In this document: positions 1 through 61,664 of the stretch, one piece after another | Layout of the letters: the number at the start of each line of letters is the position of its first letter | How positions within the stretch are numbered: position 1 is the first letter of the stretch | Source of the DNA: an uncultured Acidobacteriia bacterium | Lineage (GTDB): Bacteria; Acidobacteriota; Terriglobia; Bryobacterales; Bryobacteraceae | Reading direction: 5' to 3' | Length of the DNA stretch: 61,664 nt | NCBI GenBank assembly: GCA_903929755.1 | Contig: CAIYVZ010000155.1 | Location: forward strand, 1 to 61,664 | The notes under the pieces: generated by a model | Databases searched by the model: none | Seen by the model: the letters and a program-made list of their open reading frames with translations, nothing else | What the model was told of the DNA's origin: nothing | Position numbers and translations under genes: made by a program

Positions 1-1
1 A

Positions 2-82
2 CAGGCACCGGAACCTTCGACTATCTTCCTGGCTCTGAGCGCACTTGGTGGCTTAGCTTACTTCCGCCGCCGCAAAGTCTAA
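2..82 (+). CDS. C-terminal end of a PEP-CTERM exported protein (partial)
   Basis: Only the last 26 codons are in the window; the reading frame enters at the left edge and stops with TAA. The tail reads PEP-S-T, then a hydrophobic stretch of about 14 residues (IFLALSALGGLAYF), then RRRKV. This three-part layout is the PEP-CTERM sorting signal recognised by exosortase, which anchors or processes exported proteins in Gram-negative bacteria, often with exopolysaccharide. The mature domain lies outside the window, so its function cannot be stated. A strong terminator follows 26 bp downstream, showing this is the last gene of its transcript. Confidence 0.8.
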   Translation, partial: QAPEPSTIFLALSALGGLAYFRRRKV

Positions 83-108
83 GAGTTATTCACAGCTTCG
101 TTACTCCT

Positions 109-139
109 GGCGCGACCTTCGGGTCGCGCCTTTTCTTTT
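109..139 (+). terminator. Rho-independent terminator after the PEP-CTERM gene
   Basis: Perfect 9-bp stem (GGCGCGACC / GGTCGCGCC, 109-117 and 122-130) closed by a stable TTCG tetraloop and followed by TTTTCTTTT (131-139). It sits 26 bp after the PEP-CTERM stop codon. Confidence 0.93.
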
Positions 140-142
140 GGA

Positions 143-460
143 GTGCCGAGCATGTTCGACAGCTTGAAGGTGTAAGTCCTTTTCACCGCCTGATGGAGGC
201 GAAGTGATAGCGAAACGCAAGGGCGTCGTCGTGAGGCGGGGTCTGAAAGAAGCGTGGATCAAGCGTTAGAGTCAGGATCAGGTGTGGTGTTGCCAGCGCC
301 TGTGGCCCGGCATAGTAGTCCGGTAATGGATGAAGACCTGAACGGTGATTGTCGTGCGCGGCTCTGATGGATGTTTATGCGCGGGGGGAGCGACGAAACC
401 TCCATCGGAAAAGGCGATAGGAACGTCATGCCCTCATCCTTCTCAAGTCAGGGAACCGCC
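143..460 (+). mobile_element. Probable group II intron remnant (5' part, no reverse transcriptase)
   Basis: No convincing gene lies between 83 and 509. The stretch begins with GTGCC at 143, close to the GUGYG start of group II introns, directly after the T-run of the terminator. It contains GGTGTAAGTCC near 169, AGCGAAACGCAAGGGCGTC near 210-230 and GGTCTGAAAGAAGC near 240-253, which resemble domain I of bacterial group II introns. A GGGAACCGCC string near 451 resembles the start of domain V, but no domain V hairpin follows; there is a run of nine G instead. Bacterial class C introns are known to insert just downstream of intrinsic terminators, which fits this position. No intron-encoded protein is present. 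A covariance-model search is needed to confirm it. Confidence 0.5.
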
Positions 461-509
461 GGGGGGGGGCTTGTGTTTCTGGCCTCACGTGGTGACGAGC
501 GCTTTTGTA

Positions 510-3500
510 CTAAAACACCAGTTTAAGGCCTAACTGGGCCTGGCGCATGGGGCGGGCGGTGGTGACCTTGCCGAATGTTGTGGCGGTGTTGGCGTTGGTG
601 CCGGGGTTCGAGAGGTTCACGATGTTCAGGGCGTTGGTGGCTTCTCCGCGGAACTGGAGGGTTGTTTTTTCGGTGACCTTGAAGGTTCGGGAGATGGTCA
701 TATCGACGTTTTTCAGGCCGGGGCCATCGATGATATTGCGGCCAGAGGTGCCGGCCAGGTTGTTCTTCAGCTGGGTGGTCTTGCTGAAGGAGGCGATGTT
801 GAACCACTGGTCGACGACGGCGCTGCGGGTGCGGTTGGGCGAGAGGCGCGGGTCGCCGATGAGGTCGGCACGGTCATTATTGGTGCCGTCGAGGTTGTTG
901 TCGGTTCCGGTGGTGATGGTGAGCGGGGTACCGCTGCGCATGCTGCCGATGGCGGCGATGGACCAGCCCCCGGCGACGAGGCGAATCGGCGCGGCCATGT
1001 GGCGGAAGTAGTCAAGCTCCCAGACGCCGGAGATGACGGCGGAGTGGTGTCGGTCATTGTTGGCGCGGCCACGGTCGAGGAGGATGTTGGTCCAGTCGGT
1101 GGCCGCCTGGAGAGTGCTGTTCTGGGTGTTGACCGCGTCCAGGCCCTTGCCGAAGGTGTAGTAGCCTTTGGCGATGAAGTGGTGGGAAAGCCGCTTCTCG
1201 CCGGTGATCTGCATGCCGTGATAGGCGGAGTTGAGGATCGACTTGATCATGCCGATGCTGGAGAGCGTATTGGGCAGGTAGGGTCGGCGGGCGTTGACGT
1301 TGGCCGTGGTTGCGGTCGAAGTCAGGCCGGGGTAATTGATGTCCTGAATGGCCGGGATGCGGTGGGTGAGGTTATTGACATAGGCGACGGTGAGGCTGGT
1401 CGTGTTGGTCAACTGGCGCTGGACGGCGAAGTTCATCTGGTAGGTATAGGGCGATTTGTAATCGAGCGAGATGCCGACGGTGGCCGACGGGGCTATGAAG
1501 CGCGGGGCGGAAGGGGAGTAGCTGTAGGGGAAGGGGCCTACGCCGCCGGGCTGCAGTTTATAGGGGTCGGAGAGGGAGTAGACGTCGTTGAACTGCTGGC
1601 GGATGGCGAAGGGCTGATTGTCGGAAGACGTGTTCCATTCGTTGCCGGAGATGCTGCCGTAGAAGATGCCGGCGGCGGCGCGGATGGCGGTCTTACGGTC
1701 ACCGAAGGGGTCGTACGAGATGCCGAGGCGGGGGCTGATGTGGTTCCAGGCGGTGGTGATGATGCCGCGGCCGACGCCGGGGTCACCGGGGAAGAGCAGG
1801 CCGACGGGGGCAGCGGGGACGATGGTGGATTTCTGGCCGGGGACGAAGGTAAGGAAGCGGTTGAAGGGGTCGGTGATGGGCGTCTGGATGTCCCAGCGGG
1901 CGCCGAGGTTGAGGGTGAGCCGCGAATTGACGCGGAAGTCATCCTGGGCGTAGAAGGCGAAGTACCAGTCGTTGTTGATCTTGGTGGTGGGGGCGTCCTG
2001 ATTCATGGTGGCGGGCAGGCCGAGGAGATAGTCGGCGGTCGAGTTCTTCGAGCCGCGGGGGTTGGTGGTGGTGAAGCTGAAAGTGCCGTAGTTGTTCAGG
2101 AGCGTGTCATGAATCATTTTTTCGAGCATGGCTTCGCCGCCGATGCGGATGGAGTGGCGGGAGGCGGAGATGCTCATCAGGTCGCGGATCTGGTAGAGAT
2201 TGGACCCGGCGACGGGGCCGGGGATGGCGCTGGTGAGGTTGAAGCGGCTGGCGACGGCGATCTGGGGGAGAGAAGGTGCACCCTGGATTTTGTAGAGCGA
2301 GCCGAGGTCGCCGAGCGATACGGCGGGGGCGTTGGTGCGGCCGCCGAAATCGCGAATGTACGCGGCGCGGAATTCGTTGACTTTAGTGGGGGAGAGGATC
2401 CAGGTGTCGGAGGCGTTCCAGTTGTATTGACGCCAGGTGAAGTTGCGGCTGACCCAGGGGATGTTGCCGAGGAGGCCGACGAGGTCGGAGCCGGAGGTTT
2501 CAAAGACGCTGCCCTGGAGGCGGTGGGTCTGGGTAAGGTTGTGGTCGATTTTCCCGATGAATTCGTCGGTGTCTTTGGGGTGGCCGAGTTGGGCTTCGTA
2601 GAGACCGGCGGCGAGGTTGGGGAGGGGGATGTAGGTGTCGGTGATCTTCTTTGCGACGGGGTCGAGGCGGGAGCCGGGGATGACCTTACCGGGGAAGGCG
2701 GCTCCGCCGAGGGGATCGACGGGGGCGGTGCCCGCGGTTAAGGAAAGGTCGCCGGTGCGTTCCCTGGCTGTAAGGGGTGTGGCGGTGTTGTTGTAAATGC
2801 TGGTGCGTTCGCGGAGACCCGCGTAGGACGCGAAGAAGAAGGTCTTGTCCTTACGGATGGGGCCACCGACGGTGCCTCCGAACTGGTTGCGATGGAGGGG
2901 GTCGCGGAGGAGTGTTCCCTGACCGGGGACCCAGCGGTTGGCGTTGAGCTTCGAATTGCGCAGGAACTCGAAGAGGGTGCCGTGGAAGGCGTTGGTGCCG
3001 GACTTGGTGAGCATGGTGACGGTGCCGCCGCCGAAGCGGCCTTCGTCAGCCGGGAAGCTGTTGGTTTGGACGCGGAATTCCTGGATGGCGTCGGGGTTGG
3101 GGGCGACGTTGCCGGTGTTGCGGAGGCCGTTGGTGTTGCTTCCACCGTTGAGCGTGTAGTTGACGGAACCGATACCGGAATTGGGTGCGCCGTTGACGAT
3201 GGTGACCTGCATGGGGGCACCGAAATTATCGGCAGCGGCATCGCTGGTATCGACGCCCGCAGTGAGGGTGAGGAGGGTGTAGATGTCGCGGTTGACGAGC
3301 GGGAGGTTGTTGATGTCCGTGTTGGTAACGACCTGGCCGAGGGTGGGGGACGTGGTTTCGACGATGGGGGCGACGGAGGCATCGACAGTGATTTGGTCAC
3401 CGGTGGCACCGACTTCGAGAGTGGCGTCGATGCGGGCGTTAGCGCCGACTTCGAGGATAAGGTCTTTGCGTTCAAAGGTGCGGAAGCCGGTGGCGGAGAT

Positions 3501-3725
3501 GGTGAGGTTGTATTTGCCGATGGGGAGGAACTGGAGGGTGTAGCTGCCGTCACCAAGGGTGGCGACTTTACGCGATTCGTTGGTATTGACGCTGAGGGCA
3601 GTGACGTTCGCGCCGGCGATGACCGCACCGCTGGGGTCGGCGACGCGGCCCTGGATGGTGGCGGTGGTGCCCTGGGCGTGGAGGAGGGTGGCCGCAGTTA
3701 GGGCTGCGAGGAGGAGTTTGTTCAT
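510..3725 (-). CDS. TonB-dependent receptor, Oar-like, with carboxypeptidase-regulatory N-terminal domain
   Basis: An outer-membrane protein of 1071 aa. It starts with a signal peptide (MNKLLLAALTAATLLHAQ), followed by a carboxypeptidase-regulatory-like beta domain (about 22-110, with G-R-V-x-D-P-S-G-A and the F-x-F/L-P-I-G-x-Y-x-L pattern), a plug-like region (about 120-240) and a long beta-barrel ending in an aromatic residue (LGLKLVF). This architecture is greatly expanded in Acidobacteria and is loosely related to myxobacterial Oar. Such proteins probably import oligosaccharides or peptides using TonB energy, but the substrate cannot be read from the sequence. The gene stands alone. A long open frame on the opposite strand (999-2741) is a composition shadow. 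Confidence 0.92.
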   Translation of the reverse strand: MNKLLLAALTAATLLHAQGTTATIQGRVADPSGAVIAGANVTALSVNTNESRKVATLGDGSYTLQFLPIGKYNLTISATGFRTFERKDLILEVGANARIDATLEVGATGDQITVDASVAPIVETTSPTLGQVVTNTDINNLPLVNRDIYTLLTLTAGVDTSDAAADNFGAPMQVTIVNGAPNSGIGSVNYTLNGGSNTNGLRNTGNVAPNPDAIQEFRVQTNSFPADEGRFGGGTVTMLTKSGTNAFHGTLFEFLRNSKLNANRWVPGQGTLLRDPLHRNQFGGTVGGPIRKDKTFFFASYAGLRERTSIYNNTATPLTARERTGDLSLTAGTAPVDPLGGAAFPGKVIPGSRLDPVAKKITDTYIPLPNLAAGLYEAQLGHPKDTDEFIGKIDHNLTQTHRLQGSVFETSGSDLVGLLGNIPWVSRNFTWRQYNWNASDTWILSPTKVNEFRAAYIRDFGGRTNAPAVSLGDLGSLYKIQGAPSLPQIAVASRFNLTSAIPGPVAGSNLYQIRDLMSISASRHSIRIGGEAMLEKMIHDTLLNNYGTFSFTTTNPRGSKNSTADYLLGLPATMNQDAPTTKINNDWYFAFYAQDDFRVNSRLTLNLGARWDIQTPITDPFNRFLTFVPGQKSTIVPAAPVGLLFPGDPGVGRGIITTAWNHISPRLGISYDPFGDRKTAIRAAAGIFYGSISGNEWNTSSDNQPFAIRQQFNDVYSLSDPYKLQPGGVGPFPYSYSPSAPRFIAPSATVGISLDYKSPYTYQMNFAVQRQLTNTTSLTVAYVNNLTHRIPAIQDINYPGLTSTATTANVNARRPYLPNTLSSIGMIKSILNSAYHGMQITGEKRLSHHFIAKGYYTFGKGLDAVNTQNSTLQAATDWTNILLDRGRANNDRHHSAVISGVWELDYFRHMAAPIRLVAGGWSIAAIGSMRSGTPLTITTGTDNNLDGTNNDRADLIGDPRLSPNRTRSAVVDQWFNIASFSKTTQLKNNLAGTSGRNIIDGPGLKNVDMTISRTFKVTEKTTLQFRGEATNALNIVNLSNPGTNANTATTFGKVTTARPMRQAQLGLKLVF

Positions 3726-3763
3726 TATTATTCAGAGATCCCCTTTGTTTCAGGGTAGCGGAT

Positions 3764-3955
3764 TTGAAAAAGGGCGATCAAATTGAGTTCAGCAACGAGA
3801 AGGGGGTAACGGTGGTGAGGAAAGTTCGCCCCGCCGGAAACCCGTACCGCAAACAGATCGGTATTCTGGCACCGGACGCAGACGGCAGGACCGCCGTTGA
3901 GCAGGTGCGGGAACTTCGTGGCTGGGATGAGTGGGATCGTGAAAACCTCACTTGA
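3764..3955 (+). CDS. Putative antitoxin of a PIN-domain toxin pair (possibly truncated)
   Basis: A 63-aa acidic-basic protein with a TTG start at 3764. The beginning (KKGDQIEFSNEKGVTVVRKVRP) resembles a short AbrB/SpoVT-like or Phd-like strand region, and the rest is charged (RGWDEWDRENLT). Its last codons overlap the GTG start of the broken PIN-domain gene by 17 nt, the usual antitoxin-toxin arrangement. No strong family match is visible, so the role rests on context. As the toxin partner is broken, this antitoxin is probably an evolutionary leftover. The N-terminus may be shortened, because no ATG is available in frame. Confidence 0.5.
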   Translation: MKKGDQIEFSNEKGVTVVRKVRPAGNPYRKQIGILAPDADGRTAVEQVRELRGWDEWDRENLT

Positions 3956-4312
3956 TACCAATATCCTGGTGACGATTTGGCAAGGTCAGCCGGGCGCCCC
4001 CGCGTTGTCGGACCTGCTGATGGAACTGGGGATGGAGGGTCCGATGGTGGTTTGCGCTCCGGTCTGGGTGGAACTGTGCGGGCTTCCTGGCTTGCGGTCT
4101 TCTGAGGTTTCGCGGCTGTTGGGCGAGCTTGATATTGCGGTTGAATTTGAAATCCGGAAGCCTGTGTGGGAATTAGCCGAGACGGCTGATGGCGGATTTT
4201 GTGATTGGCGCTGCACGCTGGGAAAGAGTGCCAGCGGCTGGTTACCGCTGATTCGTCATTCTACCTGGGTAGGTTTCCAGGGTTGAATGTGGTTTGGCCA
4301 AAGGAAATCTGA
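3939..4312 (+). pseudogene. VapC-like PIN-domain toxin, inactivated by frameshifts
   Basis: The first part, from GTG 3939, reads VKTSLDTNILVTIWQGQPG, a classic PIN start with the metal-binding aspartate (LDTNILV), and continues to about residue 80. After codons for VWELAE the frame is lost. The next PIN segment, MADFVIGAARWE, is found in a second frame near 4190. The terminal segment FYLGRFPGLNVVWP, ending in a TGA at 4310-4312, lies in a third frame. At least two indels are therefore needed to explain it, and the spacing suggests an internal loss too. Intact VapC proteins are endoribonucleases of about 130 aa that cleave tRNA or rRNA; this copy cannot make one. Confidence 0.75.
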
Positions 4313-4391
4313 AAGACCAGAAGCCCACGTTCTCGTCCTCGATCCCATGCGAAGCTTGCCGCGTCAGCGTGGTTCATGAGATCGTCCAGTC

Positions 4392-4560
4392 ATGGACATC
4401 AACTGGCAGGACGTGGTCACCAGTGCAGGAACAACCGCAGTCAGTGCGACAAGTAGTCGTCGGAGCGGTCGCGTGGGTTATCAGGACAGGTGTTTCTCAT
4501 CACCTGACGCAGCAAGCCGAGCAGCCAGGGACTCTTCATACGCACGACTTCGACGGGCCG
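4392..4560 (+). pseudogene. Frameshifted start of a small membrane-anchored protein
   Basis: The ATG at 4392 opens MDINWQDVVTSAGTTAV, after which the sensible continuation VVVGAVAWVIRTGVSHHLTQQAE is in a different frame (about 4445-4520). Together they resemble the start of widespread small bacterial proteins that have one N-terminal membrane helix followed by a long coiled coil. The coiled-coil part is missing before thrS. I read it as a decayed gene start. The whole stretch 4313-4643 holds nothing else I recognise. Confidence is limited, because the family has no named function. Confidence 0.4.
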
Positions 4561-4643
4561 CCTGGCAGGCGAAATCTCCGCTGAACCACGGCTAAGAGTC
4601 GTGGCTGAATCGGGCAGGACCAAAAGCCGATCTTCACCGCCGA

Positions 4644-6581
4644 CTATTCGTCGGCGGTGCGGGCGGCGATTTCGGCGGTGATGGTGGCGATGAACGCTTC
4701 GAGGTTTTGCGGGCCTAAGTCGGCGCGTTTGCGGTGGCGGACGGCTACTTGTCCGGCTTCGGCTTCGCGGCCTCCGATGACGAGCATATAGGGGACCTTT
4801 TGGAGCTGGGCTTCGCGGATTTTCAGGTTGACCTTTTCACTGCGGTCATCCAGGGTGACGCGGACTCCGGCGGCTTTGAGCTTCGCGACTACTTCTTTGG
4901 CGTAGTCGTTCTGGCGGTCGGTGATGGGGAGGACCGTGGCCTGGATGGGGGCGAGCCACACGGGGAACGCACCGGCGTAATGTTCGACGAGGATACCGAA
5001 GAAACGTTCGACTGAGCCGAAGAGGGCGCGGTGGACCATGAGCGGGCGGTGCTTTTTGCCGTCCTCGCCCACGTATTCAAGTTCGAAACGGCGGGGGAGG
5101 GTGAAGTCGAACTGGACGGTGGAGAGCTGCCAGAGTCGGCCGATGGCATCGACGAGTTTCACGTCGATTTTCGGGCCGTAGAAGGCGGCTTCGTCGGGGA
5201 TGACGGCGGCTTCGATGCCGAGACGGGCACAGGCCTTGCGGAGAGAGTTTTCGGCGAGTTCCCACATGGCGGGTTCGCCGTCGTATTTGCCGCTGGCACC
5301 CTGGTCCCAGGTGGAGATTTCGGCTTTGTAGGAGGTGAAGCCGAAGGTCTTGAGGGTGTCCTGGGCGAAGTCGAGGCAGGCTACCACTTCGTCTTCAATC
5401 TGTTCGGGGGTGCAGAAGATGTGGGCGTCGTCCTGGGTAAAGCCGCGGACGCGGAGCAGGCCGTGCATGGTGCCGGAGCGCTCATAGCGGTAGACGGTGC
5501 CGAGTTCGCCGAGGCGGATGGGGAGGTCGCGGTAGCTATGCTGGCGGTCGGCGTAGATCAGGATGTGGCCCGGGCAGTTCATGGGCTTCAGCTGATATTC
5601 GGCGTCGTCGAGTTCCATCGGAGTGAACATGTTCTCCGAGTAGAAGTTGGCGTGGCCGGAGACCTTCCAGAGGTCGCGGCGCATGACGTGGGGCGTGTAG
5701 ACGAGGGAGTAGCCGCGTTCGAGGTACGCGTTGCGCATCCAGTCTTCCAGCGTCTTGCGGATAATGCCGCCCTTGGGGTGGAAGAAGATGAGGCCGGGGC
5801 CGGCGAGTTCCTGGATGCTGAAGAGGTCGAGTTCCTGGCCGAGTTTGCGGTGGTCGCGCTTCTTGGCTTCTTCGAGCTTGTTGAGGTGCTCGTCGAGTTC
5901 CTTTTTCGAGAACCAGGCGGTAGCGTAGATGCGCTGGAGCTGCTTGTTTTTCTCGTTACCCTTCCAGTAAGCACCGGCAACGCTGAGGATCTTGAAGGCT
6001 TTGATCTTCGAGGTGTCGGGGATGTGTGGGCCGCGGCAGAAGTCGATGAAGTGGGGTCCGAGGGTGTATTCGGAGAAGATATCGTCGGCGCGCTCTTCGA
6101 TGAGCTCCACTTTCATGGGCTCATCCATGGCGCGGTACTTGGCGAGGCCTTCGGGCTTGGCGATGAGTTTGCGCTCGAAGGTGAGGTTTTGGGCCTGCAG
6201 TTCCCACATCTTCGCTTCGATCTTTTCCAGATCCTGCGGGGTGAAGGCGTCGGGGCGGTCGAAATCGTAATAGAAGCCGTTTTCGATGGGCGGGCCGATG
6301 CCGAGTTTGGTCTCGGGGAAGAGTTCGAGGACGGCGGCGGCGCAGAGGTGGGCGGTGGAGTGGCGGTAGACCTCCAGCGACTGCGGGTCCTTTGAAGTGA
6401 GGATCTGGACGGTGGCGTCGGTCTCGATGGGACGGTTGACATCTACGAGGACATCGTTGACTTTGGCGACGATGGCGGCGTCGGCAAGGCGGGGGCTGAT
6501 GTTGCGGGCTACGTCGAGGGCGCTGGAACCGGGTTCGATCTGCTGAATACTACCGTCCGGCAGGGTAATTTGGAGGCTCAT
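4644..6581 (-). CDS. thrS: Threonine--tRNA ligase
   Basis: A 645-aa cytoplasmic enzyme that charges tRNA-Thr. An N-terminal TGS domain (1-61) is followed by the second-additional editing domain with HSTAH near residue 73, which removes serine wrongly attached to tRNA-Thr. Next is the class II catalytic core with the zinc-binding region around MNCPGH (about 333-338) and the motif 2 arginine in YRYERSGTMHGL. The C-terminal anticodon-binding domain carries the HRKRADLG stretch. Length and domain order are normal for bacteria. The usual infC-rpmI-rplT genes do not follow, and it appears to be transcribed alone. Its start lies close to the divergently transcribed arabinofuranosidase gene. Confidence 0.97.
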   Translation of the reverse strand: MSLQITLPDGSIQQIEPGSSALDVARNISPRLADAAIVAKVNDVLVDVNRPIETDATVQILTSKDPQSLEVYRHSTAHLCAAAVLELFPETKLGIGPPIENGFYYDFDRPDAFTPQDLEKIEAKMWELQAQNLTFERKLIAKPEGLAKYRAMDEPMKVELIEERADDIFSEYTLGPHFIDFCRGPHIPDTSKIKAFKILSVAGAYWKGNEKNKQLQRIYATAWFSKKELDEHLNKLEEAKKRDHRKLGQELDLFSIQELAGPGLIFFHPKGGIIRKTLEDWMRNAYLERGYSLVYTPHVMRRDLWKVSGHANFYSENMFTPMELDDAEYQLKPMNCPGHILIYADRQHSYRDLPIRLGELGTVYRYERSGTMHGLLRVRGFTQDDAHIFCTPEQIEDEVVACLDFAQDTLKTFGFTSYKAEISTWDQGASGKYDGEPAMWELAENSLRKACARLGIEAAVIPDEAAFYGPKIDVKLVDAIGRLWQLSTVQFDFTLPRRFELEYVGEDGKKHRPLMVHRALFGSVERFFGILVEHYAGAFPVWLAPIQATVLPITDRQNDYAKEVVAKLKAAGVRVTLDDRSEKVNLKIREAQLQKVPYMLVIGGREAEAGQVAVRHRKRADLGPQNLEAFIATITAEIAARTADE

Positions 6582-6644
6582 AGGGAGGAACTTTTCAGGT
6601 TAGCATTTTGCCGCCTGAGCCATTCTGATATGTTCACAGACAAT

Positions 6645-8192
6645 ATGAAGACTCCACATTTGACCCGCCGGAATTTTTCGAAGACTCTGCTTGCCGCGCC
6701 CCTCCTGGTGAATGCCCAGACGAAGCCTGCCCGCATCAAGATTGATACGGAACGGGTGATTGGGGAGATTGATCCGAAGCTCTACGGGAATTTTTTGGAG
6801 CATTTGGGGCGTTGTGTGGACGGCGGGGTGTTTCAGGAGGGGTCGAAACTCTCGGACGCCGACGGGTACCGGAAGGACGTGTTGCAGGCGTCGAAAGATC
6901 TGAATATCGGGCTGCTGCGGTGGCCTGGGGGGAACTTCTCGTCGAATTACCACTGGAAGGACGGGATTGGGCCCCGGGATCAGAGGCCTCCTCGTCTGGA
7001 AATGGCGTGGGGGACGGTGGAGAGCAACCGGTTCGGGACGCATGAGTTCCTGAAGTACACGGAAAAGCTGGGGACGGAGCCGTATTTCTGCACGAACCTG
7101 GGGACGGGGTCGTGGGAGGAAGCGCAGCAGTGGGTGGAGTACTGCAATTCCTCGGAAGACACGGCGATGACGCGGTTGCGGAAGCAGAACGGGCGTGCGC
7201 AGCCGTGGAAGGTGACGTATTGGGGTCTTGGCAACGAAATGGACGGGCCTTGGCAGATGGGGCACCGGTCGGCGGATGATTACGGTAAGTTCGCGCTGGA
7301 AGCGGCGAAGCTGATGAAGTTTACGGATCCAAACATCAAGCTGATTGCGGCGGGGTCTTCGAATTATGGTCCGGGGATTGACTGGATTGGGTGGAACAAG
7401 ACGGTGCTGGAGTATCTGAAGCACCATGCGGACTATTTGGCGCTGCATATGTACGTGGGGAACCGGGAGAACAACTACCTGGAGTTCATGGCGAGTTCGC
7501 TGGATCTGGATGACAAGACGAAGACGGCGGAGGGGATCATTCGCGGGGCGATGACGACGGAGCCGGGGCGGAAGATGTACATTGCCTGGGATGAGTGGAA
7601 TGTCTGGTATCGGGCGCGCGGAAACAAAGAGCGCGGGCGGCGGATTCTGGAGGAGCGGTACAACCTGGAAGATGCCTTGGTGATTGCCACGTTCCTGAAT
7701 TCGTTTATTAACCACGCGCATATTGTGAAGATCGCGAATATGGCGCAGCTGGTGAATGTGATTGCGCCTATGTTCACGAGCGATGAGGGGATGTTCCTGC
7801 AGACGATTTACTATCCGTTGCAGATGTTTGCGCAGAACAGCAAGGGGAAGAGCCTGGAGCTGTTTGTGGATTCGCCGAAGTATACGAGTAAGAAGTTCGG
7901 GGATGTGAATTACATCGACACGTCGGCGGCGTATGACAACGGGAATCTGGTGTTGAATGTGGTGAACCGGCACGAGACGCAGGCGATTGCGGTGGAGATT
8001 GAGCTGCAGGATAAAGAGTTTGCGGGGCCGGTGGCGATTTCAGAAGTGAACGGGCCGGATATTAAGGCGGAGAACGATTTTGGGGTGACGAAGGTGAAAG
8101 CGACGCCACGGACGGCAACGGCGGCGGGGCGTAAGCTGACGCAGACGTTCGCTCCGCATTCGTATACGATGCTGAAGGTGAAGCTGGGGTAG
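6645..8192 (+). CDS. Secreted alpha-L-arabinofuranosidase, GH51-like
   Basis: A glycoside hydrolase of about 515 aa releasing terminal arabinose from arabinan or arabinoxylan. The ATG at 6645 gives an N-terminus with a twin-arginine-type motif (TRRNFSKTLLAAPLLVNAQ), so Tat export is likely; an ATG at 6630 is an alternative. The mature protein starts with the family's N-terminal pattern (IDPKLYGNFLEHLGRC). The acid/base glutamate lies in WGLGNEMDGPW, and the nucleophile glutamate in AWDEWNVW. A C-terminal beta-sandwich follows the TIM barrel. No transporter or regulator adjoins it. Together with the TonB receptor it fits a plant-polymer-degrading soil bacterium, though no shared operon is visible. 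Confidence 0.92.
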   Translation: MKTPHLTRRNFSKTLLAAPLLVNAQTKPARIKIDTERVIGEIDPKLYGNFLEHLGRCVDGGVFQEGSKLSDADGYRKDVLQASKDLNIGLLRWPGGNFSSNYHWKDGIGPRDQRPPRLEMAWGTVESNRFGTHEFLKYTEKLGTEPYFCTNLGTGSWEEAQQWVEYCNSSEDTAMTRLRKQNGRAQPWKVTYWGLGNEMDGPWQMGHRSADDYGKFALEAAKLMKFTDPNIKLIAAGSSNYGPGIDWIGWNKTVLEYLKHHADYLALHMYVGNRENNYLEFMASSLDLDDKTKTAEGIIRGAMTTEPGRKMYIAWDEWNVWYRARGNKERGRRILEERYNLEDALVIATFLNSFINHAHIVKIANMAQLVNVIAPMFTSDEGMFLQTIYYPLQMFAQNSKGKSLELFVDSPKYTSKKFGDVNYIDTSAAYDNGNLVLNVVNRHETQAIAVEIELQDKEFAGPVAISEVNGPDIKAENDFGVTKVKATPRTATAAGRKLTQTFAPHSYTMLKVKLG

Positions 8193-8346
8193 CAGTAACA
8201 GGGGATGCACGTCCTGCAACGTCCCACTGGCCTTTTGGGGCACGAGGCCTTATTGCCGGAGGGTGCAAGTGCAATGTTAGCGTTGCCGCCGATTGCTCAG
8301 AGTCGGGGGGCACTCACTCAATGCCCCACTTGGAGTGTCTCGATAG

Positions 8347-8634
8347 CCGTTCGCCAGCGCGCGCTTCCTGGACCACGGCCCGAGCGGGCCAGATGAGCGA
8401 TGGAAACACCGGCGCGCTGGAAAAGATGAAGCGATTGCGGTCGGGGGTGTTGATTGTCCTCACCCAGTCGTCGTGGAATATGCCATTTCGCGAAACGCAC
8501 TGGCGGCGTCAACGATTCTGCTCAGAACGTCGCTCACATCATTCCCCGAACTGCCCGAAGAGTTGCTGGTCACATTGTGTGAAGGCAAGAGGCGCGGCTC
8601 ATTTGGCGAAAAGCGAGACTGGCACCCTTACTGA
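8347..8634 (+). pseudogene. Startless remnant of an unknown protein
   Basis: Between the arabinofuranosidase and the KdpD-like gene (8193-8658) there is one open stretch without an ATG. It follows a TAG at 8344-8346, runs 96 codons and ends in TGA. Its second half reads like real protein (NALAASTILLRTSLTSFPEL, then LPEELLVTLCEGKRRGSFGE and KRDWHPY), and the first half is arginine-rich and less convincing. An in-frame GTG exists near 8466. I do not recognise the family; it may be the tail of a gene lost by deletion. Nothing else supported is in this gap. Confidence 0.35.
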
Positions 8635-8658
8635 AAAGCGTGGGGCAGGTGACGTGCT

Positions 8659-9708
8659 TTAAGCCGGGCGGACGCGCTCGGCGACTATGGTGATCTGGAT
8701 GTCGCGGGCGAGGTGGACAAGCTTGCTGACTTCGGGGGCGTTTCGGGTGACGAAGAGCTGGGAGATGCCGTGGGTGCGGGCGTAGTCGGCTATGGCTTTG
8801 TGCGAGTCATTGCCGGTTGCGATGGGGCTGGCCTCGATGCGGAGGTTGGCGCAGATGTTGAGCCAGGGTTCCACGTTGTGCGTCTCGGAATCGGCGTAGA
8901 CGGCGGCGCAGGGGCAGGCGAGGTAGTCGGCGACGCGACGGGCCCGGCGGATCAGCATGGCGGTGGAGGGGTCCGGGGTGAGCCAGAGGAGAATCTTTTC
9001 TCCGCCTTCCGGAGTTGTTGCTGATGCGGGCGCGGGGGGGGCGGCCGCTTCTTCGCGGCGCTCTTCGAGCTGTTGGGCAGTTTGCCGTAGGGCCAGTTCG
9101 CGGAGGGCGTTGAGATTGGCTTCGGTGTAGAAGTTTTCAAGCGCTGCTTTGGCCTTTTCGGCGGAATAGACAACGCCCCGTTCGAGCCGGTGGACCAGCG
9201 CGCGGGGGGTGACATCGACCATCACCACTTCGTCAGCTTCCTTGATGACCCAGTCGGGAACGGTTTCGCGGACCTGGATGCCGGTGACCTGCCAGACCTG
9301 GTCGTTGAGGCTTTCGAGGTGCTGGATGTTGACGCTGGTAAGGACGTGGATGCCGGCGTCGAGGAGGGCGACCACGTCCTGCCATCTTTTGGCACGTTCG
9401 GCGCCAGGGACGTTGGTGTGGGCGAACTCATCGACAACGGAAAATTCAGGCTTGCGGGCGATGACGGCGGCGGCGTCCATGTCCTCGAAAGCGGCACCGC
9501 GGTGTTCAAAGGTTTTGCGGGGCACGAGCTCCAGACCTTCGGTTTGCGCGATGGTTTCGGCGCGGGCGTGGGGTTCGAAATAGCCGATGACAACGTCGTG
9601 GCCGGCAGCTTTCAGGCGCTGCGCTTCCAGCAGCATCTGGTAGGTTTTGCCGACGCCGGCAGCGTAGCCGAGAAAGACTTTGAGTTTGCCCTTGTGTTTG
9701 CCTGGCAT
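8659..9708 (-). CDS. KdpD-type N-terminal sensor domain protein with universal-stress domain, no kinase
   Basis: A 349-aa protein matching only the cytoplasmic N-terminus of KdpD, the potassium/turgor sensor. The P-loop region GYAAGVGKTYQML (about 14-26) is followed by DEFAHTNVPG (Walker B-like) and the typical SVNIQHLESLND and VPDWVIKEADEVVMVDVTP motifs. A second part (about 240-345) looks like the universal-stress-protein domain, which binds c-di-AMP in some KdpD proteins. No transmembrane or histidine-kinase part is present, so signalling must pass through another protein or this is an ATP-binding accessory. Its start overlaps the stop of the upstream paralogue by one base (TAATG), indicating coupled translation. 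Confidence 0.85.
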   Translation of the reverse strand: MPGKHKGKLKVFLGYAAGVGKTYQMLLEAQRLKAAGHDVVIGYFEPHARAETIAQTEGLELVPRKTFEHRGAAFEDMDAAAVIARKPEFSVVDEFAHTNVPGAERAKRWQDVVALLDAGIHVLTSVNIQHLESLNDQVWQVTGIQVRETVPDWVIKEADEVVMVDVTPRALVHRLERGVVYSAEKAKAALENFYTEANLNALRELALRQTAQQLEERREEAAAPPAPASATTPEGGEKILLWLTPDPSTAMLIRRARRVADYLACPCAAVYADSETHNVEPWLNICANLRIEASPIATGNDSHKAIADYARTHGISQLFVTRNAPEVSKLVHLARDIQITIVAERVRPA

Positions 9709-10811
9709 TAAGCCGAGTGTCCTTGCGGAAAGAGTCGCACGTCAATGCCTTCGGCGGCTTTGATGAGGCGGTCGACCGGATTTTCTTTCCAGAAAGCCCA
9801 GCCTTTGCGCTGGGAATGGCCGATGAAGAGCTGCGTCACTCTTTCACGATGGGCGAACTGGAGGATTCTTGCAATGGGGTCGGCACCATCGAGGACGTAG
9901 ACTTCGGCGCCGAGGCGGCGGGCGTAGTTGAGGTTGTCCTGTAAGGTTTCATCTTCGGTGCTGGGGAGCTCGCCCTGGCTCACGTAGACGGCGAGGAGTT
10001 GGCCATGGAAACGTTTGGTGGCACGGACAGCGCTGTCGAGCATGGTGCGGGCGCTGCGGGGCGTGATGCAGACCAGGAGTCGCTCCTGCGTGCTCCAGCC
10101 CTGGCGCATACCGTGGGCGTCCATGTAGCGCTGGAGTTGTTCCTCGACGACCTGGGCGGCGAGCAGGAGGGTCTGTTCGCGGAGGCCGGAAAGTTGGGCG
10201 GCGGTGAGGTGTCCGCGTTCGCCTGCTCCGGCTACTTGTTCGGCGGGGACATCGACGATGACGAGTTCATCGGCTGAGTGAATAAAGCCGGCGGGGACAC
10301 TGCTGGTGGAGCGACGACCGGTAATCCGCTCGACGGCGGCTTGTTCTTCGAGAACATGCTGGAGGTTGATGGCGCCGAGGACGGTGATGCCGGCGGAGAG
10401 GATTTCATCGACATCCTGCCAGCGATGGGCGTTGCGGCTGCCGGGGGGATTTTCGCGGGCGAGTTCATCGATGAGGCAGACCTGGGGATGGCGGGCTAAG
10501 ATGGCTTCGACGTCGATTACTTCGGAATGCGCGAGATCGTGGCCGCAGACGCCGTGAGCAGGGATGATTTCCATCTGGCGGAGGTAGCACTCCAGATGCT
10601 CGGCACCCTGACGCTGGATTGCGCCAACGATTACGTCCTGACCACGTTTGAGGCGGCGCAGACCTTCGTCGAACATTCGCACGGATTTGCCCACCCGGGG
10701 TGCAAACCCGAGGAAAATCTTGAGCCTGCCGCGCTCATCGTGTTTTTCCTGCTCCTGGATTTGCCGGAGCAAATCGTCGGGGTCAGGTCGGTGAGATTCT
10801 TGCGGATCCAT
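9708..10811 (-). CDS. Second KdpD-type N-terminal sensor domain protein, no kinase
   Basis: A 367-aa paralogue of the next gene. The KdpD N-terminal domain (about 30-230) has a P-loop-like GFAPRVGKSVRM, where the usual GKT threonine is serine. It also has CLIDELARENPPG in place of DE(F/L)AHTN, so the catalytic geometry may be altered. GAINLQHVLEEQ and a C-terminal universal-stress-like domain follow (about 255-365). I chose the ATG at 10811 because it overlaps the TGA of the kdpC remnant (TGATG), the normal coupling within kdp operons. A start 17 codons upstream is possible but poorly placed. The kinase half is absent here too. Confidence 0.82.
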   Translation of the reverse strand: MDPQESHRPDPDDLLRQIQEQEKHDERGRLKIFLGFAPRVGKSVRMFDEGLRRLKRGQDVIVGAIQRQGAEHLECYLRQMEIIPAHGVCGHDLAHSEVIDVEAILARHPQVCLIDELARENPPGSRNAHRWQDVDEILSAGITVLGAINLQHVLEEQAAVERITGRRSTSSVPAGFIHSADELVIVDVPAEQVAGAGERGHLTAAQLSGLREQTLLLAAQVVEEQLQRYMDAHGMRQGWSTQERLLVCITPRSARTMLDSAVRATKRFHGQLLAVYVSQGELPSTEDETLQDNLNYARRLGAEVYVLDGADPIARILQFAHRERVTQLFIGHSQRKGWAFWKENPVDRLIKAAEGIDVRLFPQGHSA

Positions 10812-10905
10812 CAGCGTTTTAGGCGTGCCATTTCGTCCAGTGCCATGTTGAGCGGGGCACATTTACCCTGGGCTCGCCCAGCAGCCCGAGATCGCGCTGC
10901 GGAAT
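10811..10905 (-). pseudogene. C-terminal remnant of kdpC
   Basis: KdpC, the small subunit of the KdpFABC potassium pump, usually ends in G-x-LGEPRVNV followed by LNLALD. Here the minus strand reads DLGLLGEPRVNV, then needs a frameshift to continue as LNMALDEMARLKR and a stop that overlaps the KdpD-like start. The rest of kdpC and all of kdpFAB are missing; the sequence upstream is the tail of hypF. This marks one edge of a deletion. The identification rests on a short but characteristic motif. Confidence 0.7.
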
Positions 10906-10917
10906 GGTCCCGCTCAT

Positions 10918-11060
10918 TCATCCTCGCACTATCGTAACGGGGATGCCACGGGCGGCTGCGACGCGGGGGGCCTGGGCGAGGGCTTGATTGGCGATGACGG
11001 CCTGGCCGAGGCACAGGCCTCCGTCGTTGGCGGGGACGCGGGCGTGGGTGTAGTTCCGGT
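10918..11060 (-). pseudogene. C-terminal remnant of hypF (hydrogenase carbamoyltransferase)
   Basis: The minus strand encodes NYTHARVPANDGGLCLGQAV followed by IANQAL and a stop at 10918. H-x-x-V-P-x-NDGG-x-x-LGQA-V is the conserved C-terminus of HypF, which makes the carbamoyl precursor of the cyanide ligands of [NiFe] hydrogenases. Only about 45 codons remain; a full HypF has about 750 aa. The fragment is joined at one end to the kdpC remnant and at the other to a hydrogenase large-subunit fragment on the opposite strand, so it cannot be functional. Confidence 0.75.
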
Positions 11061-11071
11061 TTCCGCGGGGC

Positions 11072-11278
11072 GTGATTCTGGATAAGAATCTGGGTGAAGT
11101 GGGGCCTGCTGCGCTGTTCTCCACGCTGGGGCGGAGGGCGGCGCGGGGGCTGGAAACACAGCTCGCAGTTCGCTGGCCGCAGGAAGAGTATGACAAGCTG
11201 ATAGCGAATCTGAAGGCTGCTGATTCGTCGGTTGCCGATACGCGGTCGTGGGTGCCGGGGACGTGGAAGGCCGGTTGA
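11072..11278 (+). pseudogene. Internal remnant of a [NiFe]-hydrogenase large subunit
   Basis: This open stretch reads GPAALFSTLGRRAARGLETQ and, further on, YDKLIANLKAADSSVADT and RSWVPGTW. In uptake-hydrogenase large subunits (HyaB/HupL/HoxG) the matching region is a helix with LGR-x-xAR-x-xE, then LIANIKAGD and W-x-P-x-TWP before the glycine-rich segment leading to the second CxxC. Both metal-binding CxxC pairs are missing, so the fragment is dead. Its strand and position fit an original order of large subunit, cytochrome b, protease, hypC, hypD. Confidence 0.65.
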
Positions 11279-11290
11279 GATTCTACGGAC

Positions 11291-11835
11291 GATGAGCCGA
11301 GATTCGGTCAGCGGTACGTTTGGGACGTGCCGATTCGTGTGACGCACTGGGTGACGTCGGCGTCTGTCATAACTTTATTCGCCACGGGGAAGTTCATTTC
11401 ACAGCGGCGTCTCGCGCTCTGGGGTGCCTCGTTTTTGGGGCCGGCGCCGGTGGAATAGTTTGCGGATTCAGATCCTTGAATATCTGAGTGTGAACCACGG
11501 GCGCGCATGTGGGGCACAACGCGCTGGCGGGCTTGTCGTAGGTGCTGATGGTGGGGGGGGGCATCGGGCTGTTTGAGATGCTGACCGGCTTCGCGCTGTA
11601 CAGTCAGGCCAACCCGGGTGGGTTTTGGCATACCACGCTGGGTTGGGTGATTCCGCTCTGTGGCGCGGCATTCCGCACGCAAATGTTGCACCATTTGGCG
11701 TCGCGGGGCTGCGTAATTTTCCTGATTCTCCATATTTACATCGTTTTTTTCGGCGCCGCCCGCTACAAAAATGGTCTGGCCGGCGCTGTGATTTCTGGCG
11801 GAAAATTCTTCCGGGAAGGGGGTTTGGACCTGTGA
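11291..11835 (+). pseudogene. Degraded hydrogenase cytochrome b subunit (HyaC-like)
   Basis: The start is recognisable as RYVWDVPIRVTHWVTSASVI followed by TLFATG, the first heme-ligating helix of the membrane cytochrome b that passes hydrogenase electrons to quinone. The frame then breaks (a stop near 11456). The C-terminal half resumes from about 11560 as LTGFALYSQANPGGFWHTTL and GWVIPLCG, then LHHLASRGCVIFLILHIYIV and a GGKFFREG ending. Several indels separate the halves. The stop codon overlaps the GTG of the maturation protease (GTGA), preserving an ancestral operon junction. Confidence 0.75.
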
Positions 11836-12283
11836 GGCCTGTGCTGGTAATAGGTCTGGGGAACCTTTTTTTATGCGACGACGCTGTTGGGCTGCAGCTG
11901 CAGAAAGACCTTTCTCGGGAGATTGGGGACACGGAGGACCTGGACTTTGTGGACGGTGGCACGCAGGGTTTGGCTCTGCTGTTCTACCTCTCGGAACGAC
12001 AGTCTGTATTGATTCTGGATGCGGTGAAGCTGGGGGCGGAACCGGGTACGGTTCATGTTCATCGGGATGACGAAGTGGTCCGCATTCCCGCCCGCCACGT
12101 GGAAACGTCGCACGAACGCGATGGTTTGGAACTCCTCGCGATAGCTCGCCTGATTGGCGAGCGGTGGCAGCAGATTGCCGTGGTGGGAGTGGAACCTGCG
12201 CCAGTGAGGACGGGCTCGGCCTCACGCCCGAAGTAACCGTCGGCGCCGCACACGCTCTCGCAACGGCCCGGGAATTGCTTTAG
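11832..12283 (+). pseudogene. Hydrogenase maturation protease with a C-terminal frameshift (HyaD/HupD family)
   Basis: The frame from GTG 11832 reads RPVLVIGLGNLFLCDDAVGL and FVDGGTQGLALLFYL, then LILDAVKLGAEPGTVHV, the conserved core of the nickel-dependent peptidase that trims the large-subunit C-terminus. The nickel-binding glutamate position of GNxLxxDE is aspartate here. After GVEPAP the frame ends early at 12236, while the expected tail (GLGLTPEVTVGAAHALATAR followed by ELL and a stop at 12281-12283) is in another frame, so one indel has occurred. The altered product would lack the last helix. With its substrate gone, it is most likely a decaying gene. Confidence 0.78.
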
Positions 12284-12297
12284 GAAATGTGCGCTAT

Positions 12298-12582
12298 ATG
12301 TGTCTAGCTATTCCTGGTAAAATTCTCGAAGCGACCGAGATTGACGGACTCCATCTCGGTCGCATTCAATTTGGGGGCGTCACTCGTCGGGCGTATCTGG
12401 ACTATGTTCCGGATGCGAAACCTGGGGATTATGTGATGGTCCATGTCGGCTTTGCGATCAGCAAAGTGGCTGAAGAAGAGGCGCACCGCACGTACGCCCA
12501 ACTGCAGCAGATGGGCGTCCTGAATGAGGAACTAGGCATTGTGCCGGATGGCCCGAGTTGTGTAACGGAGGCCGGTTATTAA
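12298..12582 (+). CDS. hypC: Hydrogenase assembly chaperone HypC
   Basis: A 94-aa chaperone that carries the Fe(CN)2CO group with HypD and docks it to the hydrogenase large subunit. I chose the ATG at 12298 because it gives MCLAIPG: the second-residue cysteine is essential in this family, whereas an upstream GTG (12289) would bury it. The length is typical and the frame is intact. It lies between the frameshifted protease and hypD. Its partner hydrogenase is destroyed in this window, so it is either a relic or serves another hydrogenase elsewhere in the genome. Confidence 0.92.
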
Positions 12583-13681
12583 GTTCCTGGATGAGTACCG
12601 GGATCCTGCGCTGGCGCAGGCCATTGTTGCCGATATCAGGCGTCGAGTCACTCGGCCCTGGGTTCTGATGGAGATCTGTGGCGGGCAGACGCACACCCTG
12701 ATGCGCTACGGGATTGACGATCTGCTGCCCAAGGGAGTGGAGCTTGTCCATGGCCCGGGGTGTCCGGTTTGCGTGACTCCTTTAGAACTGCTGGATCAGG
12801 CGGTGGCGATTGCATCGCGGCCTGAGGTGATTTTTGTCTCAAACGGGGATATGCTGCGCGTGCCGGGGTCGCAAAAGGACCTGTTTCAGGTGAAGGCGGC
12901 CGGCGGCGATGTGCGGATCGCTTACTCGCCGATGGAGGCTCTGGAACTGGCGCGGCGGCATCCGGAACGCGAGGTGGTGTTCTTCGCGGTGGGCTTTGAG
13001 ACGACGGCATCGGCGAATGCCATGTCGGTTTGGCAGGCGGAGCGCGAGGGCCTGAAGAATTTCTCGATACTGGTGTCGCATGTCTTGGTGCCTCCGGCAA
13101 TTCGGCGGTTGCTCAACGCGCGGCAGAACCGGGTGCAGGGCTTTATTGCGCCGGGACACGTCTGCGCGGTGATGGGCTACGGCGAGTACGAGGACCTGGC
13201 TCAGAAGTACAAGATGCCGTTCGTGGTTGCGGGTTTCGAACCTTTGGATTTGCTGGAAGGCATCCGGATGCTGATCGTTCAACTGGAAGAGGGCCGGGCA
13301 GAGGTGGAAAACCAGTACGTCCGCTCGGTTACTCGGCAGGGGAATGAACTGGCGCGTGTGCGGATGGACGAGGTGTTTGAGGTGGCCGACCGCAAGTGGC
13401 GCGGCCTCGGAGAGATTCCGCAGTCTGGCTACGCCTTGCGGCACAGCTATGCGGCGTTTGACGCGGAGTTGAAGTTCGGCGTGAGTACGCCTCACGCTGA
13501 GGAGGCGCCTGACTGCATCGCCGCCCTGATTTTGCAGGGCCAAAAGAAGCCTGTGGACTGCGCTGCTTTCGGCACGCGTTGCACGCCGGATCGACCGCTC
13601 GGTGCACCGATGGTTTCGAGTGAAGGGGCGTGTGCTGCCTATTACCGGTATCGCCGTCATACGGTTGCTGCGGCGGCGTGA
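12578..13681 (+). CDS. hypD: Hydrogenase maturation protein HypD, start codon ATT or lost
   Basis: HypD is a [4Fe-4S] scaffold protein on which the Fe(CN)2CO centre is built. The family N-terminus is encoded ([20 protein letters not shown]), then [20 protein letters not shown] and GFETTAS, and the cysteine-bearing [13 protein letters not shown] and FEPLDLLEG regions, all intact. However, no ATG, GTG or TTG opens the N-terminus. GGAGG lies 6 nt before an ATT at 12578, which would be a rare start codon or a mutated ATG. The next ATG is at 12668 and would remove about 30 residues. Length is otherwise normal (about 367 aa). Confidence 0.85.
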
Positions 13682-13787
13682 ACCTGGAGACTTCGTGCAC
13701 TTCGGGGCAGGGTTTAGAGGCATGGCTCGAATGGATTGAGAGGCGGCTGCCTGCAGGCCGTGAGTCTGGATTTGCGACAATGCGAAC

Positions 13788-14384
13788 GTGATTCAGTTTC
13801 GCAGGATCGCTGCGCTCATCCTTGGTCTGTGGCTGGGCGCGGCAGTTTTCGCCGATTTCGCTATAACCCAAAACTTCAAGAATATTGAGGGGTTTCTGTC
13901 CGACCCTGGCGCGGTTTCCACCTCGATTGAGATGAACCGCATCGGGCGGTGGAAAGAACGCATCATTATTCGGCGCTACGTGGCGGAACTGAACAACAGC
14001 CTGGTTGAGAGTTGGGAGTGGACGGAGTTCTTGCTGGGGTCGGTGCTGTTTGCCAGCCTGTTCTTCGGGGAACGGCCGCAGAAGTGGATGCTGGCAGTGC
14101 CGCTGGGCATGTTGCTGATCGTGATGGCGCAACGTTTTGTCCTGACGCCGCAGGTGAGCGAGATGGGGCGAAAGCTGGCGGATCTCTCGGCTAAAGACCC
14201 TCTGAATAAGACTTTTTTGACCTTCCACGGGATCTACTCCGGCGCGGAGATTGTGAAGCTTGTGCTCGGGGGCGCGCTGGCCGTTCGCCTGGGCGTGAAG
14301 GCCAAAGTGGATCCGGATTATTTCGCCAAACAGTTCGCCGGACGCGCCGGCAAGATAGTGGTCGAGGTTGGTTCGCGTGGCTGA
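13788..14384 (+). CDS. Membrane protein of unknown function (DUF4149-like)
   Basis: A 198-aa protein with about four predicted membrane helices: an N-terminal one (IAALILGLWLGAAVFADFAI), a pair around 85-115 (FLLGSVLFASLFF; KWMLAVPLGMLLIVMAQRF) and one near 155-175 (IVKLVLGGALAVRLG). The arrangement, with polar loops and an H-x-x-YS segment before the last helix, resembles small DUF4149-type proteins, but the match is weak. It starts with GTG at 13788. Its 3' end overlaps the rhomboid gene by 8 nt, so the two are probably cotranscribed. Function is unknown. Confidence 0.7.
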   Translation: MIQFRRIAALILGLWLGAAVFADFAITQNFKNIEGFLSDPGAVSTSIEMNRIGRWKERIIIRRYVAELNNSLVESWEWTEFLLGSVLFASLFFGERPQKWMLAVPLGMLLIVMAQRFVLTPQVSEMGRKLADLSAKDPLNKTFLTFHGIYSGAEIVKLVLGGALAVRLGVKAKVDPDYFAKQFAGRAGKIVVEVGSRG

Positions 14385-15213
14385 TAACCGCCGGATGTGC
14401 CCGAATTGTCGGGCGTTCATTACTGCCCGCGACAAAGTGTGCCCCTATTGTGGGGAGCGAACCGGGCCAACATACGTGCAGCGGAATCCAGGGGACTTTG
14501 CGCTGGGGGGGCTGATTCCGCAGGCGCATTTCACTACCGTCTTGATCCTGATGATCAACGCAGGATTCTATATTGCTACGGAGTTGCTGGCGAATAAGTA
14601 TGGCGGCGGGAATCGGGGGCAGACGATTGCGCTGTGGGCCCTTGGGGGGAAATTCTGGGAGGCTGTGGTGCAGGAGCACCAGTGGTGGCGTCTGGTTACG
14701 GCCGGATTCCTTCACGGCGGGCTGATTCATATTCTGATGAACAGCTGGGTGCTTTATGATCTGGGCGCGCAGGTGGAACAGGTATTTGAGACGCCTCGCT
14801 TCCTGGTGATCTATTTACTGAGCACGGTTGGCGGATTTTATTTTAGTCTTCGGATGAGCCATGCGCCGTCGATTGGGGCTTCGGCGGGGATTACCGGGCT
14901 GATTGGCGCGATGATCGCGTTTGGCGTGCTGAATCGCTCTTCGATGGGGACCGCGATCCGGAATTTTTATCTGCGGTGGGTGGTGTATATCCTCGCGATG
15001 GGCTTGTTCCCCGGCTTCCGGACGGATAACTGGGCGCATATCGGGGGGCTGCTGACTGGTTTTGCAGTTGGCTATGTGGCGGGGATGCCAATCCGTTCCA
15101 CGCACGCCCGGGAAACCTTCTGGCGGGGCGCGGCGGCGCTCTGCGTGGTGGTTACGGCGTTTTGTTTCTTTGAAGTATTCCGAAACTTCCCTTCGCCTGA
15201 CCAGTTGCGGTAG
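14377..15213 (+). CDS. Rhomboid family intramembrane serine protease with zinc ribbon
   Basis: About 278 aa. The N-terminus has a zinc ribbon (CPNC, then CPYCG about 16 residues on), then six or seven membrane helices. Rhomboid features are the WWRLVTAGFLHGGLIHILMN segment (helix 2), the catalytic serine in IGASAGITG (GxS) and a histidine in NWAHIGGLLTGF in a later helix. Rhomboids cleave single-pass membrane proteins inside the bilayer. I chose GTG 14377, which overlaps the upstream stop; a TTG at 14368 is an alternative. The zinc-ribbon fusion is common in Acidobacteria, and its substrate is unknown. Confidence 0.88.
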   Translation: MADNRRMCPNCRAFITARDKVCPYCGERTGPTYVQRNPGDFALGGLIPQAHFTTVLILMINAGFYIATELLANKYGGGNRGQTIALWALGGKFWEAVVQEHQWWRLVTAGFLHGGLIHILMNSWVLYDLGAQVEQVFETPRFLVIYLLSTVGGFYFSLRMSHAPSIGASAGITGLIGAMIAFGVLNRSSMGTAIRNFYLRWVVYILAMGLFPGFRTDNWAHIGGLLTGFAVGYVAGMPIRSTHARETFWRGAAALCVVVTAFCFFEVFRNFPSPDQLR

Positions 15214-15366
15214 CCGCGCCGGGTAAGCGCTGCGGGGCAAGGCGCGAAATGCGACTCTGTGTCGAAACTGACCGTTGCAAGAAAGGCTTCACCACCCACG
15301 GCGCGGGTTACTTCTGCCACCGGCTGTCAGGCATTGATTGAGGGTTATCGGTTAAAATAAACGCTT

Positions 15367-15549
15367 ATGCGAACTCTTGTACTTGCCCTTGCTCTCTGCG
15401 TTGCCGGGAGCGTTGCCGAAGCGAAGCAGCCGAAGATGTCGAAGGCTGCAAAAAGTGCACGCAAGGCACAGAAGGCACAAAGAGGCAAGACGCCGAAGGT
15501 TCACAAGGCCCCGCGAACTTCGAAACCAAGGCGCAACACCGCGAATTAG
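15367..15549 (+). CDS. Small secreted lysine/arginine-rich protein
   Basis: A 60-aa protein with a clear signal peptide (MRTLVLALALCVAGSVAEA) and a very basic mature part made of alanine, lysine and arginine (about 40 residues, with SKAAKSARKAQKAQRGK). No domain is recognisable. It ends one base before the start of the VWFA gene, so it may be its cotranscribed leader gene. Coding is supported by the signal sequence and the tight junction, not by homology. Possible roles such as nucleic-acid or polysaccharide binding are guesses. Confidence 0.55.
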   Translation: MRTLVLALALCVAGSVAEAKQPKMSKAAKSARKAQKAQRGKTPKVHKAPRTSKPRRNTAN

Positions 15550-15550
15550 T

Positions 15551-16435
15551 ATGGCGCGGCGAGTCCTGGCGCTCGGTCTGTTTGTTGCCTGCCTCATACC
15601 GGCGCAGGAAGACGTTGCTTTCCGGTCAGACGTCTCGATGGTCCACGTGGATACCGAAGTTCTTTCCAAAGACGGCCGCATTGTGCGCGGCCTGTCGCAG
15701 AAAGACTTTCGTGTGTTTGACGAAGGCCGGGAGCAGAAGCTTGTCAGTATTTCTTCGGAAGACCAGCCACTTGATTTGATTCTGCTATTCGATGTCAGCG
15801 CCAGTATGCGCCCGAATATCCAGAAAGTGGCAGAGGCTGCCCGGCACGCCGCTGCTCAGCTTCGCAAGGGCGATCGCGTGGCCATTATGTGCTTCAATCT
15901 GACGATTACTGTATCGACGCCGTTTGTTGAAGATATGGATGCCGTGGCCTCAGGCGTGGAAGGTGTTCTGCGCCTTCGTTTTGGTGGGGGTACGGCGATC
16001 CGGGGGGCGGTAAACGCGGCTGCGCGGCGGTTCATAGGAGAAGCGAAGTCCGGCAGACGGAGGGCGATTCTGGTGATTACGGACGATGTGGGCATGCCGG
16101 CCAACGAGATGACGGTGGTGCGTAATCTTTGGGAAGCCGACGCTGCGGTCAGCGCTCTGATTGTTGCTTCGAAGGGGCCGAAACCGGTGAAGAACGGCAC
16201 GGTGGGGCCTCTGGCGGAGAAGAGTGGCGGGGACACGGTAAAGTCGGGTGACCCGGGCGCTGCTTTCATTGCGATGATTCAGCGGATTCGCAGCCGGTAC
16301 AGCCTGTATTATTCGACGCCGGAAGGCCAGCCGGGTACGTTCCATTCGATTCGTGTGGAACTGGGGCCGGAGGCCAGAGCGCAGAATCCGGCAGCGAAAC
16401 TTTCCGCCCGGCGCAGCTACCAGCTCTCGCGGTAA
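15551..16435 (+). CDS. Secreted VWFA-related domain protein (acidobacterial type)
   Basis: A 294-aa exported protein. The ATG at 15551 opens a signal peptide (ARRVLALGLFVACLIPAQ). A von Willebrand factor A-type domain follows (about 70-260), with the metal-site motif DVSASMRPN (DxSxS), a threonine in the GGTAIRGAV loop, and ITDDVGMPAN. The N-terminal VHVDTEVLSKDGRIVRGLSQ and KDFRVFDEG pattern is the hallmark of the large VWFA-related family of Acidobacteria (TIGR03436-like). Its role is probably cell-surface adhesion or protein binding; no partner is evident. A shorter 5' extension of the frame lacks a signal peptide and is rejected. Confidence 0.88.
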   Translation: MARRVLALGLFVACLIPAQEDVAFRSDVSMVHVDTEVLSKDGRIVRGLSQKDFRVFDEGREQKLVSISSEDQPLDLILLFDVSASMRPNIQKVAEAARHAAAQLRKGDRVAIMCFNLTITVSTPFVEDMDAVASGVEGVLRLRFGGGTAIRGAVNAAARRFIGEAKSGRRRAILVITDDVGMPANEMTVVRNLWEADAAVSALIVASKGPKPVKNGTVGPLAEKSGGDTVKSGDPGAAFIAMIQRIRSRYSLYYSTPEGQPGTFHSIRVELGPEARAQNPAAKLSARRSYQLSR

Positions 16436-16444
16436 AGTCATTAC

Positions 16445-17758
16445 ATGCAAGCTCCAACTCCGCCCGTCACTAATACCCGGCGACGGCTTCTGACTACTTC
16501 TGCCGCTGCGGCGATGGCGGTGCTGCGACCCGGCGCGGTGGCCTTTGCTCAAAAGGCGATGGTTACGGCGGGCAAGCGATCTGCCGAAGAGTTGGCTCGC
16601 GACGAGGATTTCTGGTGGAACGTTCGCGAGGCGTTTACGGTAGACCGGACGCTGATCAATCTGAATAATGGTGGTGTTTCGCCCTCGCCCCGGATCGTGC
16701 AGGATACCGAAATCCGCTATCTGCAGATGGAGAACATGAACCCCACGTATTTCATGTGGCGGATTCTGGATCCTGGGGTGGAGACGTGCCGGCGGCGGCT
16801 GGCGACGTCGTTCGGGTGCGATCCGGAAGAGATTGCGATTACGCGGAATGCCAGTGAATCGCTGGAGACGGTGCAGTTCGGGCTGGATTTGAAGCGTGGC
16901 GATGAAGTGATCACGACGAATCAGGATTATCCGCGGATGATTGCGGCGTGGAAGCAGCGGGAGCGTCGGGATGGTCTGAAGCTGACGCAGCTGAAGTTTC
17001 AGGTGCCGGCGCCGAGTCTGGATTATCTGGCGCAGCTGATTGAGAACGCGATCACGCCACAGACGAAGGTGATCCATATCTGCCACATCACGAATCTGAC
17101 GGGGCAGATTTTCCCGGTGAAGAAGATTTGCCAGATGGCGCGGAAGCGGGGGATTGAAGTGGTGGTGGATGGGGCGCACGCGTATGCGCAGTTCCCGTTC
17201 AAGCATTCGGATCTGGATTGCGATTACTACGGCGTGTCGCTGCATAAGTGGTTGCTGGCTCCCATCGGGACGGGGATGCTGTATGTGCGGAAGGAAAAGA
17301 TCCCGAAAATCTGGCCTTTGCTGGCGGCGGACGAGTCGCTGACGAACGATATTCGGAAGTTTGAGCAGATTGGGACGCACCCGGCTTCGCAGCGAAATGC
17401 GATTGCGGAGGCGATGAATTTCCACGAGAGCATTGGGGTGGAGCGGAAGGCGGAGCGGTTCCGGTATCTGCGGCAGAGGTGGACGGAAGCGTTGCGGCCG
17501 CTGAAGGGGATTCAGTTGTTTACCAGCGATGACCCGACGATGTCCTGCGGGATTGGGCTGGTGGGGATTGAAGGGATGACGGCGGAGAAGATTGCCGGTT
17601 TCCTGAATGCGAAGTACCGGGTTTGGGTGACGACGGTGACGATGCCGGGCGAGTTTGCCGGGGTTCGGGTGACGCCGAATGTGTATACGACGCTGGGCGA
17701 GATTGATACGTTTATTGAGGCGATGCAGGATCTGGTGAAGAACGGCGTTAAGGCCTGA
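16445..17758 (+). CDS. Tat-exported class V aminotransferase-like PLP enzyme
   Basis: A 437-aa protein of the class V aminotransferase / isopenicillin-N-epimerase-like family. The N-terminus is a twin-arginine signal (NTRRRLLTTSAAAAMAVLRP), implying folding with PLP before export. The core shows the ITRNASESLE cofactor-binding region, VVVDGAHAYAQ (the PLP-binding aspartate) and the Schiff-base lysine in YGVSLHKWLLAP. Members act as epimerases, cysteine desulfurases or lyases, and the substrate here is unknown. An exported member is common in Acidobacteria and Bacteroidetes. It stands between the VWFA gene and a toxin-antitoxin pair without clear operon links. Confidence 0.85.
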   Translation: MQAPTPPVTNTRRRLLTTSAAAAMAVLRPGAVAFAQKAMVTAGKRSAEELARDEDFWWNVREAFTVDRTLINLNNGGVSPSPRIVQDTEIRYLQMENMNPTYFMWRILDPGVETCRRRLATSFGCDPEEIAITRNASESLETVQFGLDLKRGDEVITTNQDYPRMIAAWKQRERRDGLKLTQLKFQVPAPSLDYLAQLIENAITPQTKVIHICHITNLTGQIFPVKKICQMARKRGIEVVVDGAHAYAQFPFKHSDLDCDYYGVSLHKWLLAPIGTGMLYVRKEKIPKIWPLLAADESLTNDIRKFEQIGTHPASQRNAIAEAMNFHESIGVERKAERFRYLRQRWTEALRPLKGIQLFTSDDPTMSCGIGLVGIEGMTAEKIAGFLNAKYRVWVTTVTMPGEFAGVRVTPNVYTTLGEIDTFIEAMQDLVKNGVKA

Positions 17759-17794
17759 TTCTTCGGCAATACGGCGTTATCATGAAAAGTGTCC

Positions 17795-18013
17795 ATGACA
17801 ACACGGGAAGCGCTGCACGAAATCGTTGATCTGTTGCCCGATGCCAAGGCTGAGCTCGCTCATACCTGGCTGATGGACCTCTGTGATGCGGAAGATGAGG
17901 ACGGGCCTCCGCTGGATGCGGCCGCGCTCGCTTCGTTGGATCGCGGCCTGGCAGACCTTGCGGCAGGTCGGGTAAAGCCACTGGCTGAGTACGAACGCGA
18001 ACGCGGCCTGTGA
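17795..18013 (+). CDS. Antitoxin of a RelE/ParE-type pair
   Basis: A 72-aa acidic protein (TTREALHEIVDLLPDAKAEL, then LDAAALASLDRGLADLAAGR with a basic C-terminal tail). The helical N-terminal part and the sentence-like repeat ALASLDRGLADLAAGRVKPL, followed by EYERERG, resemble the C-terminal neutralising segment of small antitoxins paired with ParE/RelE toxins. I prefer ATG 17795 over GTG 17789. The stop codon overlaps the toxin's GTG (GTGA), so translation is coupled. The pair probably autorepresses, but no operator is evident. Confidence 0.75.
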   Translation: MTTREALHEIVDLLPDAKAELAHTWLMDLCDAEDEDGPPLDAAALASLDRGLADLAAGRVKPLAEYERERGL

Positions 18014-18273
18014 GCTTTTCGGTCGAGGTTGCCCGTGAAGCGGAGAAGATCCTGGATCGCATGGATCGTTCTACTGAACAGCGAATTCGAGCTCGGTTCC
18101 GCCTTCTTGGTGCCGACCCTTTCGATCCGCGTATTTCGGGACCACTCTCCGACAGACCCGGGATCCGGAAGTCGAGAGTTGGCGGCTGGCGGATACTATT
18201 TACCGCAGATCGCGAGATTCGGATCGTCTCGATCCTGACTGTGGACACCCGCGGCCAGGTTTACAAGCACTGA
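18010..18273 (+). CDS. RelE/ParE-family toxin
   Basis: An 87-aa basic protein with the RelE/ParE fold pattern: FSVEVAREAEKILDRMDRST at the start, a helix, then KSRVGGWRILFTADRE and VDTRGQVYKH at the end. RelE members cut mRNA in the ribosome and ParE members poison gyrase; sequence alone does not separate them here. The GTG start at 18010 overlaps the antitoxin stop. Unlike the PIN pair at 3.8 kb, this pair is intact and could be active. Confidence 0.85.
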   Translation: MSFSVEVAREAEKILDRMDRSTEQRIRARFRLLGADPFDPRISGPLSDRPGIRKSRVGGWRILFTADREIRIVSILTVDTRGQVYKH

Positions 18274-18314
18274 CTCGTGTGCACCGCACCTGATCTGCGA
18301 CATAATGACAGGCG

Positions 18315-19136
18315 ATGAACCGCGCTGAGATTCTGGAACGATTTAACGCTCTTCGCCGAACGGGCACCCCGATAATTGGGGCCGGAGCCGGGACTGGGAT
18401 CTCGGCTAAATGCGCCGAGGATGGCGGGGCGGACCTCATCATCATCTACAATTCGGGCCGCTATCGCATGGCGGGGCGGGGTTCGCTGGCCGGGATGATG
18501 CCTTATGGGGATGCGAACGCCATTGTGATGGACATGGCGCGGGAAGTACTGCCGGTGGTTCGGCAGACTCCGGTGCTGGCCGGCGTCTGTGGCACCGATC
18601 CGTTTCGCCGGATGAGTTCGTTTTTGCGCGATGTGCAGGCTGCGGGTTTCGCGGGCGTACAGAATTTTCCTACCGTGGGGCTGATCGACGGGGTCTTTCG
18701 GGAGAATCTGGAAGAGACCGGGATGGGGTACGGGCTGGAAGTGGAGATGATTGCTCAGGCTCACTCCATGGATCTGCTCACGTGTCCGTACGTGTTCAAT
18801 GTGGCCGAAGCGGAGGCGATGGCTCGCGCCGGGGCGGACGTTCTGGTGGCGCACATGGGCCTGACTACCAGCGGCAACATCGGCGCCCGCACTGCGCTCA
18901 CTTTGGACGCGTGCGTTGCCCGGGTACAGGAAATTCGGGACGCCGCAGCGCGGATTCGGGGCGAAGAGATTCTGGTCCTCTGCCATGGCGGGCCAATCGC
19001 GGAGCCTGACGATGCGGCGTATGTTCTGCGCCACACGCGGGGGATTGCGGGTTTTTTTGGGGCGTCGAGTATGGAAAGATTGCCAGTGGAGCGCGCGATT
19101 ACCGAGCAGGTTCGCAAGTTCAAGGAGATTAGCTAA
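18315..19136 (+). CDS. Phosphoenolpyruvate-hydrolase-like TIM-barrel protein (Tm-1 C-terminal half)
   Basis: A 273-aa protein of the PEP-hydrolase-like TIM-barrel family (PF09370-type), matching the C-terminal half of the plant virus-resistance protein Tm-1. Visible motifs are [20 protein letters not shown] at the N-terminus, [42 protein letters not shown] and [15 protein letters not shown], then [10 protein letters not shown] at the end. Its stop overlaps the cupin start by one base (TAATG), and a UPF0261 gene follows. The reaction in bacteria is not settled; the cluster suggests carbon-compound catabolism. Confidence 0.85.
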
Positions 19137-19552
19137 TGGACGGCAAACGCTACGTATCCCCGAATGACGTGGAGACGCAGGTCTTTCCCTGGGGCACGAT
19201 TAAATGGCTCAGCGAACCCCGGGTAACGGGGACGGATCGCTTCACCATGGGCGTGGTGCTGCTGGATCCGGGCAAGGGCCATGCGCGCCACAATCATCCG
19301 GGCGTTGAGGAGATTCTGTACGTGGTGTCGGGGGAAGGCGGCCAGATGATCGACCTGGGCGGCGAGGAGTGGACACCCATAAAAGCGGGGGATCTGGTGC
19401 ATATTCCGCCCGATATTTACCACTCAACGGTGAATACCGGGTGGGAGGCTTTGAAGCTGATGGCCATCTATGCGCCGCCGGGGCCGGAGGCGATTTTGCG
19501 AGCTTTGGCGGAGTGCAGGGTGCTGGCTCCGGGTGAATTGCCAGGCGCGTGA
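19136..19552 (+). CDS. Cupin-domain protein
   Basis: A 138-aa single-domain cupin. Motif 1 appears as GKGHARHNHPGVEEILYVVS (GxxxxHxH-E spacing for metal binding) and motif 2 as AGDLVHIPPDIYHSTVNTG (with the second histidine). Such proteins are isomerases, epimerases or dioxygenases, or bind sugars. Lying translationally coupled between the two Tm-1-like halves, it probably acts on the same substrate or its acid product. The small size and complete metal ligands suggest a working enzyme. Confidence 0.85.
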   Translation: MDGKRYVSPNDVETQVFPWGTIKWLSEPRVTGTDRFTMGVVLLDPGKGHARHNHPGVEEILYVVSGEGGQMIDLGGEEWTPIKAGDLVHIPPDIYHSTVNTGWEALKLMAIYAPPGPEAILRALAECRVLAPGELPGA

Positions 19553-19559
19553 GGCGGGG

Positions 19560-20771
19560 ATGAAGACAGTCGCCGTCATCGCAACGTTTGACACCAAGGG
19601 AGCTGAGGCGGAGTTTCTCCGGCACGCGATTGAAGCTGCGGGTGTGGCGGTTTTCAGCGTGGATGTCGGGGTGCTCGGCGAGCATTCGTTCCGGGCCGAT
19701 ATCGGGCCGGGGGACGTTGCGGCGGCCGGGGAGACCACCCTTGCGGCGCTGGTGGCTGGAGGCGACCGCGGGGTTGCGGTGGAAGCGATGGCTCGCGGGG
19801 CGGCGGTTACGGTGCGTGGGCTGTTCGACGCCGGGCGGATCCACGGTGTGATCTCGCTGGGGGGCTCTGCCGGAACCATGATTGGCACTGCGGCGATGCG
19901 CGCTTTGCCGCTGGGGGTTCCCAAGGTGATGGTGTCGACGCTGGCTTCGGGTGACACGAGGCCTTACGTTGGGACGCGCGACATCTGCATGATGTATTCG
20001 GTGCTGGATATTGCAGGCTTGAACGTGCTGTCCCGCACGGTGCTGAGCAACGCGGCGGCTGCTGTTTGCGGCATGGTTTCGCAAGCGGCGCAGGGGGAAG
20101 CGAAGCGTCGTTTGACGGTGGCGGCGACGATGTTCGGCGTCACCACGCTTTGCGTTACCCTGGCTCGCCAGCGCCTGGAAGAGGCGGGCTGTGAGGTGAT
20201 GGTGTTCCATGCCACGGGTTCCGGGGGCCGGGCGATGGAAGAGCTGATTGCCGATGGTCTGATTGACGGGGTGCTGGACGTTACAACTACGGAACTGGCG
20301 GATGAACTGGTGGGCGGGGTGATGAGTGCGGGGCCGGACCGGCTGCGCGCTGCGGGCAGGCGTGGCATTCCGCAAGTGGTTTGCCCGGGCGCTATCGACA
20401 TGGTGAACTTCGGGCCCCTGGATACAGTGCCGGCAGCGTTCCGGAACCGCCAGCTTCACGTCCATAACGCGACAGTGACGCTGATGCGGACCACGGCGGA
20501 GGAGTGCGCGGAGATCGGGAAACGGACGGCGGAACGGCTGAATCTGGCCGCTGGCCCGGTGACGCTGCTGCTGCCGATGCGAGGTTTTTCGGGAATCGAT
20601 GTTGCGGGCGGCGTCTTCGATTCGCAGGCAGCGCGGGACGCTTACCGTGACGCGGTTGTGGCTCATGCCCGCCCGGGAATTCAGGTAGTGGAAATGCCGT
20701 TGCGCATCAATGACGGGGAGTTTGCCACCGCGGCAGCCGAAGCTTTGCTCGCGGTATTGAAGCGGGGCTAG
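19560..20771 (+). CDS. UPF0261 family ATP-binding protein (Tm-1 N-terminal half)
   Basis: A 403-aa protein of the UPF0261 family. The ATG at 19560 begins KTVAVIATFDTKGAEAEFLR, the family signature, followed by GGSAGTMIGTAAMRALPLGV, VKVMVSTLASGD-like and YVGTRDICMMYSVLDIAGLN, and VFHATGSGGRAMEELI in the second Rossmann-like domain. In tomato Tm-1 this is the N-terminal ATP-binding domain, fused to the TIM-barrel half encoded two genes upstream. It starts 7 nt after the cupin stop, so the three genes form one operon. Its stop overlaps convergent proC by 4 nt. Confidence 0.87.
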   Translation: MKTVAVIATFDTKGAEAEFLRHAIEAAGVAVFSVDVGVLGEHSFRADIGPGDVAAAGETTLAALVAGGDRGVAVEAMARGAAVTVRGLFDAGRIHGVISLGGSAGTMIGTAAMRALPLGVPKVMVSTLASGDTRPYVGTRDICMMYSVLDIAGLNVLSRTVLSNAAAAVCGMVSQAAQGEAKRRLTVAATMFGVTTLCVTLARQRLEEAGCEVMVFHATGSGGRAMEELIADGLIDGVLDVTTTELADELVGGVMSAGPDRLRAAGRRGIPQVVCPGAIDMVNFGPLDTVPAAFRNRQLHVHNATVTLMRTTAEECAEIGKRTAERLNLAAGPVTLLLPMRGFSGIDVAGGVFDSQAARDAYRDAVVAHARPGIQVVEMPLRINDGEFATAAAEALLAVLKRG

Positions 20772-21607
20772 TGTTTGGCGGGCTTGCCGAGGTGCTCCAC
20801 GATGCGGGTCGCCTCTTCCACGGCACGCGCCAGAACGGAGCGAATCTTGCCGTCTTCCAGCATCAGCAGGCCGCCGATGGTGCAGCCGGCGGGGGTGGTA
20901 ACGTCGTCGCGCAACGACGCGGGGTGGCGGCCGGTTTCCAGCACCATCTTTGCCGAGCCCAACATGGTTTGGGCTACCAGGGTGAGGGCGAGGTCGCGGC
21001 GCAGGCCGACGCGGACGCCGGCGTCGGCGAGGGCTTCCATCACCAGATACATGTAGGCGGGGCCGCTGCCGCTGAGCGCGGTGACGGCATTGCAGTAGTG
21101 CTCTTCAACGGTGACGCAGCGGCCAACGGAGCTGAAGATTCGTTCGGCGAGGGCAAGGTGGCCCGGCGTGGCGTTGTGGCCCGCGCAGACGACCGTCATG
21201 CCTTCGCGGGCGACGCAGGGTGTGTTGGGGACGGCGCGGACCCAAACGCCGGGCAGCAGCGCTTCGAGGCGCTCCAGCGTGACGCCGGCGAGGATGGAGA
21301 TCAGCATGGTGTCAGGCCGCAGGTTGGCTTCGCGGAGCTTCTCGCAGATTTTGGCGATCTGGGCTGGCTTGCAGCAGATGAGGATGATGCCGGAGGTGGC
21401 TGCGACTTCGGTATAGTCCTGTTGGGCGACGATTCCGAGTTGTTGGGCTACGGTGGCGCAGGTCTGTTCGGTGCGTGCCGTGGCCCAAATCTGGTTCGGG
21501 ACAACGAGGCCGGCATCGAGAAGACCCCGAATGAGGGTTGTGCCCATAACGCCTGCGCCGATCACGCCGAGGGTCCGGCCGGGTTCAAGAAATCCAGTGT
21601 TGTGCAT
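20768..21607 (-). CDS. proC: Pyrroline-5-carboxylate reductase
   Basis: About 279 aa; it reduces pyrroline-5-carboxylate to proline with NAD(P)H. The N-terminal dinucleotide fold has GVIGAGVMGTTLIRGLL. Later motifs are CCKPAQI, ILAGVTLERLEAL and RAVPNTPC, and the signature VTALSGSGPAYMYLVMEALA, with DDVTTPAGCTIGGLLMLE near the end. I chose the methionine at 21607 because AGGAAG lies 5-6 nt upstream; a start six codons earlier (21625) has no such site. It is monocistronic and convergent with the UPF0261 gene. Confidence 0.95.
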   Translation of the reverse strand: MHNTGFLEPGRTLGVIGAGVMGTTLIRGLLDAGLVVPNQIWATARTEQTCATVAQQLGIVAQQDYTEVAATSGIILICCKPAQIAKICEKLREANLRPDTMLISILAGVTLERLEALLPGVWVRAVPNTPCVAREGMTVVCAGHNATPGHLALAERIFSSVGRCVTVEEHYCNAVTALSGSGPAYMYLVMEALADAGVRVGLRRDLALTLVAQTMLGSAKMVLETGRHPASLRDDVTTPAGCTIGGLLMLEDGKIRSVLARAVEEATRIVEHLGKPAKH

Positions 21608-21700
21608 GTGTGCTTCCTGAACCATTTACGCATGGCGGGTCTTGGCATTCCCTCCGTATGGAGCCCTGTTACACTTTCACTACTGGAGCCCGAAATCGTA

Positions 21701-22375
21701 TTGGCGCGCGGAAAATTTTTACGTCTCTTTATCGGCAACATGGCTTCGGGCAAGACGAGGCATCTTCTTACCGAGATTGAGACGCTGCGGCGCTACGGGA
21801 ACAAGAAGATCGCAGTCTTCAAGCCCCGGACAGACACGCGGAGCGGGATGAACACGATCCGCAGCCGGCGTGGCGATGAAGATCCGGCGGAAGAGATCAC
21901 GGCGAGCGATCCGAGTGATCTGTGGCCCATCCTGAGTCTCCGGGAGTCTGAACTTGGCTGCAAGTTCGAGATTATTGCTTTTGACGAGGTTCAGTTTTTC
22001 CCGCGTAACTCCGGGTTCTTCCAGCTGGTGAAGCACCTTCTGGAGCAGGGGTACGACGTGATCGGCGCGGGGCTGGCCTTTGATTTTCGGGGTGAACCGT
22101 TTGGCTCCACGCCGGATTTGGCGCTGCTGGCGGAAGACCGCTGCATGTGGATGACGTCCTATTGCACTCGTTGCGGGCAGCGGGCGCTGTATCCGCAGCG
22201 AATTATCAATGGCGAACCGGCGCATTACAATAGTCCGCAGATTCTGGTGGGCGGCGATGAGACTTACGAGCCGCGTTGCGATGACCACTTCATCCTGCCG
22301 GGGCGGCATTATCCTGGGGTAGATGAAAGCTCTCCGCAGGGTTCGATCTGGCCGCGGTCGGTTGAGACGACTTAG
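21701..22375 (+). CDS. tdk: Thymidine kinase, type II
   Basis: About 224 aa, salvaging thymidine to dTMP. The P-loop is LFIGNMASGKTRHLL. FKPRTDTRSG and the Walker B-like FEIIAFDEVQFF follow, then GLAFDFRGEPFGS (lasso region) and the zinc site with CTRCG and a later CDDH. The start is uncertain: TTG at 21701 puts the P-loop at the usual distance, whereas ATG 21632 would add 23 residues not typical for the family. The upstream gene is divergent proC, so the promoter lies between 21608 and 21700. Confidence 0.9.
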   Translation: MARGKFLRLFIGNMASGKTRHLLTEIETLRRYGNKKIAVFKPRTDTRSGMNTIRSRRGDEDPAEEITASDPSDLWPILSLRESELGCKFEIIAFDEVQFFPRNSGFFQLVKHLLEQGYDVIGAGLAFDFRGEPFGSTPDLALLAEDRCMWMTSYCTRCGQRALYPQRIINGEPAHYNSPQILVGGDETYEPRCDDHFILPGRHYPGVDESSPQGSIWPRSVETT

Positions 22376-22398
22376 GCCCCTCGGGTAAAGCAACCTTC

Positions 22399-23388
22399 GT
22401 GACGGCAACAGGACTTCAACTCGTCGATCTGCGTCAGGTGGACCTGGTGCAGCTGGAGCCATTGCTGGAGGAAGAAATCGCGGAGTGGGACGAGGCGCTG
22501 AACTGGGATTTTTCTGAGAACGCGGCGCAGGTACGTCGGTATGTGGGCACCCGGACGCTGCCGGGCGTGGCGCTGCTGGATGGGCGTTCTGTGGCGGGCT
22601 ACGGCTACACGGTACTGGACGAACCCAAGGGACTGATTGGCGATGTGTACCTGCGGCGTGCCTGGAGGCAGGCGGATTCGGAGATGCGCATGTTCAAAGT
22701 CCTGCTGGACGCGATGACGGGCACTCCGGGCATTCAGAGAGTTGAAAGCCAGTTGATGCTGGCGCAGCCTGAGATAGTGCGGGCTTTGGACCGGGAGCGC
22801 TTTGTGCGGGTCTATGACCGGCTACTGATGTCGCGGGACCCGGCCGAGTACCTGGCGATGGAACGGACGATAGACCGGGCCGAAGGTGTTCAGCAAAGAT
22901 TTCGGTTTGTGGAGTGGGACCCATCCGCCCTGCATTCGCTGCCCCAGTTGATTACGCGGGCCTACGAGGGGCATGTGGATGGACAGATCAACGATCAGTT
23001 CACCACGGAGGCGGGCGCCGGGCTGTTCCTGCGCGCCCTGATGGAGGGGGGGGGCTGTGGCGAGTTCTTCCGGCCCGCGTCCTTTCTTGCCATTGACCGG
23101 CGAACCTTGGGGGTGGCGGGCGCGATCCTGACGAGTTTTGTGACTCGCGATACGGCCCACGTCACGCAGATTTGTGTGGTTCCGGAGGCGCAGGGGACGG
23201 GGTTGGGCCGGGAGCTGCTGCGCCGCTCCTTACTCGCTCTGGCTGAAGGGGGAGCGCGGAAAGTGACGCTCACAGTGACGTCCACGAACGAGCGCGCCAT
23301 CCGGCTTTATCAGGCGGCCGGCTTTGCAGAGATGCGGCGTTTTTGCGCCGTCGTCTGGGACGCCGGTTCCTATATGTCAAACTCCTGA
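22399..23388 (+). CDS. Tandem GNAT acetyltransferase
   Basis: A 329-aa protein with two GNAT-like halves. The second (about 185-315) has the clear acetyl-CoA binding pattern ICVVPEAQGTGLGRELLRRS (Q/R-x-x-G-x-G/A) and the terminal NERAIRLYQAAGF motif. The first half (about 5-150) lacks a clear motif A and may be a degenerate domain. The acetyl acceptor is unknown. It begins with GTG 23 bp after tdk and ends one base before the YmdB gene, so tdk, this gene and the next may be one transcript. Confidence 0.82.
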   Translation: MTATGLQLVDLRQVDLVQLEPLLEEEIAEWDEALNWDFSENAAQVRRYVGTRTLPGVALLDGRSVAGYGYTVLDEPKGLIGDVYLRRAWRQADSEMRMFKVLLDAMTGTPGIQRVESQLMLAQPEIVRALDRERFVRVYDRLLMSRDPAEYLAMERTIDRAEGVQQRFRFVEWDPSALHSLPQLITRAYEGHVDGQINDQFTTEAGAGLFLRALMEGGGCGEFFRPASFLAIDRRTLGVAGAILTSFVTRDTAHVTQICVVPEAQGTGLGRELLRRSLLALAEGGARKVTLTVTSTNERAIRLYQAAGFAEMRRFCAVVWDAGSYMSNS

Positions 23389-23389
23389 A

Positions 23390-24172
23390 TTGAGACTAAT
23401 ATTTATTGGTGACATTTTTGGGCATGCTGGACGGCGCATTGTAGCGGATCATCTGGCAGACATTCGGGCTACGCAGGGTATCGACGTGGTGATTGCGAAT
23501 GGGGAGAATTCGGCTGCGGGGTTTGGGATTACGCCGGGCATCACCCAGGATCTGATTAGTTATGGCGTGGATGTGATTACGACGGGCAATCACATTTGGG
23601 ACAAGAAGGAAATTCTGACGTACTTCCAGCACCAGCCGCGGCTGCTGCGCCCGGCGAATTATCCGGACCCGGCGCCCGGCGCGGGCGTGTTCATACACGA
23701 AACGCCGGCGGGAGTGAAGATTGCGGTGATGAATCTGCAGGGCCGCGTTTACATGGCGAATACGGACTGTCCGTTTCGTAAAGCCGATGCCATTCTGGCC
23801 GCGTTACCGGCGGATGTGAAGGTTCGGTTCCTCGATTTCCATGCGGAAGTGACGAGTGAGAAGATCGCGATGGGCTGGTATCTGAATGGGCGGGTTTCAG
23901 CTGTAGTGGGGACGCACACGCATATTCCTACCGCCGACACCCGCATTCTGTCCGGCGGTACGGCGTACCAGACGGATTGCGGCATGACTGGGCCCTACGA
24001 CTCGGTGATCGGTGTGGAGAAAGACCCGATTCTGCACAAGTTCCTGAGCCAGCAGCCGGTGAAGATGGAACCGGCCAAGGGCATGGTGGAACTGCATTCG
24101 GTGATTGTGGATGTGGACGACGAGACGGGAAAAGCTGTGGCCGTTCGGCGCCACGTGGTCTACGGCGACTAA
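23390..24172 (+). CDS. YmdB-type metallophosphoesterase (TIGR00282 family)
   Basis: About 260 aa with the calcineurin-like metal sites of YmdB: FIGDIFGHAGR at the start (first Asp), ANGENSAAGFGI, TTGNHIWDKKEI, FHAEVTSEK and GTHTHIPTAD with NxxxTDxGMTGP after it. YmdB hydrolyses 2',3'-cyclic nucleotides or c-di-nucleotides in vitro and affects biofilm decisions in Bacillus. The start is a TTG at 23390, one base after the upstream stop, as no ATG fits. It converges with the NHL-repeat gene across a 20-bp gap. Confidence 0.9.
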   Translation: MRLIFIGDIFGHAGRRIVADHLADIRATQGIDVVIANGENSAAGFGITPGITQDLISYGVDVITTGNHIWDKKEILTYFQHQPRLLRPANYPDPAPGAGVFIHETPAGVKIAVMNLQGRVYMANTDCPFRKADAILAALPADVKVRFLDFHAEVTSEKIAMGWYLNGRVSAVVGTHTHIPTADTRILSGGTAYQTDCGMTGPYDSVIGVEKDPILHKFLSQQPVKMEPAKGMVELHSVIVDVDDETGKAVAVRRHVVYGD

Positions 24173-24192
24173 GCGCGAGCGGAACGGCCCGG

Positions 24193-27100
24193 TTAGGGCT
24201 GTTTCACGTAGATTATGACCTTGCGGCCGAAGCCGGCGCCGCCGCTGGGCACACTGTTCTGGAAAATAACTACCTGCGTAGGGTTCTCGGGCAGCGTGAT
24301 CTGGTTCTTCGGAATACGCACATTCACTTGCCACACGCCCACCAGGGTGGGGGCCAGGCCCGCGTAGAGGACATCGGCGCCGGTGACAAATTCGGTGCCG
24401 ATAAAAATTGTCGGTGCCCGGGGCGAAGAGACAGCCTTGTTCGGAATATCACCATCGGCGGGCGGGTTATCCACTACGCCCTGACCGGTGCCGTAGAGGG
24501 TGATCACCTTGCCGGCGACAGCGGGGTTCTTTTCAGAGTTCAACGAGCCGTCTTCATTCTGGGCTACTGCGGCGCCGCTGCCGTTGGCTGCCTGGGTAAA
24601 GATTCCGGGAAGGGCGGGCGCCAGGGCGACTGTGGTTTCTCCGAGGATGCGGCCTGTGGCTGCTTCCACCACCTGAAGGTTGGCGGTGCCACTTGTTGAT
24701 GCGCTATAGGGCACCTGGAAATTGATCTGGTCCGTGCCGACGAAGAACAGGGGCACTGGGGCGCCGTTGAAGAGTAACTGGAGCCCACTCAGGGTTCGGG
24801 CCAGAGGAATCGTGGTGCTGGACTCGGTCTTCTCTCCAAACTGATGGAGATTGCCGCGGGAGAACAGGGCCGAGATCATGCCGGGGGCCAGCCCATTGGA
24901 AAAAAGATAATTCGCAGCGTTGAGCGTATTCATGCCCGGCACGTGGACCACGACCCGATTGGCAGCATCGGCAATGAAGACGTTGCCCCACTGGTCCTGC
25001 GTGACTGCGCGGGGACTGGCGGCGGCGATGGTGGCATTCGCCGTGAAGTTGTTGGCGGCGAGAGCGTTAAAATTGGGGAACCGGATGGCCACATTTGAGC
25101 CCGCATCTGCTACCCAGATATCTCCCGTGGCGGGGCTGACGTATATGCCGCGCGGGCTGCTCAGGTTATTGGTGAGAGCAATAGCGGCGGCGGAATCGGG
25201 GACAGCTGTGGGGGCGTGGTCGAAGATAAGGACGCGGCTGTTGCCGGAATCCGCGACATAGAGGTGATCGTCGGCATCGGTTGCAATATGGCGGGGCGCG
25301 CTCATCTGATTCAAGCCACGTCCGGCGGCTGAGGAGGTGAAATCCTTTTGCCCAAAGACGATGGTGGCGGCTTCCCCGCTGGTGAAGGTCTTTGCGGTAC
25401 CTGGGAAGTAAAGGACGCGATTATTGCCCGCGTCGGCGACCAGCAGACCATGTTCACTGGCCTGCGCGATGCCATACGGAGAGGCCATGGTGCGTGCCGA
25501 GGCATCCGGAATTCGGGTGAAGTAGCTCAACTGGCCCAGTAACAGGTCGGCTTTTTGCGGGTTGCCGGGGACGTAATTCTCGAAAGGTTTGGGGAAGCGA
25601 AGGACGCGGCCGTTGCCGGAATCGGCGACGTAGAGATTGCCGTCGGGGTCAACGTAGAGGCCGGTTGGACTCGCCAGGCTGGCCTGATTGGGCTTATTGA
25701 CATCGTTGGCCGGATAGTTGATGAGGGAATGCTGGAAATCGGGCTGGCCGATAACGATGTCGGCCTTCGCGCCAAAGGCAAGATTGCGGAGGTCTTTAAA
25801 GCCCAGAATCCGGTTGTTGTATGTGTCGGCGACGTAGAGATGGGGCGGGTTGGAAGAAAGATCTACGGCCAGGCCGGCATCCCCGCCTGCGGAAAAGTTA
25901 AATTCGCGCCCTTCGATGAGATTGGGAGTGTTTTGATCGGGAAGGTCCTGGCCCAGGATGCGGGTGGCATTCCCGAAACCCGTGCCCGAACGCGGCAGGA
26001 CGAGCAAGCGGTTGTTGGAGGTATCGGCAACGAAAAGCTCGTTGTTCGCGTAGGCTGCGGCGGCGGGTCTGGCCAGTGTGCCGGGCCCGGGCATTGGCTG
26101 GCCCTGATTTACCGTCCCGGTGAAGAAGTCTTTCTGGCCGACAACGTCGGAGGCCTGCTGCGACAGGGTGTCGGCAGTCCACTGGTCGGAGGGCCGAAAC
26201 AGGAGCAAGCGGTTGTTCAGGGCATCGACGACGCCGAGCTGGTTACCGACAAGAAACAAACCGGCCAGGCTGGCATTGAACTGCAGGTCACTGACTGGGG
26301 GGAGGGTGCTGGTCTCGGCGACGACCCCAAGGATGCGCGAGGCTGGCTGGCCGGAGTATGTGGGCGCGTTCCAAACCAAAATTCGGCCGCGCTGGGTGCT
26401 CAGGGATTCGCACACGTAGAGTCTGCCGGCGGAATCCAGCACTATGCCGGCGGGCGCTGCGATGGCGCTCAAAGTAGTAGTCGACGCACCTTTCGGGGTG
26501 TAGGTGGAGGTGGCGAAATCGGGTTGGCCGAGGACGAGATCCGCACTGGGCCCCGGCGGGGAATCGGGGGCAAGATCTTTGGCGTTGAAGCGCAAAATAC
26601 GGTTGTTGAACGGGTCCGTCGCCCACAGATTTCCCGCCGGATCGAAGGCGAGCGCGGAAAAGGCGGTGCTCACGCCGTTGTTGGCCGGAATACTCAGAGC
26701 GAGGGTTGCCCCGGAAACGCCATCCTGGTTGGCGCCGTTGGTAGAGAATCCGGCCTGGCCGATGACAAAATCGGGCAACTGATCGCTGGTTTGACGGAAC
26801 GGGGCAGGGAAGCGCAGGATTCGGTTGTTGGCGGCATCCACAACATAGAGATTCCCTTTCGAATCGACGGCCAGCGAGGTGGGCGCCGCCAGGCCTGTGG
26901 TGCGAGGTGCAGTGCCGCGGTTCGGACCTTGCGCGATGGTGCTGGCGAAATCGACCTGGCCAACAACGATATCGGCCTTTCGGCCATTGGCAAAGCCAAC
27001 CGCGCTGCGAAAGCCCAGGATGCGGTTATTGCCGGTATCGGCCACATAGAGACCGGGTGGATTGGTCGACAGGTCGAGCGCGAGGCCCTGGGGATTCAGA

Positions 27101-27255
27101 AACTCCCGGCCTTCCACCAGGTTGGGCTGGAAGTTGGTCAGCGCCAGGGAATTTTGCCCCAGTGCTCGCGACGGAGTGGGGTTCAGGGTAATCTGCGCCG
27201 ACACTGCAGTGACGAGCGACAGGAGCGCAGCTAGGCGGACGAGAACGGGTCTCAT
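24193..27255 (-). CDS. Secreted NHL-repeat beta-propeller protein with Solibacter-type C-terminal domain
   Basis: A 1020-aa exported protein. A signal peptide (VRLAALLSLVTAVSAQ) is followed by about a dozen NHL repeats, seen as recurring LYVADTGNNRILGF / LYVADSGNGRVLRFP blocks, enough for two propellers. The C-terminal 230 residues (from about LSGLQLLFNGAPVPLFFVGT) form the beta-rich domain known mainly from Solibacter (TIGR03437-like), with YGTGQG and AGLAPTLVGVWQVNVRIP. It probably binds other proteins or polymers at the cell surface. Large opposite-strand frames here are shadows of the repeats. Its family strongly supports the lineage call. Confidence 0.9.
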   Translation of the reverse strand: MRPVLVRLAALLSLVTAVSAQITLNPTPSRALGQNSLALTNFQPNLVEGREFLNPQGLALDLSTNPPGLYVADTGNNRILGFRSAVGFANGRKADIVVGQVDFASTIAQGPNRGTAPRTTGLAAPTSLAVDSKGNLYVVDAANNRILRFPAPFRQTSDQLPDFVIGQAGFSTNGANQDGVSGATLALSIPANNGVSTAFSALAFDPAGNLWATDPFNNRILRFNAKDLAPDSPPGPSADLVLGQPDFATSTYTPKGASTTTLSAIAAPAGIVLDSAGRLYVCESLSTQRGRILVWNAPTYSGQPASRILGVVAETSTLPPVSDLQFNASLAGLFLVGNQLGVVDALNNRLLLFRPSDQWTADTLSQQASDVVGQKDFFTGTVNQGQPMPGPGTLARPAAAAYANNELFVADTSNNRLLVLPRSGTGFGNATRILGQDLPDQNTPNLIEGREFNFSAGGDAGLAVDLSSNPPHLYVADTYNNRILGFKDLRNLAFGAKADIVIGQPDFQHSLINYPANDVNKPNQASLASPTGLYVDPDGNLYVADSGNGRVLRFPKPFENYVPGNPQKADLLLGQLSYFTRIPDASARTMASPYGIAQASEHGLLVADAGNNRVLYFPGTAKTFTSGEAATIVFGQKDFTSSAAGRGLNQMSAPRHIATDADDHLYVADSGNSRVLIFDHAPTAVPDSAAAIALTNNLSSPRGIYVSPATGDIWVADAGSNVAIRFPNFNALAANNFTANATIAAASPRAVTQDQWGNVFIADAANRVVVHVPGMNTLNAANYLFSNGLAPGMISALFSRGNLHQFGEKTESSTTIPLARTLSGLQLLFNGAPVPLFFVGTDQINFQVPYSASTSGTANLQVVEAATGRILGETTVALAPALPGIFTQAANGSGAAVAQNEDGSLNSEKNPAVAGKVITLYGTGQGVVDNPPADGDIPNKAVSSPRAPTIFIGTEFVTGADVLYAGLAPTLVGVWQVNVRIPKNQITLPENPTQVVIFQNSVPSGGAGFGRKVIIYVKQP

Positions 27256-27316
27256 GCAGTGATGGAAAGGCCGGTGGGCAAAAAGTTTTCCCTATAGCCA
27301 AATTAGCACGTGGCAG

Positions 27317-28776
27317 CTACCTGCAAACGCGGCCAATAGCGTCGATTTTCTCTTCGGTGAGATAGCCATACCGGTTGATCCAGACTTTTTGGGCTGAAGC
27401 GGCCCAGGCGACCGCCAGTCGCTGCTCGAAATCGGCAAGGGGGCCGTAGCCGTGGGCGAGCGCGTAGACCGGGGTTGTGCCCGCCGCTTTCTGTGCCGTC
27501 TCGATCTTATGGCGCTGCGCCTCGATGCCGGCTCCGTGGGGCGTGTCGGGGTCGGGGTATGTGTAGTCGGTCAGTAGTGGACGGCCGGGGCCGTCGGCAA
27601 TACCGAGGGTGGCGACGAGACGCCGGGTGAGTGCTGCCTGAGAAATTCCGGGGTTGGCCTGCAGCAGCGCATCGCCATAAAAGCGGAGGATCATGGGCCA
27701 GTGCATGGTGTAGAGCTTGACGCTGATCCCGTTGGAGTGTTTGGCGGCGAGATGGTAGTCCATGCCGGAGGAGAGGGCGAAGGGAGGGGGGAAGGCGTTG
27801 GGCACGAGTTGCTTATGGGGGCCTCCAGCGGCGGTGAGCGCGGCGCGGAAGCCGGCGAGGAGCTCTGACATCAGCGCGGCCTTGAAACGGCACAGATCGC
27901 GGAGGCCGGGGCTTTTACTGAAAGCGGGTAACAGGGCGAAGTTCGGGTCGGCGAGATCTTTATCGGTCAGGCTGCCGTGGATCTGGCTGTAGAGAGTGCC
28001 TGTGCCTCGCGGCGCATACGATTGAAATCGAAGCCGAGGCGTTTGGCGGCGGCCTCGGCGGGCGGGCTGAAGTCGAGGAAGGCGTCGTCGAGGGTGTATT
28101 GAGGGTATTCCGGCCAGTCCATGCGGATGCCGTCGATCTCGGGATACTGCTGGCAGAGGTCTGTGATGAGCGCCTCCGTGTAGCGGCGGATGTCGGGCGA
28201 GGCGAGGCTGCCGGTGTTGCCGACGCGGCGTTTGGGGACGGTGCCGTCCGGGAGGCGGGGTTTGTCGTCCTCTGTGGGGCCGCCGGAGGTGACAATGTAG
28301 TCGGGCGGGATAACGGACTGGATCTGGAAATAAGTTTTCAGGCCGGCGGCTTTGGCGGCGCGCAGGAAATCGGCGACGATCTTCCCCTGAGCGCGAGTGA
28401 GGTCGTCGGGGGCTCCGGGTTGGTAGCGGAGGCCCTGGTAGAGCTTCAGGTTGGGGGTGAAGCTGGGCGAGGAGGTTGTGTAGAGATCTCGCTTGCCCCA
28501 GAGCGGGCGGTCCAGGAGCCGAACGCCGCCCGCGCCGGCATCAATGGGAGGCTGGCGCTGGCCGTGCTGCTGGTCCGACGGCTCCATCACGTAGGGCGAC
28601 GTGGCTACGGCGTTGGCCCCGGCTCGCGACTTTACGTTGCGCAGGACCTGCGCGATGCCTTCCACCTGATAGTCTTCCGGCATGACGGTGATGCCGACGA
28701 AACGGGTTTTCGAGGCCGCGTATAAGGCGGCAGGGGTGGCGAGGGTGGCTTGCAGCAAATCGCGTCGGGTGAGCAT
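27317..28776 (-). pseudogene. Tat-exported TIM-barrel hydrolase-like protein, split by one frameshift
   Basis: The 5' part (28776-27967) starts with a Tat-like signal (MLTRRDLLQATLATPAALYA) and has a glycosidase-like segment with EIDGIRMDWPEYPQYTLDDA. It then stops after a short spurious tail. In the next frame the protein continues without gap (TLYSQIHGSLTDKDLADPNF, then RDLCRFKAALMSELLAGFRA) to a stop at 27317, about 480 aa in total. One single-base change near 27,990 restores one frame. The R-x-D and W-P-E-Y pattern suggests a glycoside-hydrolase-like barrel, but no family is certain. It could be a recent pseudogene or a sequencing error. Confidence 0.75.
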
Positions 28777-28822
28777 CTAAACGATAGTAGCCGGAGCGCA
28801 GGCTGTTGGCTAGACTTGAAAA

Positions 28823-29602
28823 TTGCAAGTTTCCGCTGTTAGTTATCTGAATACATGGCCCCTTGTTTGGGGTTTTTTGCACGGTCCGCAGCGCGGCCGG
28901 TTTGCTTTCCGCTTTGATCTGCCTGCCCGGTGCGCGGAGGCTTTGGCGCGGAACGAGGCGCAGATTGGGCTGGTGCCTTGTGCCGAGATTGAACGGCTGG
29001 GGCTGGAACTGCTGCCGGATGTCGGGATCGCGTGCGAAGGCGCTGTTCGCAGTATCCTGCTGTTCTCGAAGAAGCCATTTCGCGAGATTAAGACTTTCTC
29101 GGTGGATTCCAGTTCGCGGACTTCGGTGGCGTTGTCTCGGATTCTGCTGCGGGAACGGTATGGTGTGACGCCGGAACTGCGGACGGATGCGCCGGACGTC
29201 GGGCAGATGCTGGAAGAGAGCGATGCTGCGCTTGTAATCGGGGATCCGGCGTTGCGTTTGGAGCCTGAAAAGATGGGTTGGAACTGGCTGGATCTGGGCG
29301 CGGAATGGACGGCGTGGACCGGGCTGCCGATGGTGTTCGCAGCGTGGGCCGGGCGGGGCGAGGCTTTGGAGCAGCCGGGCGTGCGGGAAGCGTTCGTGGC
29401 GTCGTGGAAATGGGGCCGGGAACACATGGATGAAATTGTGGCTCAGGCGCAGGCGGAGCGCGGGTTTGACGGGGGTGTGGCGCGTGAGTATTTGACGCGA
29501 TTTATCCAGTTTGAACTGACGCCGCGACACCTGGAAGGCCTGGCACTTTTTCGAAGCCTGGTACGCGATCTCGACTCCAGAAAAGAGCGTAGTGTAAGAT
29601 AA
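28823..29602 (+). CDS. mqnA: Chorismate dehydratase (futalosine pathway)
   Basis: A 259-aa enzyme converting chorismate to 3-enolpyruvylbenzoate, the first step of futalosine-type menaquinone synthesis. The family start VSAVSYLNTWPLVWGF is present, followed by EAQIGLVPCAEIER, SVDSSSRTSVALSRILL and ALVIGDPALRL, in a periplasmic-binding-protein fold. The start is TTG at 28823, matching the normal N-terminus. Menaquinone by this route fits Acidobacteria. It is the last clear host protein gene before the tRNA and the mobile element. Confidence 0.93.
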   Translation: MQVSAVSYLNTWPLVWGFLHGPQRGRFAFRFDLPARCAEALARNEAQIGLVPCAEIERLGLELLPDVGIACEGAVRSILLFSKKPFREIKTFSVDSSSRTSVALSRILLRERYGVTPELRTDAPDVGQMLEESDAALVIGDPALRLEPEKMGWNWLDLGAEWTAWTGLPMVFAAWAGRGEALEQPGVREAFVASWKWGREHMDEIVAQAQAERGFDGGVAREYLTRFIQFELTPRHLEGLALFRSLVRDLDSRKERSVR

Positions 29603-29617
29603 AAAAAGTTCGCGCTA

Positions 29618-29693
<76 letters not shown>

Positions 29694-30036
29694 AATTGTT
29701 TATCCCCAACCTCTTACCTCCAGTTTGTTAACGGCGGTGGCCCCCCCAACTACGCAACAGGCCGCCAATTGGGGCCTTCCCTTCTCTCCGTTTTTCCGCT
29801 GTTTGCCTTGCCGTGCCAACTCTTTCTCCCTTTGCCGTTTACCGGAGCCCGTTTCTCCCCGTCTCCAGTTCCGTCTCCAGGTAGTGGTTAACGAAAATGT
29901 GAAATTTGTGTTGCCGAGCCGCATGATTTCGAATTCCCGGCGTATATAGTTAGCGACACCCGAAATAACTCCACCAGACAGCCTTCGACCGCCAAAGCGG
30001 AGATCGTTGTGGGTGGTCTCAACACAGGAGACCACC
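29694..30036 (+). other. Noncoding left end of the mobile region
   Basis: These 343 bp hold no gene I can support. The plus strand is strikingly pyrimidine-rich from about 29768 to 29880. Two GTTAAC sites occur (near 29728 and 29887). CCGGCGTATATAGT at 29937-29950 recurs exactly at 58662-58675 and could be a shared promoter-like box. An opposite-strand open frame (29700-30314) has no protein-like features. Confidence 0.5.
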
Positions 30037-30192
30037 ATGCCAGCCCACGATCCGGCACTCGACGACGCCGTTCGCGAAATCGCCAATCTTCTCGCCACCG
30101 CCCACCTGCGACTCCGGTTTCCGGACCCGCCAAACCGACTTGACTCTCCGGAGACGCCGAGTGACTCATGTGACTGCGGGTTAACAACATGA
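30037..30192 (+). CDS. Small conserved protein of the recombinase module
   Basis: A 51-aa protein (PAHDPALDDAVREIANLLAT, then AHLRLRFPDPPNRLDSPETP and a short cysteine-containing tail). Small proteins of this pattern, with D-x-A-x-x-E-x-A-x-L-L-A-x-A followed by a proline-rich tail, are commonly seen just before DUF2924 genes next to large serine recombinases. I chose ATG 30037 over an upstream alternative because AGGAG lies about 7 nt before it (ACACAGGAGACC). The stop overlaps the DUF2924 start (ATGA). Its role is unknown. Confidence 0.65.
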   Translation: MPAHDPALDDAVREIANLLATAHLRLRFPDPPNRLDSPETPSDSCDCGLTT

Positions 30193-30725
30193 GAGAAGAG
30201 ACGGCAAAAACCAGCACGTTGCACGAAGAGATTGAGAGCCTCCGGCGCCTGACCGCCGGCGGGCTGAGAGAGAAGTATCTCGAAGTATTTGGAGAGGAGA
30301 GCCGGTCCGGCCACAAGCAGTTCCTGTTCCGCCGAATCGCCTGGCGCATCCAGGCAAATGCCCTGGGCGGGCTCTCCGAACGCGCCCGGCAGCGAGCGTT
30401 AGAGATAGCGGACGACGCCGACCTCCGGATTCGCGCGCCGAAGAATTTTCTGCAGATGCCGCTGGACGAGACGCGCACATCGGAATCGAGATGTTTGGCG
30501 TCCGCCGATCCGCGGCTTCCGCTGGACGGCTCGGACCTGAAGCGCCACTTCCGAGGCAAAGACATCGTAGTTCGGGTCCGCGAAGAGGGGTTTGAGCATG
30601 GCGGTAGGCTGTACCCTTCCCTGAGCGCGGCCGTCCGGGCCGCGACAGGCACCCGCTGGAACGGGTTCGCCTTCTTTGGGTTGGGCAATAAACCGGGGGC
30701 CAAACGTGGCGAGTACCAGCAATAG
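30189..30725 (+). CDS. DUF2924 family protein
   Basis: A 178-aa protein with the DUF2924 pattern: a helical N-terminus LHEEIESLRRLTAGGLREKY, then HKQFLFRRIAWRIQANALGG and, near the C-terminus, the DNA-binding-like block GRLYPSLSAAVRAATGTRWN followed by GFAFFGL. The family travels with large serine recombinases in phages and integrative elements and is thought to assist recombination, though its mechanism is unproven. It is coupled to the upstream small gene (ATGA) and overlaps the recombinase start by 20 nt. Confidence 0.88.
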   Translation: MREETAKTSTLHEEIESLRRLTAGGLREKYLEVFGEESRSGHKQFLFRRIAWRIQANALGGLSERARQRALEIADDADLRIRAPKNFLQMPLDETRTSESRCLASADPRLPLDGSDLKRHFRGKDIVVRVREEGFEHGGRLYPSLSAAVRAATGTRWNGFAFFGLGNKPGAKRGEYQQ

Positions 30726-32223
30726 CCCGACGAAAGTAATCCGCTGCGCGATCTACACGCGGAAATCGACTGAGGAGGGGCTGGAGCAGAACTTCAACTC
30801 CCTTGACGCCCAGCGCGACGCAGGCGAGGCCTACGTTCGCAGCCAGACCGGCGAAGGCTGGACGGTGCTACCCACCCTCTACGACGACGGCGGCTTCACC
30901 GGTGCCAACATGGAGCGGCCAGCGATGAAGCGCCTACTGGCCGACTCGCAGGCTGGAGCCGTCGACTGCGTAGTGGTCTACAAGGTGGATCGCCTCAGCC
31001 GCAACATCAGGGACTTCGCGAAGATCATGGAGGTCTTCGACAAGCACGGGACGACCTTCGTCTCGGTCACTCAGCAGTTCAACACGACGACGTCCCTCGG
31101 ACGCCTCACGCTCAACATCCTCCTTTCGTTTGCTCAGTTCGAACGGGAGATCATTTCGGAGCGCACGAAGGACAAGCAATCGGCTGCGAAGAAGCGGGGT
31201 AAGTGGACCGGCGGGCACTTGATTCTCGGCTACGACCTGGACTCGGAGAACGGTCGACTGGTGATCAACGCTGAAGAGGCGGAACGGGTGCGCTCGATTT
31301 TCCAGTGGTATCGCGAAGGCGAGTCGGTGTTCAGCATCGCGGCAAAGGTCAGCCGGTTGGGCTGGCGCAACAAACAGTGGACCACGCGGGCTGACAAAGT
31401 TTACGGAGGCCAGCCGCTGCGCCGCTCGCATCTCTACAATCTGCTCGCGAATGTCCTTTACACCGGCCAGCTTCGAGTTGACCAGACGTTCTATCCCGGC
31501 GAACACGAGGCCATCATTGACCAGGAGACGTTCGATCTGGTTCAGGCCCGCATCAAGGAGAACTCCGTTTGCGGCGAGAAGCGGGGGCGCACGAGGATGG
31601 AGTCACTCCTTCGTGGATTGCTTTACTGTTCCGGATGCGGCTCGGCGATGTACCAGACGTACGCGTCCAGCAGCGACCGCCGCTATCGATACTACGTTTG
31701 CGCGCGCTCACAGCAGCCGACCGACAACTCCTGCGTGGCTCGTTCTGTCTCGGCACCGGCGGTGGAGGACGCCATAGTCGCCAGCGTGCAACGGGTGAGC
31801 CTCCATCCGCAGGTGTTAGCGGCGGCCGCGCAATTGATCCGCCAGAGGCTAAATGACGAGATTGCTCGGCTGCGAGAAGAACTGAGCGGCGTTCAGGTCC
31901 GGGTGAAGAACTGGAAGTCCCAGGTGGCGCGGCTGCGCGAGCCCTCGGATGATCGCAAGGCCGAACTCACTGGCCAAATCAGCATCGGTGAGGCCCGCGC
32001 CATCGAACTCAAGCGGGAGATCATGCTCCGGGAACGTGAGCGCATGGAGGGCGACCTGCACAAGACGATGGAGCCCTTCGGTGCGTTGTGGAAGGCGATG
32101 AACATGCGGGAGCAGGGGCTCCTGCTGCGGCAAATGATCGAGAAGGTGGGTTACGAGGGCCGCACGGGCAAGGTTACTGTCAGCTTCAAGTCGGCCAGCA
32201 TCAAACAATTATGCGAGGAGTAA
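30706..32223 (+). CDS. Large serine recombinase
   Basis: A 505-aa site-specific recombinase. The resolvase domain starts with RCAIYTRKSTEEGLEQNFNS and LDAQ (catalytic serine in RKS), with VVYKVDRLSRNIRDF and FERE-x-x-SERTKDK after it. A recombinase domain with a zinc ribbon follows (LLYCSGCGSAMYQ, with a later CARS region), then a long coiled coil (about 385-455). GTG 30706 is chosen because it gives a short normal N-terminus inside the DUF2924 end. It is a good candidate for the integrase of this element, although serine integrases rarely use tRNA genes. Confidence 0.93.
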   Translation: MASTSNSPTKVIRCAIYTRKSTEEGLEQNFNSLDAQRDAGEAYVRSQTGEGWTVLPTLYDDGGFTGANMERPAMKRLLADSQAGAVDCVVVYKVDRLSRNIRDFAKIMEVFDKHGTTFVSVTQQFNTTTSLGRLTLNILLSFAQFEREIISERTKDKQSAAKKRGKWTGGHLILGYDLDSENGRLVINAEEAERVRSIFQWYREGESVFSIAAKVSRLGWRNKQWTTRADKVYGGQPLRRSHLYNLLANVLYTGQLRVDQTFYPGEHEAIIDQETFDLVQARIKENSVCGEKRGRTRMESLLRGLLYCSGCGSAMYQTYASSSDRRYRYYVCARSQQPTDNSCVARSVSAPAVEDAIVASVQRVSLHPQVLAAAAQLIRQRLNDEIARLREELSGVQVRVKNWKSQVARLREPSDDRKAELTGQISIGEARAIELKREIMLRERERMEGDLHKTMEPFGALWKAMNMREQGLLLRQMIEKVGYEGRTGKVTVSFKSASIKQLCEE

Positions 32224-32230
32224 GGAATCG

Positions 32231-32641
32231 ATGAGCACAGTAGACGTTCAGGTCACCCTCAAACTACGGGGGCGGGCGAAGCTGCCTATCGAAGCCGCCG
32301 CCCCCCGCATGCTGCGGATCACACGATTGATGGCACTCGCCATCAAGTTCGAGAGTATGGTCAAACGGAGGGAAGTGACGGATTTTGCCGATATCGCACG
32401 CCTTGGCTACGTGACCCGGGCACGACTGACGCAGATCATGAACTTGCTCCTGCTCGCCCCCACAATTCAGGAAGAAATCCTCCAGATGGAAAGGCAGCCA
32501 CTGGAGAATCGGGCAGTTTCCGAACGGAACATGCGAGCAGTTGCGAACTTTGCAGAATGGAACCGGCAGGCCATTGTGTGGGCGCGGCTCAAGACCAGAG
32601 CCGGAAGGGGGATGTCGCACGGGGCCACAGTCGAAAATTAA
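32231..32641 (+). CDS. Recombinase-associated HTH-like protein
   Basis: A 136-aa protein that begins 7 nt after the recombinase. The core ITRLMALAIKFESMVKRREV, then TDFADIARLGYVTRARLTQI and MNLLLLAPTIQEEIL, resembles the helix-turn-helix of ParB/KorB-like proteins, where a repressor-type helix pair reads DNA. Genes of this type commonly follow DUF2924-associated recombinases. A directionality factor or regulator role is inferred from position. The C-terminal 40 residues are basic and without recognisable fold. Confidence 0.7.
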   Translation: MSTVDVQVTLKLRGRAKLPIEAAAPRMLRITRLMALAIKFESMVKRREVTDFADIARLGYVTRARLTQIMNLLLLAPTIQEEILQMERQPLENRAVSERNMRAVANFAEWNRQAIVWARLKTRAGRGMSHGATVEN

Positions 32642-32691
32642 GCGGCTTCGGCGCGAGCGCGGCCCGGCTGCGGGCAAATTCCTCTAAGTTA

Positions 32692-32721
32692 TTGATTTAC
32701 AGACACTTAACGTGCAATAAT
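32692..32721 (+). promoter_or_regulatory. Candidate promoter of the ATPase/DruA-like genes
   Basis: TTGATT (32692-32697) and AATAAT (32716-32721) are separated by 18 bp in a short AT-rich island inside GC-rich sequence, 25 bp before the chosen GTG start. AAAGGA at 32728-32733 could be the ribosome site, though it is rather far from the GTG. No operator is evident. Confidence 0.35.
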
Positions 32722-32745
32722 ACGAATAAAGGAACTGCGCCCCAA

Positions 32746-34251
32746 GTGACATCTTCTGTTAGCCGTAGCCGCGGAGTTTTTCCGGTTGTGGCGCTATCGG
32801 CATTCATCGACGCTATTCGGGATTCAGGGTACCGGTCACCGGCGCACGCGCTTGCGGAATTGGTGGACAATTCGCTGGAAGCGAAGGCACACAGCATCAA
32901 TATTACTATTCAAGATGATCCTCAAACCGGCGTGGGGCAGGTCCGCGTGATTGATGACGGATGTGGAATGCCCCCCTCAACGTTACAGTTGGCCCTCCAG
33001 TTTGGGGGCAGTACCCGCTTCAACGAGCGTACCGGAACTGGACGCTACGGAATGGGCCTGCCGTGTAGCGCTCTCAGCCAGGCGCGCCGGGTCGACGTAT
33101 ACAGTTGGCAGTCGCCTTCACAAACATGGTGGACGTACCTCGATGCCCGCACGATCGCTAGCGGCTCATGTGTGCAGATTCCCGCACCAAAGCGCGCTCC
33201 AGTGCCTTTGCCCGCTCACAGCCCAAGCGGCACAGTTGTTGTGCTCTCTGATTGTGACCGCTTTGACCGATCACCTTTGGTAGCGGGAGATATTACAAAC
33301 AATCTAGGACGGATCTTTCGGCGAGTGCTCATCGGAGGTGCATCTGTGTCGGTCAATGGTGAACCAATCGGCCCCGTTGATCCATTGTTTACCGCAGCCC
33401 ATCACAAGATCGTGCAAGGGACTCCATATGGCCCAACGCTGGAGTTCCGGATCCGTGCACCCTTGGGGACGACCTCCACGGTGCGCGTGCGGTTCGCCGA
33501 GTTGCCCGTAAGGACACTCCATGTGCTCTCAAATGCAGAGAAGGCGGGTGCCGGGATCACGAAGGGCGCAGGTGTTTCAGTGGTCCGTGCTGGCCGAGAA
33601 ATCGACTATGGATGGTACTTCATGGGATCGAAGCGCAAGGAGAATTACGACGATTGGTGGCGCTGCGAGGTGGAATTTGAGCCTGTTTTGGATGAACTCT
33701 TCGGGCTTACGCACACGAAGCAGCGCGTCAACCCCACCCGGGAACTAGCGGCGGTACTCGTACCGCACGTAGAGCCGATCGCCAGGGTCCTGAATCGCCG
33801 CGTTAGAGAGGCATTCCAGCAGGTCCGATCCCCGCAGCACGATTCGAATGCGAGCCGACGAGCGCAGAGCAGAGACAATCAATTAGAACCCCCGCACACG
33901 ACTAGGCGCTCGAGAAATGGTTCTGCAGCCGAGCCGGACAACGCCGGCATTACCGGTCTGCAATACCGGACACTGAGATCCTCGATGGGGGAAAGCGAAC
34001 TTTTCAATGCAGAGCTTGTGGGAAGAGTGCTCACTATGACTGTTAATACTGACCATGCGTTCTATGAGCAACTGCTCGCTCCGCTCATGCGGCAGCGTGT
34101 TGTGAGAACGTCTGAAGCCATGGCGCCGCTTGAACTTCTCTTGCTCGCCTACTGCCGGGCAGAGACGAGCCTCCGTCACAAGGCCGACAAGCGGATCGCA
34201 CACCATCTTCGTAAACAGTGGGCGGAGGCACTCAATGCATATGTTGGCTAG
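32746..34251 (+). CDS. MORC/MutL-like GHKL ATPase (defence-island component)
   Basis: About 501 aa. The GHKL ATP-binding fold is clear in the first 110 residues: HALAELVDNSLEAKA (N-box Asp-Asn), VRVIDDGCGMPPS (G1) and RTGTGRYGMGLPCSALSQA (G2). A second domain like the transducer of MORC/MutL/Hsp90 ATPases follows (about 170-350; SVVRAGREIDYGWYFMG, DELFGLTHTKQRVNPTRELA). The C-terminal 150 residues are poorly conserved, with a low-complexity linker. Bacterial MORC-like ATPases are known in restriction-type clusters and probably clamp or remodel DNA. The start is uncertain (no ATG); GTG 32746 is the best option. It heads the plus-strand half of the island, 12 nt before the DruA-like gene. Confidence 0.82.
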   Translation: MTSSVSRSRGVFPVVALSAFIDAIRDSGYRSPAHALAELVDNSLEAKAHSINITIQDDPQTGVGQVRVIDDGCGMPPSTLQLALQFGGSTRFNERTGTGRYGMGLPCSALSQARRVDVYSWQSPSQTWWTYLDARTIASGSCVQIPAPKRAPVPLPAHSPSGTVVVLSDCDRFDRSPLVAGDITNNLGRIFRRVLIGGASVSVNGEPIGPVDPLFTAAHHKIVQGTPYGPTLEFRIRAPLGTTSTVRVRFAELPVRTLHVLSNAEKAGAGITKGAGVSVVRAGREIDYGWYFMGSKRKENYDDWWRCEVEFEPVLDELFGLTHTKQRVNPTRELAAVLVPHVEPIARVLNRRVREAFQQVRSPQHDSNASRRAQSRDNQLEPPHTTRRSRNGSAAEPDNAGITGLQYRTLRSSMGESELFNAELVGRVLTMTVNTDHAFYEQLLAPLMRQRVVRTSEAMAPLELLLLAYCRAETSLRHKADKRIAHHLRKQWAEALNAYVG

Positions 34252-34263
34252 TAAGGACCATTC

Positions 34264-36291
34264 TTGACAAGCGGGACAAATATCACGATTGCCCCCACCC
34301 TGGAGCGCCCAGCGCGCCGAGCTTTTAACGGTCACGTTTGTCGCCTCGCAGAGATGCTTGCCCGTGATCCCGAAGGCGTGGACAAGGCGGTAACCGCATT
34401 CCGCTCAACCTTGCATGGACTGAATTCGTGCCCTTCTACCGAGACACTCAAGTTGCTCCTGAGTCTGAACGTGCTTACAGACTTGATTCTTCAGGGATGG
34501 ACGCTGCGCATTGAAGAGGAGAGTGTCGCGATTGCCTACGTCACGCCAGACGAGGATATAGCCAAGGCAAAAGCGGCGGTCCGACGCCGACACCTGATAG
34601 AGCGCGACTCGCAGCTGCGTGAACCAGCAGTTGCCACTTTTATCCGCAGCATGGAGCAGCGCCGCCTAACCACATCGGGATGGCACTCGATCTACTCACT
34701 AATGAGGGACGGGAAGGACCTGGCGGAGCGTCTCCGGCAGAGCACCGCTATCGCTGACGACCAGTTGCGCCTTGATGCCCTTGATGGCATCATTGCGCCC
34801 TACATTCAATTCGTGGAGCCCGAGGTCCGCTGCCAGCATACGGGATTGTTGTTAACAGATGTATGGCGGTACTTTCGCCATACATGGACCACGGCGTATC
34901 GCAGTGTGCCCGGTCGTTCAATGATGATCCTCATTCGTGACGCGGCAGCGCCCAATCACCCCGTGATGGGCATTGCTGCCCTTGGGAGCGCCGTTGTTCA
35001 ACAGCGTGTCAGGGACCAATGGATCGGCTGGGACGCGGAAGCTGGTGTTGCCGCACTCTTGGAAGTCCCCTCAGTGAGCACTGCAAAGTGGCTACACAAA
35101 GAACTCGACGAGCGTATACGCTCAACATATGTCAAGGATCTGATAGAGTCAGACGTCCTGACGCGCAGGGAACTGTCCCGCCCTATCGACGAAACTATCG
35201 CTCGACTGCGAGCGGAAGGGGACAATGCCATCAAGCGACATCGTCAGAATCCCCAGAAGGCGCTCCATAAGAGTCACACGAAGACCGGGAGCCTTTCAAA
35301 CACCGCTTGGGAGGAGCGCGCGCGATCTCAGCTTTTCCGGGCGAAGCGCTGTCGACTACTTGCGACCCTCCTTGGTATTCGCCAAGTGTTTGCAAAGCAC
35401 CTCGACGAACTGCGTAAGGATCTCATTGCTGCGGCTTTCTCGTCGCAACACTTTCGCAATAGTGTGGCGCAATTGCTCCGGATGATCAAGGCTGAACGCG
35501 TTGGCATTTGCATGATGGACATTACGGTGTGTGGAGCAGTTGCTCCTTACAATACGCTGCTCGGCGGAAAACTCGTCTCGGCGCTGATGTGTAGCCCCGA
35601 GGTGACGCAGTTCTATGCCCGTCGATATGGACAGCAACAGAGCCTGATCGCATCAAGCATGGCCGGCAAAGGTGTCATCCGGCACCCAAGTCTTGTCTTG
35701 CTGTGCACGACCAGCCTCTATGGGACAGGCGCTAGCCAGTACAACCGTATCAAGATTCCGGTCGCCGAACTGGGAGGCACCCACGACGGAGTACTAGAAT
35801 ACAAGGCCCTCGGCTTTAGTATCGGATACGGGTCGTTTCATTTCAGTAACGAAACTGTTGGAATCATCAACACGCTGCTTGCCCGCACGAATGGCGGCCG
35901 CAAAGTGAACAGCATTTTCGGCGAGGGCGTGAATCCGCTATTGCGGAAGATCCGGGAAGGTCTTGATGCTGTCGGCTTGCCAAGCGACCAATTGCTGCAA
36001 CATGGGAATCGGCGAATCGTATATGGCATCTGCCTGGCAAAGAACTTTAGGCAGGTTCTGCTGGGGCTGCACCGGCGTCCCCAATTCCTTTTGCCCCAAC
36101 TGCGCCCGCAACAGTCCACCGAGGCCATTAGTGCCTACTGGCGACGCCGCTGGCTTGATGCCAGAGCGCACCGCCCCGGCATACTCGAAGCCATTGCGGC
36201 GCACACTTTGGACTATCCCATGAAGCATGGAGCGCAGGTATCGCTACCTGTTACTGAGTCGCCGACTCTATTCAGCGCCTTAGACGACTAG
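34264..36291 (+). CDS. Large DruA-like (DUF4338-type) protein
   Basis: A 675-aa protein beginning with TTG, with AAGGA about 6 nt upstream. The region RQ/QRVRDQWIGWDAEAGVAA (about 247-262) resembles the R-D-x-(F/W)-IGW motif of DUF4338, the domain of Druantia protein DruA. Later blocks DITVCGAVAPYNTLLGGKLV, VLLCTTSLYGTGASQYNRIK, GFGSVHFS-like and NSIFGEGVNPLLRKIREGLD suggest a GNAT-like core interrupted by a helical insert (about 290-400). Typical DruA proteins are near 300-400 aa, so this is nearly double. The biochemical activity of DruA is unknown to me. The family call is by recollection of motifs and should be checked. Confidence 0.65.
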   Translation: MTSGTNITIAPTLERPARRAFNGHVCRLAEMLARDPEGVDKAVTAFRSTLHGLNSCPSTETLKLLLSLNVLTDLILQGWTLRIEEESVAIAYVTPDEDIAKAKAAVRRRHLIERDSQLREPAVATFIRSMEQRRLTTSGWHSIYSLMRDGKDLAERLRQSTAIADDQLRLDALDGIIAPYIQFVEPEVRCQHTGLLLTDVWRYFRHTWTTAYRSVPGRSMMILIRDAAAPNHPVMGIAALGSAVVQQRVRDQWIGWDAEAGVAALLEVPSVSTAKWLHKELDERIRSTYVKDLIESDVLTRRELSRPIDETIARLRAEGDNAIKRHRQNPQKALHKSHTKTGSLSNTAWEERARSQLFRAKRCRLLATLLGIRQVFAKHLDELRKDLIAAAFSSQHFRNSVAQLLRMIKAERVGICMMDITVCGAVAPYNTLLGGKLVSALMCSPEVTQFYARRYGQQQSLIASSMAGKGVIRHPSLVLLCTTSLYGTGASQYNRIKIPVAELGGTHDGVLEYKALGFSIGYGSFHFSNETVGIINTLLARTNGGRKVNSIFGEGVNPLLRKIREGLDAVGLPSDQLLQHGNRRIVYGICLAKNFRQVLLGLHRRPQFLLPQLRPQQSTEAISAYWRRRWLDARAHRPGILEAIAAHTLDYPMKHGAQVSLPVTESPTLFSALDD

Positions 36292-37484
36292 TCGATGCCA
36301 AAGACTTCGGTTGTGGCACTGATCCCTACGGTGATGACGCCTTCTGTCTCGCCTTGCCGAACATTCAGCAGACGGACGTGCATACCCTTTTGCAGAACAG
36401 TGTGCGAAATCGTCTGTGCCAACACAAGAACAACGGGCGTTTCTTTTGGGATTCCGGTTGCGGCGACTACCAACGCATCCCAACTGCGCGGCCCGCGACT
36501 AGCACCCACCTTAACCTCAATGTCCACCCAAGTGCCATCTCCCTCTTCCTGCCATTTCATGCGCGCAACCCAGTATTCGGAGCACAGTTGTCGGACACTA
36601 CAAAAGCGGCAATGCTCTGGTACAGGGTTCGCCACGGGTGGCGTGCTACTTACTGCGGCGAGCGCGGCCTCCCTTCTCTTTAGAAGGTCCACACGCAACG
36701 AGGAAAGCGTATCAGGGTCAGGCGGAGCAACGTCTTCGACGTGGTCATCGTAGGAGAGAAGCATTCGACTCACCGGAATGCCGTCTGGATTCCGCTCCTT
36801 GTCTGCAGCCCACAAAAGGGCATAAGTGCGAAGTTGTTCCGAATGCTGATCGGAAGGCACTCCTGTCTTAAACTCCCAAATCGTACATCGTCGGTTTTCG
36901 ATCTGCAAAAGGTCGACGATGCCAACGAAAGAGACACTGTCATCTCGGAGTCGCAACTCGTGGTACGAACCGCCCCATAGCTTGCCTCCGTGGGGGGCTC
37001 CTGTAAGACTAGAAGCCCGCGGGATGAGCGAGATGCGATTCAAGTGACGCTGTACTTGTTGTCGCATCGCGGGAATGTCTTGAACGAGGTCGTTTCGGAA
37101 TCTTTCGATCAGATGACCCATCCGCGGATTGGAGCGTTGGCGATCGAGGATACGATCAATTGTCTCCGTTAGGATCGCGGTAAATCCACCCATCTTGCGG
37201 AGCACCTGGATTACCTCAACATCAGATAAGTGGCTACACCCGGCCTCCGACAGCGCATTGCACACGCTCGACACTGTGGCATGTACAGTCTGCCCAGCAA
37301 GTGCTCGTGGGTTTGCCATTGGCGGGTACCCGTGCCCATCCCACAGGTTGGGGTATTCCGCTGATGTGAGCGCCCACTGCTTAGGACACGTTTCAATCTC
37401 TTTCAGCAGGCTGAAGTGCCACATCTTGGGTGCGGCAGGCCATTCACTGGGTGTGATGACAGTAAACATCGCCGTGGAACTCAT
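36288..37484 (-). CDS. PD-(D/E)XK nuclease with Cas4/AddB-like cysteine cluster
   Basis: A 398-aa protein. The nuclease core has VGIVDLLQIE (Asp 191), IWEFKTG (Glu 204, Lys 206) and the QLRTYALLWAA helix, the RecB/Cas4-type active site. Cys 33 (ETCPKQWAL) together with Cys 292, Cys 295 and Cys 301 (EHCRFCSVRQLC) matches the split four-cysteine iron-sulfur site of AddB and Cas4. A C-terminal beta-rich domain of about 90 residues is additional. It is the last gene of the minus-strand defence operon, 5 bp after the DUF1998 gene. Its stop shares the palindrome CTAG with the convergent DruA-like stop. It probably degrades invading DNA ends. Confidence 0.85.
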   Translation of the reverse strand: MSSTAMFTVITPSEWPAAPKMWHFSLLKEIETCPKQWALTSAEYPNLWDGHGYPPMANPRALAGQTVHATVSSVCNALSEAGCSHLSDVEVIQVLRKMGGFTAILTETIDRILDRQRSNPRMGHLIERFRNDLVQDIPAMRQQVQRHLNRISLIPRASSLTGAPHGGKLWGGSYHELRLRDDSVSFVGIVDLLQIENRRCTIWEFKTGVPSDQHSEQLRTYALLWAADKERNPDGIPVSRMLLSYDDHVEDVAPPDPDTLSSLRVDLLKRREAALAAVSSTPPVANPVPEHCRFCSVRQLCSEYWVARMKWQEEGDGTWVDIEVKVGASRGPRSWDALVVAATGIPKETPVVLVLAQTISHTVLQKGMHVRLLNVRQGETEGVITVGISATTEVFGID

Positions 37485-37489
37485 AGCCG

Positions 37490-39169
37490 TTACGCGTCCG
37501 CCAAGCCAAACGCGGAGAGGACTTTCGCTGAAGCGCGAGGCAAGTTGCGTCGAACGATCAATTCATCGACTGTAACCAGAGGCGTGGCAGAAAACTCGCG
37601 AACGTCCAAGAGTGCATCCTGGGTGGGCACGTCGCTACAAAGAGGACGGTTTACGTCGATAATGATTTGCTGGCCCTTGCCCGATATCAGAATTGGTGCC
37701 GTTACCGTACCTAAGCCCGGGATTGTGTAAGCGACTGATCTCCCTAGTGTTATGGCAGAATCATTAGAGCGACGCAGATCATAATAGAGCCTGTCGAGGG
37801 CTTGTTCGACTCGATTTGAAGGCAAGTTCATGGGTTCTCCGGTGAGAACGTGTCGGAGAAGCGCGGCACCGACGTGCCTGTCCAGCAAGTCGTGCTCAAA
37901 TTTATTTTTGTAGCTCCTGAGGCAGCGGTAGCACGATCGATCGCAACCATCCGGACAACTCTCAAGAATTCGCACCGCGCGCTCAAAAAGGGCACTGCCC
38001 AGTTTCCCGGCCTGTTTAGAAAAACCAGCACCACCGGGCAGCGTGTCGTAAAGATAAATCTCAGCCTCGATGCCGCGCTGCCCGTCCTCGGTTAGCGCAG
38101 GACGGAATTCCGCCTGTAATTCCTGCGCCTCGAGTTCGAGCAGTTCACATGCTGCCTTTGCAATGGCCTCACTTGCCGTACGTAGCGCAACATCTGTGGC
38201 CAAGATCCCCGGCAAGAGCCGGTGCGGCGGTCGTACGGCAAGAGAAACAAGCAGAACGTCTGTAATGAAATCTGTACCCAAAACGATTCCGGTGCTTGTC
38301 CCATCGCCGGGGCAGTTGGGATCCTTGCCACTGGGATAGGGCTTAGGGTGTGGCGCGAAAACGCTGTGTTGGGGGGATGCGCTGGGTTCAATGGAACCAC
38401 ACTTCGTGCAATAGTGGTATCCCTCGTCGCGCGGTCCACGGTTCGTTACCAAGAGGTGATTTTTAAGATGATAGTGACGTAGTTGTTCCGTCACCCCGAT
38501 CCACTTCAACGGATCCGACGGTGTTGGCGCCATGAGTTTGGCCCGAGTAGCATAGCTCTTCTCCGCCGGATCGTCGTTCGATGTGCGCTCAGGCTTCGCA
38601 ACGGGATGGGCGAACCCGGGCGGCCGAAGCCAGTAGCGCGCCTCGCCGAGAGTCGCTGTTCGACCACATGCAGGACAGTCCAGTCGCTCACCTTTACTGC
38701 CCTCAGTCAGCAACTGCGTGCGAGCATAGTGGCAAACAGAACACTCATAGTAGAGCCGCCGCTGTTGCCACGCGCGATATCGGTCACTGTTTACAGGTGA
38801 ATAAACTGCGCCCGAAACAAAGAGCTTGCCTGCTATCCACACTTCTTTCCCGGGCGCATATTGACTGAGCGCTAAGGCCAGACCTTGCGATGGCGTATAC
38901 CGAAACGCCGTTTTGTATGGCGTGGATTTATCCACGTCGAATACAAAGAATGTGGCCACATCGGTCGGAAAGGCGTACCGAGGCAGGATTCCTTTGTAGA
39001 GCAAACGGTCGAGCAGATATTCAGAACCTGGTGAGCGGTCGTCGCGTTCACCAGTTCCGTCCGCCGGAGCCTCCGCTCCGATGTCAACGACATCGTCCAT
39101 GATGGCATCAGTTGCGGCGGTAGTTGAACTCGAAGGCGACGGTGTGTCGGGTTTATTGGGTCGTGACAT
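37490..39169 (-). CDS. DUF1998 protein, DrmB-like
   Basis: About 559 aa. The C-terminal third has the DUF1998 signature: YLYDTLPGGAGFSKQ, then CPDGCDRSCYRCLRSYKNKF and HDLLDRHVG, a cysteine cluster that binds zinc or a similar metal. Two further cysteine pairs lie in the first half (CSVCHYARTQ...CPACGR; YHYCTKCGSIE). In DISARM this domain is the separate protein DrmB, while in Druantia DruE and in MrfA it is fused to the helicase. Here it is separate but overlaps the helicase gene by 17 nt, so they probably work as one complex. The ATG at 39169 has GAGG 6 nt upstream; a TTG at 39184 is less likely. Confidence 0.88.
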   Translation of the reverse strand: MSRPNKPDTPSPSSSTTAATDAIMDDVVDIGAEAPADGTGERDDRSPGSEYLLDRLLYKGILPRYAFPTDVATFFVFDVDKSTPYKTAFRYTPSQGLALALSQYAPGKEVWIAGKLFVSGAVYSPVNSDRYRAWQQRRLYYECSVCHYARTQLLTEGSKGERLDCPACGRTATLGEARYWLRPPGFAHPVAKPERTSNDDPAEKSYATRAKLMAPTPSDPLKWIGVTEQLRHYHLKNHLLVTNRGPRDEGYHYCTKCGSIEPSASPQHSVFAPHPKPYPSGKDPNCPGDGTSTGIVLGTDFITDVLLVSLAVRPPHRLLPGILATDVALRTASEAIAKAACELLELEAQELQAEFRPALTEDGQRGIEAEIYLYDTLPGGAGFSKQAGKLGSALFERAVRILESCPDGCDRSCYRCLRSYKNKFEHDLLDRHVGAALLRHVLTGEPMNLPSNRVEQALDRLYYDLRRSNDSAITLGRSVAYTIPGLGTVTAPILISGKGQQIIIDVNRPLCSDVPTQDALLDVREFSATPLVTVDELIVRRNLPRASAKVLSAFGLADA

Positions 39170-42100
39170 TGATAGCCTCGTCAAGAGCGCGCAGAGTTTC
39201 TTCTACAAGGTTGCTGAGCAAAGTGTCCCTATCAGATGAGTTCAGTTCGCGAGGGATCCACGCTTCGACTTCGTTGCGGAGTGCATCCCTATTGTCAATA
39301 AGCCATGAAGCGAAGTCGTTCCTGTTCAGAAGCGAACTATCGTTTCGGAACTCCGAAACCGTTCCCAACACAGAAAAGAGGGTTGCTTGATCCGCGCGGG
39401 GCACTCCAGGTAGGCGCTCTTGATGGTAGCGCTGAAGCAGGTAAGCCGTCACATGCCGCCGAACAATCTCGTAGTTGTCCATAGCCAAGGTGGGATCAGC
39501 GACATCGCCCCGAATCATCTCGTCGGGGAACGTAAAGTAGTGTTCATCATGGCTGTCTGCGCTTCCAAAGGCAGTCACAGTAGCAACTGCCGTACCGCGA
39601 CGGCCAGCGCGGCCCGCTCGCTGTTGATAGTTTGCCCGCGCTGGAGGCATATTTCGGAGCGCCACTCCGGAGAGTGAGCCGATATCGATGCCAACCTCCA
39701 TTGTCGTGGTGCACGAGAGAACGTCGATTGCCGGCCGATCCCGGCCCTTATCATCCGGCCCCAAGTCAACGTCTTGGAATAGAAGTTCATGCTCCTCGGT
39801 CTTAGAGAACACCTCACTCGCCTGTGCAGAACTGAGTTGCGCCGTGTGCTCGGCTGCCAAAATGGATACCGGTGCCTTTGTCGGATCCAGCAACGCATCA
39901 ATCGTGGGTTGGCGATAGTAGCTTTTGCGCGCCGTAAATACGGGGTCACTCTCAGGATCAAGGGGAATGGCCAAAGGGCGGCCGCAATTCACACAGCGGT
40001 CTGTACCGGGATATGGGCGCTGCGTTGTTCGGCAAGCGCGGCAGTACGCCCAATTGCCACCTACCGCTAGCGTGACCTGACTTCCGCGAAGCCTAAATTT
40101 CCCGCCGATCTGCTCCGCGAACATCTGGAGGAGTTGAGGGACCCATTGGGATTCGAATGTTTTTCGATCTTGCTTTGTCAAGAAGTTCTTGAGCTTATCG
40201 AATTTTCCGGTACTGTGTGGCGTAACCTCGTTTTGCCACCATTCGGGCGGCATCTTGTCAAGCCAGAACCCGTAGTTCTGCCAAATCCGCAACCAAGTCC
40301 GAACCAAAGCCAGCTTTTGAGATGGCGTTTCCGCAATCTGCGCAATAGGTGGCAGCTGTTGTATCGCGGCTGTATGAGTTTGGATCTCACTAAGCGTAGC
40401 GAGTGCCAAGGTCTCCAATCCGTAATAACTGTCGGTGAGGCACTCCAGAACTGGCCGAAGTATCGAAGCTGGAATCTTGGTGCTGCGCGCGTTAATCAAC
40501 AGCATGAGCATTCTGCCTGGATCGCTGAGCACTCCAGTATTCACCTGAGTGGTTACCTCTTGCTCCAGTATGAAAGTCTCGCCCGGCAACAACTCTGGCC
40601 GTACACGAACGTTTAGGATCTTGCTCGCGAGAACAACTGCGAGGCCAACGTCTTCGAGTGAGAGCAGCGTTGATAGCGAGGGATATTGTGAGAGGCGGTC
40701 GTACCCCCAGACGAGCAATGTGCGTATGACATCACGAGCGGAATAAGACTGAATATTGGGCGCAAGGCGAGCAGCGGTTTGTCGGGAGTCGGAGAAAAGG
40801 AGGACCTTTCGACCCCGAAGGGGCGCGAGGGCTGTCGCGGGCTGCGGTCCCGGTGGCTGTATCTGGATTTGCTTTGTGATCAAGGCTTGGAACGGCTGGT
40901 CGCCTTTGGTCTGGTGATCCTGCACGGACGTTCTTCCGTATCCGGCCGTTGTCTCGCACACGCCACATGGTCTAAACTCACCGGGTTTCCCGTTCCCCCT
41001 GGCGTTGTTGTCACCAACCGGCGCGAGTCGGTCCTTTCTCAAATAGACGTTTCTGGTGCGAGGACTTGCTGTCGCGGGATTGATGCGTCCCGTAATGAGA
41101 TCAATCTCCACTGGTTCTACGTCTGTACTCGAAGGTTCCTCCAGGAGGATGTCAATAGGCTCTAGTTCAGCGATGAGTTCCTTGTCGGTTCGGAATGCTC
41201 CGCCCGCTTCCGACCACAAGAAGTCTGGCGCGGCAACATTGTCCGTATATGCCCGTCCATATGCGGCCCCACAGTTCCTGCACGTGTACAACTCCAGCAC
41301 ACGTGCCCCGCACTCGCAAGCATCGCGGGGCTGACTGAACAGCTTGCCGGTTGGGCCTCCACGGTCTTCCGACGGCAGTGTGCTGCATTGAGAGTCGAGA
41401 CAGATCCAAAGCCCAGGGAGTCCGCGATGAAATGAATGGATGCGGCAGGGTAGGAGACCGGGTTCTGCAGGTACTCGCTTCGCAATGCTGCCGAGAGCCA
41501 ATAACGCGGTGACCGCCTGTTCTGCCACAAGCCTGTCTACCAATGGAAACAGCCTTTCAGCCAGGCTCTCGACGGGAAGCGCTTCCCTCATCGTTCGATT
41601 GATGAGCTCACTCATGGGAGGGAACGCTGCAAGAGCGGAATAGAGAGCGGGGCCAAGAGCATTACCGGTTGCTTGCCGGTAATCCAGCAAAGGCCTGATG
41701 ATCGCCATGCGTTGATCATCTTGGTCGGCTGCGTAGAAGGCTGACAAGTCGAGTGCGGCCATTAGTTGAGCGTCGGCAAGGGTGCCCGCTCCCGCATTTT
41801 GACGAAGCTGTAGTTGTCCTCTGATGACATCGAAATCTTCTGCCTGCTTGCCCGTGAGTTGAGCGGCAAATTGCCCCGCGTATTCCGGGTCTTTAAAGCT
41901 GGCACTTGTGCAGATGACTTGCAGTTGCTCCGCAGTAATCTCCAGTCGCTGCCGGAGGCGTCTCAACAACAGAGCCACCTCAGCCCCAGCTGCTCCGCGA
42001 TACAGGTGAGCCTCGTCGACAACCAGTAAAAGAGTGTTCTTGTGGTCCTGATGCAACCACTCCCGCGTCTTGTCAAAGATAGGACGCTCAAGCGGCCGCA

Positions 42101-43025
42101 TGAGCATGTACTCAAGCATGGAGTAGTTTGTGACGAGAATGTCCGGAGGAGCCTGGTGCATTTCATGCCGCGTGAACAATTCTGGATCGCTCGGCATGGT
42201 GATGCAACGCTTAAACACTTGGTTCTGATCATCAAACCAACGCGTTCCTTTGGCGCCATACCAAGCAGCAAGATCGGGTTTTGCGGGCCACTTGCCACGC
42301 ACCCGAAGAGCGTCTACTAGTCCCCTTGCTCGTTGCTGCTCCGGGGACGGTGATCCTGCCGCCTTTTCCAAATAAGACACATAGTAGTCGCCTATCGGCT
42401 TGAGTCGCTGTTGGTCCTTCTTGGGATCGCGGACTCCTGGGTAGAGCGTCCTGCTCGTGTACCGGCCAAACCTGGCAGGCCGTCCGGCCCATTGCATAAA
42501 CTGGTCGGTAATGCTTTTGTCCCCAAACAGCAAGCGAAGACGTCCGAGTTGATCGTTCACGAGAGCGTTCATCGGATACAAAATGAGTGCTCGAACTGCC
42601 GGGAGCCTTTGAAATGAACTAGCGTTTGTTCGTGCCTCAACTGCGAGCTTTCCGAGGATGGGGAGCAGGAAAGACTCGGTTTTCCCTGATCCAGTACCGG
42701 TCATAACGACAGCACTCTTGCCATCGACCAGTACGGTTCGCAAGGAAGCCGCTTGGTGAGCGTAAGGCGGGTCGTAAATAAGCCTGCCTGTGACACCCGC
42801 GAGCACCTGTGTGACCGCAGCGTCGAGCCCGGGGATCGACGCGAACTTGGCAGCGGACTGATAGCGTGGCGTAGTCTCGATGTAAGGGCGTTGACTGATG
42901 ACCTCTGGTTGATCGAGGAGCGTACGCCGCAAGGCTACCAGGGTTGGATGGCTGATGTGGTAGGTCGCCTCCACATAATCCCGCAGCGCTCGATGCAGTT
43001 CAGCGATGGTCTCTCCAATGGTCAT
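39153..43025 (-). CDS. YprA/DrmA/DruE-like DEAH helicase
   Basis: A 1290-aa superfamily 2 helicase. Motif I is VVMTGTGSGKTESFLLPIL (about 107-125), then LILYPMNALVNDQLGRLR, ILVTNYSMLEYMLMR, and motif II VVDEAHLYRGAAGAEVA (about 335-350). Motif IV/V elements are KVLLFSDSRQTAARLAP and LSCTTTMEVGIDIG, and motif VI is YQQRAGRAGRRG (about 1133-1144). Cysteine clusters lie between the two RecA lobes (around 590 and 1020). This is the architecture of the MrfA/YprA family used in DISARM, Druantia and Dpd defence. Its DUF1998 partner follows with a short overlap. It begins 2 bp after the 357-aa gene. Confidence 0.9.
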   Translation of the reverse strand: MTIGETIAELHRALRDYVEATYHISHPTLVALRRTLLDQPEVISQRPYIETTPRYQSAAKFASIPGLDAAVTQVLAGVTGRLIYDPPYAHQAASLRTVLVDGKSAVVMTGTGSGKTESFLLPILGKLAVEARTNASSFQRLPAVRALILYPMNALVNDQLGRLRLLFGDKSITDQFMQWAGRPARFGRYTSRTLYPGVRDPKKDQQRLKPIGDYYVSYLEKAAGSPSPEQQRARGLVDALRVRGKWPAKPDLAAWYGAKGTRWFDDQNQVFKRCITMPSDPELFTRHEMHQAPPDILVTNYSMLEYMLMRPLERPIFDKTREWLHQDHKNTLLLVVDEAHLYRGAAGAEVALLLRRLRQRLEITAEQLQVICTSASFKDPEYAGQFAAQLTGKQAEDFDVIRGQLQLRQNAGAGTLADAQLMAALDLSAFYAADQDDQRMAIIRPLLDYRQATGNALGPALYSALAAFPPMSELINRTMREALPVESLAERLFPLVDRLVAEQAVTALLALGSIAKRVPAEPGLLPCRIHSFHRGLPGLWICLDSQCSTLPSEDRGGPTGKLFSQPRDACECGARVLELYTCRNCGAAYGRAYTDNVAAPDFLWSEAGGAFRTDKELIAELEPIDILLEEPSSTDVEPVEIDLITGRINPATASPRTRNVYLRKDRLAPVGDNNARGNGKPGEFRPCGVCETTAGYGRTSVQDHQTKGDQPFQALITKQIQIQPPGPQPATALAPLRGRKVLLFSDSRQTAARLAPNIQSYSARDVIRTLLVWGYDRLSQYPSLSTLLSLEDVGLAVVLASKILNVRVRPELLPGETFILEQEVTTQVNTGVLSDPGRMLMLLINARSTKIPASILRPVLECLTDSYYGLETLALATLSEIQTHTAAIQQLPPIAQIAETPSQKLALVRTWLRIWQNYGFWLDKMPPEWWQNEVTPHSTGKFDKLKNFLTKQDRKTFESQWVPQLLQMFAEQIGGKFRLRGSQVTLAVGGNWAYCRACRTTQRPYPGTDRCVNCGRPLAIPLDPESDPVFTARKSYYRQPTIDALLDPTKAPVSILAAEHTAQLSSAQASEVFSKTEEHELLFQDVDLGPDDKGRDRPAIDVLSCTTTMEVGIDIGSLSGVALRNMPPARANYQQRAGRAGRRGTAVATVTAFGSADSHDEHYFTFPDEMIRGDVADPTLAMDNYEIVRRHVTAYLLQRYHQERLPGVPRADQATLFSVLGTVSEFRNDSSLLNRNDFASWLIDNRDALRNEVEAWIPRELNSSDRDTLLSNLVEETLRALDEAINVTTQ

Positions 43026-43027
43026 TG

Positions 43028-44101
43028 TTAGCCGCAGTCTCCTTTTGCTTGCATGATATCAATCCACAGATGTTGCGCGAGAAACTTCTCCACAAACGAC
43101 AAGTCGCCGACTGGAATGTTGTATGAAAACAGAGCCCCGGGTTGTGTAACAGGCTCTCCGATGACGTCGAGTTGCCTCTGAACCCAACGCGGGACAGGCG
43201 AAGCGAAGCTCACGCAGATATCGGTCCGGTTTGGAACTGGGGTCATTCGGGCATATTGGGGCCTGTTGTTCCGTGCGTCGATTGCCGCTTGGAGCCACCA
43301 AGCCTCGTCGCAACCACGCCACGTGTTCCCTGTAACCGGCAAATCGACAAGAGAGATGAGTCGTCCACTCTGCAATTTGATAAAGGACCACAGTGGCGCA
43401 CCGTACCGCTGAGCACGTCTTGCGACAAAAACGCCATCCCCGGCGGCTGCCTTCCATCGGCGCTTGTAGTAGTGGACAGGTTCGGATGGGTCGAGTATCG
43501 TAATGCCCGTCGGCTCACTAGATAGCCCGCTTCCTGCCAGAAGTCCGACATATTTCGCAAATGTCTGATCGGGTGTCGCAGGTTTCGGTGATTGCAGCCA
43601 CAGTGCGTAGGGCACCTCGAAATAGCCGGCCTCCTTAAGAAGTGTCTGCGCTTTTGCGCCGATGCTGGACGCGAGGGAACGCACATGACCTCGGTAGGTT
43701 AGCGAGCCGCTCAAACTCGGCGGCAGCCACTCTACCGACTCGGGGCAGACGCCTAGTAAGAGGATTCGCCCGCTGCCCAACACGACGAACGTCGGTGGTG
43801 CCGGATACACCACCTGTCCGCTACCTGCCATTCTCTCGACTTCAATGAGATCACCGTATGAAAGGAGTTCGTCCACGATGGAGTCGATTCGTGAATCGAA
43901 CTCTTCGGTTGCTACCAGTCCGCGAAGAGAATCCGTCACACTACGCGCCAGTGAGCGCGCCGAGCATGGCGACTGAAAGCTAACCGCCCTTCGGACAAGT
44001 GCCGCCAGAACTTCTGGTCCTTCTAATTGATATCGGCGCGGATCGAAGCCGACAGCCTGCACCACGACCTGCTTCGCGCCCTCAATGGACAATTGCCTCA
44101 T
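43028..44101 (-). CDS. Unknown defence-island protein, 357 aa
   Basis: I do not recognise this family. The N-terminal 120 residues are helical and look like winged-helix DNA-binding modules (GPEVLAALVRRAVSFQSPCS; IDSIVDELLSYGDLIEVERM). A short beta segment follows (YPAPPTFVVLGSGRILLLGV), reminiscent of proteins encoded near DUF1998 helicases. The C-terminal half is rich in W, Y and P (HYYKRRWKAAAGD, WWLQAAIDARNN). The ATG at 44101 overlaps the stop of the 961-aa gene (ATGA), and its own stop is 2 bp before the helicase start, so it is firmly part of the operon. A longer open frame upstream is rejected. Confidence 0.75.
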   Translation of the reverse strand: MRQLSIEGAKQVVVQAVGFDPRRYQLEGPEVLAALVRRAVSFQSPCSARSLARSVTDSLRGLVATEEFDSRIDSIVDELLSYGDLIEVERMAGSGQVVYPAPPTFVVLGSGRILLLGVCPESVEWLPPSLSGSLTYRGHVRSLASSIGAKAQTLLKEAGYFEVPYALWLQSPKPATPDQTFAKYVGLLAGSGLSSEPTGITILDPSEPVHYYKRRWKAAAGDGVFVARRAQRYGAPLWSFIKLQSGRLISLVDLPVTGNTWRGCDEAWWLQAAIDARNNRPQYARMTPVPNRTDICVSFASPVPRWVQRQLDVIGEPVTQPGALFSYNIPVGDLSFVEKFLAQHLWIDIMQAKGDCG

Positions 44102-46983
44102 GACCATTCCCATCCGCCTCGCAATGGTCCTGCTGATAGAGGTCGCGCGCCGTTGCCCACCTCGCTGGCCAACACAAGGTAACGGGCTACGCGAACAATC
44201 TGGTGGTATCTCACGAGAAACTGAAGGCCAACCTGCAGGCGATCTTTGGACCAAGGCGGCAGCGCTTCGGGTGCACTTGCAAAGCGGAGTGCGAATTCCG
44301 CAATCCACTGCGGCGCATTGTTCGGATCTGGTGATGGGATTGGCATACCCAGCGAGAGGAGAGGGAATAATCGTCGCGCTACGTATGCGGGACGCTCATG
44401 CGTTGACATTCTTAGAGCCTCCGATCGCATGGCTGGTAGCATGGCGCGAATCGAGTACTCATTGATAGAACTGCACAGCCTCCCTAATCCTGCCTCGTCG
44501 ACGGGTTGCTCAGTTGAGCCGAGCGTTTTAGTCTCTGGGTATATTAGATCGATGAGGGCCGAGTCGATTGTTGACAACACACGTGTTCGGAAGCTAAACG
44601 CTAGCGGGTGATGGATGATCCGTGCGTTCGCCCATCGCTCGTATATGCACACGAGTTCCGCGATCTTGTCTGCCTGTGGCCGGCGAGCAGCGAGTTTCGG
44701 CCTCAAACCGAGGCTCGAAAGTCCCTTTAGGATGATTGCGGGTGGAGTGATGATTCCTGCTCGAGCCATTTGATTCCGCGCAGAGAACAAGCCACTCGGA
44801 GGTGGGGTCGCTATAGAGGTTGCGAAATCCTTGCCTGGCCGTGTAGTCGCCTTATCAGGCTCGTCATACGGATACAGCTCAACAAATGTGCCATCATCAT
44901 CCAGGGCCTCGTTTATGAGGCGCAACCGAAATCCCTGGCTCGTGCGTTGGGCATTCCAACGCAGTGGGCGGCGGTCGTGTTCAAGCCGGACCACGGACGA
45001 ACCGAGATCGCCCGCCTCGAAGTAGAGCCGACATTCTTTGGCCTCATCGAAGTGATTGTCCAAGACAGGATTGCCGTTGCACTGATCCCGGAACGCGGCT
45101 CTCCACGCCTCGGCTGAGACGGGCATACGCATCGCCGGCATCGTCTTTGTGGCAAGTGCAGGTAGTCCGAACGCGGCGGCCAATTCGATACGCGGTGTGA
45201 CTGAGCGATTCTCTGGTCCATAGATATCGATCGATGCGGCACCACGCCAGAAATCATCTAAGGAAACTCGCTCAGGACTGACGGCGACACGAAAGAGTGA
45301 CTTGTAGGCTTCCGGTCTGGTTCGGGGCGAGCGGATGGAAATCTCCATCACGCCACTATGCTCTGCCGGATTTGAACCGGCATTCTGTACTCGCACCTTA
45401 AGTTGGTGGATTCCAAGATCGAGTTGCGGAAGAGCAACGAATATCGGTGACGACTGTTCAGTGGGCGTGGCTGTCAGACTAAACCCGCCGTCGAGGCTCA
45501 AAAGGGCTTTGCCGATTGGCTGGTCGGCCGCGATGCCGACAAGAATCTGATCCGTTACGAGCCACTCAGCCCGTCCCTCTCCATCCCATCCGGGAACTGA
45601 GAGGCCGGCAGGCCATATGCGGACGGTTTGCCAGACATTAAGACCAAGACGCTCAAGGTAGCGTGCGGTTTGTTGGTCAAGGAAGGAAGGCACATCAATG
45701 AGCGCCGCCTTGATGCCAGAACAACCCATTTTAACCGCAACTGCTGGCTTTTCAATTGGCAGTTCGCCTGCAGTCTTCGCGATGAGATATCGCTGGCCCG
45801 CTCTGACCGCGAGGCTTCTGATTTCGTAACCGATCCCATCTGTTCCAACCCTAAAGACCCACGTTGTTCCGGGGCGCAACAAGGAGTCCGCCCGGAAAAG
45901 TGAGGCTAGCGCCAAATCTCCCTTATCCAGAGAGATCATAACCTCGCCAGGCTTGGGCCACGCGGCTAGCGGAACTCGATGCGGACCATAAAGGAGCCAG
46001 CCCGGCGCCTGCCAGCGGCCGCCACCAACCCCAACGGAACAGCGACTATTCGCGAGCACGGACCGAAACTGGGGAAATCGCGCGACAAGCCCTGTTAATT
46101 CGGGCGTTTCGAAGTACACTCGCCACTCGGCGGCTTCGCGCACAACCAGAATGCGTCCCTCTAGGTCCGGGACATCGGCTTTTGAGATAGTGTTGGTGGT
46201 CGGTGCAGTCTTCGTCGTCGGCGTTCCTTTGGCGACTGTTCCCCGGACTGAGATCTTGCGTGCTTGATCCTGCGCAACTCGCAGCCAGTCTCTTGCGCGC
46301 TGTTCCTTTTCTAGATCCGCAATTAGTCGATGCAGCGTCTTGGGCAAAATGAAGACATTTGTGAGTGCGTCCCCGCTGAGCAGCAAAGCGGTTGCGATAG
46401 TACCGATCAGTGCATGTTCTTCCGCGAATTCCTGCAAACGCTTGACGGATCGTGTGCTTTCCGCGTGCAGATACCGACCTAAAGCTGCGGCGTCGGTCAA
46501 TAGTTGCGGCGTGAACTCGTAGCGCAGTTCATACAGGAGTTTGGCTAAGTGGTACTGCAGGTAGACCGGCAGTACCGCGTGTTGAATTGGCCAGGCGATG
46601 ATCGAAAACCAAGATGCCCACCGCCCGCTGGGTTGCAGCCCATGGTAGGACTTCTGGAAACGAACGAATCGATCGCGCAGCCAGTCACGCGGTCGCGAGC
46701 GACAAGTGGCCCACCCCGGAGTACTCTCCTCGAAGGTTTGCCAGTATTCTTCACCATCGTAGGTGTACCCCACTTCCGTGGCATATACGACCCACGGGAG
46801 CCAATAGGCATCCGATGGGGGACGAATCAGCAGGGATGCTCGAACATCGGACGCGAGGGTTCGGCGCTCCGCGTCATCGAGACCATGCTCCAGAGCAAAG
46901 ACGGGATGGCCGGTGGCAGATCGCTCCTTTGCCATCGCAGCGAAGTGGGACTGCAGGCGAGTTTGCCACTGTTCTAGTGTCAC
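44098..46983 (-). CDS. Unknown large defence-island protein, 961 aa
   Basis: The first gene of the minus-strand operon and not a family I recognise. The N-terminal 230 residues are mostly helical and aromatic-rich (WLPWVVYATEVGYTYDGEEY, FSIIAWPIQHAVLPVYLQYH). The middle (about 270-650) looks beta-rich with several immunoglobulin-like or sandwich domains (LDLGIHQLKVRVQNAGSN), and the last 230 residues are helical again. No Walker, nuclease or methylase motif is visible. A large beta-rich scaffold or target-recognition protein is a guess. Codon use and base composition are less GC-extreme than in the flanking phage genes, as for the rest of the island. Confidence 0.72.
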   Translation of the reverse strand: MTLEQWQTRLQSHFAAMAKERSATGHPVFALEHGLDDAERRTLASDVRASLLIRPPSDAYWLPWVVYATEVGYTYDGEEYWQTFEESTPGWATCRSRPRDWLRDRFVRFQKSYHGLQPSGRWASWFSIIAWPIQHAVLPVYLQYHLAKLLYELRYEFTPQLLTDAAALGRYLHAESTRSVKRLQEFAEEHALIGTIATALLLSGDALTNVFILPKTLHRLIADLEKEQRARDWLRVAQDQARKISVRGTVAKGTPTTKTAPTTNTISKADVPDLEGRILVVREAAEWRVYFETPELTGLVARFPQFRSVLANSRCSVGVGGGRWQAPGWLLYGPHRVPLAAWPKPGEVMISLDKGDLALASLFRADSLLRPGTTWVFRVGTDGIGYEIRSLAVRAGQRYLIAKTAGELPIEKPAVAVKMGCSGIKAALIDVPSFLDQQTARYLERLGLNVWQTVRIWPAGLSVPGWDGEGRAEWLVTDQILVGIAADQPIGKALLSLDGGFSLTATPTEQSSPIFVALPQLDLGIHQLKVRVQNAGSNPAEHSGVMEISIRSPRTRPEAYKSLFRVAVSPERVSLDDFWRGAASIDIYGPENRSVTPRIELAAAFGLPALATKTMPAMRMPVSAEAWRAAFRDQCNGNPVLDNHFDEAKECRLYFEAGDLGSSVVRLEHDRRPLRWNAQRTSQGFRLRLINEALDDDGTFVELYPYDEPDKATTRPGKDFATSIATPPPSGLFSARNQMARAGIITPPAIILKGLSSLGLRPKLAARRPQADKIAELVCIYERWANARIIHHPLAFSFRTRVLSTIDSALIDLIYPETKTLGSTEQPVDEAGLGRLCSSINEYSIRAMLPAMRSEALRMSTHERPAYVARRLFPLLSLGMPIPSPDPNNAPQWIAEFALRFASAPEALPPWSKDRLQVGLQFLVRYHQIVRVARYLVLASEVGNGARPLSAGPLRGGWEWS

Positions 46984-47368
46984 ATCGAGAAACCACCATC
47001 TTATCCATACCCTTGTCCTTCAATTGTTTCCCGGCAGTGCAACGCCCAAAAGGGCTACTCAGATTTGAAACTGGCTCTGGCTTTAGACTTCTCCCATCTA
47101 GACGCTCGAGGGTGGAACTGCGCGCCTCGGATTGGTTGTCGGCAGTCACGGATTCACGCGGCAGCAGGTAGCCTGAAATCCACAGGCTCCGTCTGTCAAG
47201 AATTCGATGTAGCTGGCTCTTCACCGGGTTGCCTTGTGCAAATCTTGTTCGCCTTATATTCGCCGTGGTAGCCTGAATTTTAAATCTGTTCCGACAAGCC
47301 CGCGCCCCCTTGATTCTCGGCTCCCGCCTGTCCCCCTCAGACTTTGTATCTTATAGAGGTGTATCAAG
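46984..47368. other. Divergent intergenic region between defence operon and phage-like genes
   Basis: 385 bp separate the start of the 961-aa gene (minus) from the first phage-like gene (plus), so both promoters should lie here. I see no convincing -35/-10 pair for the defence operon. On the plus strand, GAGGTG at 47356-47361 is a good ribosome site 7 nt before ATG 47369. No gene is supported, and no repeat of the tRNA end was seen. Confidence 0.5.
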
Positions 47369-48544
47369 ATGGCGCTGAAATTGAAGAGTTTTTCCCAACC
47401 GGATCTGCTGAAGACGATCCACCCCAGGAACCTCATCCCATTGCTCGAGCCTTTTCGCCCGTTCTTCGAGGCTAAGGGCTTCTCGTTTCCGGAGGGCGAC
47501 GAGGACATCGACGTTGCCGCGCTCGGCGGGATTCTGGCCCAGCCCGACGAAGAGATGCCGGGGGACATGGTCGAAATGCTGCACGTGATCGACTGCCTCG
47601 GCGCAGACCACCGCTTCGATGAACTGCTGGAGCTGGCGGCGGCGAACCAGATTGAAGTTGACGGCGAAGCCACGGCGCTGGATCTGGCCACGATCATTTG
47701 GCTCAAGAATCCCGAGGCGCTCGAAAGAAAGCAGCACGAGGAGTTCTTCCAGAAACGAAAGACCTTCGAGAGCTTCATCGCAGCGGACCCGTCCACCGTC
47801 ATCGCCATCGAAGACCTGGCGACGGACCTGTCTAAGCTGGAAGCGGCCCTCGACATCTACTTCGCGACGAAGAAGCGAGGCATCGGATGTCGCGTCATGC
47901 GGGCCGACTCCGCGGGCGAGGTTCGGTTCCTCGTCGAACATGGCCAGCAATGCACACGAAAGCAGAGCCGGGTTGGCCCCAGATCGACAGCCACATTTTA
48001 CAGGCCGGAAAAAACCGACCTGGTCATCTACGACGTTGTCCACAACGAACTCCGGATCAACGCTTCCACGTTCACCGACGTGAAAGAGTACCTGGTGCAG
48101 TTTGGGCGCCACGTCTTCGGCGGAGATGACACTTTCGTCTTCGCGGAAAAGTATACCCTCGAACCGCTCAAGCGGGACGGCCGCGCCGCGATGAACTGCC
48201 GCGACATCGCGGGGTTGGATTCGGTTAACCTGCGGGAGGTCGAGTATTGGTGGCCGGGCACCTTCGAACACGTCGAGATCCATCGCGCCGAGGGCCTGTT
48301 TCATGCCCTGGCGATGATTCAGAGGAACATCGAAACGGAACCGCAGATCCGGAAAGCAGTTTTCAAGTTCAGGCTCGACGGCGAGAAGAAGCCCCGAAGC
48401 GTCACGATTAAGGCCGGCAACAAGTCCGGATACAATCGCGGCGAAGAAGCATCGGTGATCGAGGACTGGCTGCGCGCCAGAGGGTTTGTTCTGACTGCGG
48501 AGGCCCAAAATGCGAAAGCTGAGTCGGCTATGGCTGGGAATTGA
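47369..48544 (+). CDS. Unknown protein of the phage-like region, 391 aa
   Basis: I do not recognise this family. The first 130 residues are helical (PRNLIPLLEPFRPFFEAKGF; VEMLHVIDCLGADHRFDELL). A middle block contains AEVRFLVEHGQQ-like and DLVIYDVVHNELRINASTFT, suggesting a beta-rich domain in which an array or peptide is compared, and the end is basic (KAGNKSGYNRGEEASVIEDW). GAGGTG lies 7 nt before the ATG. It overlaps the next gene by 35 nt, so the two products probably act together. It could be a regulator or an accessory immunity gene rather than a structural phage gene. Confidence 0.6.
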   Translation: MALKLKSFSQPDLLKTIHPRNLIPLLEPFRPFFEAKGFSFPEGDEDIDVAALGGILAQPDEEMPGDMVEMLHVIDCLGADHRFDELLELAAANQIEVDGEATALDLATIIWLKNPEALERKQHEEFFQKRKTFESFIAADPSTVIAIEDLATDLSKLEAALDIYFATKKRGIGCRVMRADSAGEVRFLVEHGQQCTRKQSRVGPRSTATFYRPEKTDLVIYDVVHNELRINASTFTDVKEYLVQFGRHVFGGDDTFVFAEKYTLEPLKRDGRAAMNCRDIAGLDSVNLREVEYWWPGTFEHVEIHRAEGLFHALAMIQRNIETEPQIRKAVFKFRLDGEKKPRSVTIKAGNKSGYNRGEEASVIEDWLRARGFVLTAEAQNAKAESAMAGN

Positions 48545-49373
48545 GAGTGTCCCCGGCCTCGTCGCGATTCCGGCCTACTGGGATCACTTCTGCGGCCCTG
48601 ACTTCGCGTTGATCCGCCGGCACCTGCTGCCGACAGACGATATCGGCGCTGCCTACCCGTGCCCGCGTCCCCGCGACTACGATTGCCCCCGCCGCGTGAT
48701 CGATTACTGCGACGGGATGTTCGCCGCGATCTGCCGTCACCCTCACAAACTCTGCGACACGGTGCCGCTGGCGCCCGGGGACGCGCTCGCCTACTCGCTC
48801 GATTTGCCAGGTCTGTTGCTCCGGATGGCAGACCTGCTGGGCGTACGAAGTGGCAGTACATACACCACCCGGCCCGACGGAGTCCTGGAACTGGGCCTAT
48901 CGACGAACCGGGCTACCCGCAATCAACCGGTCTTCCTGCTTGCGTTCGCGCACCACGCGGCTTTTGAATCCGCGCTCCGGAACCTGGTCTTTTCGTGTCC
49001 AACGCCGTTTGTGGCCATTGCCCCGACCGGCAATCACCTGAATGTCGAGTTGCGCGAGAACCTCGCGCGGCGCCAAAGCGAGTTCGTTGCGTTGGAAGAT
49101 CGGGTTGGGCTGTCCGATGACGGGCGCTTCGCGGTTCTCGAGAGCGCCGACGATCGCGAGTTCGAGCCGACTCCGGTCGAACAGCGACACGCTGTGGTTG
49201 AGAAGTACAAGACCGATTTTTCCTGCACCGATCAGATTATTTTCGAAGACTCAGGAGTCCACAAGACGGATTTTTACAAATGGATCAAGGGTAAGCTGGC
49301 CGATAAGTCCAGTAAATCCAAACGTATAGAAGAGACGCTCCGTTCGAGGCCCAAAGCGAGAATCCGAGGGTAG
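48510..49373 (+). CDS. Unknown protein with zinc-like cysteines, partner of the upstream gene, 287 aa
   Basis: I do not recognise this family. The N-terminal half is rich in Cys, His and Pro (YPCPRPRDYDCPRRVIDYCD, then FAAICRHPHKLCDTVPL), which may bind zinc. The middle (about 110-200) is hydrophobic (FLLAFAHHAAFESALRNLVF). The C-terminal 50 residues are basic and charged, with VHKTDFYKWIKGKLADKSSK resembling a short helix-turn-helix. It starts inside the upstream gene. A terminator hairpin immediately overlaps its stop region, so this two-gene unit is transcriptionally separate from the phage early genes that follow. Confidence 0.6.
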   Translation: MRKLSRLWLGIESVPGLVAIPAYWDHFCGPDFALIRRHLLPTDDIGAAYPCPRPRDYDCPRRVIDYCDGMFAAICRHPHKLCDTVPLAPGDALAYSLDLPGLLLRMADLLGVRSGSTYTTRPDGVLELGLSTNRATRNQPVFLLAFAHHAAFESALRNLVFSCPTPFVAIAPTGNHLNVELRENLARRQSEFVALEDRVGLSDDGRFAVLESADDREFEPTPVEQRHAVVEKYKTDFSCTDQIIFEDSGVHKTDFYKWIKGKLADKSSKSKRIEETLRSRPKARIRG

Positions 49374-49393
49374 GCGAAATCGCCTACCTTTTT
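49369..49393 (+). terminator. Rho-independent terminator closing the two-gene unit
   Basis: GGTAGGCGA (49369-49377) and TCGCCTACC (49380-49388) form a perfect inverted repeat with a minimal loop (the last pairs probably open), followed by five T (49389-49393). The right arm is also the first of a set of direct repeats. Confidence 0.6.
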
Positions 49394-49424
49394 CGCCTAC
49401 CTCGCCCACCTTGATTCGCCTACC
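49380..49424 (+). repeat. Direct repeats TCGCCTACC upstream of the AlpA-like gene
   Basis: Exact copies of TCGCCTACC start at 49380, 49393 and 49416, with a one-mismatch copy (TCGCCCACC) at 49402 and an inverted copy at 49369-49377. The set lies 60 bp before the HTH gene, so it could be an operator or an excisionase-type binding array. Confidence 0.7.
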
Positions 49425-49483
49425 AAACTTCGTCGGATCATCGGCCTGTACCAACCACGCACAAAGCGTGAGGGACAGGCGAA

Positions 49484-49696
49484 ATGACCGACAAACCCTT
49501 AGAAAAACTACTCGAAGAGAAGGAACTGGCGGAGACCCTCCAGGTCTCTCTCGGCACGCTCCGAACCTGGCGAACTGAAGGCACCGGGCCGCGCTTCCAC
49601 CGGATCGGCGGCATGATCCGGTACGCTCCGTCCGAAGTGAAAGCGTGGCTGCTGAGCCGCCAGGGTGGCGGCGAAGCCATGGCGGTGGCGCAATGA
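49484..49696 (+). CDS. AlpA/excisionase-like helix-turn-helix protein
   Basis: A 70-aa MerR-like (HTH_17) DNA-binding protein: EEKELAETLQVSLGTLRTWR is the helix-turn-helix, then GTGPRFHRIGGMIRYAPSEV and KAWLLSR form the wing and last helix. Such proteins act as phage excisionases or transcriptional activators of early genes. It is the first gene of the long coupled run and its stop overlaps the next start (ATGA). Repeats just upstream are candidate binding sites. Confidence 0.88.
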   Translation: MTDKPLEKLLEEKELAETLQVSLGTLRTWRTEGTGPRFHRIGGMIRYAPSEVKAWLLSRQGGGEAMAVAQ

Positions 49697-50034
49697 CCCG
49701 CCCCGTTTCAACGCGAGACCTTTGCGCAACCGAACGCACATTCGTCGCGGCAATGACGAACCTTGGCTTCGGCCGCTTCGAGTATCTCCGCATCGAACGC
49801 GGCGAACTCGTGCTCGATCCATGGCCGACGGTGGTACGTGGCGTGAAGTTCGGCGCTCAGGATCCCGGCACCGTAAAGAACGTCGCTGCGGACTTCGACC
49901 TGAAGCCACAGGTTGCGGAACTGTTCGAGTACATCCGTGACGTTGATGCCGGCGAAATTCGGTGCCTGGAAGTAAAGAGCGGGCTGCCGTTCTCGATGGA
50001 AATCGAGATGGCCGGGAGGGGCCGCAATGGTTGA
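49693..50034 (+). CDS. Hypothetical phage-region protein, 113 aa
   Basis: I do not recognise the family. The protein is compact and mixed alpha/beta (RDLCATERTFVAAMTNLGFG; RFEYLRIERGELVLDPWPTV), with a C-terminal QVAELFEYIRDVDAGEIRCL segment. ATG 49693 overlaps the upstream stop, and the 3' end overlaps the sigma-like gene by 8 nt, so it is surely coexpressed. Similar short genes with the E-R-G-E-L-V-L-D-P-W pattern accompany early genes in related elements, as far as I recall. Function is unknown. Confidence 0.65.
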   Translation: MTRPVSTRDLCATERTFVAAMTNLGFGRFEYLRIERGELVLDPWPTVVRGVKFGAQDPGTVKNVAADFDLKPQVAELFEYIRDVDAGEIRCLEVKSGLPFSMEIEMAGRGRNG

Positions 50035-50572
50035 GGCGACCTTCGAACAGGCTTATCCGATTGCGGTGCGCGCCGCCAAAGTTCGCGCCACGGCGGCGGT
50101 GGTAAGCGGCGCGATCCCCGTCGCGGACCGGGAGGATTTCGAGCAGGAGGGACTGACAGCGTGCTGGCGCGCCCTCCCTCAATTCGACCCGGGACGCGCA
50201 TCGCTCCGCACCTTCATTGAGCGGGTCATCGCCAGCCGGATTTCCACCCTGGTGCGAACAGCCCGTCGATCACCAGTTCATCTGCCGCTCGATGAAGCCG
50301 GGCCGCGGCTGGTCGATTCCGAGGCTCGCGCTCGCGAATTCGAGATCGACATGGTCAGGGTCGGGTTGGCGCACAAGTTTCGGGACGAGTATTTGCTGTT
50401 CCTGCTGCTGCAGGGATATTCGCGCCTGGAGGCGGGCCAAAAGATGGGCCTGCCTCCCTCCACCATCCAAGGGCGGATCCTCCGATTGCGCCGAATCCTC
50501 AGCGACGCCGGATTCGCGCCGAACGGAGAGGCCAATGCCAGGCCCCGCGTTTTCGAAGGGGGTGGCCGATGA
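50027..50572 (+). CDS. Sigma-70-like factor (ECF type) encoded in the phage-like region
   Basis: A 181-aa protein with a region 2-like part (DREDFEQEGLTACWRALPQF, then DPGRASLRTFIERVIASRIS) and a region 4-like helix-turn-helix (FLLLQGYSRLEAGQKMGLPP, then STIQGRILRLRRIL). This is the layout of small ECF/phage sigma factors. It may direct host RNA polymerase to element promoters. No anti-sigma factor is next to it. It overlaps its neighbours by 8 nt upstream and 4 nt downstream (ATGA). Confidence 0.75.
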   Translation: MVEATFEQAYPIAVRAAKVRATAAVVSGAIPVADREDFEQEGLTACWRALPQFDPGRASLRTFIERVIASRISTLVRTARRSPVHLPLDEAGPRLVDSEARAREFEIDMVRVGLAHKFRDEYLLFLLLQGYSRLEAGQKMGLPPSTIQGRILRLRRILSDAGFAPNGEANARPRVFEGGGR

Positions 50573-51579
50573 GCGCTCCCCGGATGACCTCGACCTACAG
50601 CATGCTGTCGTTGTTCCGGAATTGCCGGAAGGCTGCCGAGTACCGCTACATCATCGGGCTGACACCGAACGGCAAGGACCCGAATCTGTACTTCGGTGCG
50701 CTGATCCACGACTGCCTCCAGTTGTGGCACCAGCACCGTGATTTCGATGCGGCCATCGCCCTCATCGACCGTGCCTGTGCCGCCAGGGCCGCCGACGAAA
50801 GCGTACAGCGCGACTGGCATCTGGCTCGCGCCATGATGACCGGTTACGCGGCGCGCTATCCGCGGGAAGAGTTCGAGATCGTTGCGCTCGAGAAGACGTT
50901 CGAAGGCCCCATCGTCAATCCGGCAACCGGCGCGTCGTCCCGCAGTTTCACCCTGGCCGGAAAGGTCGATGGCATCGTTCGGATCGGCGACGCCCATTAC
51001 ATCCTGGAACACAAAACCGCAGCGACCATCGATGGCGATTACCTCGAGCGGCTCTGGACGGATTTCCAGATCACCATCTATTCGCACTACGTCGAGCAGG
51101 CGCTGGGCATCCCCATCACTGGCGTCATCTACAACGTGCTCGGGAAGGCCCGGCTCCAGCAGAGCAAGGGCGAGACCGAGGAGGAGTATCTCGAACGCCG
51201 CGCCGAACTGATCGAGAAGTCGAAGACCGGCAAGAGCACGGCGAAGCGGAAGATGCCGGAGACCGACGAGGAATTCCAGGCACGCCTGGCGCAGAAATAC
51301 GCCAACCCTGAGATGTTCCACCGGGAAAAGCTCTATCTCTCTCGGGACCGGTTTGATGTTCTGCGGGCGGAACTCTGGGAACTGAGCAAAGCGTTTCTCG
51401 ACGCCCGCAACCGTAAGGTCTTCTACCAGAACACCGCGTTCTGTTTCCACCACAACCGCCCCTGCACCTACTTCCCAGTCTGCCGCTCCAATGGCAATCC
51501 GAACGTGATCGAGAACTTCTACACGATAACGGCGCCACACGAAGAACTGCGCGTGCCCGCCAACGAACCCGCTTTCTGA
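50569..51579 (+). CDS. RecB/Cas4-like PD-(D/E)XK nuclease
   Basis: A 336-aa protein of the PDDEXK_1 family. The start TSTYSMLSLFRNCRKAAEYR (first cysteine) is followed by FGALIHDCLQLW, FTLAGKVDGIVRIGDAHYIL (Asp), EHKTA (E-x-K) and FQITIYSHYVEQAL (Q-x-x-x-Y). A late CFHHNRPCTYFPVC cysteine set completes a probable iron-sulfur site. Such nucleases pair with phage recombinases for end resection. It lies directly before a Sak4-like ATPase, consistent with a phage recombination cassette. It is not closely similar to the nuclease in the defence operon. Confidence 0.87.
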   Translation: MSAPRMTSTYSMLSLFRNCRKAAEYRYIIGLTPNGKDPNLYFGALIHDCLQLWHQHRDFDAAIALIDRACAARAADESVQRDWHLARAMMTGYAARYPREEFEIVALEKTFEGPIVNPATGASSRSFTLAGKVDGIVRIGDAHYILEHKTAATIDGDYLERLWTDFQITIYSHYVEQALGIPITGVIYNVLGKARLQQSKGETEEEYLERRAELIEKSKTGKSTAKRKMPETDEEFQARLAQKYANPEMFHREKLYLSRDRFDVLRAELWELSKAFLDARNRKVFYQNTAFCFHHNRPCTYFPVCRSNGNPNVIENFYTITAPHEELRVPANEPAF

Positions 51580-51592
51580 AAGGACAAAACGA

Positions 51593-52363
51593 ATGCCTCT
51601 GCTACCAACGACGAAAACCGCACCAAAGAATAGTCTGGCCGATCTGACCGTACTGGCGTACGGACAGACCAAGATTGGAAAGACAACCCTCTGCTCACAG
51701 GCCGAGGGCGCGCTGTTTCTGGCCACTGAGCCTGGACTGAACGCCCTCGACGTGTTCCAGGTGCCCATCCTCAACTGGGACGACCTGCTCAACGCCTGCG
51801 CCGAAATCAGCGAGGGCAAACATCCATTCAAAACCGTCATCATCGACACGGTCGATAACGCCTACCGGTTCTGCACTGATTACATCCTGCGGAAGTTCAA
51901 GGTCGAGCATGAATCCGATCTCGGCTACGGCAAGGGTTATGCCCTCATCAATAACGAATTCCAGCGGGTGCTGACGAAGTTGGCCTTCCTACCGTGCGGG
52001 CTGTTTCTGATCTCGCACGCCAAAGAGATGGAAATGGACTCGCGCACCGGCAAGTATACGCGCGTCGTCCCGACCCTGCCGGACAAGGCGCGGAAAATCG
52101 TGCTGGGCATGGCCGACATGGTGCTGTTCTGCGATCTCGAGATCCAGCCCGACGAGAACAATGAACCCCGCGTCCGCCGGGTGATCCGAACGAAGCCGAG
52201 CATTTACTACGAAGCTGGTGACCGCACCGGACGCCTGCCGGAAACGCTCGATCTCGACTTCGCCAGTTTCGTCGAAGCCTTCAACGCGGCAACCAGCGCG
52301 AAGTCGGCCGCAAAGCCTGTGACCGCGGGCAAACCTGCCGCTCCCGCGGCGCCCAACAAATAG
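51593..52363 (+). CDS. Sak4-like/RecA-fold phage ATPase (AAA_24)
   Basis: A 256-aa P-loop ATPase: LTVLAYGQTKIGKTTLCSQA (Walker A about 24-31), VIIDTVDNAYRF (Walker B) and a GLFLISHAKEMEM sensor strand. This resembles the phage nucleotide-binding proteins related to Sak4 single-strand annealing recombinases. The C-terminus is an alanine/proline/lysine-rich tail of about 25 residues, as in proteins that recruit an SSB. It precedes a DUF669-like gene, which often plays the SSB-like role in such cassettes. Confidence 0.85.
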   Translation: MPLLPTTKTAPKNSLADLTVLAYGQTKIGKTTLCSQAEGALFLATEPGLNALDVFQVPILNWDDLLNACAEISEGKHPFKTVIIDTVDNAYRFCTDYILRKFKVEHESDLGYGKGYALINNEFQRVLTKLAFLPCGLFLISHAKEMEMDSRTGKYTRVVPTLPDKARKIVLGMADMVLFCDLEIQPDENNEPRVRRVIRTKPSIYYEAGDRTGRLPETLDLDFASFVEAFNAATSAKSAAKPVTAGKPAAPAAPNK

Positions 52364-52389
52364 CGATTCCAACAACAAGGAGACAAGAC

Positions 52390-52842
52390 GTGAGCAAATC
52401 AATCGATTTAGCGCAGTTTGACGACATGTACAGGACCGAAGCGGCTACCGAGCGGGACGACTTCGACACGATTCCGGACGGCAAGTATCAGGTGTCGGTC
52501 GAGAAGGTGGAGCTAACTGAATCTTCGACCGGCAACCCGATGTTGAAGTGGACACTGCGCATCCTGGCGCCCACCTTCGTGAACCGCTTCCTGTGGCGCA
52601 ACAGCGTCTTCACCGCCAACACGCTGAAGTACGTGAAGACCGACCTGCACCTCTGCGGGCTCGATCTCGGGAAGCTCTCCGACCTGCCGAAGCAGTTGGA
52701 AAAGCTGCTCGACATCAAGCTGGAGGTCACAAAGAAGACCAAAGGCGACAACGAGAACATCTACTTCAACCGGCGCATCGAAACCGCCGCCGGCGCCAAT
52801 CGCTACCAGCGGGAGGCGGGAGATGCCCTCATTCCTTTCTAA
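52390..52842 (+). CDS. DUF669-like phage protein (possible SSB-like factor)
   Basis: A 150-aa protein starting with GTG. IPDGKYQVSVEKVELTESST, then GNPMLKWTLRILAPTFVNRF and LWRNSVFT and a KLEVTKKTKGDNENIYFNRR segment, follow the DUF669 pattern seen beside phage Sak4-like ATPases; a single-strand-binding OB-type role is often proposed. It overlaps the ERCC4 nuclease gene by 20 nt. AAGGAG lies about 10 nt before the GTG, supporting this start. Confidence 0.8.
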   Translation: MSKSIDLAQFDDMYRTEAATERDDFDTIPDGKYQVSVEKVELTESSTGNPMLKWTLRILAPTFVNRFLWRNSVFTANTLKYVKTDLHLCGLDLGKLSDLPKQLEKLLDIKLEVTKKTKGDNENIYFNRRIETAAGANRYQREAGDALIPF

Positions 52843-53293
52843 TGCCGGGCCCGTCACGGTCATCGTTGACACGCGCGAGCAGGAACCGCTCGGGTTCAAC
52901 CCGGACCTGGTTACAGCGGTTCGCCGGGCGTTGCCGGCTGGCGACTACTCGGTGGCTGGCCTTGAGCAGACCGTCGCAGTGGAACGCAAAACTCTGGATG
53001 ACTTTGTTGGCACCGTGATGCATGCGCGGGGGCGGTTCTACCGGGAACTGCAGCGCCTCGAGACCTACACCCGCGCCTGCATTGTGGTCGAAGCCAACAT
53101 CGCGGATGTGGTCGCGGGCCGGTATCGCGGCGAAGCGCATCCAAACGCGGTCCTCGGCAGTGCCATTGCGATCTCGGTCGATTTCGGCGTGCCTGTCTTC
53201 TTCTGTTCCAGCCGGCAGATCACCTGCCGGTTCGTGGAGAGTTACCTGTTGCGCGCCGCCGAGAGGAGCGTTCATTGGCAAAAGTCGGCGTAG
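52823..53293 (+). CDS. ERCC4-type nuclease
   Basis: A 156-aa protein consisting of one ERCC4/XPF nuclease domain: VTVIVDTREQEPLGF (Asp), LPAGDYSVAGLEQTVAVERK (GD-x-n-ERK catalytic motif), then LDDFVGTVMHARGRFYRELQ and the final FVESYLLRAAERS. It has no helix-hairpin-helix or helicase part, so DNA targeting must come from partners such as the adjoining RecD2-like helicase, whose start lies within its 3' end. It probably nicks structured DNA during replication or recombination of the element. Confidence 0.9.
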   Translation: MPSFLSNAGPVTVIVDTREQEPLGFNPDLVTAVRRALPAGDYSVAGLEQTVAVERKTLDDFVGTVMHARGRFYRELQRLETYTRACIVVEANIADVVAGRYRGEAHPNAVLGSAIAISVDFGVPVFFCSSRQITCRFVESYLLRAAERSVHWQKSA

Positions 53294-55476
53294 TGCCCAA
53301 AACGGCGGTGGTCTCCGGGGTCGTGCAGGCCGTCTTTCACGCCGGCGCCAACTTCTGCGCGGGACGGCTGCGGGATGGCGACGGAGCTTTCGTCCGCTTC
53401 GCCGGCAAGGTCTTTGTCCGGGAGAATGAGCCGGTCACACTACGCGGCCGCTGGGAAGACCACCCAAAATACGGAACGCAGTTCGCGGCCGAGTCGATTG
53501 ATTCGCAGGTTGCCCTCGAACCGACAGGCCTCGCGAACTATCTCGCCAATCACCCGGACATTCACGGCATCGGGCCAGCGAAGGCGAAACTGATCGCGGA
53601 TACCTTCGGGTTGCGGTTCGACCGGGTGATTCGCGAAGATCCACAACTGGTCGCCCGGACTGCGAAGGTTGGAATCGACGCGGTCAGGGAACTTCGGCGT
53701 ATCTGGATCGAGGCGAGCGTTCTCAACGGTGCCATGACGCATCTGGCTTCGTATGGCCTGACTCACTTCCAAATCACTATGTTGGTCGAGAAGTTCGGGA
53801 ACGATGTGGTTTCGATCCTGCACGAGGATCCGTACCTCCTGATCAGGGAGGTCCCCGGGTTCGGTTTCAAGCGCGTGGACAAGATCGCGCGGAAACTGGG
53901 CGTCGCAAAGGAACTACCCTCACGGCTCCAGGCCGGAATCCTGTATACGATTCAGGCCGCTCTCGATGACGGCGACTGCTGGGTCGAATACGAGGATCTT
54001 CTCGACCGCGCCAATACTTTGCTGGTGCTGGACAACCTCGACAGCCGCGAGTTGATCGAACGGGAACTGGAGGGGCTGATCGGGGACGAACATTTGGTTT
54101 GTTGTCCGCATGAGCGCATCGTCGTCGCCGATCCCGAGGTTCATCGAATGGAGGAATTCCTGGCTGAGATCTTTGACCGGGCATGGAACCAGAATCCGCA
54201 TGCGGAAAGAGCGGACCCGACGGAAGCCTTCTTCGGAGCGTTGAATACCGAGCAGCGGGAAGCAGTGCAAAATGCCCTGGACTATTCCGTTTCCCTGATG
54301 ACTGGCGGCGCGGGCAGCGGCAAAACCTTCACGGTGAAAGCCGTGGTCGCCGCGTGCGAAGCCGCGGGCCTCAGCTTTGAATTGGTCGCGCCGACGGGGA
54401 AAGCCGCCCGCCGTCTGGAGCAGTCCGTGGCGCGTCCGGCGAAAACAGTCCACAGGCTGCTCGGGTTCAATGGGCGGGCTTACGCGAAGGGGCCGGACGA
54501 CAAAATCGACACGCACTTTCTGGTGGTTGACGAAGTCTCGATGGTGGATGTGCCGCTTATGTATCGGCTGTTTCGCGCCGTCGATCTTTCGCGTACAGCG
54601 GTGCTGCTTGTCGGCGATCACAACCAGTTGCCGCCGGTGGGTCCGGGCAACGTTCTGCGGGATCTGGTCCGGTCGAACGCGATCCCGACAACCGTACTGA
54701 CGAAGGTGATCCGTCAGGCGGGCGTGCTCAAAGAGAACTCGACCGCAATCCTCAATGGCGACGTCCGTCCGACCTGCGATGAAAAGGTTGCTGGCTATCG
54801 CCCGTGGTACGTGGTCAACAACTTCACGGACCAGGAACACGTTCGGATGTTCCTCGAAAAGCTGTTTAGCGAGGTGCTGACAGAGCGTCTCGGGTTTGAC
54901 CTTCTGCAGGATGTTCAGGTACTGACGCCGACCCACAAGGGGGCGCTCGGCACCGTCGAACTGAATACCGTTCTGCAGCGTCTGGTGCAGCGAAAGCTGT
55001 TCGGTGTGGATGCGCCCGGTGTTGCGCACGGTCACCGTCCTGAACTTTTGCCGCGCGACAAAGTCATCCAGACGAAAAACGATTACGACCTCGGCGTGAT
55101 GAACGGGGCGCTGGGCTTCGTTATTGACAACGATCCGAAGGCGGGGCTTGCAGTCGATTTCGACGGGCACGTTGTCACCATCCCCAGAGACAGCCCCAAA
55201 GCGTACAACCTGCAACTCGCTTACGCCACGTCGATCCACAAGATGCAGGGTTCCGAGTTTCCCTGCGCCATCGTTGTCGCGCACAAGGCGCATTCGTTTA
55301 TGCATCACCGGAACCTGCTGTACACCGCCGTGACTCGCGCCCGGAAGTCAGTCATCCTGCTCGGCGACAAATGGGGAATCGAGAACTGCGCCGGCAAGCA
55401 GCAGGTTGATAAACGGAACACATTTCTGTCGTTCCTCCTGAATGACCTGGTGGGCGCAACCGGGAAGGCGCAATGA
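53275..55476 (+). CDS. RecD2-like DNA helicase
   Basis: A 733-aa superfamily 1B helicase similar to stand-alone RecD2. The N-terminal OB-like and helix-hairpin-helix part contains HGIGPAKAKLIADTFG. The motor has MTGGAGSGKTFTVKAVVAAC (Walker A about 343-350), LVVDEVSMVDVPLMYRL (motif II), LLVGDHNQLPPVGPGNVLRD (motif III) and YATSIHKMQGSEFPCAIVVA (motif V), with LLYTAVTRARK at the end. The start is TTG inside the ERCC4 gene. Its stop overlaps the primase start (ATGA). It unwinds DNA 5' to 3' by family analogy. Confidence 0.92.
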   Translation: MAKVGVVPKTAVVSGVVQAVFHAGANFCAGRLRDGDGAFVRFAGKVFVRENEPVTLRGRWEDHPKYGTQFAAESIDSQVALEPTGLANYLANHPDIHGIGPAKAKLIADTFGLRFDRVIREDPQLVARTAKVGIDAVRELRRIWIEASVLNGAMTHLASYGLTHFQITMLVEKFGNDVVSILHEDPYLLIREVPGFGFKRVDKIARKLGVAKELPSRLQAGILYTIQAALDDGDCWVEYEDLLDRANTLLVLDNLDSRELIERELEGLIGDEHLVCCPHERIVVADPEVHRMEEFLAEIFDRAWNQNPHAERADPTEAFFGALNTEQREAVQNALDYSVSLMTGGAGSGKTFTVKAVVAACEAAGLSFELVAPTGKAARRLEQSVARPAKTVHRLLGFNGRAYAKGPDDKIDTHFLVVDEVSMVDVPLMYRLFRAVDLSRTAVLLVGDHNQLPPVGPGNVLRDLVRSNAIPTTVLTKVIRQAGVLKENSTAILNGDVRPTCDEKVAGYRPWYVVNNFTDQEHVRMFLEKLFSEVLTERLGFDLLQDVQVLTPTHKGALGTVELNTVLQRLVQRKLFGVDAPGVAHGHRPELLPRDKVIQTKNDYDLGVMNGALGFVIDNDPKAGLAVDFDGHVVTIPRDSPKAYNLQLAYATSIHKMQGSEFPCAIVVAHKAHSFMHHRNLLYTAVTRARKSVILLGDKWGIENCAGKQQVDKRNTFLSFLLNDLVGATGKAQ

Positions 55477-57923
55477 AAGCTCTCGACTTCAATCTGTCCG
55501 AGGTGGCCAGTTATTACCGGACGCGAACGCCCGCCGTCCGGCAAACGGGCCCCGAGTGGCGCGGTCCCTGCCCGGCACACCAGGGCGACGACGAGAACTT
55601 CGCCGTCAATCCGGAAACCGGTCTCGCTTTCTGCCATTCGCAATGCGGCCGCGGCTGGAACATTCTGCAACTCGAACAGGAGCTCACCCATCGGGACTGG
55701 AAAGAATGTCGTAACGAAGTGTTCGCGATCGTCGGACGCCCGTTGGGCGGCCCCGCCAAACTGCGGGAGATTGCGACCTATGATTACGCCGACGCGAAGG
55801 GCGAGTTCCTGTTTCAGGTGGTTCGCTACGAGCCGAAGACATTTCGCCAGCGCCGCCGCGTGGTGAAACTGGATGGCACGAGCGCGGGGATCAGCTGGGA
55901 GTACAACATCAAAGGCGTATCCCGGGTGCTGTACCGCCTGCCCAACGTAAGGGCCACCGATAGCATCCTGCTCGTCGAAGGCGAAAAAGACGTCGAGAAT
56001 CTGGAGAAGCTCGGCTTCGTTGCAACCTGCAATCCGGGCGGCGCCTGCAATCACCCCGGCAAGTGGCTCAAGAATTACACCGAGAGCCTCGAAGGGAAAC
56101 GCGTCGCCATCCTGCCTGACAATGACACGCCCGGGGAGAAACACGCCGAGATCGTGGTGCAGGCCATCCGCCATCGCGTGAAGGAATTGCGGATCGTAAG
56201 AGTGCCGACTGGCAAGGATGCGTCCGACTGGATCGCTGCGGGAGCGACGCGGGAAACCATCGAGCAGGCGATCACTGAGGCACCGATCATCGGCGGCCAC
56301 GTGACGGCCAGCAGCGCGGTGGATTCACCCCAAGCGCCAGATCACACGCCGGCGGGCATGACCTCAACGGATCTGCCTCAGATTCAGAGCAATGACCGTC
56401 CCTTTCGCACGATCTGCCGTGAGGCATTCGAGTCTTTGCAGTCCTCAAACGACCCGCCGAAACTGTTCGTTCGCGCCAGCCGGATCGCCTGCATAGAGGC
56501 CACTGAACTCGGCCGCCCTTTCATCGCCGATCTCGACGACACCAAGCTCCAGCACTATCTCGCCCTGTCCGCGGATTTCTATGAACTGTCCGGCCGCGGC
56601 GTCCGCAAAGAAGTGCCGCCACCATTCGACGCGGTCAGGAACATTCAATCACGCAATCCGTCGACCTGGGGCTTTCCGGTTCTCGAACAGGTGGTTGAAG
56701 CTCCCACACTTCGTCCGGACGGAACGATTCTCGCGACGCCCGGATATGACGCCGCCAGTCGCCTCTTTCTCGTCCCCTCCGCCGGCCTCGAGGACATCGA
56801 TGTACCGGATCAGCCCTGCCGCGACCATATCGAGGTTGCTCTCGACACCATCCGGGACGCGATCGGGGATTTCCCCTTCGTGGATCAGGCGAGTTACGCC
56901 AATGCCGTGGGCGCGATGGTCACCTCCGTATGCCGCCATATCATCAGCGGGCCGGTGCCGTTGGCTTTGTTCGACGCCACCACGCAGGGCACTGGCAAGA
57001 CGCTGCTCGCGGAAGTCATCTCGCTGATTCTCACCGGTCGCGCCGCGGAGCTCATGTCGGCCCCCACCGAGCCCGAGGAATGGCGCAAGCAACTGACCAG
57101 CATTCTGATCGAAGCCCGGCCGCTCGCGATTATCGACAACGTCACGGCCACGGTCGATTGGGGCGAACTCTGCAAAGTCATCACGAGCGAAACGCATCGC
57201 GACCGGCTGCTGGGAAAATCGCAGACCGTATCGGTGCCAGTCCGGTGTTCATGGATCGCCACAGGTAATAATCTGCAGGTCGCCGGCGACATGGGACGCC
57301 GGTGCTACTGGGTCCGCATGGACGCCGGGTGTTCGGATCCCTTCCGGCGCACCGGCTTCAAACACGATCGGCTCAAGGACTACGTGTTGTCGCGCCGGCG
57401 AGATCTGCTGATCGCGTTGCTGACGCTGGCGCGGGCATGGTTCGCGGCGGGTCAGCCGAAATCGTCGGTGCCGCCTGTCGGCAGCTTCGAGCGATGGACC
57501 GAAGTCGTCTCGGGGATTCTACAGTACGCCCAGGTGGAAGGGTTTCTCGGCAACAGCGACAAGCTATTCGAACAGTCCGACGTCGAGCGCTCCGACTGGG
57601 AAACGTTTCTCGACACAGTGGAAGATGCCTTCCATGCGTCGCCCTTCACGATTGCCGAATTCTGGGAGCGCCTGAACGAGAAAACGTACCAGGAACTGAT
57701 CCGACAATCGGTGCTGACCGAGCGCGCCGAGGAACTGCGGAATGTGTTACCAATTGATCTGACGCGCTCGATGGACCGCGAAGGTCCGTTCAAGCAGCGG
57801 CTCGGCGTCGCCTTCAATCAGCGTCGCGGACGACGTTTCGGCAAACGTCAGATCCGGGTGGAGCGCTGCACCGGAGACACCCACAGCAAGGTCGCCAGAT
57901 GGAAAGTGGTGGCCGATGCGTAG
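55473..57923 (+). CDS. Primase-helicase replication protein (zinc finger, TOPRIM, ATPase)
   Basis: An 816-aa protein. The N-terminus has a CHC2-like zinc finger (CPAHQGDDENFAVNPETGLA, then FCHSQCGRGW). A TOPRIM domain follows (about 165-260; ILLVEGEKDVENLEKLGF and AILPDNDTPGEKHAE, with PTGKDASDWI). The C-terminal half is a P-loop ATPase (TTQGTGKTLLAEVISL about 505-520; LAIIDNV; WIATGNNLQV), as in phage and plasmid helicase-primases. It probably initiates replication of the element. The dense 9-bp repeat array starts 7 bp after its stop codon, a usual place for an origin. Confidence 0.87.
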   Translation: MKALDFNLSEVASYYRTRTPAVRQTGPEWRGPCPAHQGDDENFAVNPETGLAFCHSQCGRGWNILQLEQELTHRDWKECRNEVFAIVGRPLGGPAKLREIATYDYADAKGEFLFQVVRYEPKTFRQRRRVVKLDGTSAGISWEYNIKGVSRVLYRLPNVRATDSILLVEGEKDVENLEKLGFVATCNPGGACNHPGKWLKNYTESLEGKRVAILPDNDTPGEKHAEIVVQAIRHRVKELRIVRVPTGKDASDWIAAGATRETIEQAITEAPIIGGHVTASSAVDSPQAPDHTPAGMTSTDLPQIQSNDRPFRTICREAFESLQSSNDPPKLFVRASRIACIEATELGRPFIADLDDTKLQHYLALSADFYELSGRGVRKEVPPPFDAVRNIQSRNPSTWGFPVLEQVVEAPTLRPDGTILATPGYDAASRLFLVPSAGLEDIDVPDQPCRDHIEVALDTIRDAIGDFPFVDQASYANAVGAMVTSVCRHIISGPVPLALFDATTQGTGKTLLAEVISLILTGRAAELMSAPTEPEEWRKQLTSILIEARPLAIIDNVTATVDWGELCKVITSETHRDRLLGKSQTVSVPVRCSWIATGNNLQVAGDMGRRCYWVRMDAGCSDPFRRTGFKHDRLKDYVLSRRRDLLIALLTLARAWFAAGQPKSSVPPVGSFERWTEVVSGILQYAQVEGFLGNSDKLFEQSDVERSDWETFLDTVEDAFHASPFTIAEFWERLNEKTYQELIRQSVLTERAEELRNVLPIDLTRSMDREGPFKQRLGVAFNQRRGRRFGKRQIRVERCTGDTHSKVARWKVVADA

Positions 57924-57929
57924 GGTCGA

Positions 57930-58244
57930 GTCCCCGCAGTCCCCGCACTTTTGCGGGGACTCAAAAATCGAGTCCCCGCAGGTTAACCCACTTCCCATCA
58001 ATCGTTTAGCTGGATTTGCGGGGACTGCGGGGACTGAAAACCGGGGTCGGGCTCTCTATGCGCGCGTAGTGCGCACACCATGCGATGTCCCTTTTTCATG
58101 TGCGTTGCAATTATCCATATGCGCGAAAGGTAGAAAAGAGTCCCCGCAGTCCCCGCAAATCCTTCTATGCCACTGAACAGCAATAAGTTAAGGTGCGGGG
58201 ACTCTCCAAATTCAGTCCCCGCAGAGTCCCCGCAGGTCCCCGCA
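57930..58244 (+). repeat. Iteron-like array: twelve exact GTCCCCGCA copies, candidate origin
   Basis: Plus-orientation copies start at 57930, 57939, 57972, 58140, 58149, 58215, 58226 and 58236. Inverted copies (TGCGGGGAC) start at 57952, 58017, 58026 and 58194. Three pairs are immediately tandem (57930/57939, 58017/58026, 58140/58149), and 57939/57952 and 58140-58157/58194 face each other. The 315-bp array flanks a less GC-rich centre (58085-58135). It adjoins the primase gene, so a replication origin or a packaging/regulatory site is likely. Confidence 0.85.
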
Positions 58245-58613
58245 AAATGTACCCCGATTGAAACAGTTTGGGTCTCGACGGACCTGAAAATGTGGTGGCC
58301 GCGTGACCCCTCGTTCATTGCGCGGGACTGCCAGATCGATAATCGATGCTTTCGCCGGCTGGATCCGGAATACTTCGCCTGGTTGCGGTGCCGGGTACTC
58401 ACCGTCAGCGCCGCCGTCGCGTCCGGTCGAGTGGCCGCCGATGCTTTCGAGGAACTGCGCAGCGCCTTCTATGCCGTTCAGGCCAGGGCGCTGGACACGT
58501 TCGGGGAGCCAGCACTCCGTGAGGCGCTTGGCCGGATCGACCCCATCGGCTACCGGCCGCCGTTGCCGGATCCAGTTGTTCCAGCAAATCGTCAACGTCG
58601 CCCGGCGAATTAA
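58167..58613 (+). CDS. Hypothetical phage-region protein, start uncertain
   Basis: The open frame from 58167 gives 148 aa, but its first 30 codons run through the repeat array and look noncoding (SPNSVPAESPQVPAK). The convincing protein begins near VWVSTDLKMWWPRDPSFIAR, so the ATG at 58290 (108 aa) or a nearby non-standard start is likely. The helical remainder (YFAWLRCRVLTVSAAVASGR, VAADAFEELRSAFYAVQAR) resembles small proteins from integrative elements of the same kind. If the early start were used, the repeats would be both coding and regulatory. Function is unknown. Confidence 0.55.
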   Translation: MPLNSNKLRCGDSPNSVPAESPQVPAKCTPIETVWVSTDLKMWWPRDPSFIARDCQIDNRCFRRLDPEYFAWLRCRVLTVSAAVASGRVAADAFEELRSAFYAVQARALDTFGEPALREALGRIDPIGYRPPLPDPVVPANRQRRPAN

Positions 58614-58846
58614 GCCCGCAGGAAAATATTCTGGGCGACGACCCGCATGAAAGTGTCCCTACCGGCGTATATAGTAATCGAACGGCGAGAAGCGATTTAG
58701 CACTCGCCGGGCATCAGCACTTGAAAACTCGGTTCGGCAGGCGAGCGCAAAGCGCAGCAGCCCGAAAGAGCACCCCACAGATTAATCGAGAGACGGGACT
58801 CTCATAAAACTCCTTCCCATCACTTCGACGTCCGAAGTGTGCCTGA

Positions 58847-59182
58847 ATGAAAAACACCGATCAAATCCCCTGCTATACGCCCGATGGACGTTCGCTCGGC
58901 TTCCGCACTCTGGAGGCTGCCAACAGCCTGATCAAACGGGGCTTCGTTAAGCCTTCCTACGGGCGCAAGGGTCATCTGCGGGCGATCTGGCAAATCGCGG
59001 AAGACGGTAGTAACCCCGTCATCGCGCAGGCTCCAGCGGGCACGAAGTACAGCAGTTTGCAGAATCTCGAAAACGGCCGCTGTTGGACCCTGCGGCGGCT
59101 CGATCAGCGCGATGAAGATGGCACGGTAGTCAGCACCCGTGGCGCTTTCCTGCAAGTGCTGACAGATTGTCTCGTGCCATGA
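58847..59182 (+). CDS. Hypothetical phage-region protein, 111 aa
   Basis: I do not recognise the family. The protein starts IPCYTPDGRSLGFRTLEAAN, then SLIKRGFVKPSYGRKGHLRA and IWQIAEDGS, which reads like a small DNA- or RNA-binding module with many basic residues. The C-terminal part contains a QNLENGRCWTLRRLDQRDED stretch. It follows a 233-bp gap (58614-58846) with no clear gene; that gap contains a second copy of the CCGGCGTATATAGT box at 58662-58675. Its stop overlaps the next small gene (ATGA). Confidence 0.65.
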   Translation: MKNTDQIPCYTPDGRSLGFRTLEAANSLIKRGFVKPSYGRKGHLRAIWQIAEDGSNPVIAQAPAGTKYSSLQNLENGRCWTLRRLDQRDEDGTVVSTRGAFLQVLTDCLVP

Positions 59183-59346
59183 GAGCCCGACGAAAGCCCA
59201 AAGGCGGACGCTTCGTTGCCTGGGCACGCGGCGCGTTCACCCAGCGAGGAACAGTTCTCCCAGCCGTGAAGAAACCGGTGACCCGTTCTTGCAGTGAATC
59301 CGATAGCAAAATCCCGACAGCTGAAAGGAAAGAAACCAACCCATGA
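59179..59346 (+). CDS. Short basic phage-region protein, 55 aa
   Basis: This small gene is supported by architecture: its ATG (59179) overlaps the upstream stop as ATGA, and its own TGA (59344-59346) overlaps the next start (59343) in the same way. The product is very basic at the N-terminus (MRARRKPKGGRFVAWARGAF) and polar at the C-terminus (SCSESDSKIPTAERKETNP). A ribosome site for the next gene (AAAGGAAAG) lies within its 3' end. No family is recognised; a nucleic-acid-binding role is possible. Confidence 0.55.
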   Translation: MRARRKPKGGRFVAWARGAFTQRGTVLPAVKKPVTRSCSESDSKIPTAERKETNP

Positions 59347-59678
59347 ATCCCGATCTCATCTCCGCACTGAACGCGGCGATCACGAAATTCGAAGGCACTC
59401 TCACGCAGACAGCCTCCGACACCAACACGCTCAATGGCCTGCAGCAGACCGATGCTGACGCAAAGGCCGCCATCGTTGCTGCTCAGGCAAAGGTCGATGC
59501 CGCAGTGCAGAACCAACTGGCAACGGCGGATGCACTCAGCAAGCAACTGACGGCCATCACGACTGACAACGTGCAAACCGGACAGGCCGCGAAGGAGTTG
59601 TCGGATGCCGCGCTGGCAATCAGCGTTGCGTTGGCTCCTCCGGCTCCCGCTCCACCGGCACCCGCGCCGGCGCAGTGA
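59343..59678 (+). CDS. Coiled-coil phage-region protein, 111 aa
   Basis: A helical, alanine- and threonine-rich protein (LISALNAAITKFEGTLTQTA; DADAKAAIVAAQAKVDAAVQ) likely to form a coiled coil, ending in an APAPPAPAPAQ tail. No charged catalytic motif or membrane helix is seen. AAAGGAAAG about 9 nt upstream is a good ribosome site. Position before small membrane-active proteins and packaging genes suggests a minor structural or lysis-related role, but this is conjecture. Confidence 0.65.
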   Translation: MNPDLISALNAAITKFEGTLTQTASDTNTLNGLQQTDADAKAAIVAAQAKVDAAVQNQLATADALSKQLTAITTDNVQTGQAAKELSDAALAISVALAPPAPAPPAPAPAQ

Positions 59679-59744
59679 ATCGCCTTCCACCTCAAACCGG
59701 GGCGGCACTCCCGCCCCACAATCTTTCAAACGGAGATCAAACGC

Positions 59745-60023
59745 ATGAACAAATTCCTTACCATCCTGAAGCTGTTTCCCGTCGTCCTCGGCGCCGTCAA
59801 AGCTGTTGAGGAGTCCGTCCCGTTGCCTGGCCAGGGGCAAAAGAAACTCGATCTGGTCCTGAACGTCGTCCAGCAGGCTTATGAAGGCTCGACCGAACTG
59901 TCGCAGTCCTTCTCGTGGGACAAACTGGTCGCGGTCGTTGTGCCGATGATTGCAAATATCGTCAACGCGCACAACGAACTCGGCCTGTTCGCCAAGACCG
60001 CCGCAGCTTCCAAAGCCGCCTGA
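59745..60023 (+). CDS. Small phage-region protein, 92 aa
   Basis: A protein with a hydrophobic N-terminus (FLTILKLFPVVLGAVKAVEE) and an amphipathic C-terminal region (WDKLVAVVVPMIANIVNAHN), ending in an alanine/lysine tail. It resembles small proteins seen beside lysis or packaging genes in acidobacterial and planctomycete prophages, as far as I recall. It could be membrane-associated. A GGAG ribosome site lies 9-10 nt before the ATG. Function is unassigned. Confidence 0.65.
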   Translation: MNKFLTILKLFPVVLGAVKAVEESVPLPGQGQKKLDLVLNVVQQAYEGSTELSQSFSWDKLVAVVVPMIANIVNAHNELGLFAKTAAASKAA

Positions 60024-60047
60024 ATCTCGCGGTGCCACCGGGAACTG

Positions 60048-60170
60048 GTGGCGATCGAAGCAGAGATCCGCGGCGGCAACCCCGATCTGCAGGGTCTCTG
60101 CCTCGCTCTGGCCGACTGGTCGGCAGAGCTACGAATCCTTGAGGGACAGCCATGGACGAACAAATACTGA
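60048..60170 (+). CDS. Very short phage-region ORF, 40 aa
   Basis: From GTG 60048 the frame reads VAIEAEIRGGNPDLQGLCLA, then LADWSAELRILEGQPWTNKY and a stop. It looks like a genuine small helical protein (I/L-E-A-E-I-R-x-G-N-P-D pattern) and overlaps the next gene's start by 19 nt. The frame is open back to the preceding gene's stop, so a slightly longer product with a non-standard start is possible. Coding is likely, but not proven. Confidence 0.45.
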   Translation: MAIEAEIRGGNPDLQGLCLALADWSAELRILEGQPWTNKY

Positions 60171-60409
60171 GAATCATCATCCCGGCTGCCGGCCTCATCT
60201 CCGGGCTGATCGGTGCGTACGTCGGGCTCCAGAACCGCGCGCTCCTTGCAGAGGTCCGCAAGGAGCTGGCGGAACTGGAAAACCGAATCATCCTCAGGAT
60301 CAACGGAACCTACGTCCGAACGACCGAGTGTAAGCTTCGCGACGAGAACATCCACAACCGGATCGACGTGCTGGCTGCGGAGATCCGGAACCACAACGCG
60401 ACGCCCTGA
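60152..60409 (+). CDS. Single-helix membrane protein, possible holin or spanin-like
   Basis: An 85-aa protein with one N-terminal membrane helix (IIIPAAGLISGLIGAYVGL) and a charged coiled-coil C-terminus (NRALLAEVRKELAELENRII). This layout is common among phage holin-like or i-spanin-like proteins, but many other small membrane proteins share it. It overlaps the short ORF upstream and, by one base, the HNH gene downstream (TGATG). GAGGGACAG provides the ribosome site. Assignment is by topology and context only. Confidence 0.6.
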   Translation: MDEQILRIIIPAAGLISGLIGAYVGLQNRALLAEVRKELAELENRIILRINGTYVRTTECKLRDENIHNRIDVLAAEIRNHNATP

Positions 60410-60840
60410 TGGCGAGCGCACCCAAGCGGCCCTGCAGTTCGCCCGGGTGCAGGGTTCTCTGCGACGAGGGCTCGTACTGTCCCGGGCATCGGCGCAAGGA
60501 GGACAGGCAGCGAGGAACGTCAGCCGAACGCGGCTACGACGCCGACCATCGGAAGCTGCGGCAACTGTGCTTCCAGCGCGATGCCTGGCGGTGTGTGAAA
60601 TGCGGCTGGGAACCGGACATCGTGGCGGACTGCCGGCGGTTCGAACTGGGTGACCCGCCTGTTGAGAATGTGCTGCACGAACTGCGGCAGCGACTCAATA
60701 GCGGCGAGCGGCACTTACACGCCGACCATAGGATCCCGATAGCGGTAAGGCCCGACCTGAGGTTGGTGCTGGATAATCTCCAGACCCTATGCGACCGGTG
60801 CCATAACCGGAAGACGAAGCGCGAGAAACAAAGGGGGTAG
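60409..60840 (+). CDS. HNH endonuclease
   Basis: A 143-aa HNH nuclease. Cysteine pairs CSSPGCRVLCDEGSYCPGH at the N-terminus form a zinc knuckle; CVKCGWEPD then precedes the HNH core LHADHRIPIAVRPDLRLVLD, then NLQTLCDRCHNRKTKRE. Phage HNH proteins are commonly encoded next to terminase and are needed for DNA packaging in some phages. The neighbouring small terminase gene, 85 bp downstream, supports that role here. Confidence 0.93.
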   Translation: MASAPKRPCSSPGCRVLCDEGSYCPGHRRKEDRQRGTSAERGYDADHRKLRQLCFQRDAWRCVKCGWEPDIVADCRRFELGDPPVENVLHELRQRLNSGERHLHADHRIPIAVRPDLRLVLDNLQTLCDRCHNRKTKREKQRG

Positions 60841-60925
60841 GGCGGGTCGAATACCTACAGCTTTTGGTCACGGGACCGGTGCGCCCCTTCGTGCAAAAAT
60901 CCGCGAAATTGGAATCTGACCGAAC

Positions 60926-61603
60926 ATGCCCCACCCCGGCGGCAGACCACCCAAGCTAAGTGATTGTCGCCATTGCGGAAAGCCCTTCGGAGCGCGCGAA
61001 CTGCGACGGCACGCGGCAGTTTGTGCACGAACAGTTTGTGCAGAAGACGAGGGCGATACCGTGAAGGGCCGCAAGCCGAAACCGGCGGGCCGGAAGCTGG
61101 TTGAAGGCGATACCAGAAAGGTTGGTGCCCGAAAGCTGGCCGCACAGATCGCCCGTGAGCCAAAAGCGGCTCGCGGGTTGCCGACGTGCCCGAAGCACCT
61201 TCGGGGCCGGGCTCGCGCCGCCTGGAACTTCTGGCGCGAAGAACTGATGGCGATGAGCCTCGACCGGCGTCCGGATGCCCAGATGCTGGAAGGCGCCTGC
61301 GTGGCGTACGAAGCTGCCGTCAATTCCTACGAAACGATCCAGAAGCAGGGCCGGTTGATCGCGAAACGCGCTACCGATCCGAAGACGGGCCAGTTGGTGG
61401 TTGTAGATGTGCGTCCGCATCCGGCAGTTGCGATGGGCAATGATGCGTGGTCGCTGCTGCGTTCCTTCTGCAGCGAGTTCGGGCTCAGCCCGGTCAGCCG
61501 GACACGCCTCTCGATTGAACGGACCGACCCCGCCGAAGACGACCTGATGAAGATTCTGATGCAGCCGCGTGCGCCTAAAACGGCGAAGGGATTCGTCCAG
61601 TGA
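60926..61603 (+). CDS. Phage terminase small subunit, P27 family, with zinc finger
   Basis: A 225-aa protein. A short N-terminal zinc-finger-like part (CRHCGKPFGARELRRHAAVC) precedes the P27-type terminase body: GRKPKPAGRKLVEGDTRKVG, then CPKHLRGRARAAWNFWREEL, a helical DNA-binding region and the typical RTRLSIERTDPAEDDL end. It recognises phage DNA for packaging by the large subunit, which should lie beyond the window. The extra zinc finger is uncommon. Its stop overlaps the next start (GTGA). Confidence 0.85.
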   Translation: MPHPGGRPPKLSDCRHCGKPFGARELRRHAAVCARTVCAEDEGDTVKGRKPKPAGRKLVEGDTRKVGARKLAAQIAREPKAARGLPTCPKHLRGRARAAWNFWREELMAMSLDRRPDAQMLEGACVAYEAAVNSYETIQKQGRLIAKRATDPKTGQLVVVDVRPHPAVAMGNDAWSLLRSFCSEFGLSPVSRTRLSIERTDPAEDDLMKILMQPRAPKTAKGFVQ

Positions 61604-61664
61604 TCGCAATCGAACTCTGGCCGATTGACAGGCCGAAGCCCTATCCGCGGAACGCCCGGAAAAT
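61600..61664 (+). CDS. Start of a ParB-like domain / DNA methylase gene (cut by window edge)
   Basis: The GTG at 61600 opens VIAIELWPIDRPKPYPRNAR, which matches the beginning of phage ParB-like proteins (W-P-I-D-R-L-x-P-Y-x-x-N-x-R), frequently fused to an adenine-specific methyltransferase. Only 21 codons are present, so the methylase part is inferred from family habit. The start overlaps the terminase stop, confirming the operon continues to the right. Confidence 0.7.
   Translation, partial: MIAIELWPIDRPKPYPRNARK

Follow-up and report, generated by a model that had tools for sequence, protein, structure and literature searches.

The window analyzed here is one whole contig of 61,664 bases from a 6.86-Mb assembly, and it carries what is probably a Druantia-family anti-phage system in which the usual short DruA is replaced by a cassette pairing a GHKL/MORC-like ATPase with a long DruA (hereafter DruAL), joined to p961, DruD, DruE and a nuclease and working in the manner proposed below. 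The ATPase and DruAL form one cassette, and the pair has been swapped repeatedly with the short DruA on the DruE tree. Their co-variation and repeated exchange therefore suggest a Druantia system with a swappable front end. A defense role is suggested by the family to which the genes belong.

Gene content, split DruE and carrier element

Seven full-length ORFs were found at positions 32557–46983 by the ORF list and profile searches. They are arranged as two converging units, about where the first-pass annotation had placed them. The plus-strand unit begins with the gene of the GHKL (MORC/paraMORC-like) ATPase (32746–34251; Pfam HATPase_c_3, 4.7e-22). Its ORF opens at 32557, from which the residue numbers are counted here, and its likely start is the GTG at 32746, upstream of which an AAGGA-type site was read directly. 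The following DruAL gene (34264–36291; 675 aa, DUF4338/PF14236) matches Pfam DruA (9.7e-35) and the PADLOC DruA1 model (PDLC00001, 2.2e-183), the latter over positions 57–669 of 675, and it is the sole PF14236 gene found in the assembly. The minus-strand unit consists of p961 (44098–46983), a DruD homolog (43028–44308; PADLOC DruD1, 1.3e-102), an SF2 DEAD/DEAH helicase of the YprA family (39153–43025; Pfam DEAD/Helicase_C), an MZB/DUF1998 protein (37490–39184; Pfam MZB, 8.2e-14), and a Cas4/AddB-like PD-(D/E)XK nuclease (36288–37484; Pfam PDDEXK_1, 4.6e-15; PADLOC DruK, 2.5e-14, and Cas4, 3e-7). The start codon of DruD lies within 43028–44308, and homology in this ORF of 426 aa begins at residue 68. 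An NCBIfam search of the seven proteins gave nothing above its cut-offs, and p961 had no match in Pfam, NCBIfam, or PADLOC (E 0.1 in PADLOC). The first-pass annotation had listed two unrecognized proteins; p961 remains one, but the other, given as 357 aa, is DruD. Judged by these matches, the seven-gene set is a Druantia-type system, which upholds the Druantia-like part of that annotation.

The helicase and DUF1998 proteins, both present as the first-pass annotation had described, are not separate components: from their coverage of the DruE1 model, they together make up a single DruE, which is split in a linker. The upstream ORF covers model positions 6–1271 (1459.9 bits, E 0) and the downstream ORF positions 1268–1773 (461.1 bits, 2.8e-138). 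Other models score far lower: DpdJ (105.4 bits), BrxHI (77), and DrmA (52.7) for the helicase half and DrmB (10.5) for the DUF1998 half. Identity of the helicase half to the 80 genome loci described below is 35–62% in the best segment. In 63 of 66 related loci, DruE is one ORF of 1800 aa or more; the other three are L015, which lies at a locus end, L062 (1139 aa), and L064 from Mycobacterium sp. E2733, in which DruE is split in the same linker as in the window. Alignment with 16 fused relatives places the break in a variable linker, with no conserved residue lost. The upstream half ends just past the last helical stretch that is conserved, and its stop codon is overlapped by an ATG at 39169, the likely start of the downstream half. 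We read the split as a probable gene fission between two domains, not as decay.

The island had also been assigned to a mobile element, and its flanks agree with this. On the left, a tRNA-Asn gene (29619–29693, plus strand; ARAGORN) forms the edge of the element and is its probable integration site; the GC skew drops there from about 0.17–0.2 to about 0.02. It is followed on the plus strand by a DUF2924 protein (30189–30725; PF11149, 1.4e-36) and its neighbor, a large serine recombinase or phage-type integrase (30676–32223; Pfam Resolvase, 3.7e-38; phrog_95, 9.9e-118). On the right, phage-type genes detected with Pfam and PHROGs extend over 50027–61603 on the plus strand and encode a sigma factor, an exonuclease, a Sak4-like annealing protein, an ERCC4 nuclease, a RecD-like helicase, and a primase, with a terminase small subunit (60926–61603) as the last gene before the contig ends. 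No repeat of the tRNA-Asn of at least 12 bases was found elsewhere in the window, and the contig ends before the right boundary. Because the integrase and tRNA-Asn lie on the left and phage-type genes on the right, the Druantia-type locus is, by its gene surroundings, carried as cargo by a prophage or a phage-like element. Integrase/DUF2924 pairs of a similar kind also adjoin four other DruE loci (L062, L095, L097, and L099).

Occurrence and co-inheritance of the GHKL ATPase and DruAL

The GTDB genome collection was scanned with a DruE alignment, and the best 80 of at least 569 confirmed relatives were analyzed; being the best-scoring, these loci are biased toward the kin of the window. In a profile recount, 35 of the 80 loci carry the GHKL ATPase with DruAL, one carries DruAL without it, 30 carry a short DruA, and 14 carry no DruA. 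Eight of the last group cover at most 17.1 kb, and six cover at least 23 kb (L074, L077, L078, L086, L090, and L091). The GHKL ATPase is thus present with 35 of 36 long DruA and with none of 30 short DruA genes (naive Fisher p 5.6e-18, relatedness ignored). p961, DruD, and DruE occur together in 66 of these best 80 loci, of which 34 have GHKL-DruAL, 29 a short DruA, and three, spanning only 6.6–17.1 kb of sequence, no DruA. The island proposed in the first-pass annotation therefore recurs: in the 34 loci, p961, DruD, DruE, GHKL, and DruAL stand together, and 21 of these loci also have the same nuclease family. This recurrence rules out chance clustering and runs counter to the lack of co-occurrence that the annotation had named as its first refuting outcome. 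The convergent layout of the window, p961-DruD-DruE-(nuclease) facing DruAL-GHKL, is found in 30 of the 34 loci, 18 of which have the same nuclease family. In the others, GHKL-DruAL comes first on the same strand (two loci), last on the same strand (one locus), or divergently (one locus).

On the DruE tree, 40 rows have GHKL-DruAL; they belong to Actinomycetota (22), Pseudomonadota (seven), Acidobacteriota (three), and Omnitrophota, Thermodesulfobacteriota, and Gemmatimonadota (one each), with five unassigned. This variant, found in six named bacterial phyla and on viral contigs, is a widespread and apparently unnamed version of Druantia. Its components are rare in even genome samples: p961 occurs in three of 247 genomes from the phylum of the window, and of 296 genomes from a single actinomycete class two have long DruA (the window's own genome and the seed genome included, respectively).

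The DruE tree was built by a quick method from 90 proteins, after seven distant rows of 97 (L078, L084, L102, and L104–L107) had been dropped, and several of its long branches were flagged. On this tree the GHKL label changes 10 times, with at least nine changes forced by starred branches. Among the 76 rows with a DruA, the DruA type switches with GHKL in six or seven of seven independent pairs and never in the opposite direction (sign test p 0.016–0.031). Protein distances across 35 loci fall into two blocks. The correlation is 0.971 for GHKL-DruAL versus 0.834 for GHKL-DruE; it ranges from 0.937 to 0.963 within {p961, DruD, DruE} (p961-DruD 0.963, p961-DruE 0.952) and from 0.81 to 0.88 between {GHKL, DruAL} and {p961, DruD, DruE}. 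The partial correlation of GHKL and DruAL given DruE is 0.903, a value reached by none of 2000 permutations.

The GHKL protein has the expected ATP-binding residues. Its Bergerat-type residues E101, N105, D133, G135, G137, G162, R163, G165, and G167 are at least 93% conserved in 38 aligned members. An S5 motif, GhXhhpXXRhl, is required beside the GHKL motifs for the MORC family in the strict sense in the accessible text of Iyer et al. (2008; PMC2292703). The family consensus GVSILRAGREI fits it except at one position, where E stands in place of the expected hydrophobic residue. The first-pass annotation was right in calling this ATPase MORC-like. The nearest PADLOC model is MzaB, a weak match (6.7e-14), and no PADLOC model named as Druantia matched the protein.

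Foldseek of DruAL gave no match with E below 0.7, and no sequence relatives were found in the PDB. GNAT/MYST acetyltransferases (Eis, HBO1, NuA3, and three NuA4) account for six of the 50 Foldseek rows shown, and segments 417–441 and 510–518 look GNAT-like to us; with E 3.9 or worse, this likeness is only a lead.

The pairing extends to mobile DNA. On all four viral contigs found with long DruA, a GHKL gene directly precedes it; L131 and L133 had already been found via DruE, and L132 and L134 are new. A search of 50,697 phage records gave no match to long DruA. Among 14 plasmid matches, 11 cover at least 54% of DruAL, and the neighborhoods of eight of these 11 were covered (Natribaculum, AArc-T1-2, and Hymenobacter HDW8 were left out). 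GHKL adjoins long DruA in the plasmid loci L008, L009, and L128, and in Roseivivax THAF30 by coordinates only. In the haloarchaeal loci L011, L129, and L130, SspF-like genes replace GHKL beside long DruA. L127 has an SspF-like fusion, and in the loci examined from haloarchaea, Neobacillus, and Hymenobacter, SspFGH/DndFGH-like genes accompany long DruA, which in Hymenobacter canadensis is even fused to an SspF-like domain. It is conceivable, and we raise it only tentatively, that long DruA is a general adaptor joining interchangeable ATPase front ends, either a MORC/MutL-like clamp or SspFGH/DndFGH-like phosphorothioate-defense genes, to Druantia-type back ends that destroy DNA.

The p961 subunit and the nuclease slot

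The structure of p961 was predicted with AlphaFold2 from a 61-row alignment (the window and 60 of 68 locus sequences), with a mean pLDDT of 86.1 and a pTM of 0.74. The predicted fold comprises helices to about residue 253, a beta-rich region at 277–745 of predicted Ig-like character, and helices at 771–944; Foldseek returned only weak, low-TM matches to Ig/macroglobulin-type arrays. The tight co-variation of p961 with DruD and DruE would fit a structural core subunit. In position, p961 takes the place of DruB-DruC, as seen when Nitrosococcus L007 is compared with Pseudomonas putida L010. In hhalign comparisons with four sequences each, the family profile gave no significant match to DruB (probability 3.8%, P 0.011) or DruC (P 0.61). 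A wider search for DruB relatives returned only the known plasmid (one record) and three of five genomes already carrying DruB loci. Locus L085 has a DruB-like gene (PADLOC DruB1, 6.8e-9) and a DruG/DruC-like gene (DruG2, 9.2e-14; DruC1, 3.1e-6) alongside DruD, DruE, GHKL, and DruAL. This mixture indicates that the front end and the middle exchange separately.

Cas4/AddB-like PD-(D/E)XK Fe-S nucleases are recognized by a D, a (D/E)xK, a QxxxY, and four Cys, and the nuclease family has this whole set. D191, K206, Q217, Y221, C33, C292, C295, and C301 are at least 93% conserved across the 31 members aligned; at position 204 the window has E, where at least 93% of the members have D. By analogy with Cas4/AddB, we take the four Cys to be Fe-S ligands. 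A Cas4-like nuclease follows DruE in 21 of 34 GHKL loci and in six of 29 short-DruA loci; a linkage of GHKL to this nuclease was unsupported in independent pairs on the DruE tree. Twelve convergent loci lack it, and in these another gene or gene pair occupies the slot of 2.0–2.5 kb. Six of these have an ORF of 658–695 aa with helicase-type P-loop matches in the two checked (L032 and L051) and a match to the PADLOC NERD+UvrD model C3a187 in the one checked (L032). The other six have an ORF of 188–244 aa, which is DUF4365 in the two checked (L027 and L035), and an ORF of 397–399 aa, which is PADLOC PDC-M02B in the one checked (L035). DUF4365 is, we assume, a PD-(D/E)XK relative. The separate nuclease is thus an exchangeable slot. 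In type I DruE, the C-terminal Vsr-like nuclease domain is predicted to be inactivated, according to the accessible text of PMC12458937, and a nuclease supplied in trans would make sense for this reason.

Proposed working, competing readings, and relation to known systems

The proposed working draws on several reports, each cited for its accessible text. Type III DruE is reported to be a helicase-nuclease engaging duplex DNA that has a 3′ single strand, with DruH as the likely upstream sensor (PMC13192584). MORC/paraMORC ATPases have been argued, with MutL as an analogy, to loop DNA or remodel it for helicases and nucleases nearby (PMC2292703), and a GHKL-Shedu protein was reported to restrict phage directly (PMC12137116). 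On the strength of these reports, we propose that the GHKL ATPase and DruAL form an ATP-gated, MutL/MORC-like clamp that would recognize or load on infection-associated DNA. The clamp would then hand the DNA to a complex of p961, DruD, and DruE. There the SF2 helicase DruE, as in type III, may engage a duplex with an exposed 3′ single strand, and the strands would be cut by the trans-encoded PD-(D/E)XK nuclease. GHKL-DruAL would therefore be the sensing or loading front, and p961-DruD-DruE with the nuclease the effector.

A different reading, which we consider unlikely, is that GHKL-DruAL and p961-DruD-DruE-nuclease are two independent neighboring defense units that merely travel together. The two parts lie on separate strands in 31 of the 34 loci, and their distances form two blocks. 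GHKL-DruAL may be an independent module, since DruE was not detected in the stretch examined around it on viral contigs L132 and L134 and no helicase is annotated in the 16-kb stretch surrounding it in Roseivivax L128. On the other side, p961-DruD-DruE is accompanied by one kind of DruA in 63 of 66 loci and never by both, a pattern that argues for substitution within one system and not for a random neighborhood, and three loci carry all genes on one strand (GHKL first in two, last in one). Decay has still less in its favor: that the locus is a degenerate remnant, with the split DruE as its sign, seems to us highly improbable. DruE does occupy two reading frames where 63 of 66 related loci have one ORF, but the break falls in the linker and spares every conserved residue, and the other ORFs have the normal length for their families. 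We rejected a pseudogene because the same-linker split recurs in L064 and the downstream half has its own start codon.

The other readings concern classification. In one, the locus would be canonical Druantia type I, which current tools simply call by that name, with p961 as a diverged DruB-DruC fusion. The 675-position DruA1 model and the DruD1 and DruE1 models of PADLOC match strongly, p961 holds the DruB-DruC position, and L085 combines DruB-like and DruG/DruC-like genes with GHKL-DruAL. Against this stand the absence of a PADLOC match for p961 at E 0.1, its hhalign results, and a GHKL protein outside every PADLOC model named as Druantia, and we regard this reading as improbable. Formal type I membership fails because DruB and DruC are absent (no PADLOC match in the 10 + 7 window proteins searched) and the p961-DruB match is non-significant. 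A DISARM- or ARMADA-type system, to which parts of the locus had been likened in the first-pass annotation and in favor of which stands the YprA-family helicase with DUF1998, has next to no probability, given how far DruE1 exceeds DrmA and BrxHI. DISARM was rejected on the scores of DrmA and DrmB and because no methylase or PLD match was found among the seven proteins, an absence that the annotation had itself pointed out; the combination of Druantia and DISARM proposed there does not hold. ARMADA, defined by methylase and separate BrxHII helicase partners in the accessible text of PMC12458937, was rejected because neither a methylase nor a separate BrxHII-like helicase is among the seven proteins.

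If the preferred Druantia reading with a swappable front end holds, the exchange of short DruA for GHKL and long DruA is a natural experiment, which suggests that DruA belongs to the sensing or loading front end. For type I Druantia, neither a worked-out mechanism nor a role of DruA was found in the accessible texts of the literature searched. A MORC/MutL-like clamp would be added to helicase-nuclease immunity, which bears on how eukaryotic MORC proteins acquired their role in silencing foreign DNA. If the adaptor reading of long DruA were also true, a MORC-type clamp gating the helicase-nuclease of a Druantia system would be the prokaryotic counterpart to the silencing of foreign DNA by MORC. 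Since the variant occurs in six phyla and on viral contigs, it may be missed or mislabeled by annotation tools built to expect DruB and DruC. The DruA1 model covers long DruA, and the PADLOC authors had therefore seen part of the variant. In the literature searched (supplementary tables and subscription papers lay outside it), Druantia was not found together with GHKL or MORC.

Among known systems, the MORC/paraMORC operons of Iyer et al. (PMC2292703) likewise place a GHKL ATPase beside SF2 helicases and PD-(D/E)XK nucleases, but their helicases are of the Rad25, SNF2, or DThhQ-motif type. A GHKL-type ATPase is also shared with MzaB of MZA and with the GHKL-Shedu protein VcSduA (PMC12137116), the latter a single protein. 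The accessible texts of these two papers describe no DruE, DruA, DruD, or p961 partners for the MORC/paraMORC operons or VcSduA. A Cas4-like PD-(D/E)XK nuclease beside a YprA (COG1205) DUF1998 helicase was predicted to be a defense pair in 2017 (PMC5704561). Its nuclease-helicase neighborhood is the same as here, but DruA, GHKL, DruD, and p961 are not named, and DUF4338 is absent, in the text accessible. The Rhodobacterales loci L008 and L009 share the GHKL-DruAL-DruE core. Their p961-like proteins (24 and 36 bits) and the DruD-like protein of L009 alone (31 bits) are very divergent, and they differ by a NERD/SF1 helicase (Pfam NERD in L009) instead of the Cas4-like nuclease, a gene of 316–333 aa, and converging SNF2 and p961-like genes. 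A short-DruA sister variant, L007 on Nitrosococcus watsonii pNWAT01 (DruA-p955-DruD-DruE), has p961, DruD, and DruE in common with the window and differs by its short DruA, the lack of GHKL, and the location of all genes on one strand.

DruE, a YprA-type helicase with MZB/DUF1998, is the sole component common to all Druantia types in the accessible text of PMC13192584, and in the window it is present across two adjacent ORFs. Type I (DruA-DruB-DruC-DruD-DruE; L010, Pseudomonas putida pKF715A) shares with the window the DruA (DUF4338) family, DruD, DruE1 with MZB, and the DruD-DruE order. The window differs from L010 in its long DruA, added GHKL ATPase, p961 in place of DruB and DruC, separate nuclease gene, and split DruE. 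The single A-B-C-D-E operon of L010 is replaced by a GHKL-DruA unit on the plus strand opposite the remaining genes on the minus strand. Lacking DruB, DruC, and the single operon, the locus is not canonical type I. The first-pass annotation had proposed a new antiphage system, and three features are indeed new as far as searched, namely the module of GHKL and long DruA, the p961 protein, and a nuclease slot that is separate and exchangeable; by its DruE, DruA, and DruD, the locus is best described as a Druantia variant related to type I rather than as a wholly new system.

Distant relatives of the window's system

The loci L008 and L009, found on Rhodobacterales plasmids, have the gene order GHKL-DruAL-DruE-NERD/SF1 helicase, in which DruAL is the long form of DruA. 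The locus L074 contains DruE and a NERD-like gene together with converging genes, and no DruA was found in this locus. These loci carry a converging SNF2 helicase and a highly diverged protein (24-67 bits) resembling p961, the 961-aa unclassified subunit of the window's system. This type is an even more distant version of that system.

The loci L086 and L091 encode a deep-branch DruE with the same Cas4-like nuclease as that of the window, and they also contain weakly DruD-like proteins and additional large genes, one of which in L086 encodes a BrxH-like helicase of 1496 aa. No DruA was found in the 23 kb of sequence examined for these loci. L086 and L091 may represent a further Druantia-like class.

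Genes in the nuclease slot and beyond the system

In the Streptomyces loci L027, L035, L036, L039, L043 and L063, the nuclease slot in the interval between DruE and DruAL is occupied by a small gene (DUF4365 in L027 and L035) and a gene of 397-399 aa, which corresponds to the PADLOC candidate-defence protein PDC-M02B in L035. A second candidate system is possibly nested within the Druantia variant of these loci.

Two ORFs of 391 and 287 aa follow the system in the window (47369-49373), and neither has a match in Pfam, PADLOC or PHROGs. A homologue of the 391-aa protein (34.5% identity) is located approximately 7 kb before DruE in the Planctomycetes locus L023.

Long DruA in other gene contexts

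GHKL-DruAL pairs were observed in the viral contigs L132 and L134, where DruE was not detected in the stretch examined, and in the Roseivivax locus L128, where the stretch examined contained no annotated helicase. Such pairs may be self-sufficient or may work together with an effector located at a distance. GHKL is duplicated in tandem (two genes) in L128 and in L009.

Long DruA is present without GHKL in the haloarchaeal plasmids L011, L129 and L130, in Neobacillus mesonae (L087) and in a Hymenobacter canadensis plasmid (L127). An SspF-like gene is located downstream of it in L011, L087, L129 and L130, accompanied by an SspG-like gene in L011, L087 and L129. L129 additionally has an SspH-like gene, and L011 has a gene annotated as FtsK. 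In L127, an SspF-like domain and DruA form a single fusion protein. DruA may be an adaptor common to Druantia and phosphorothioate-type restriction.
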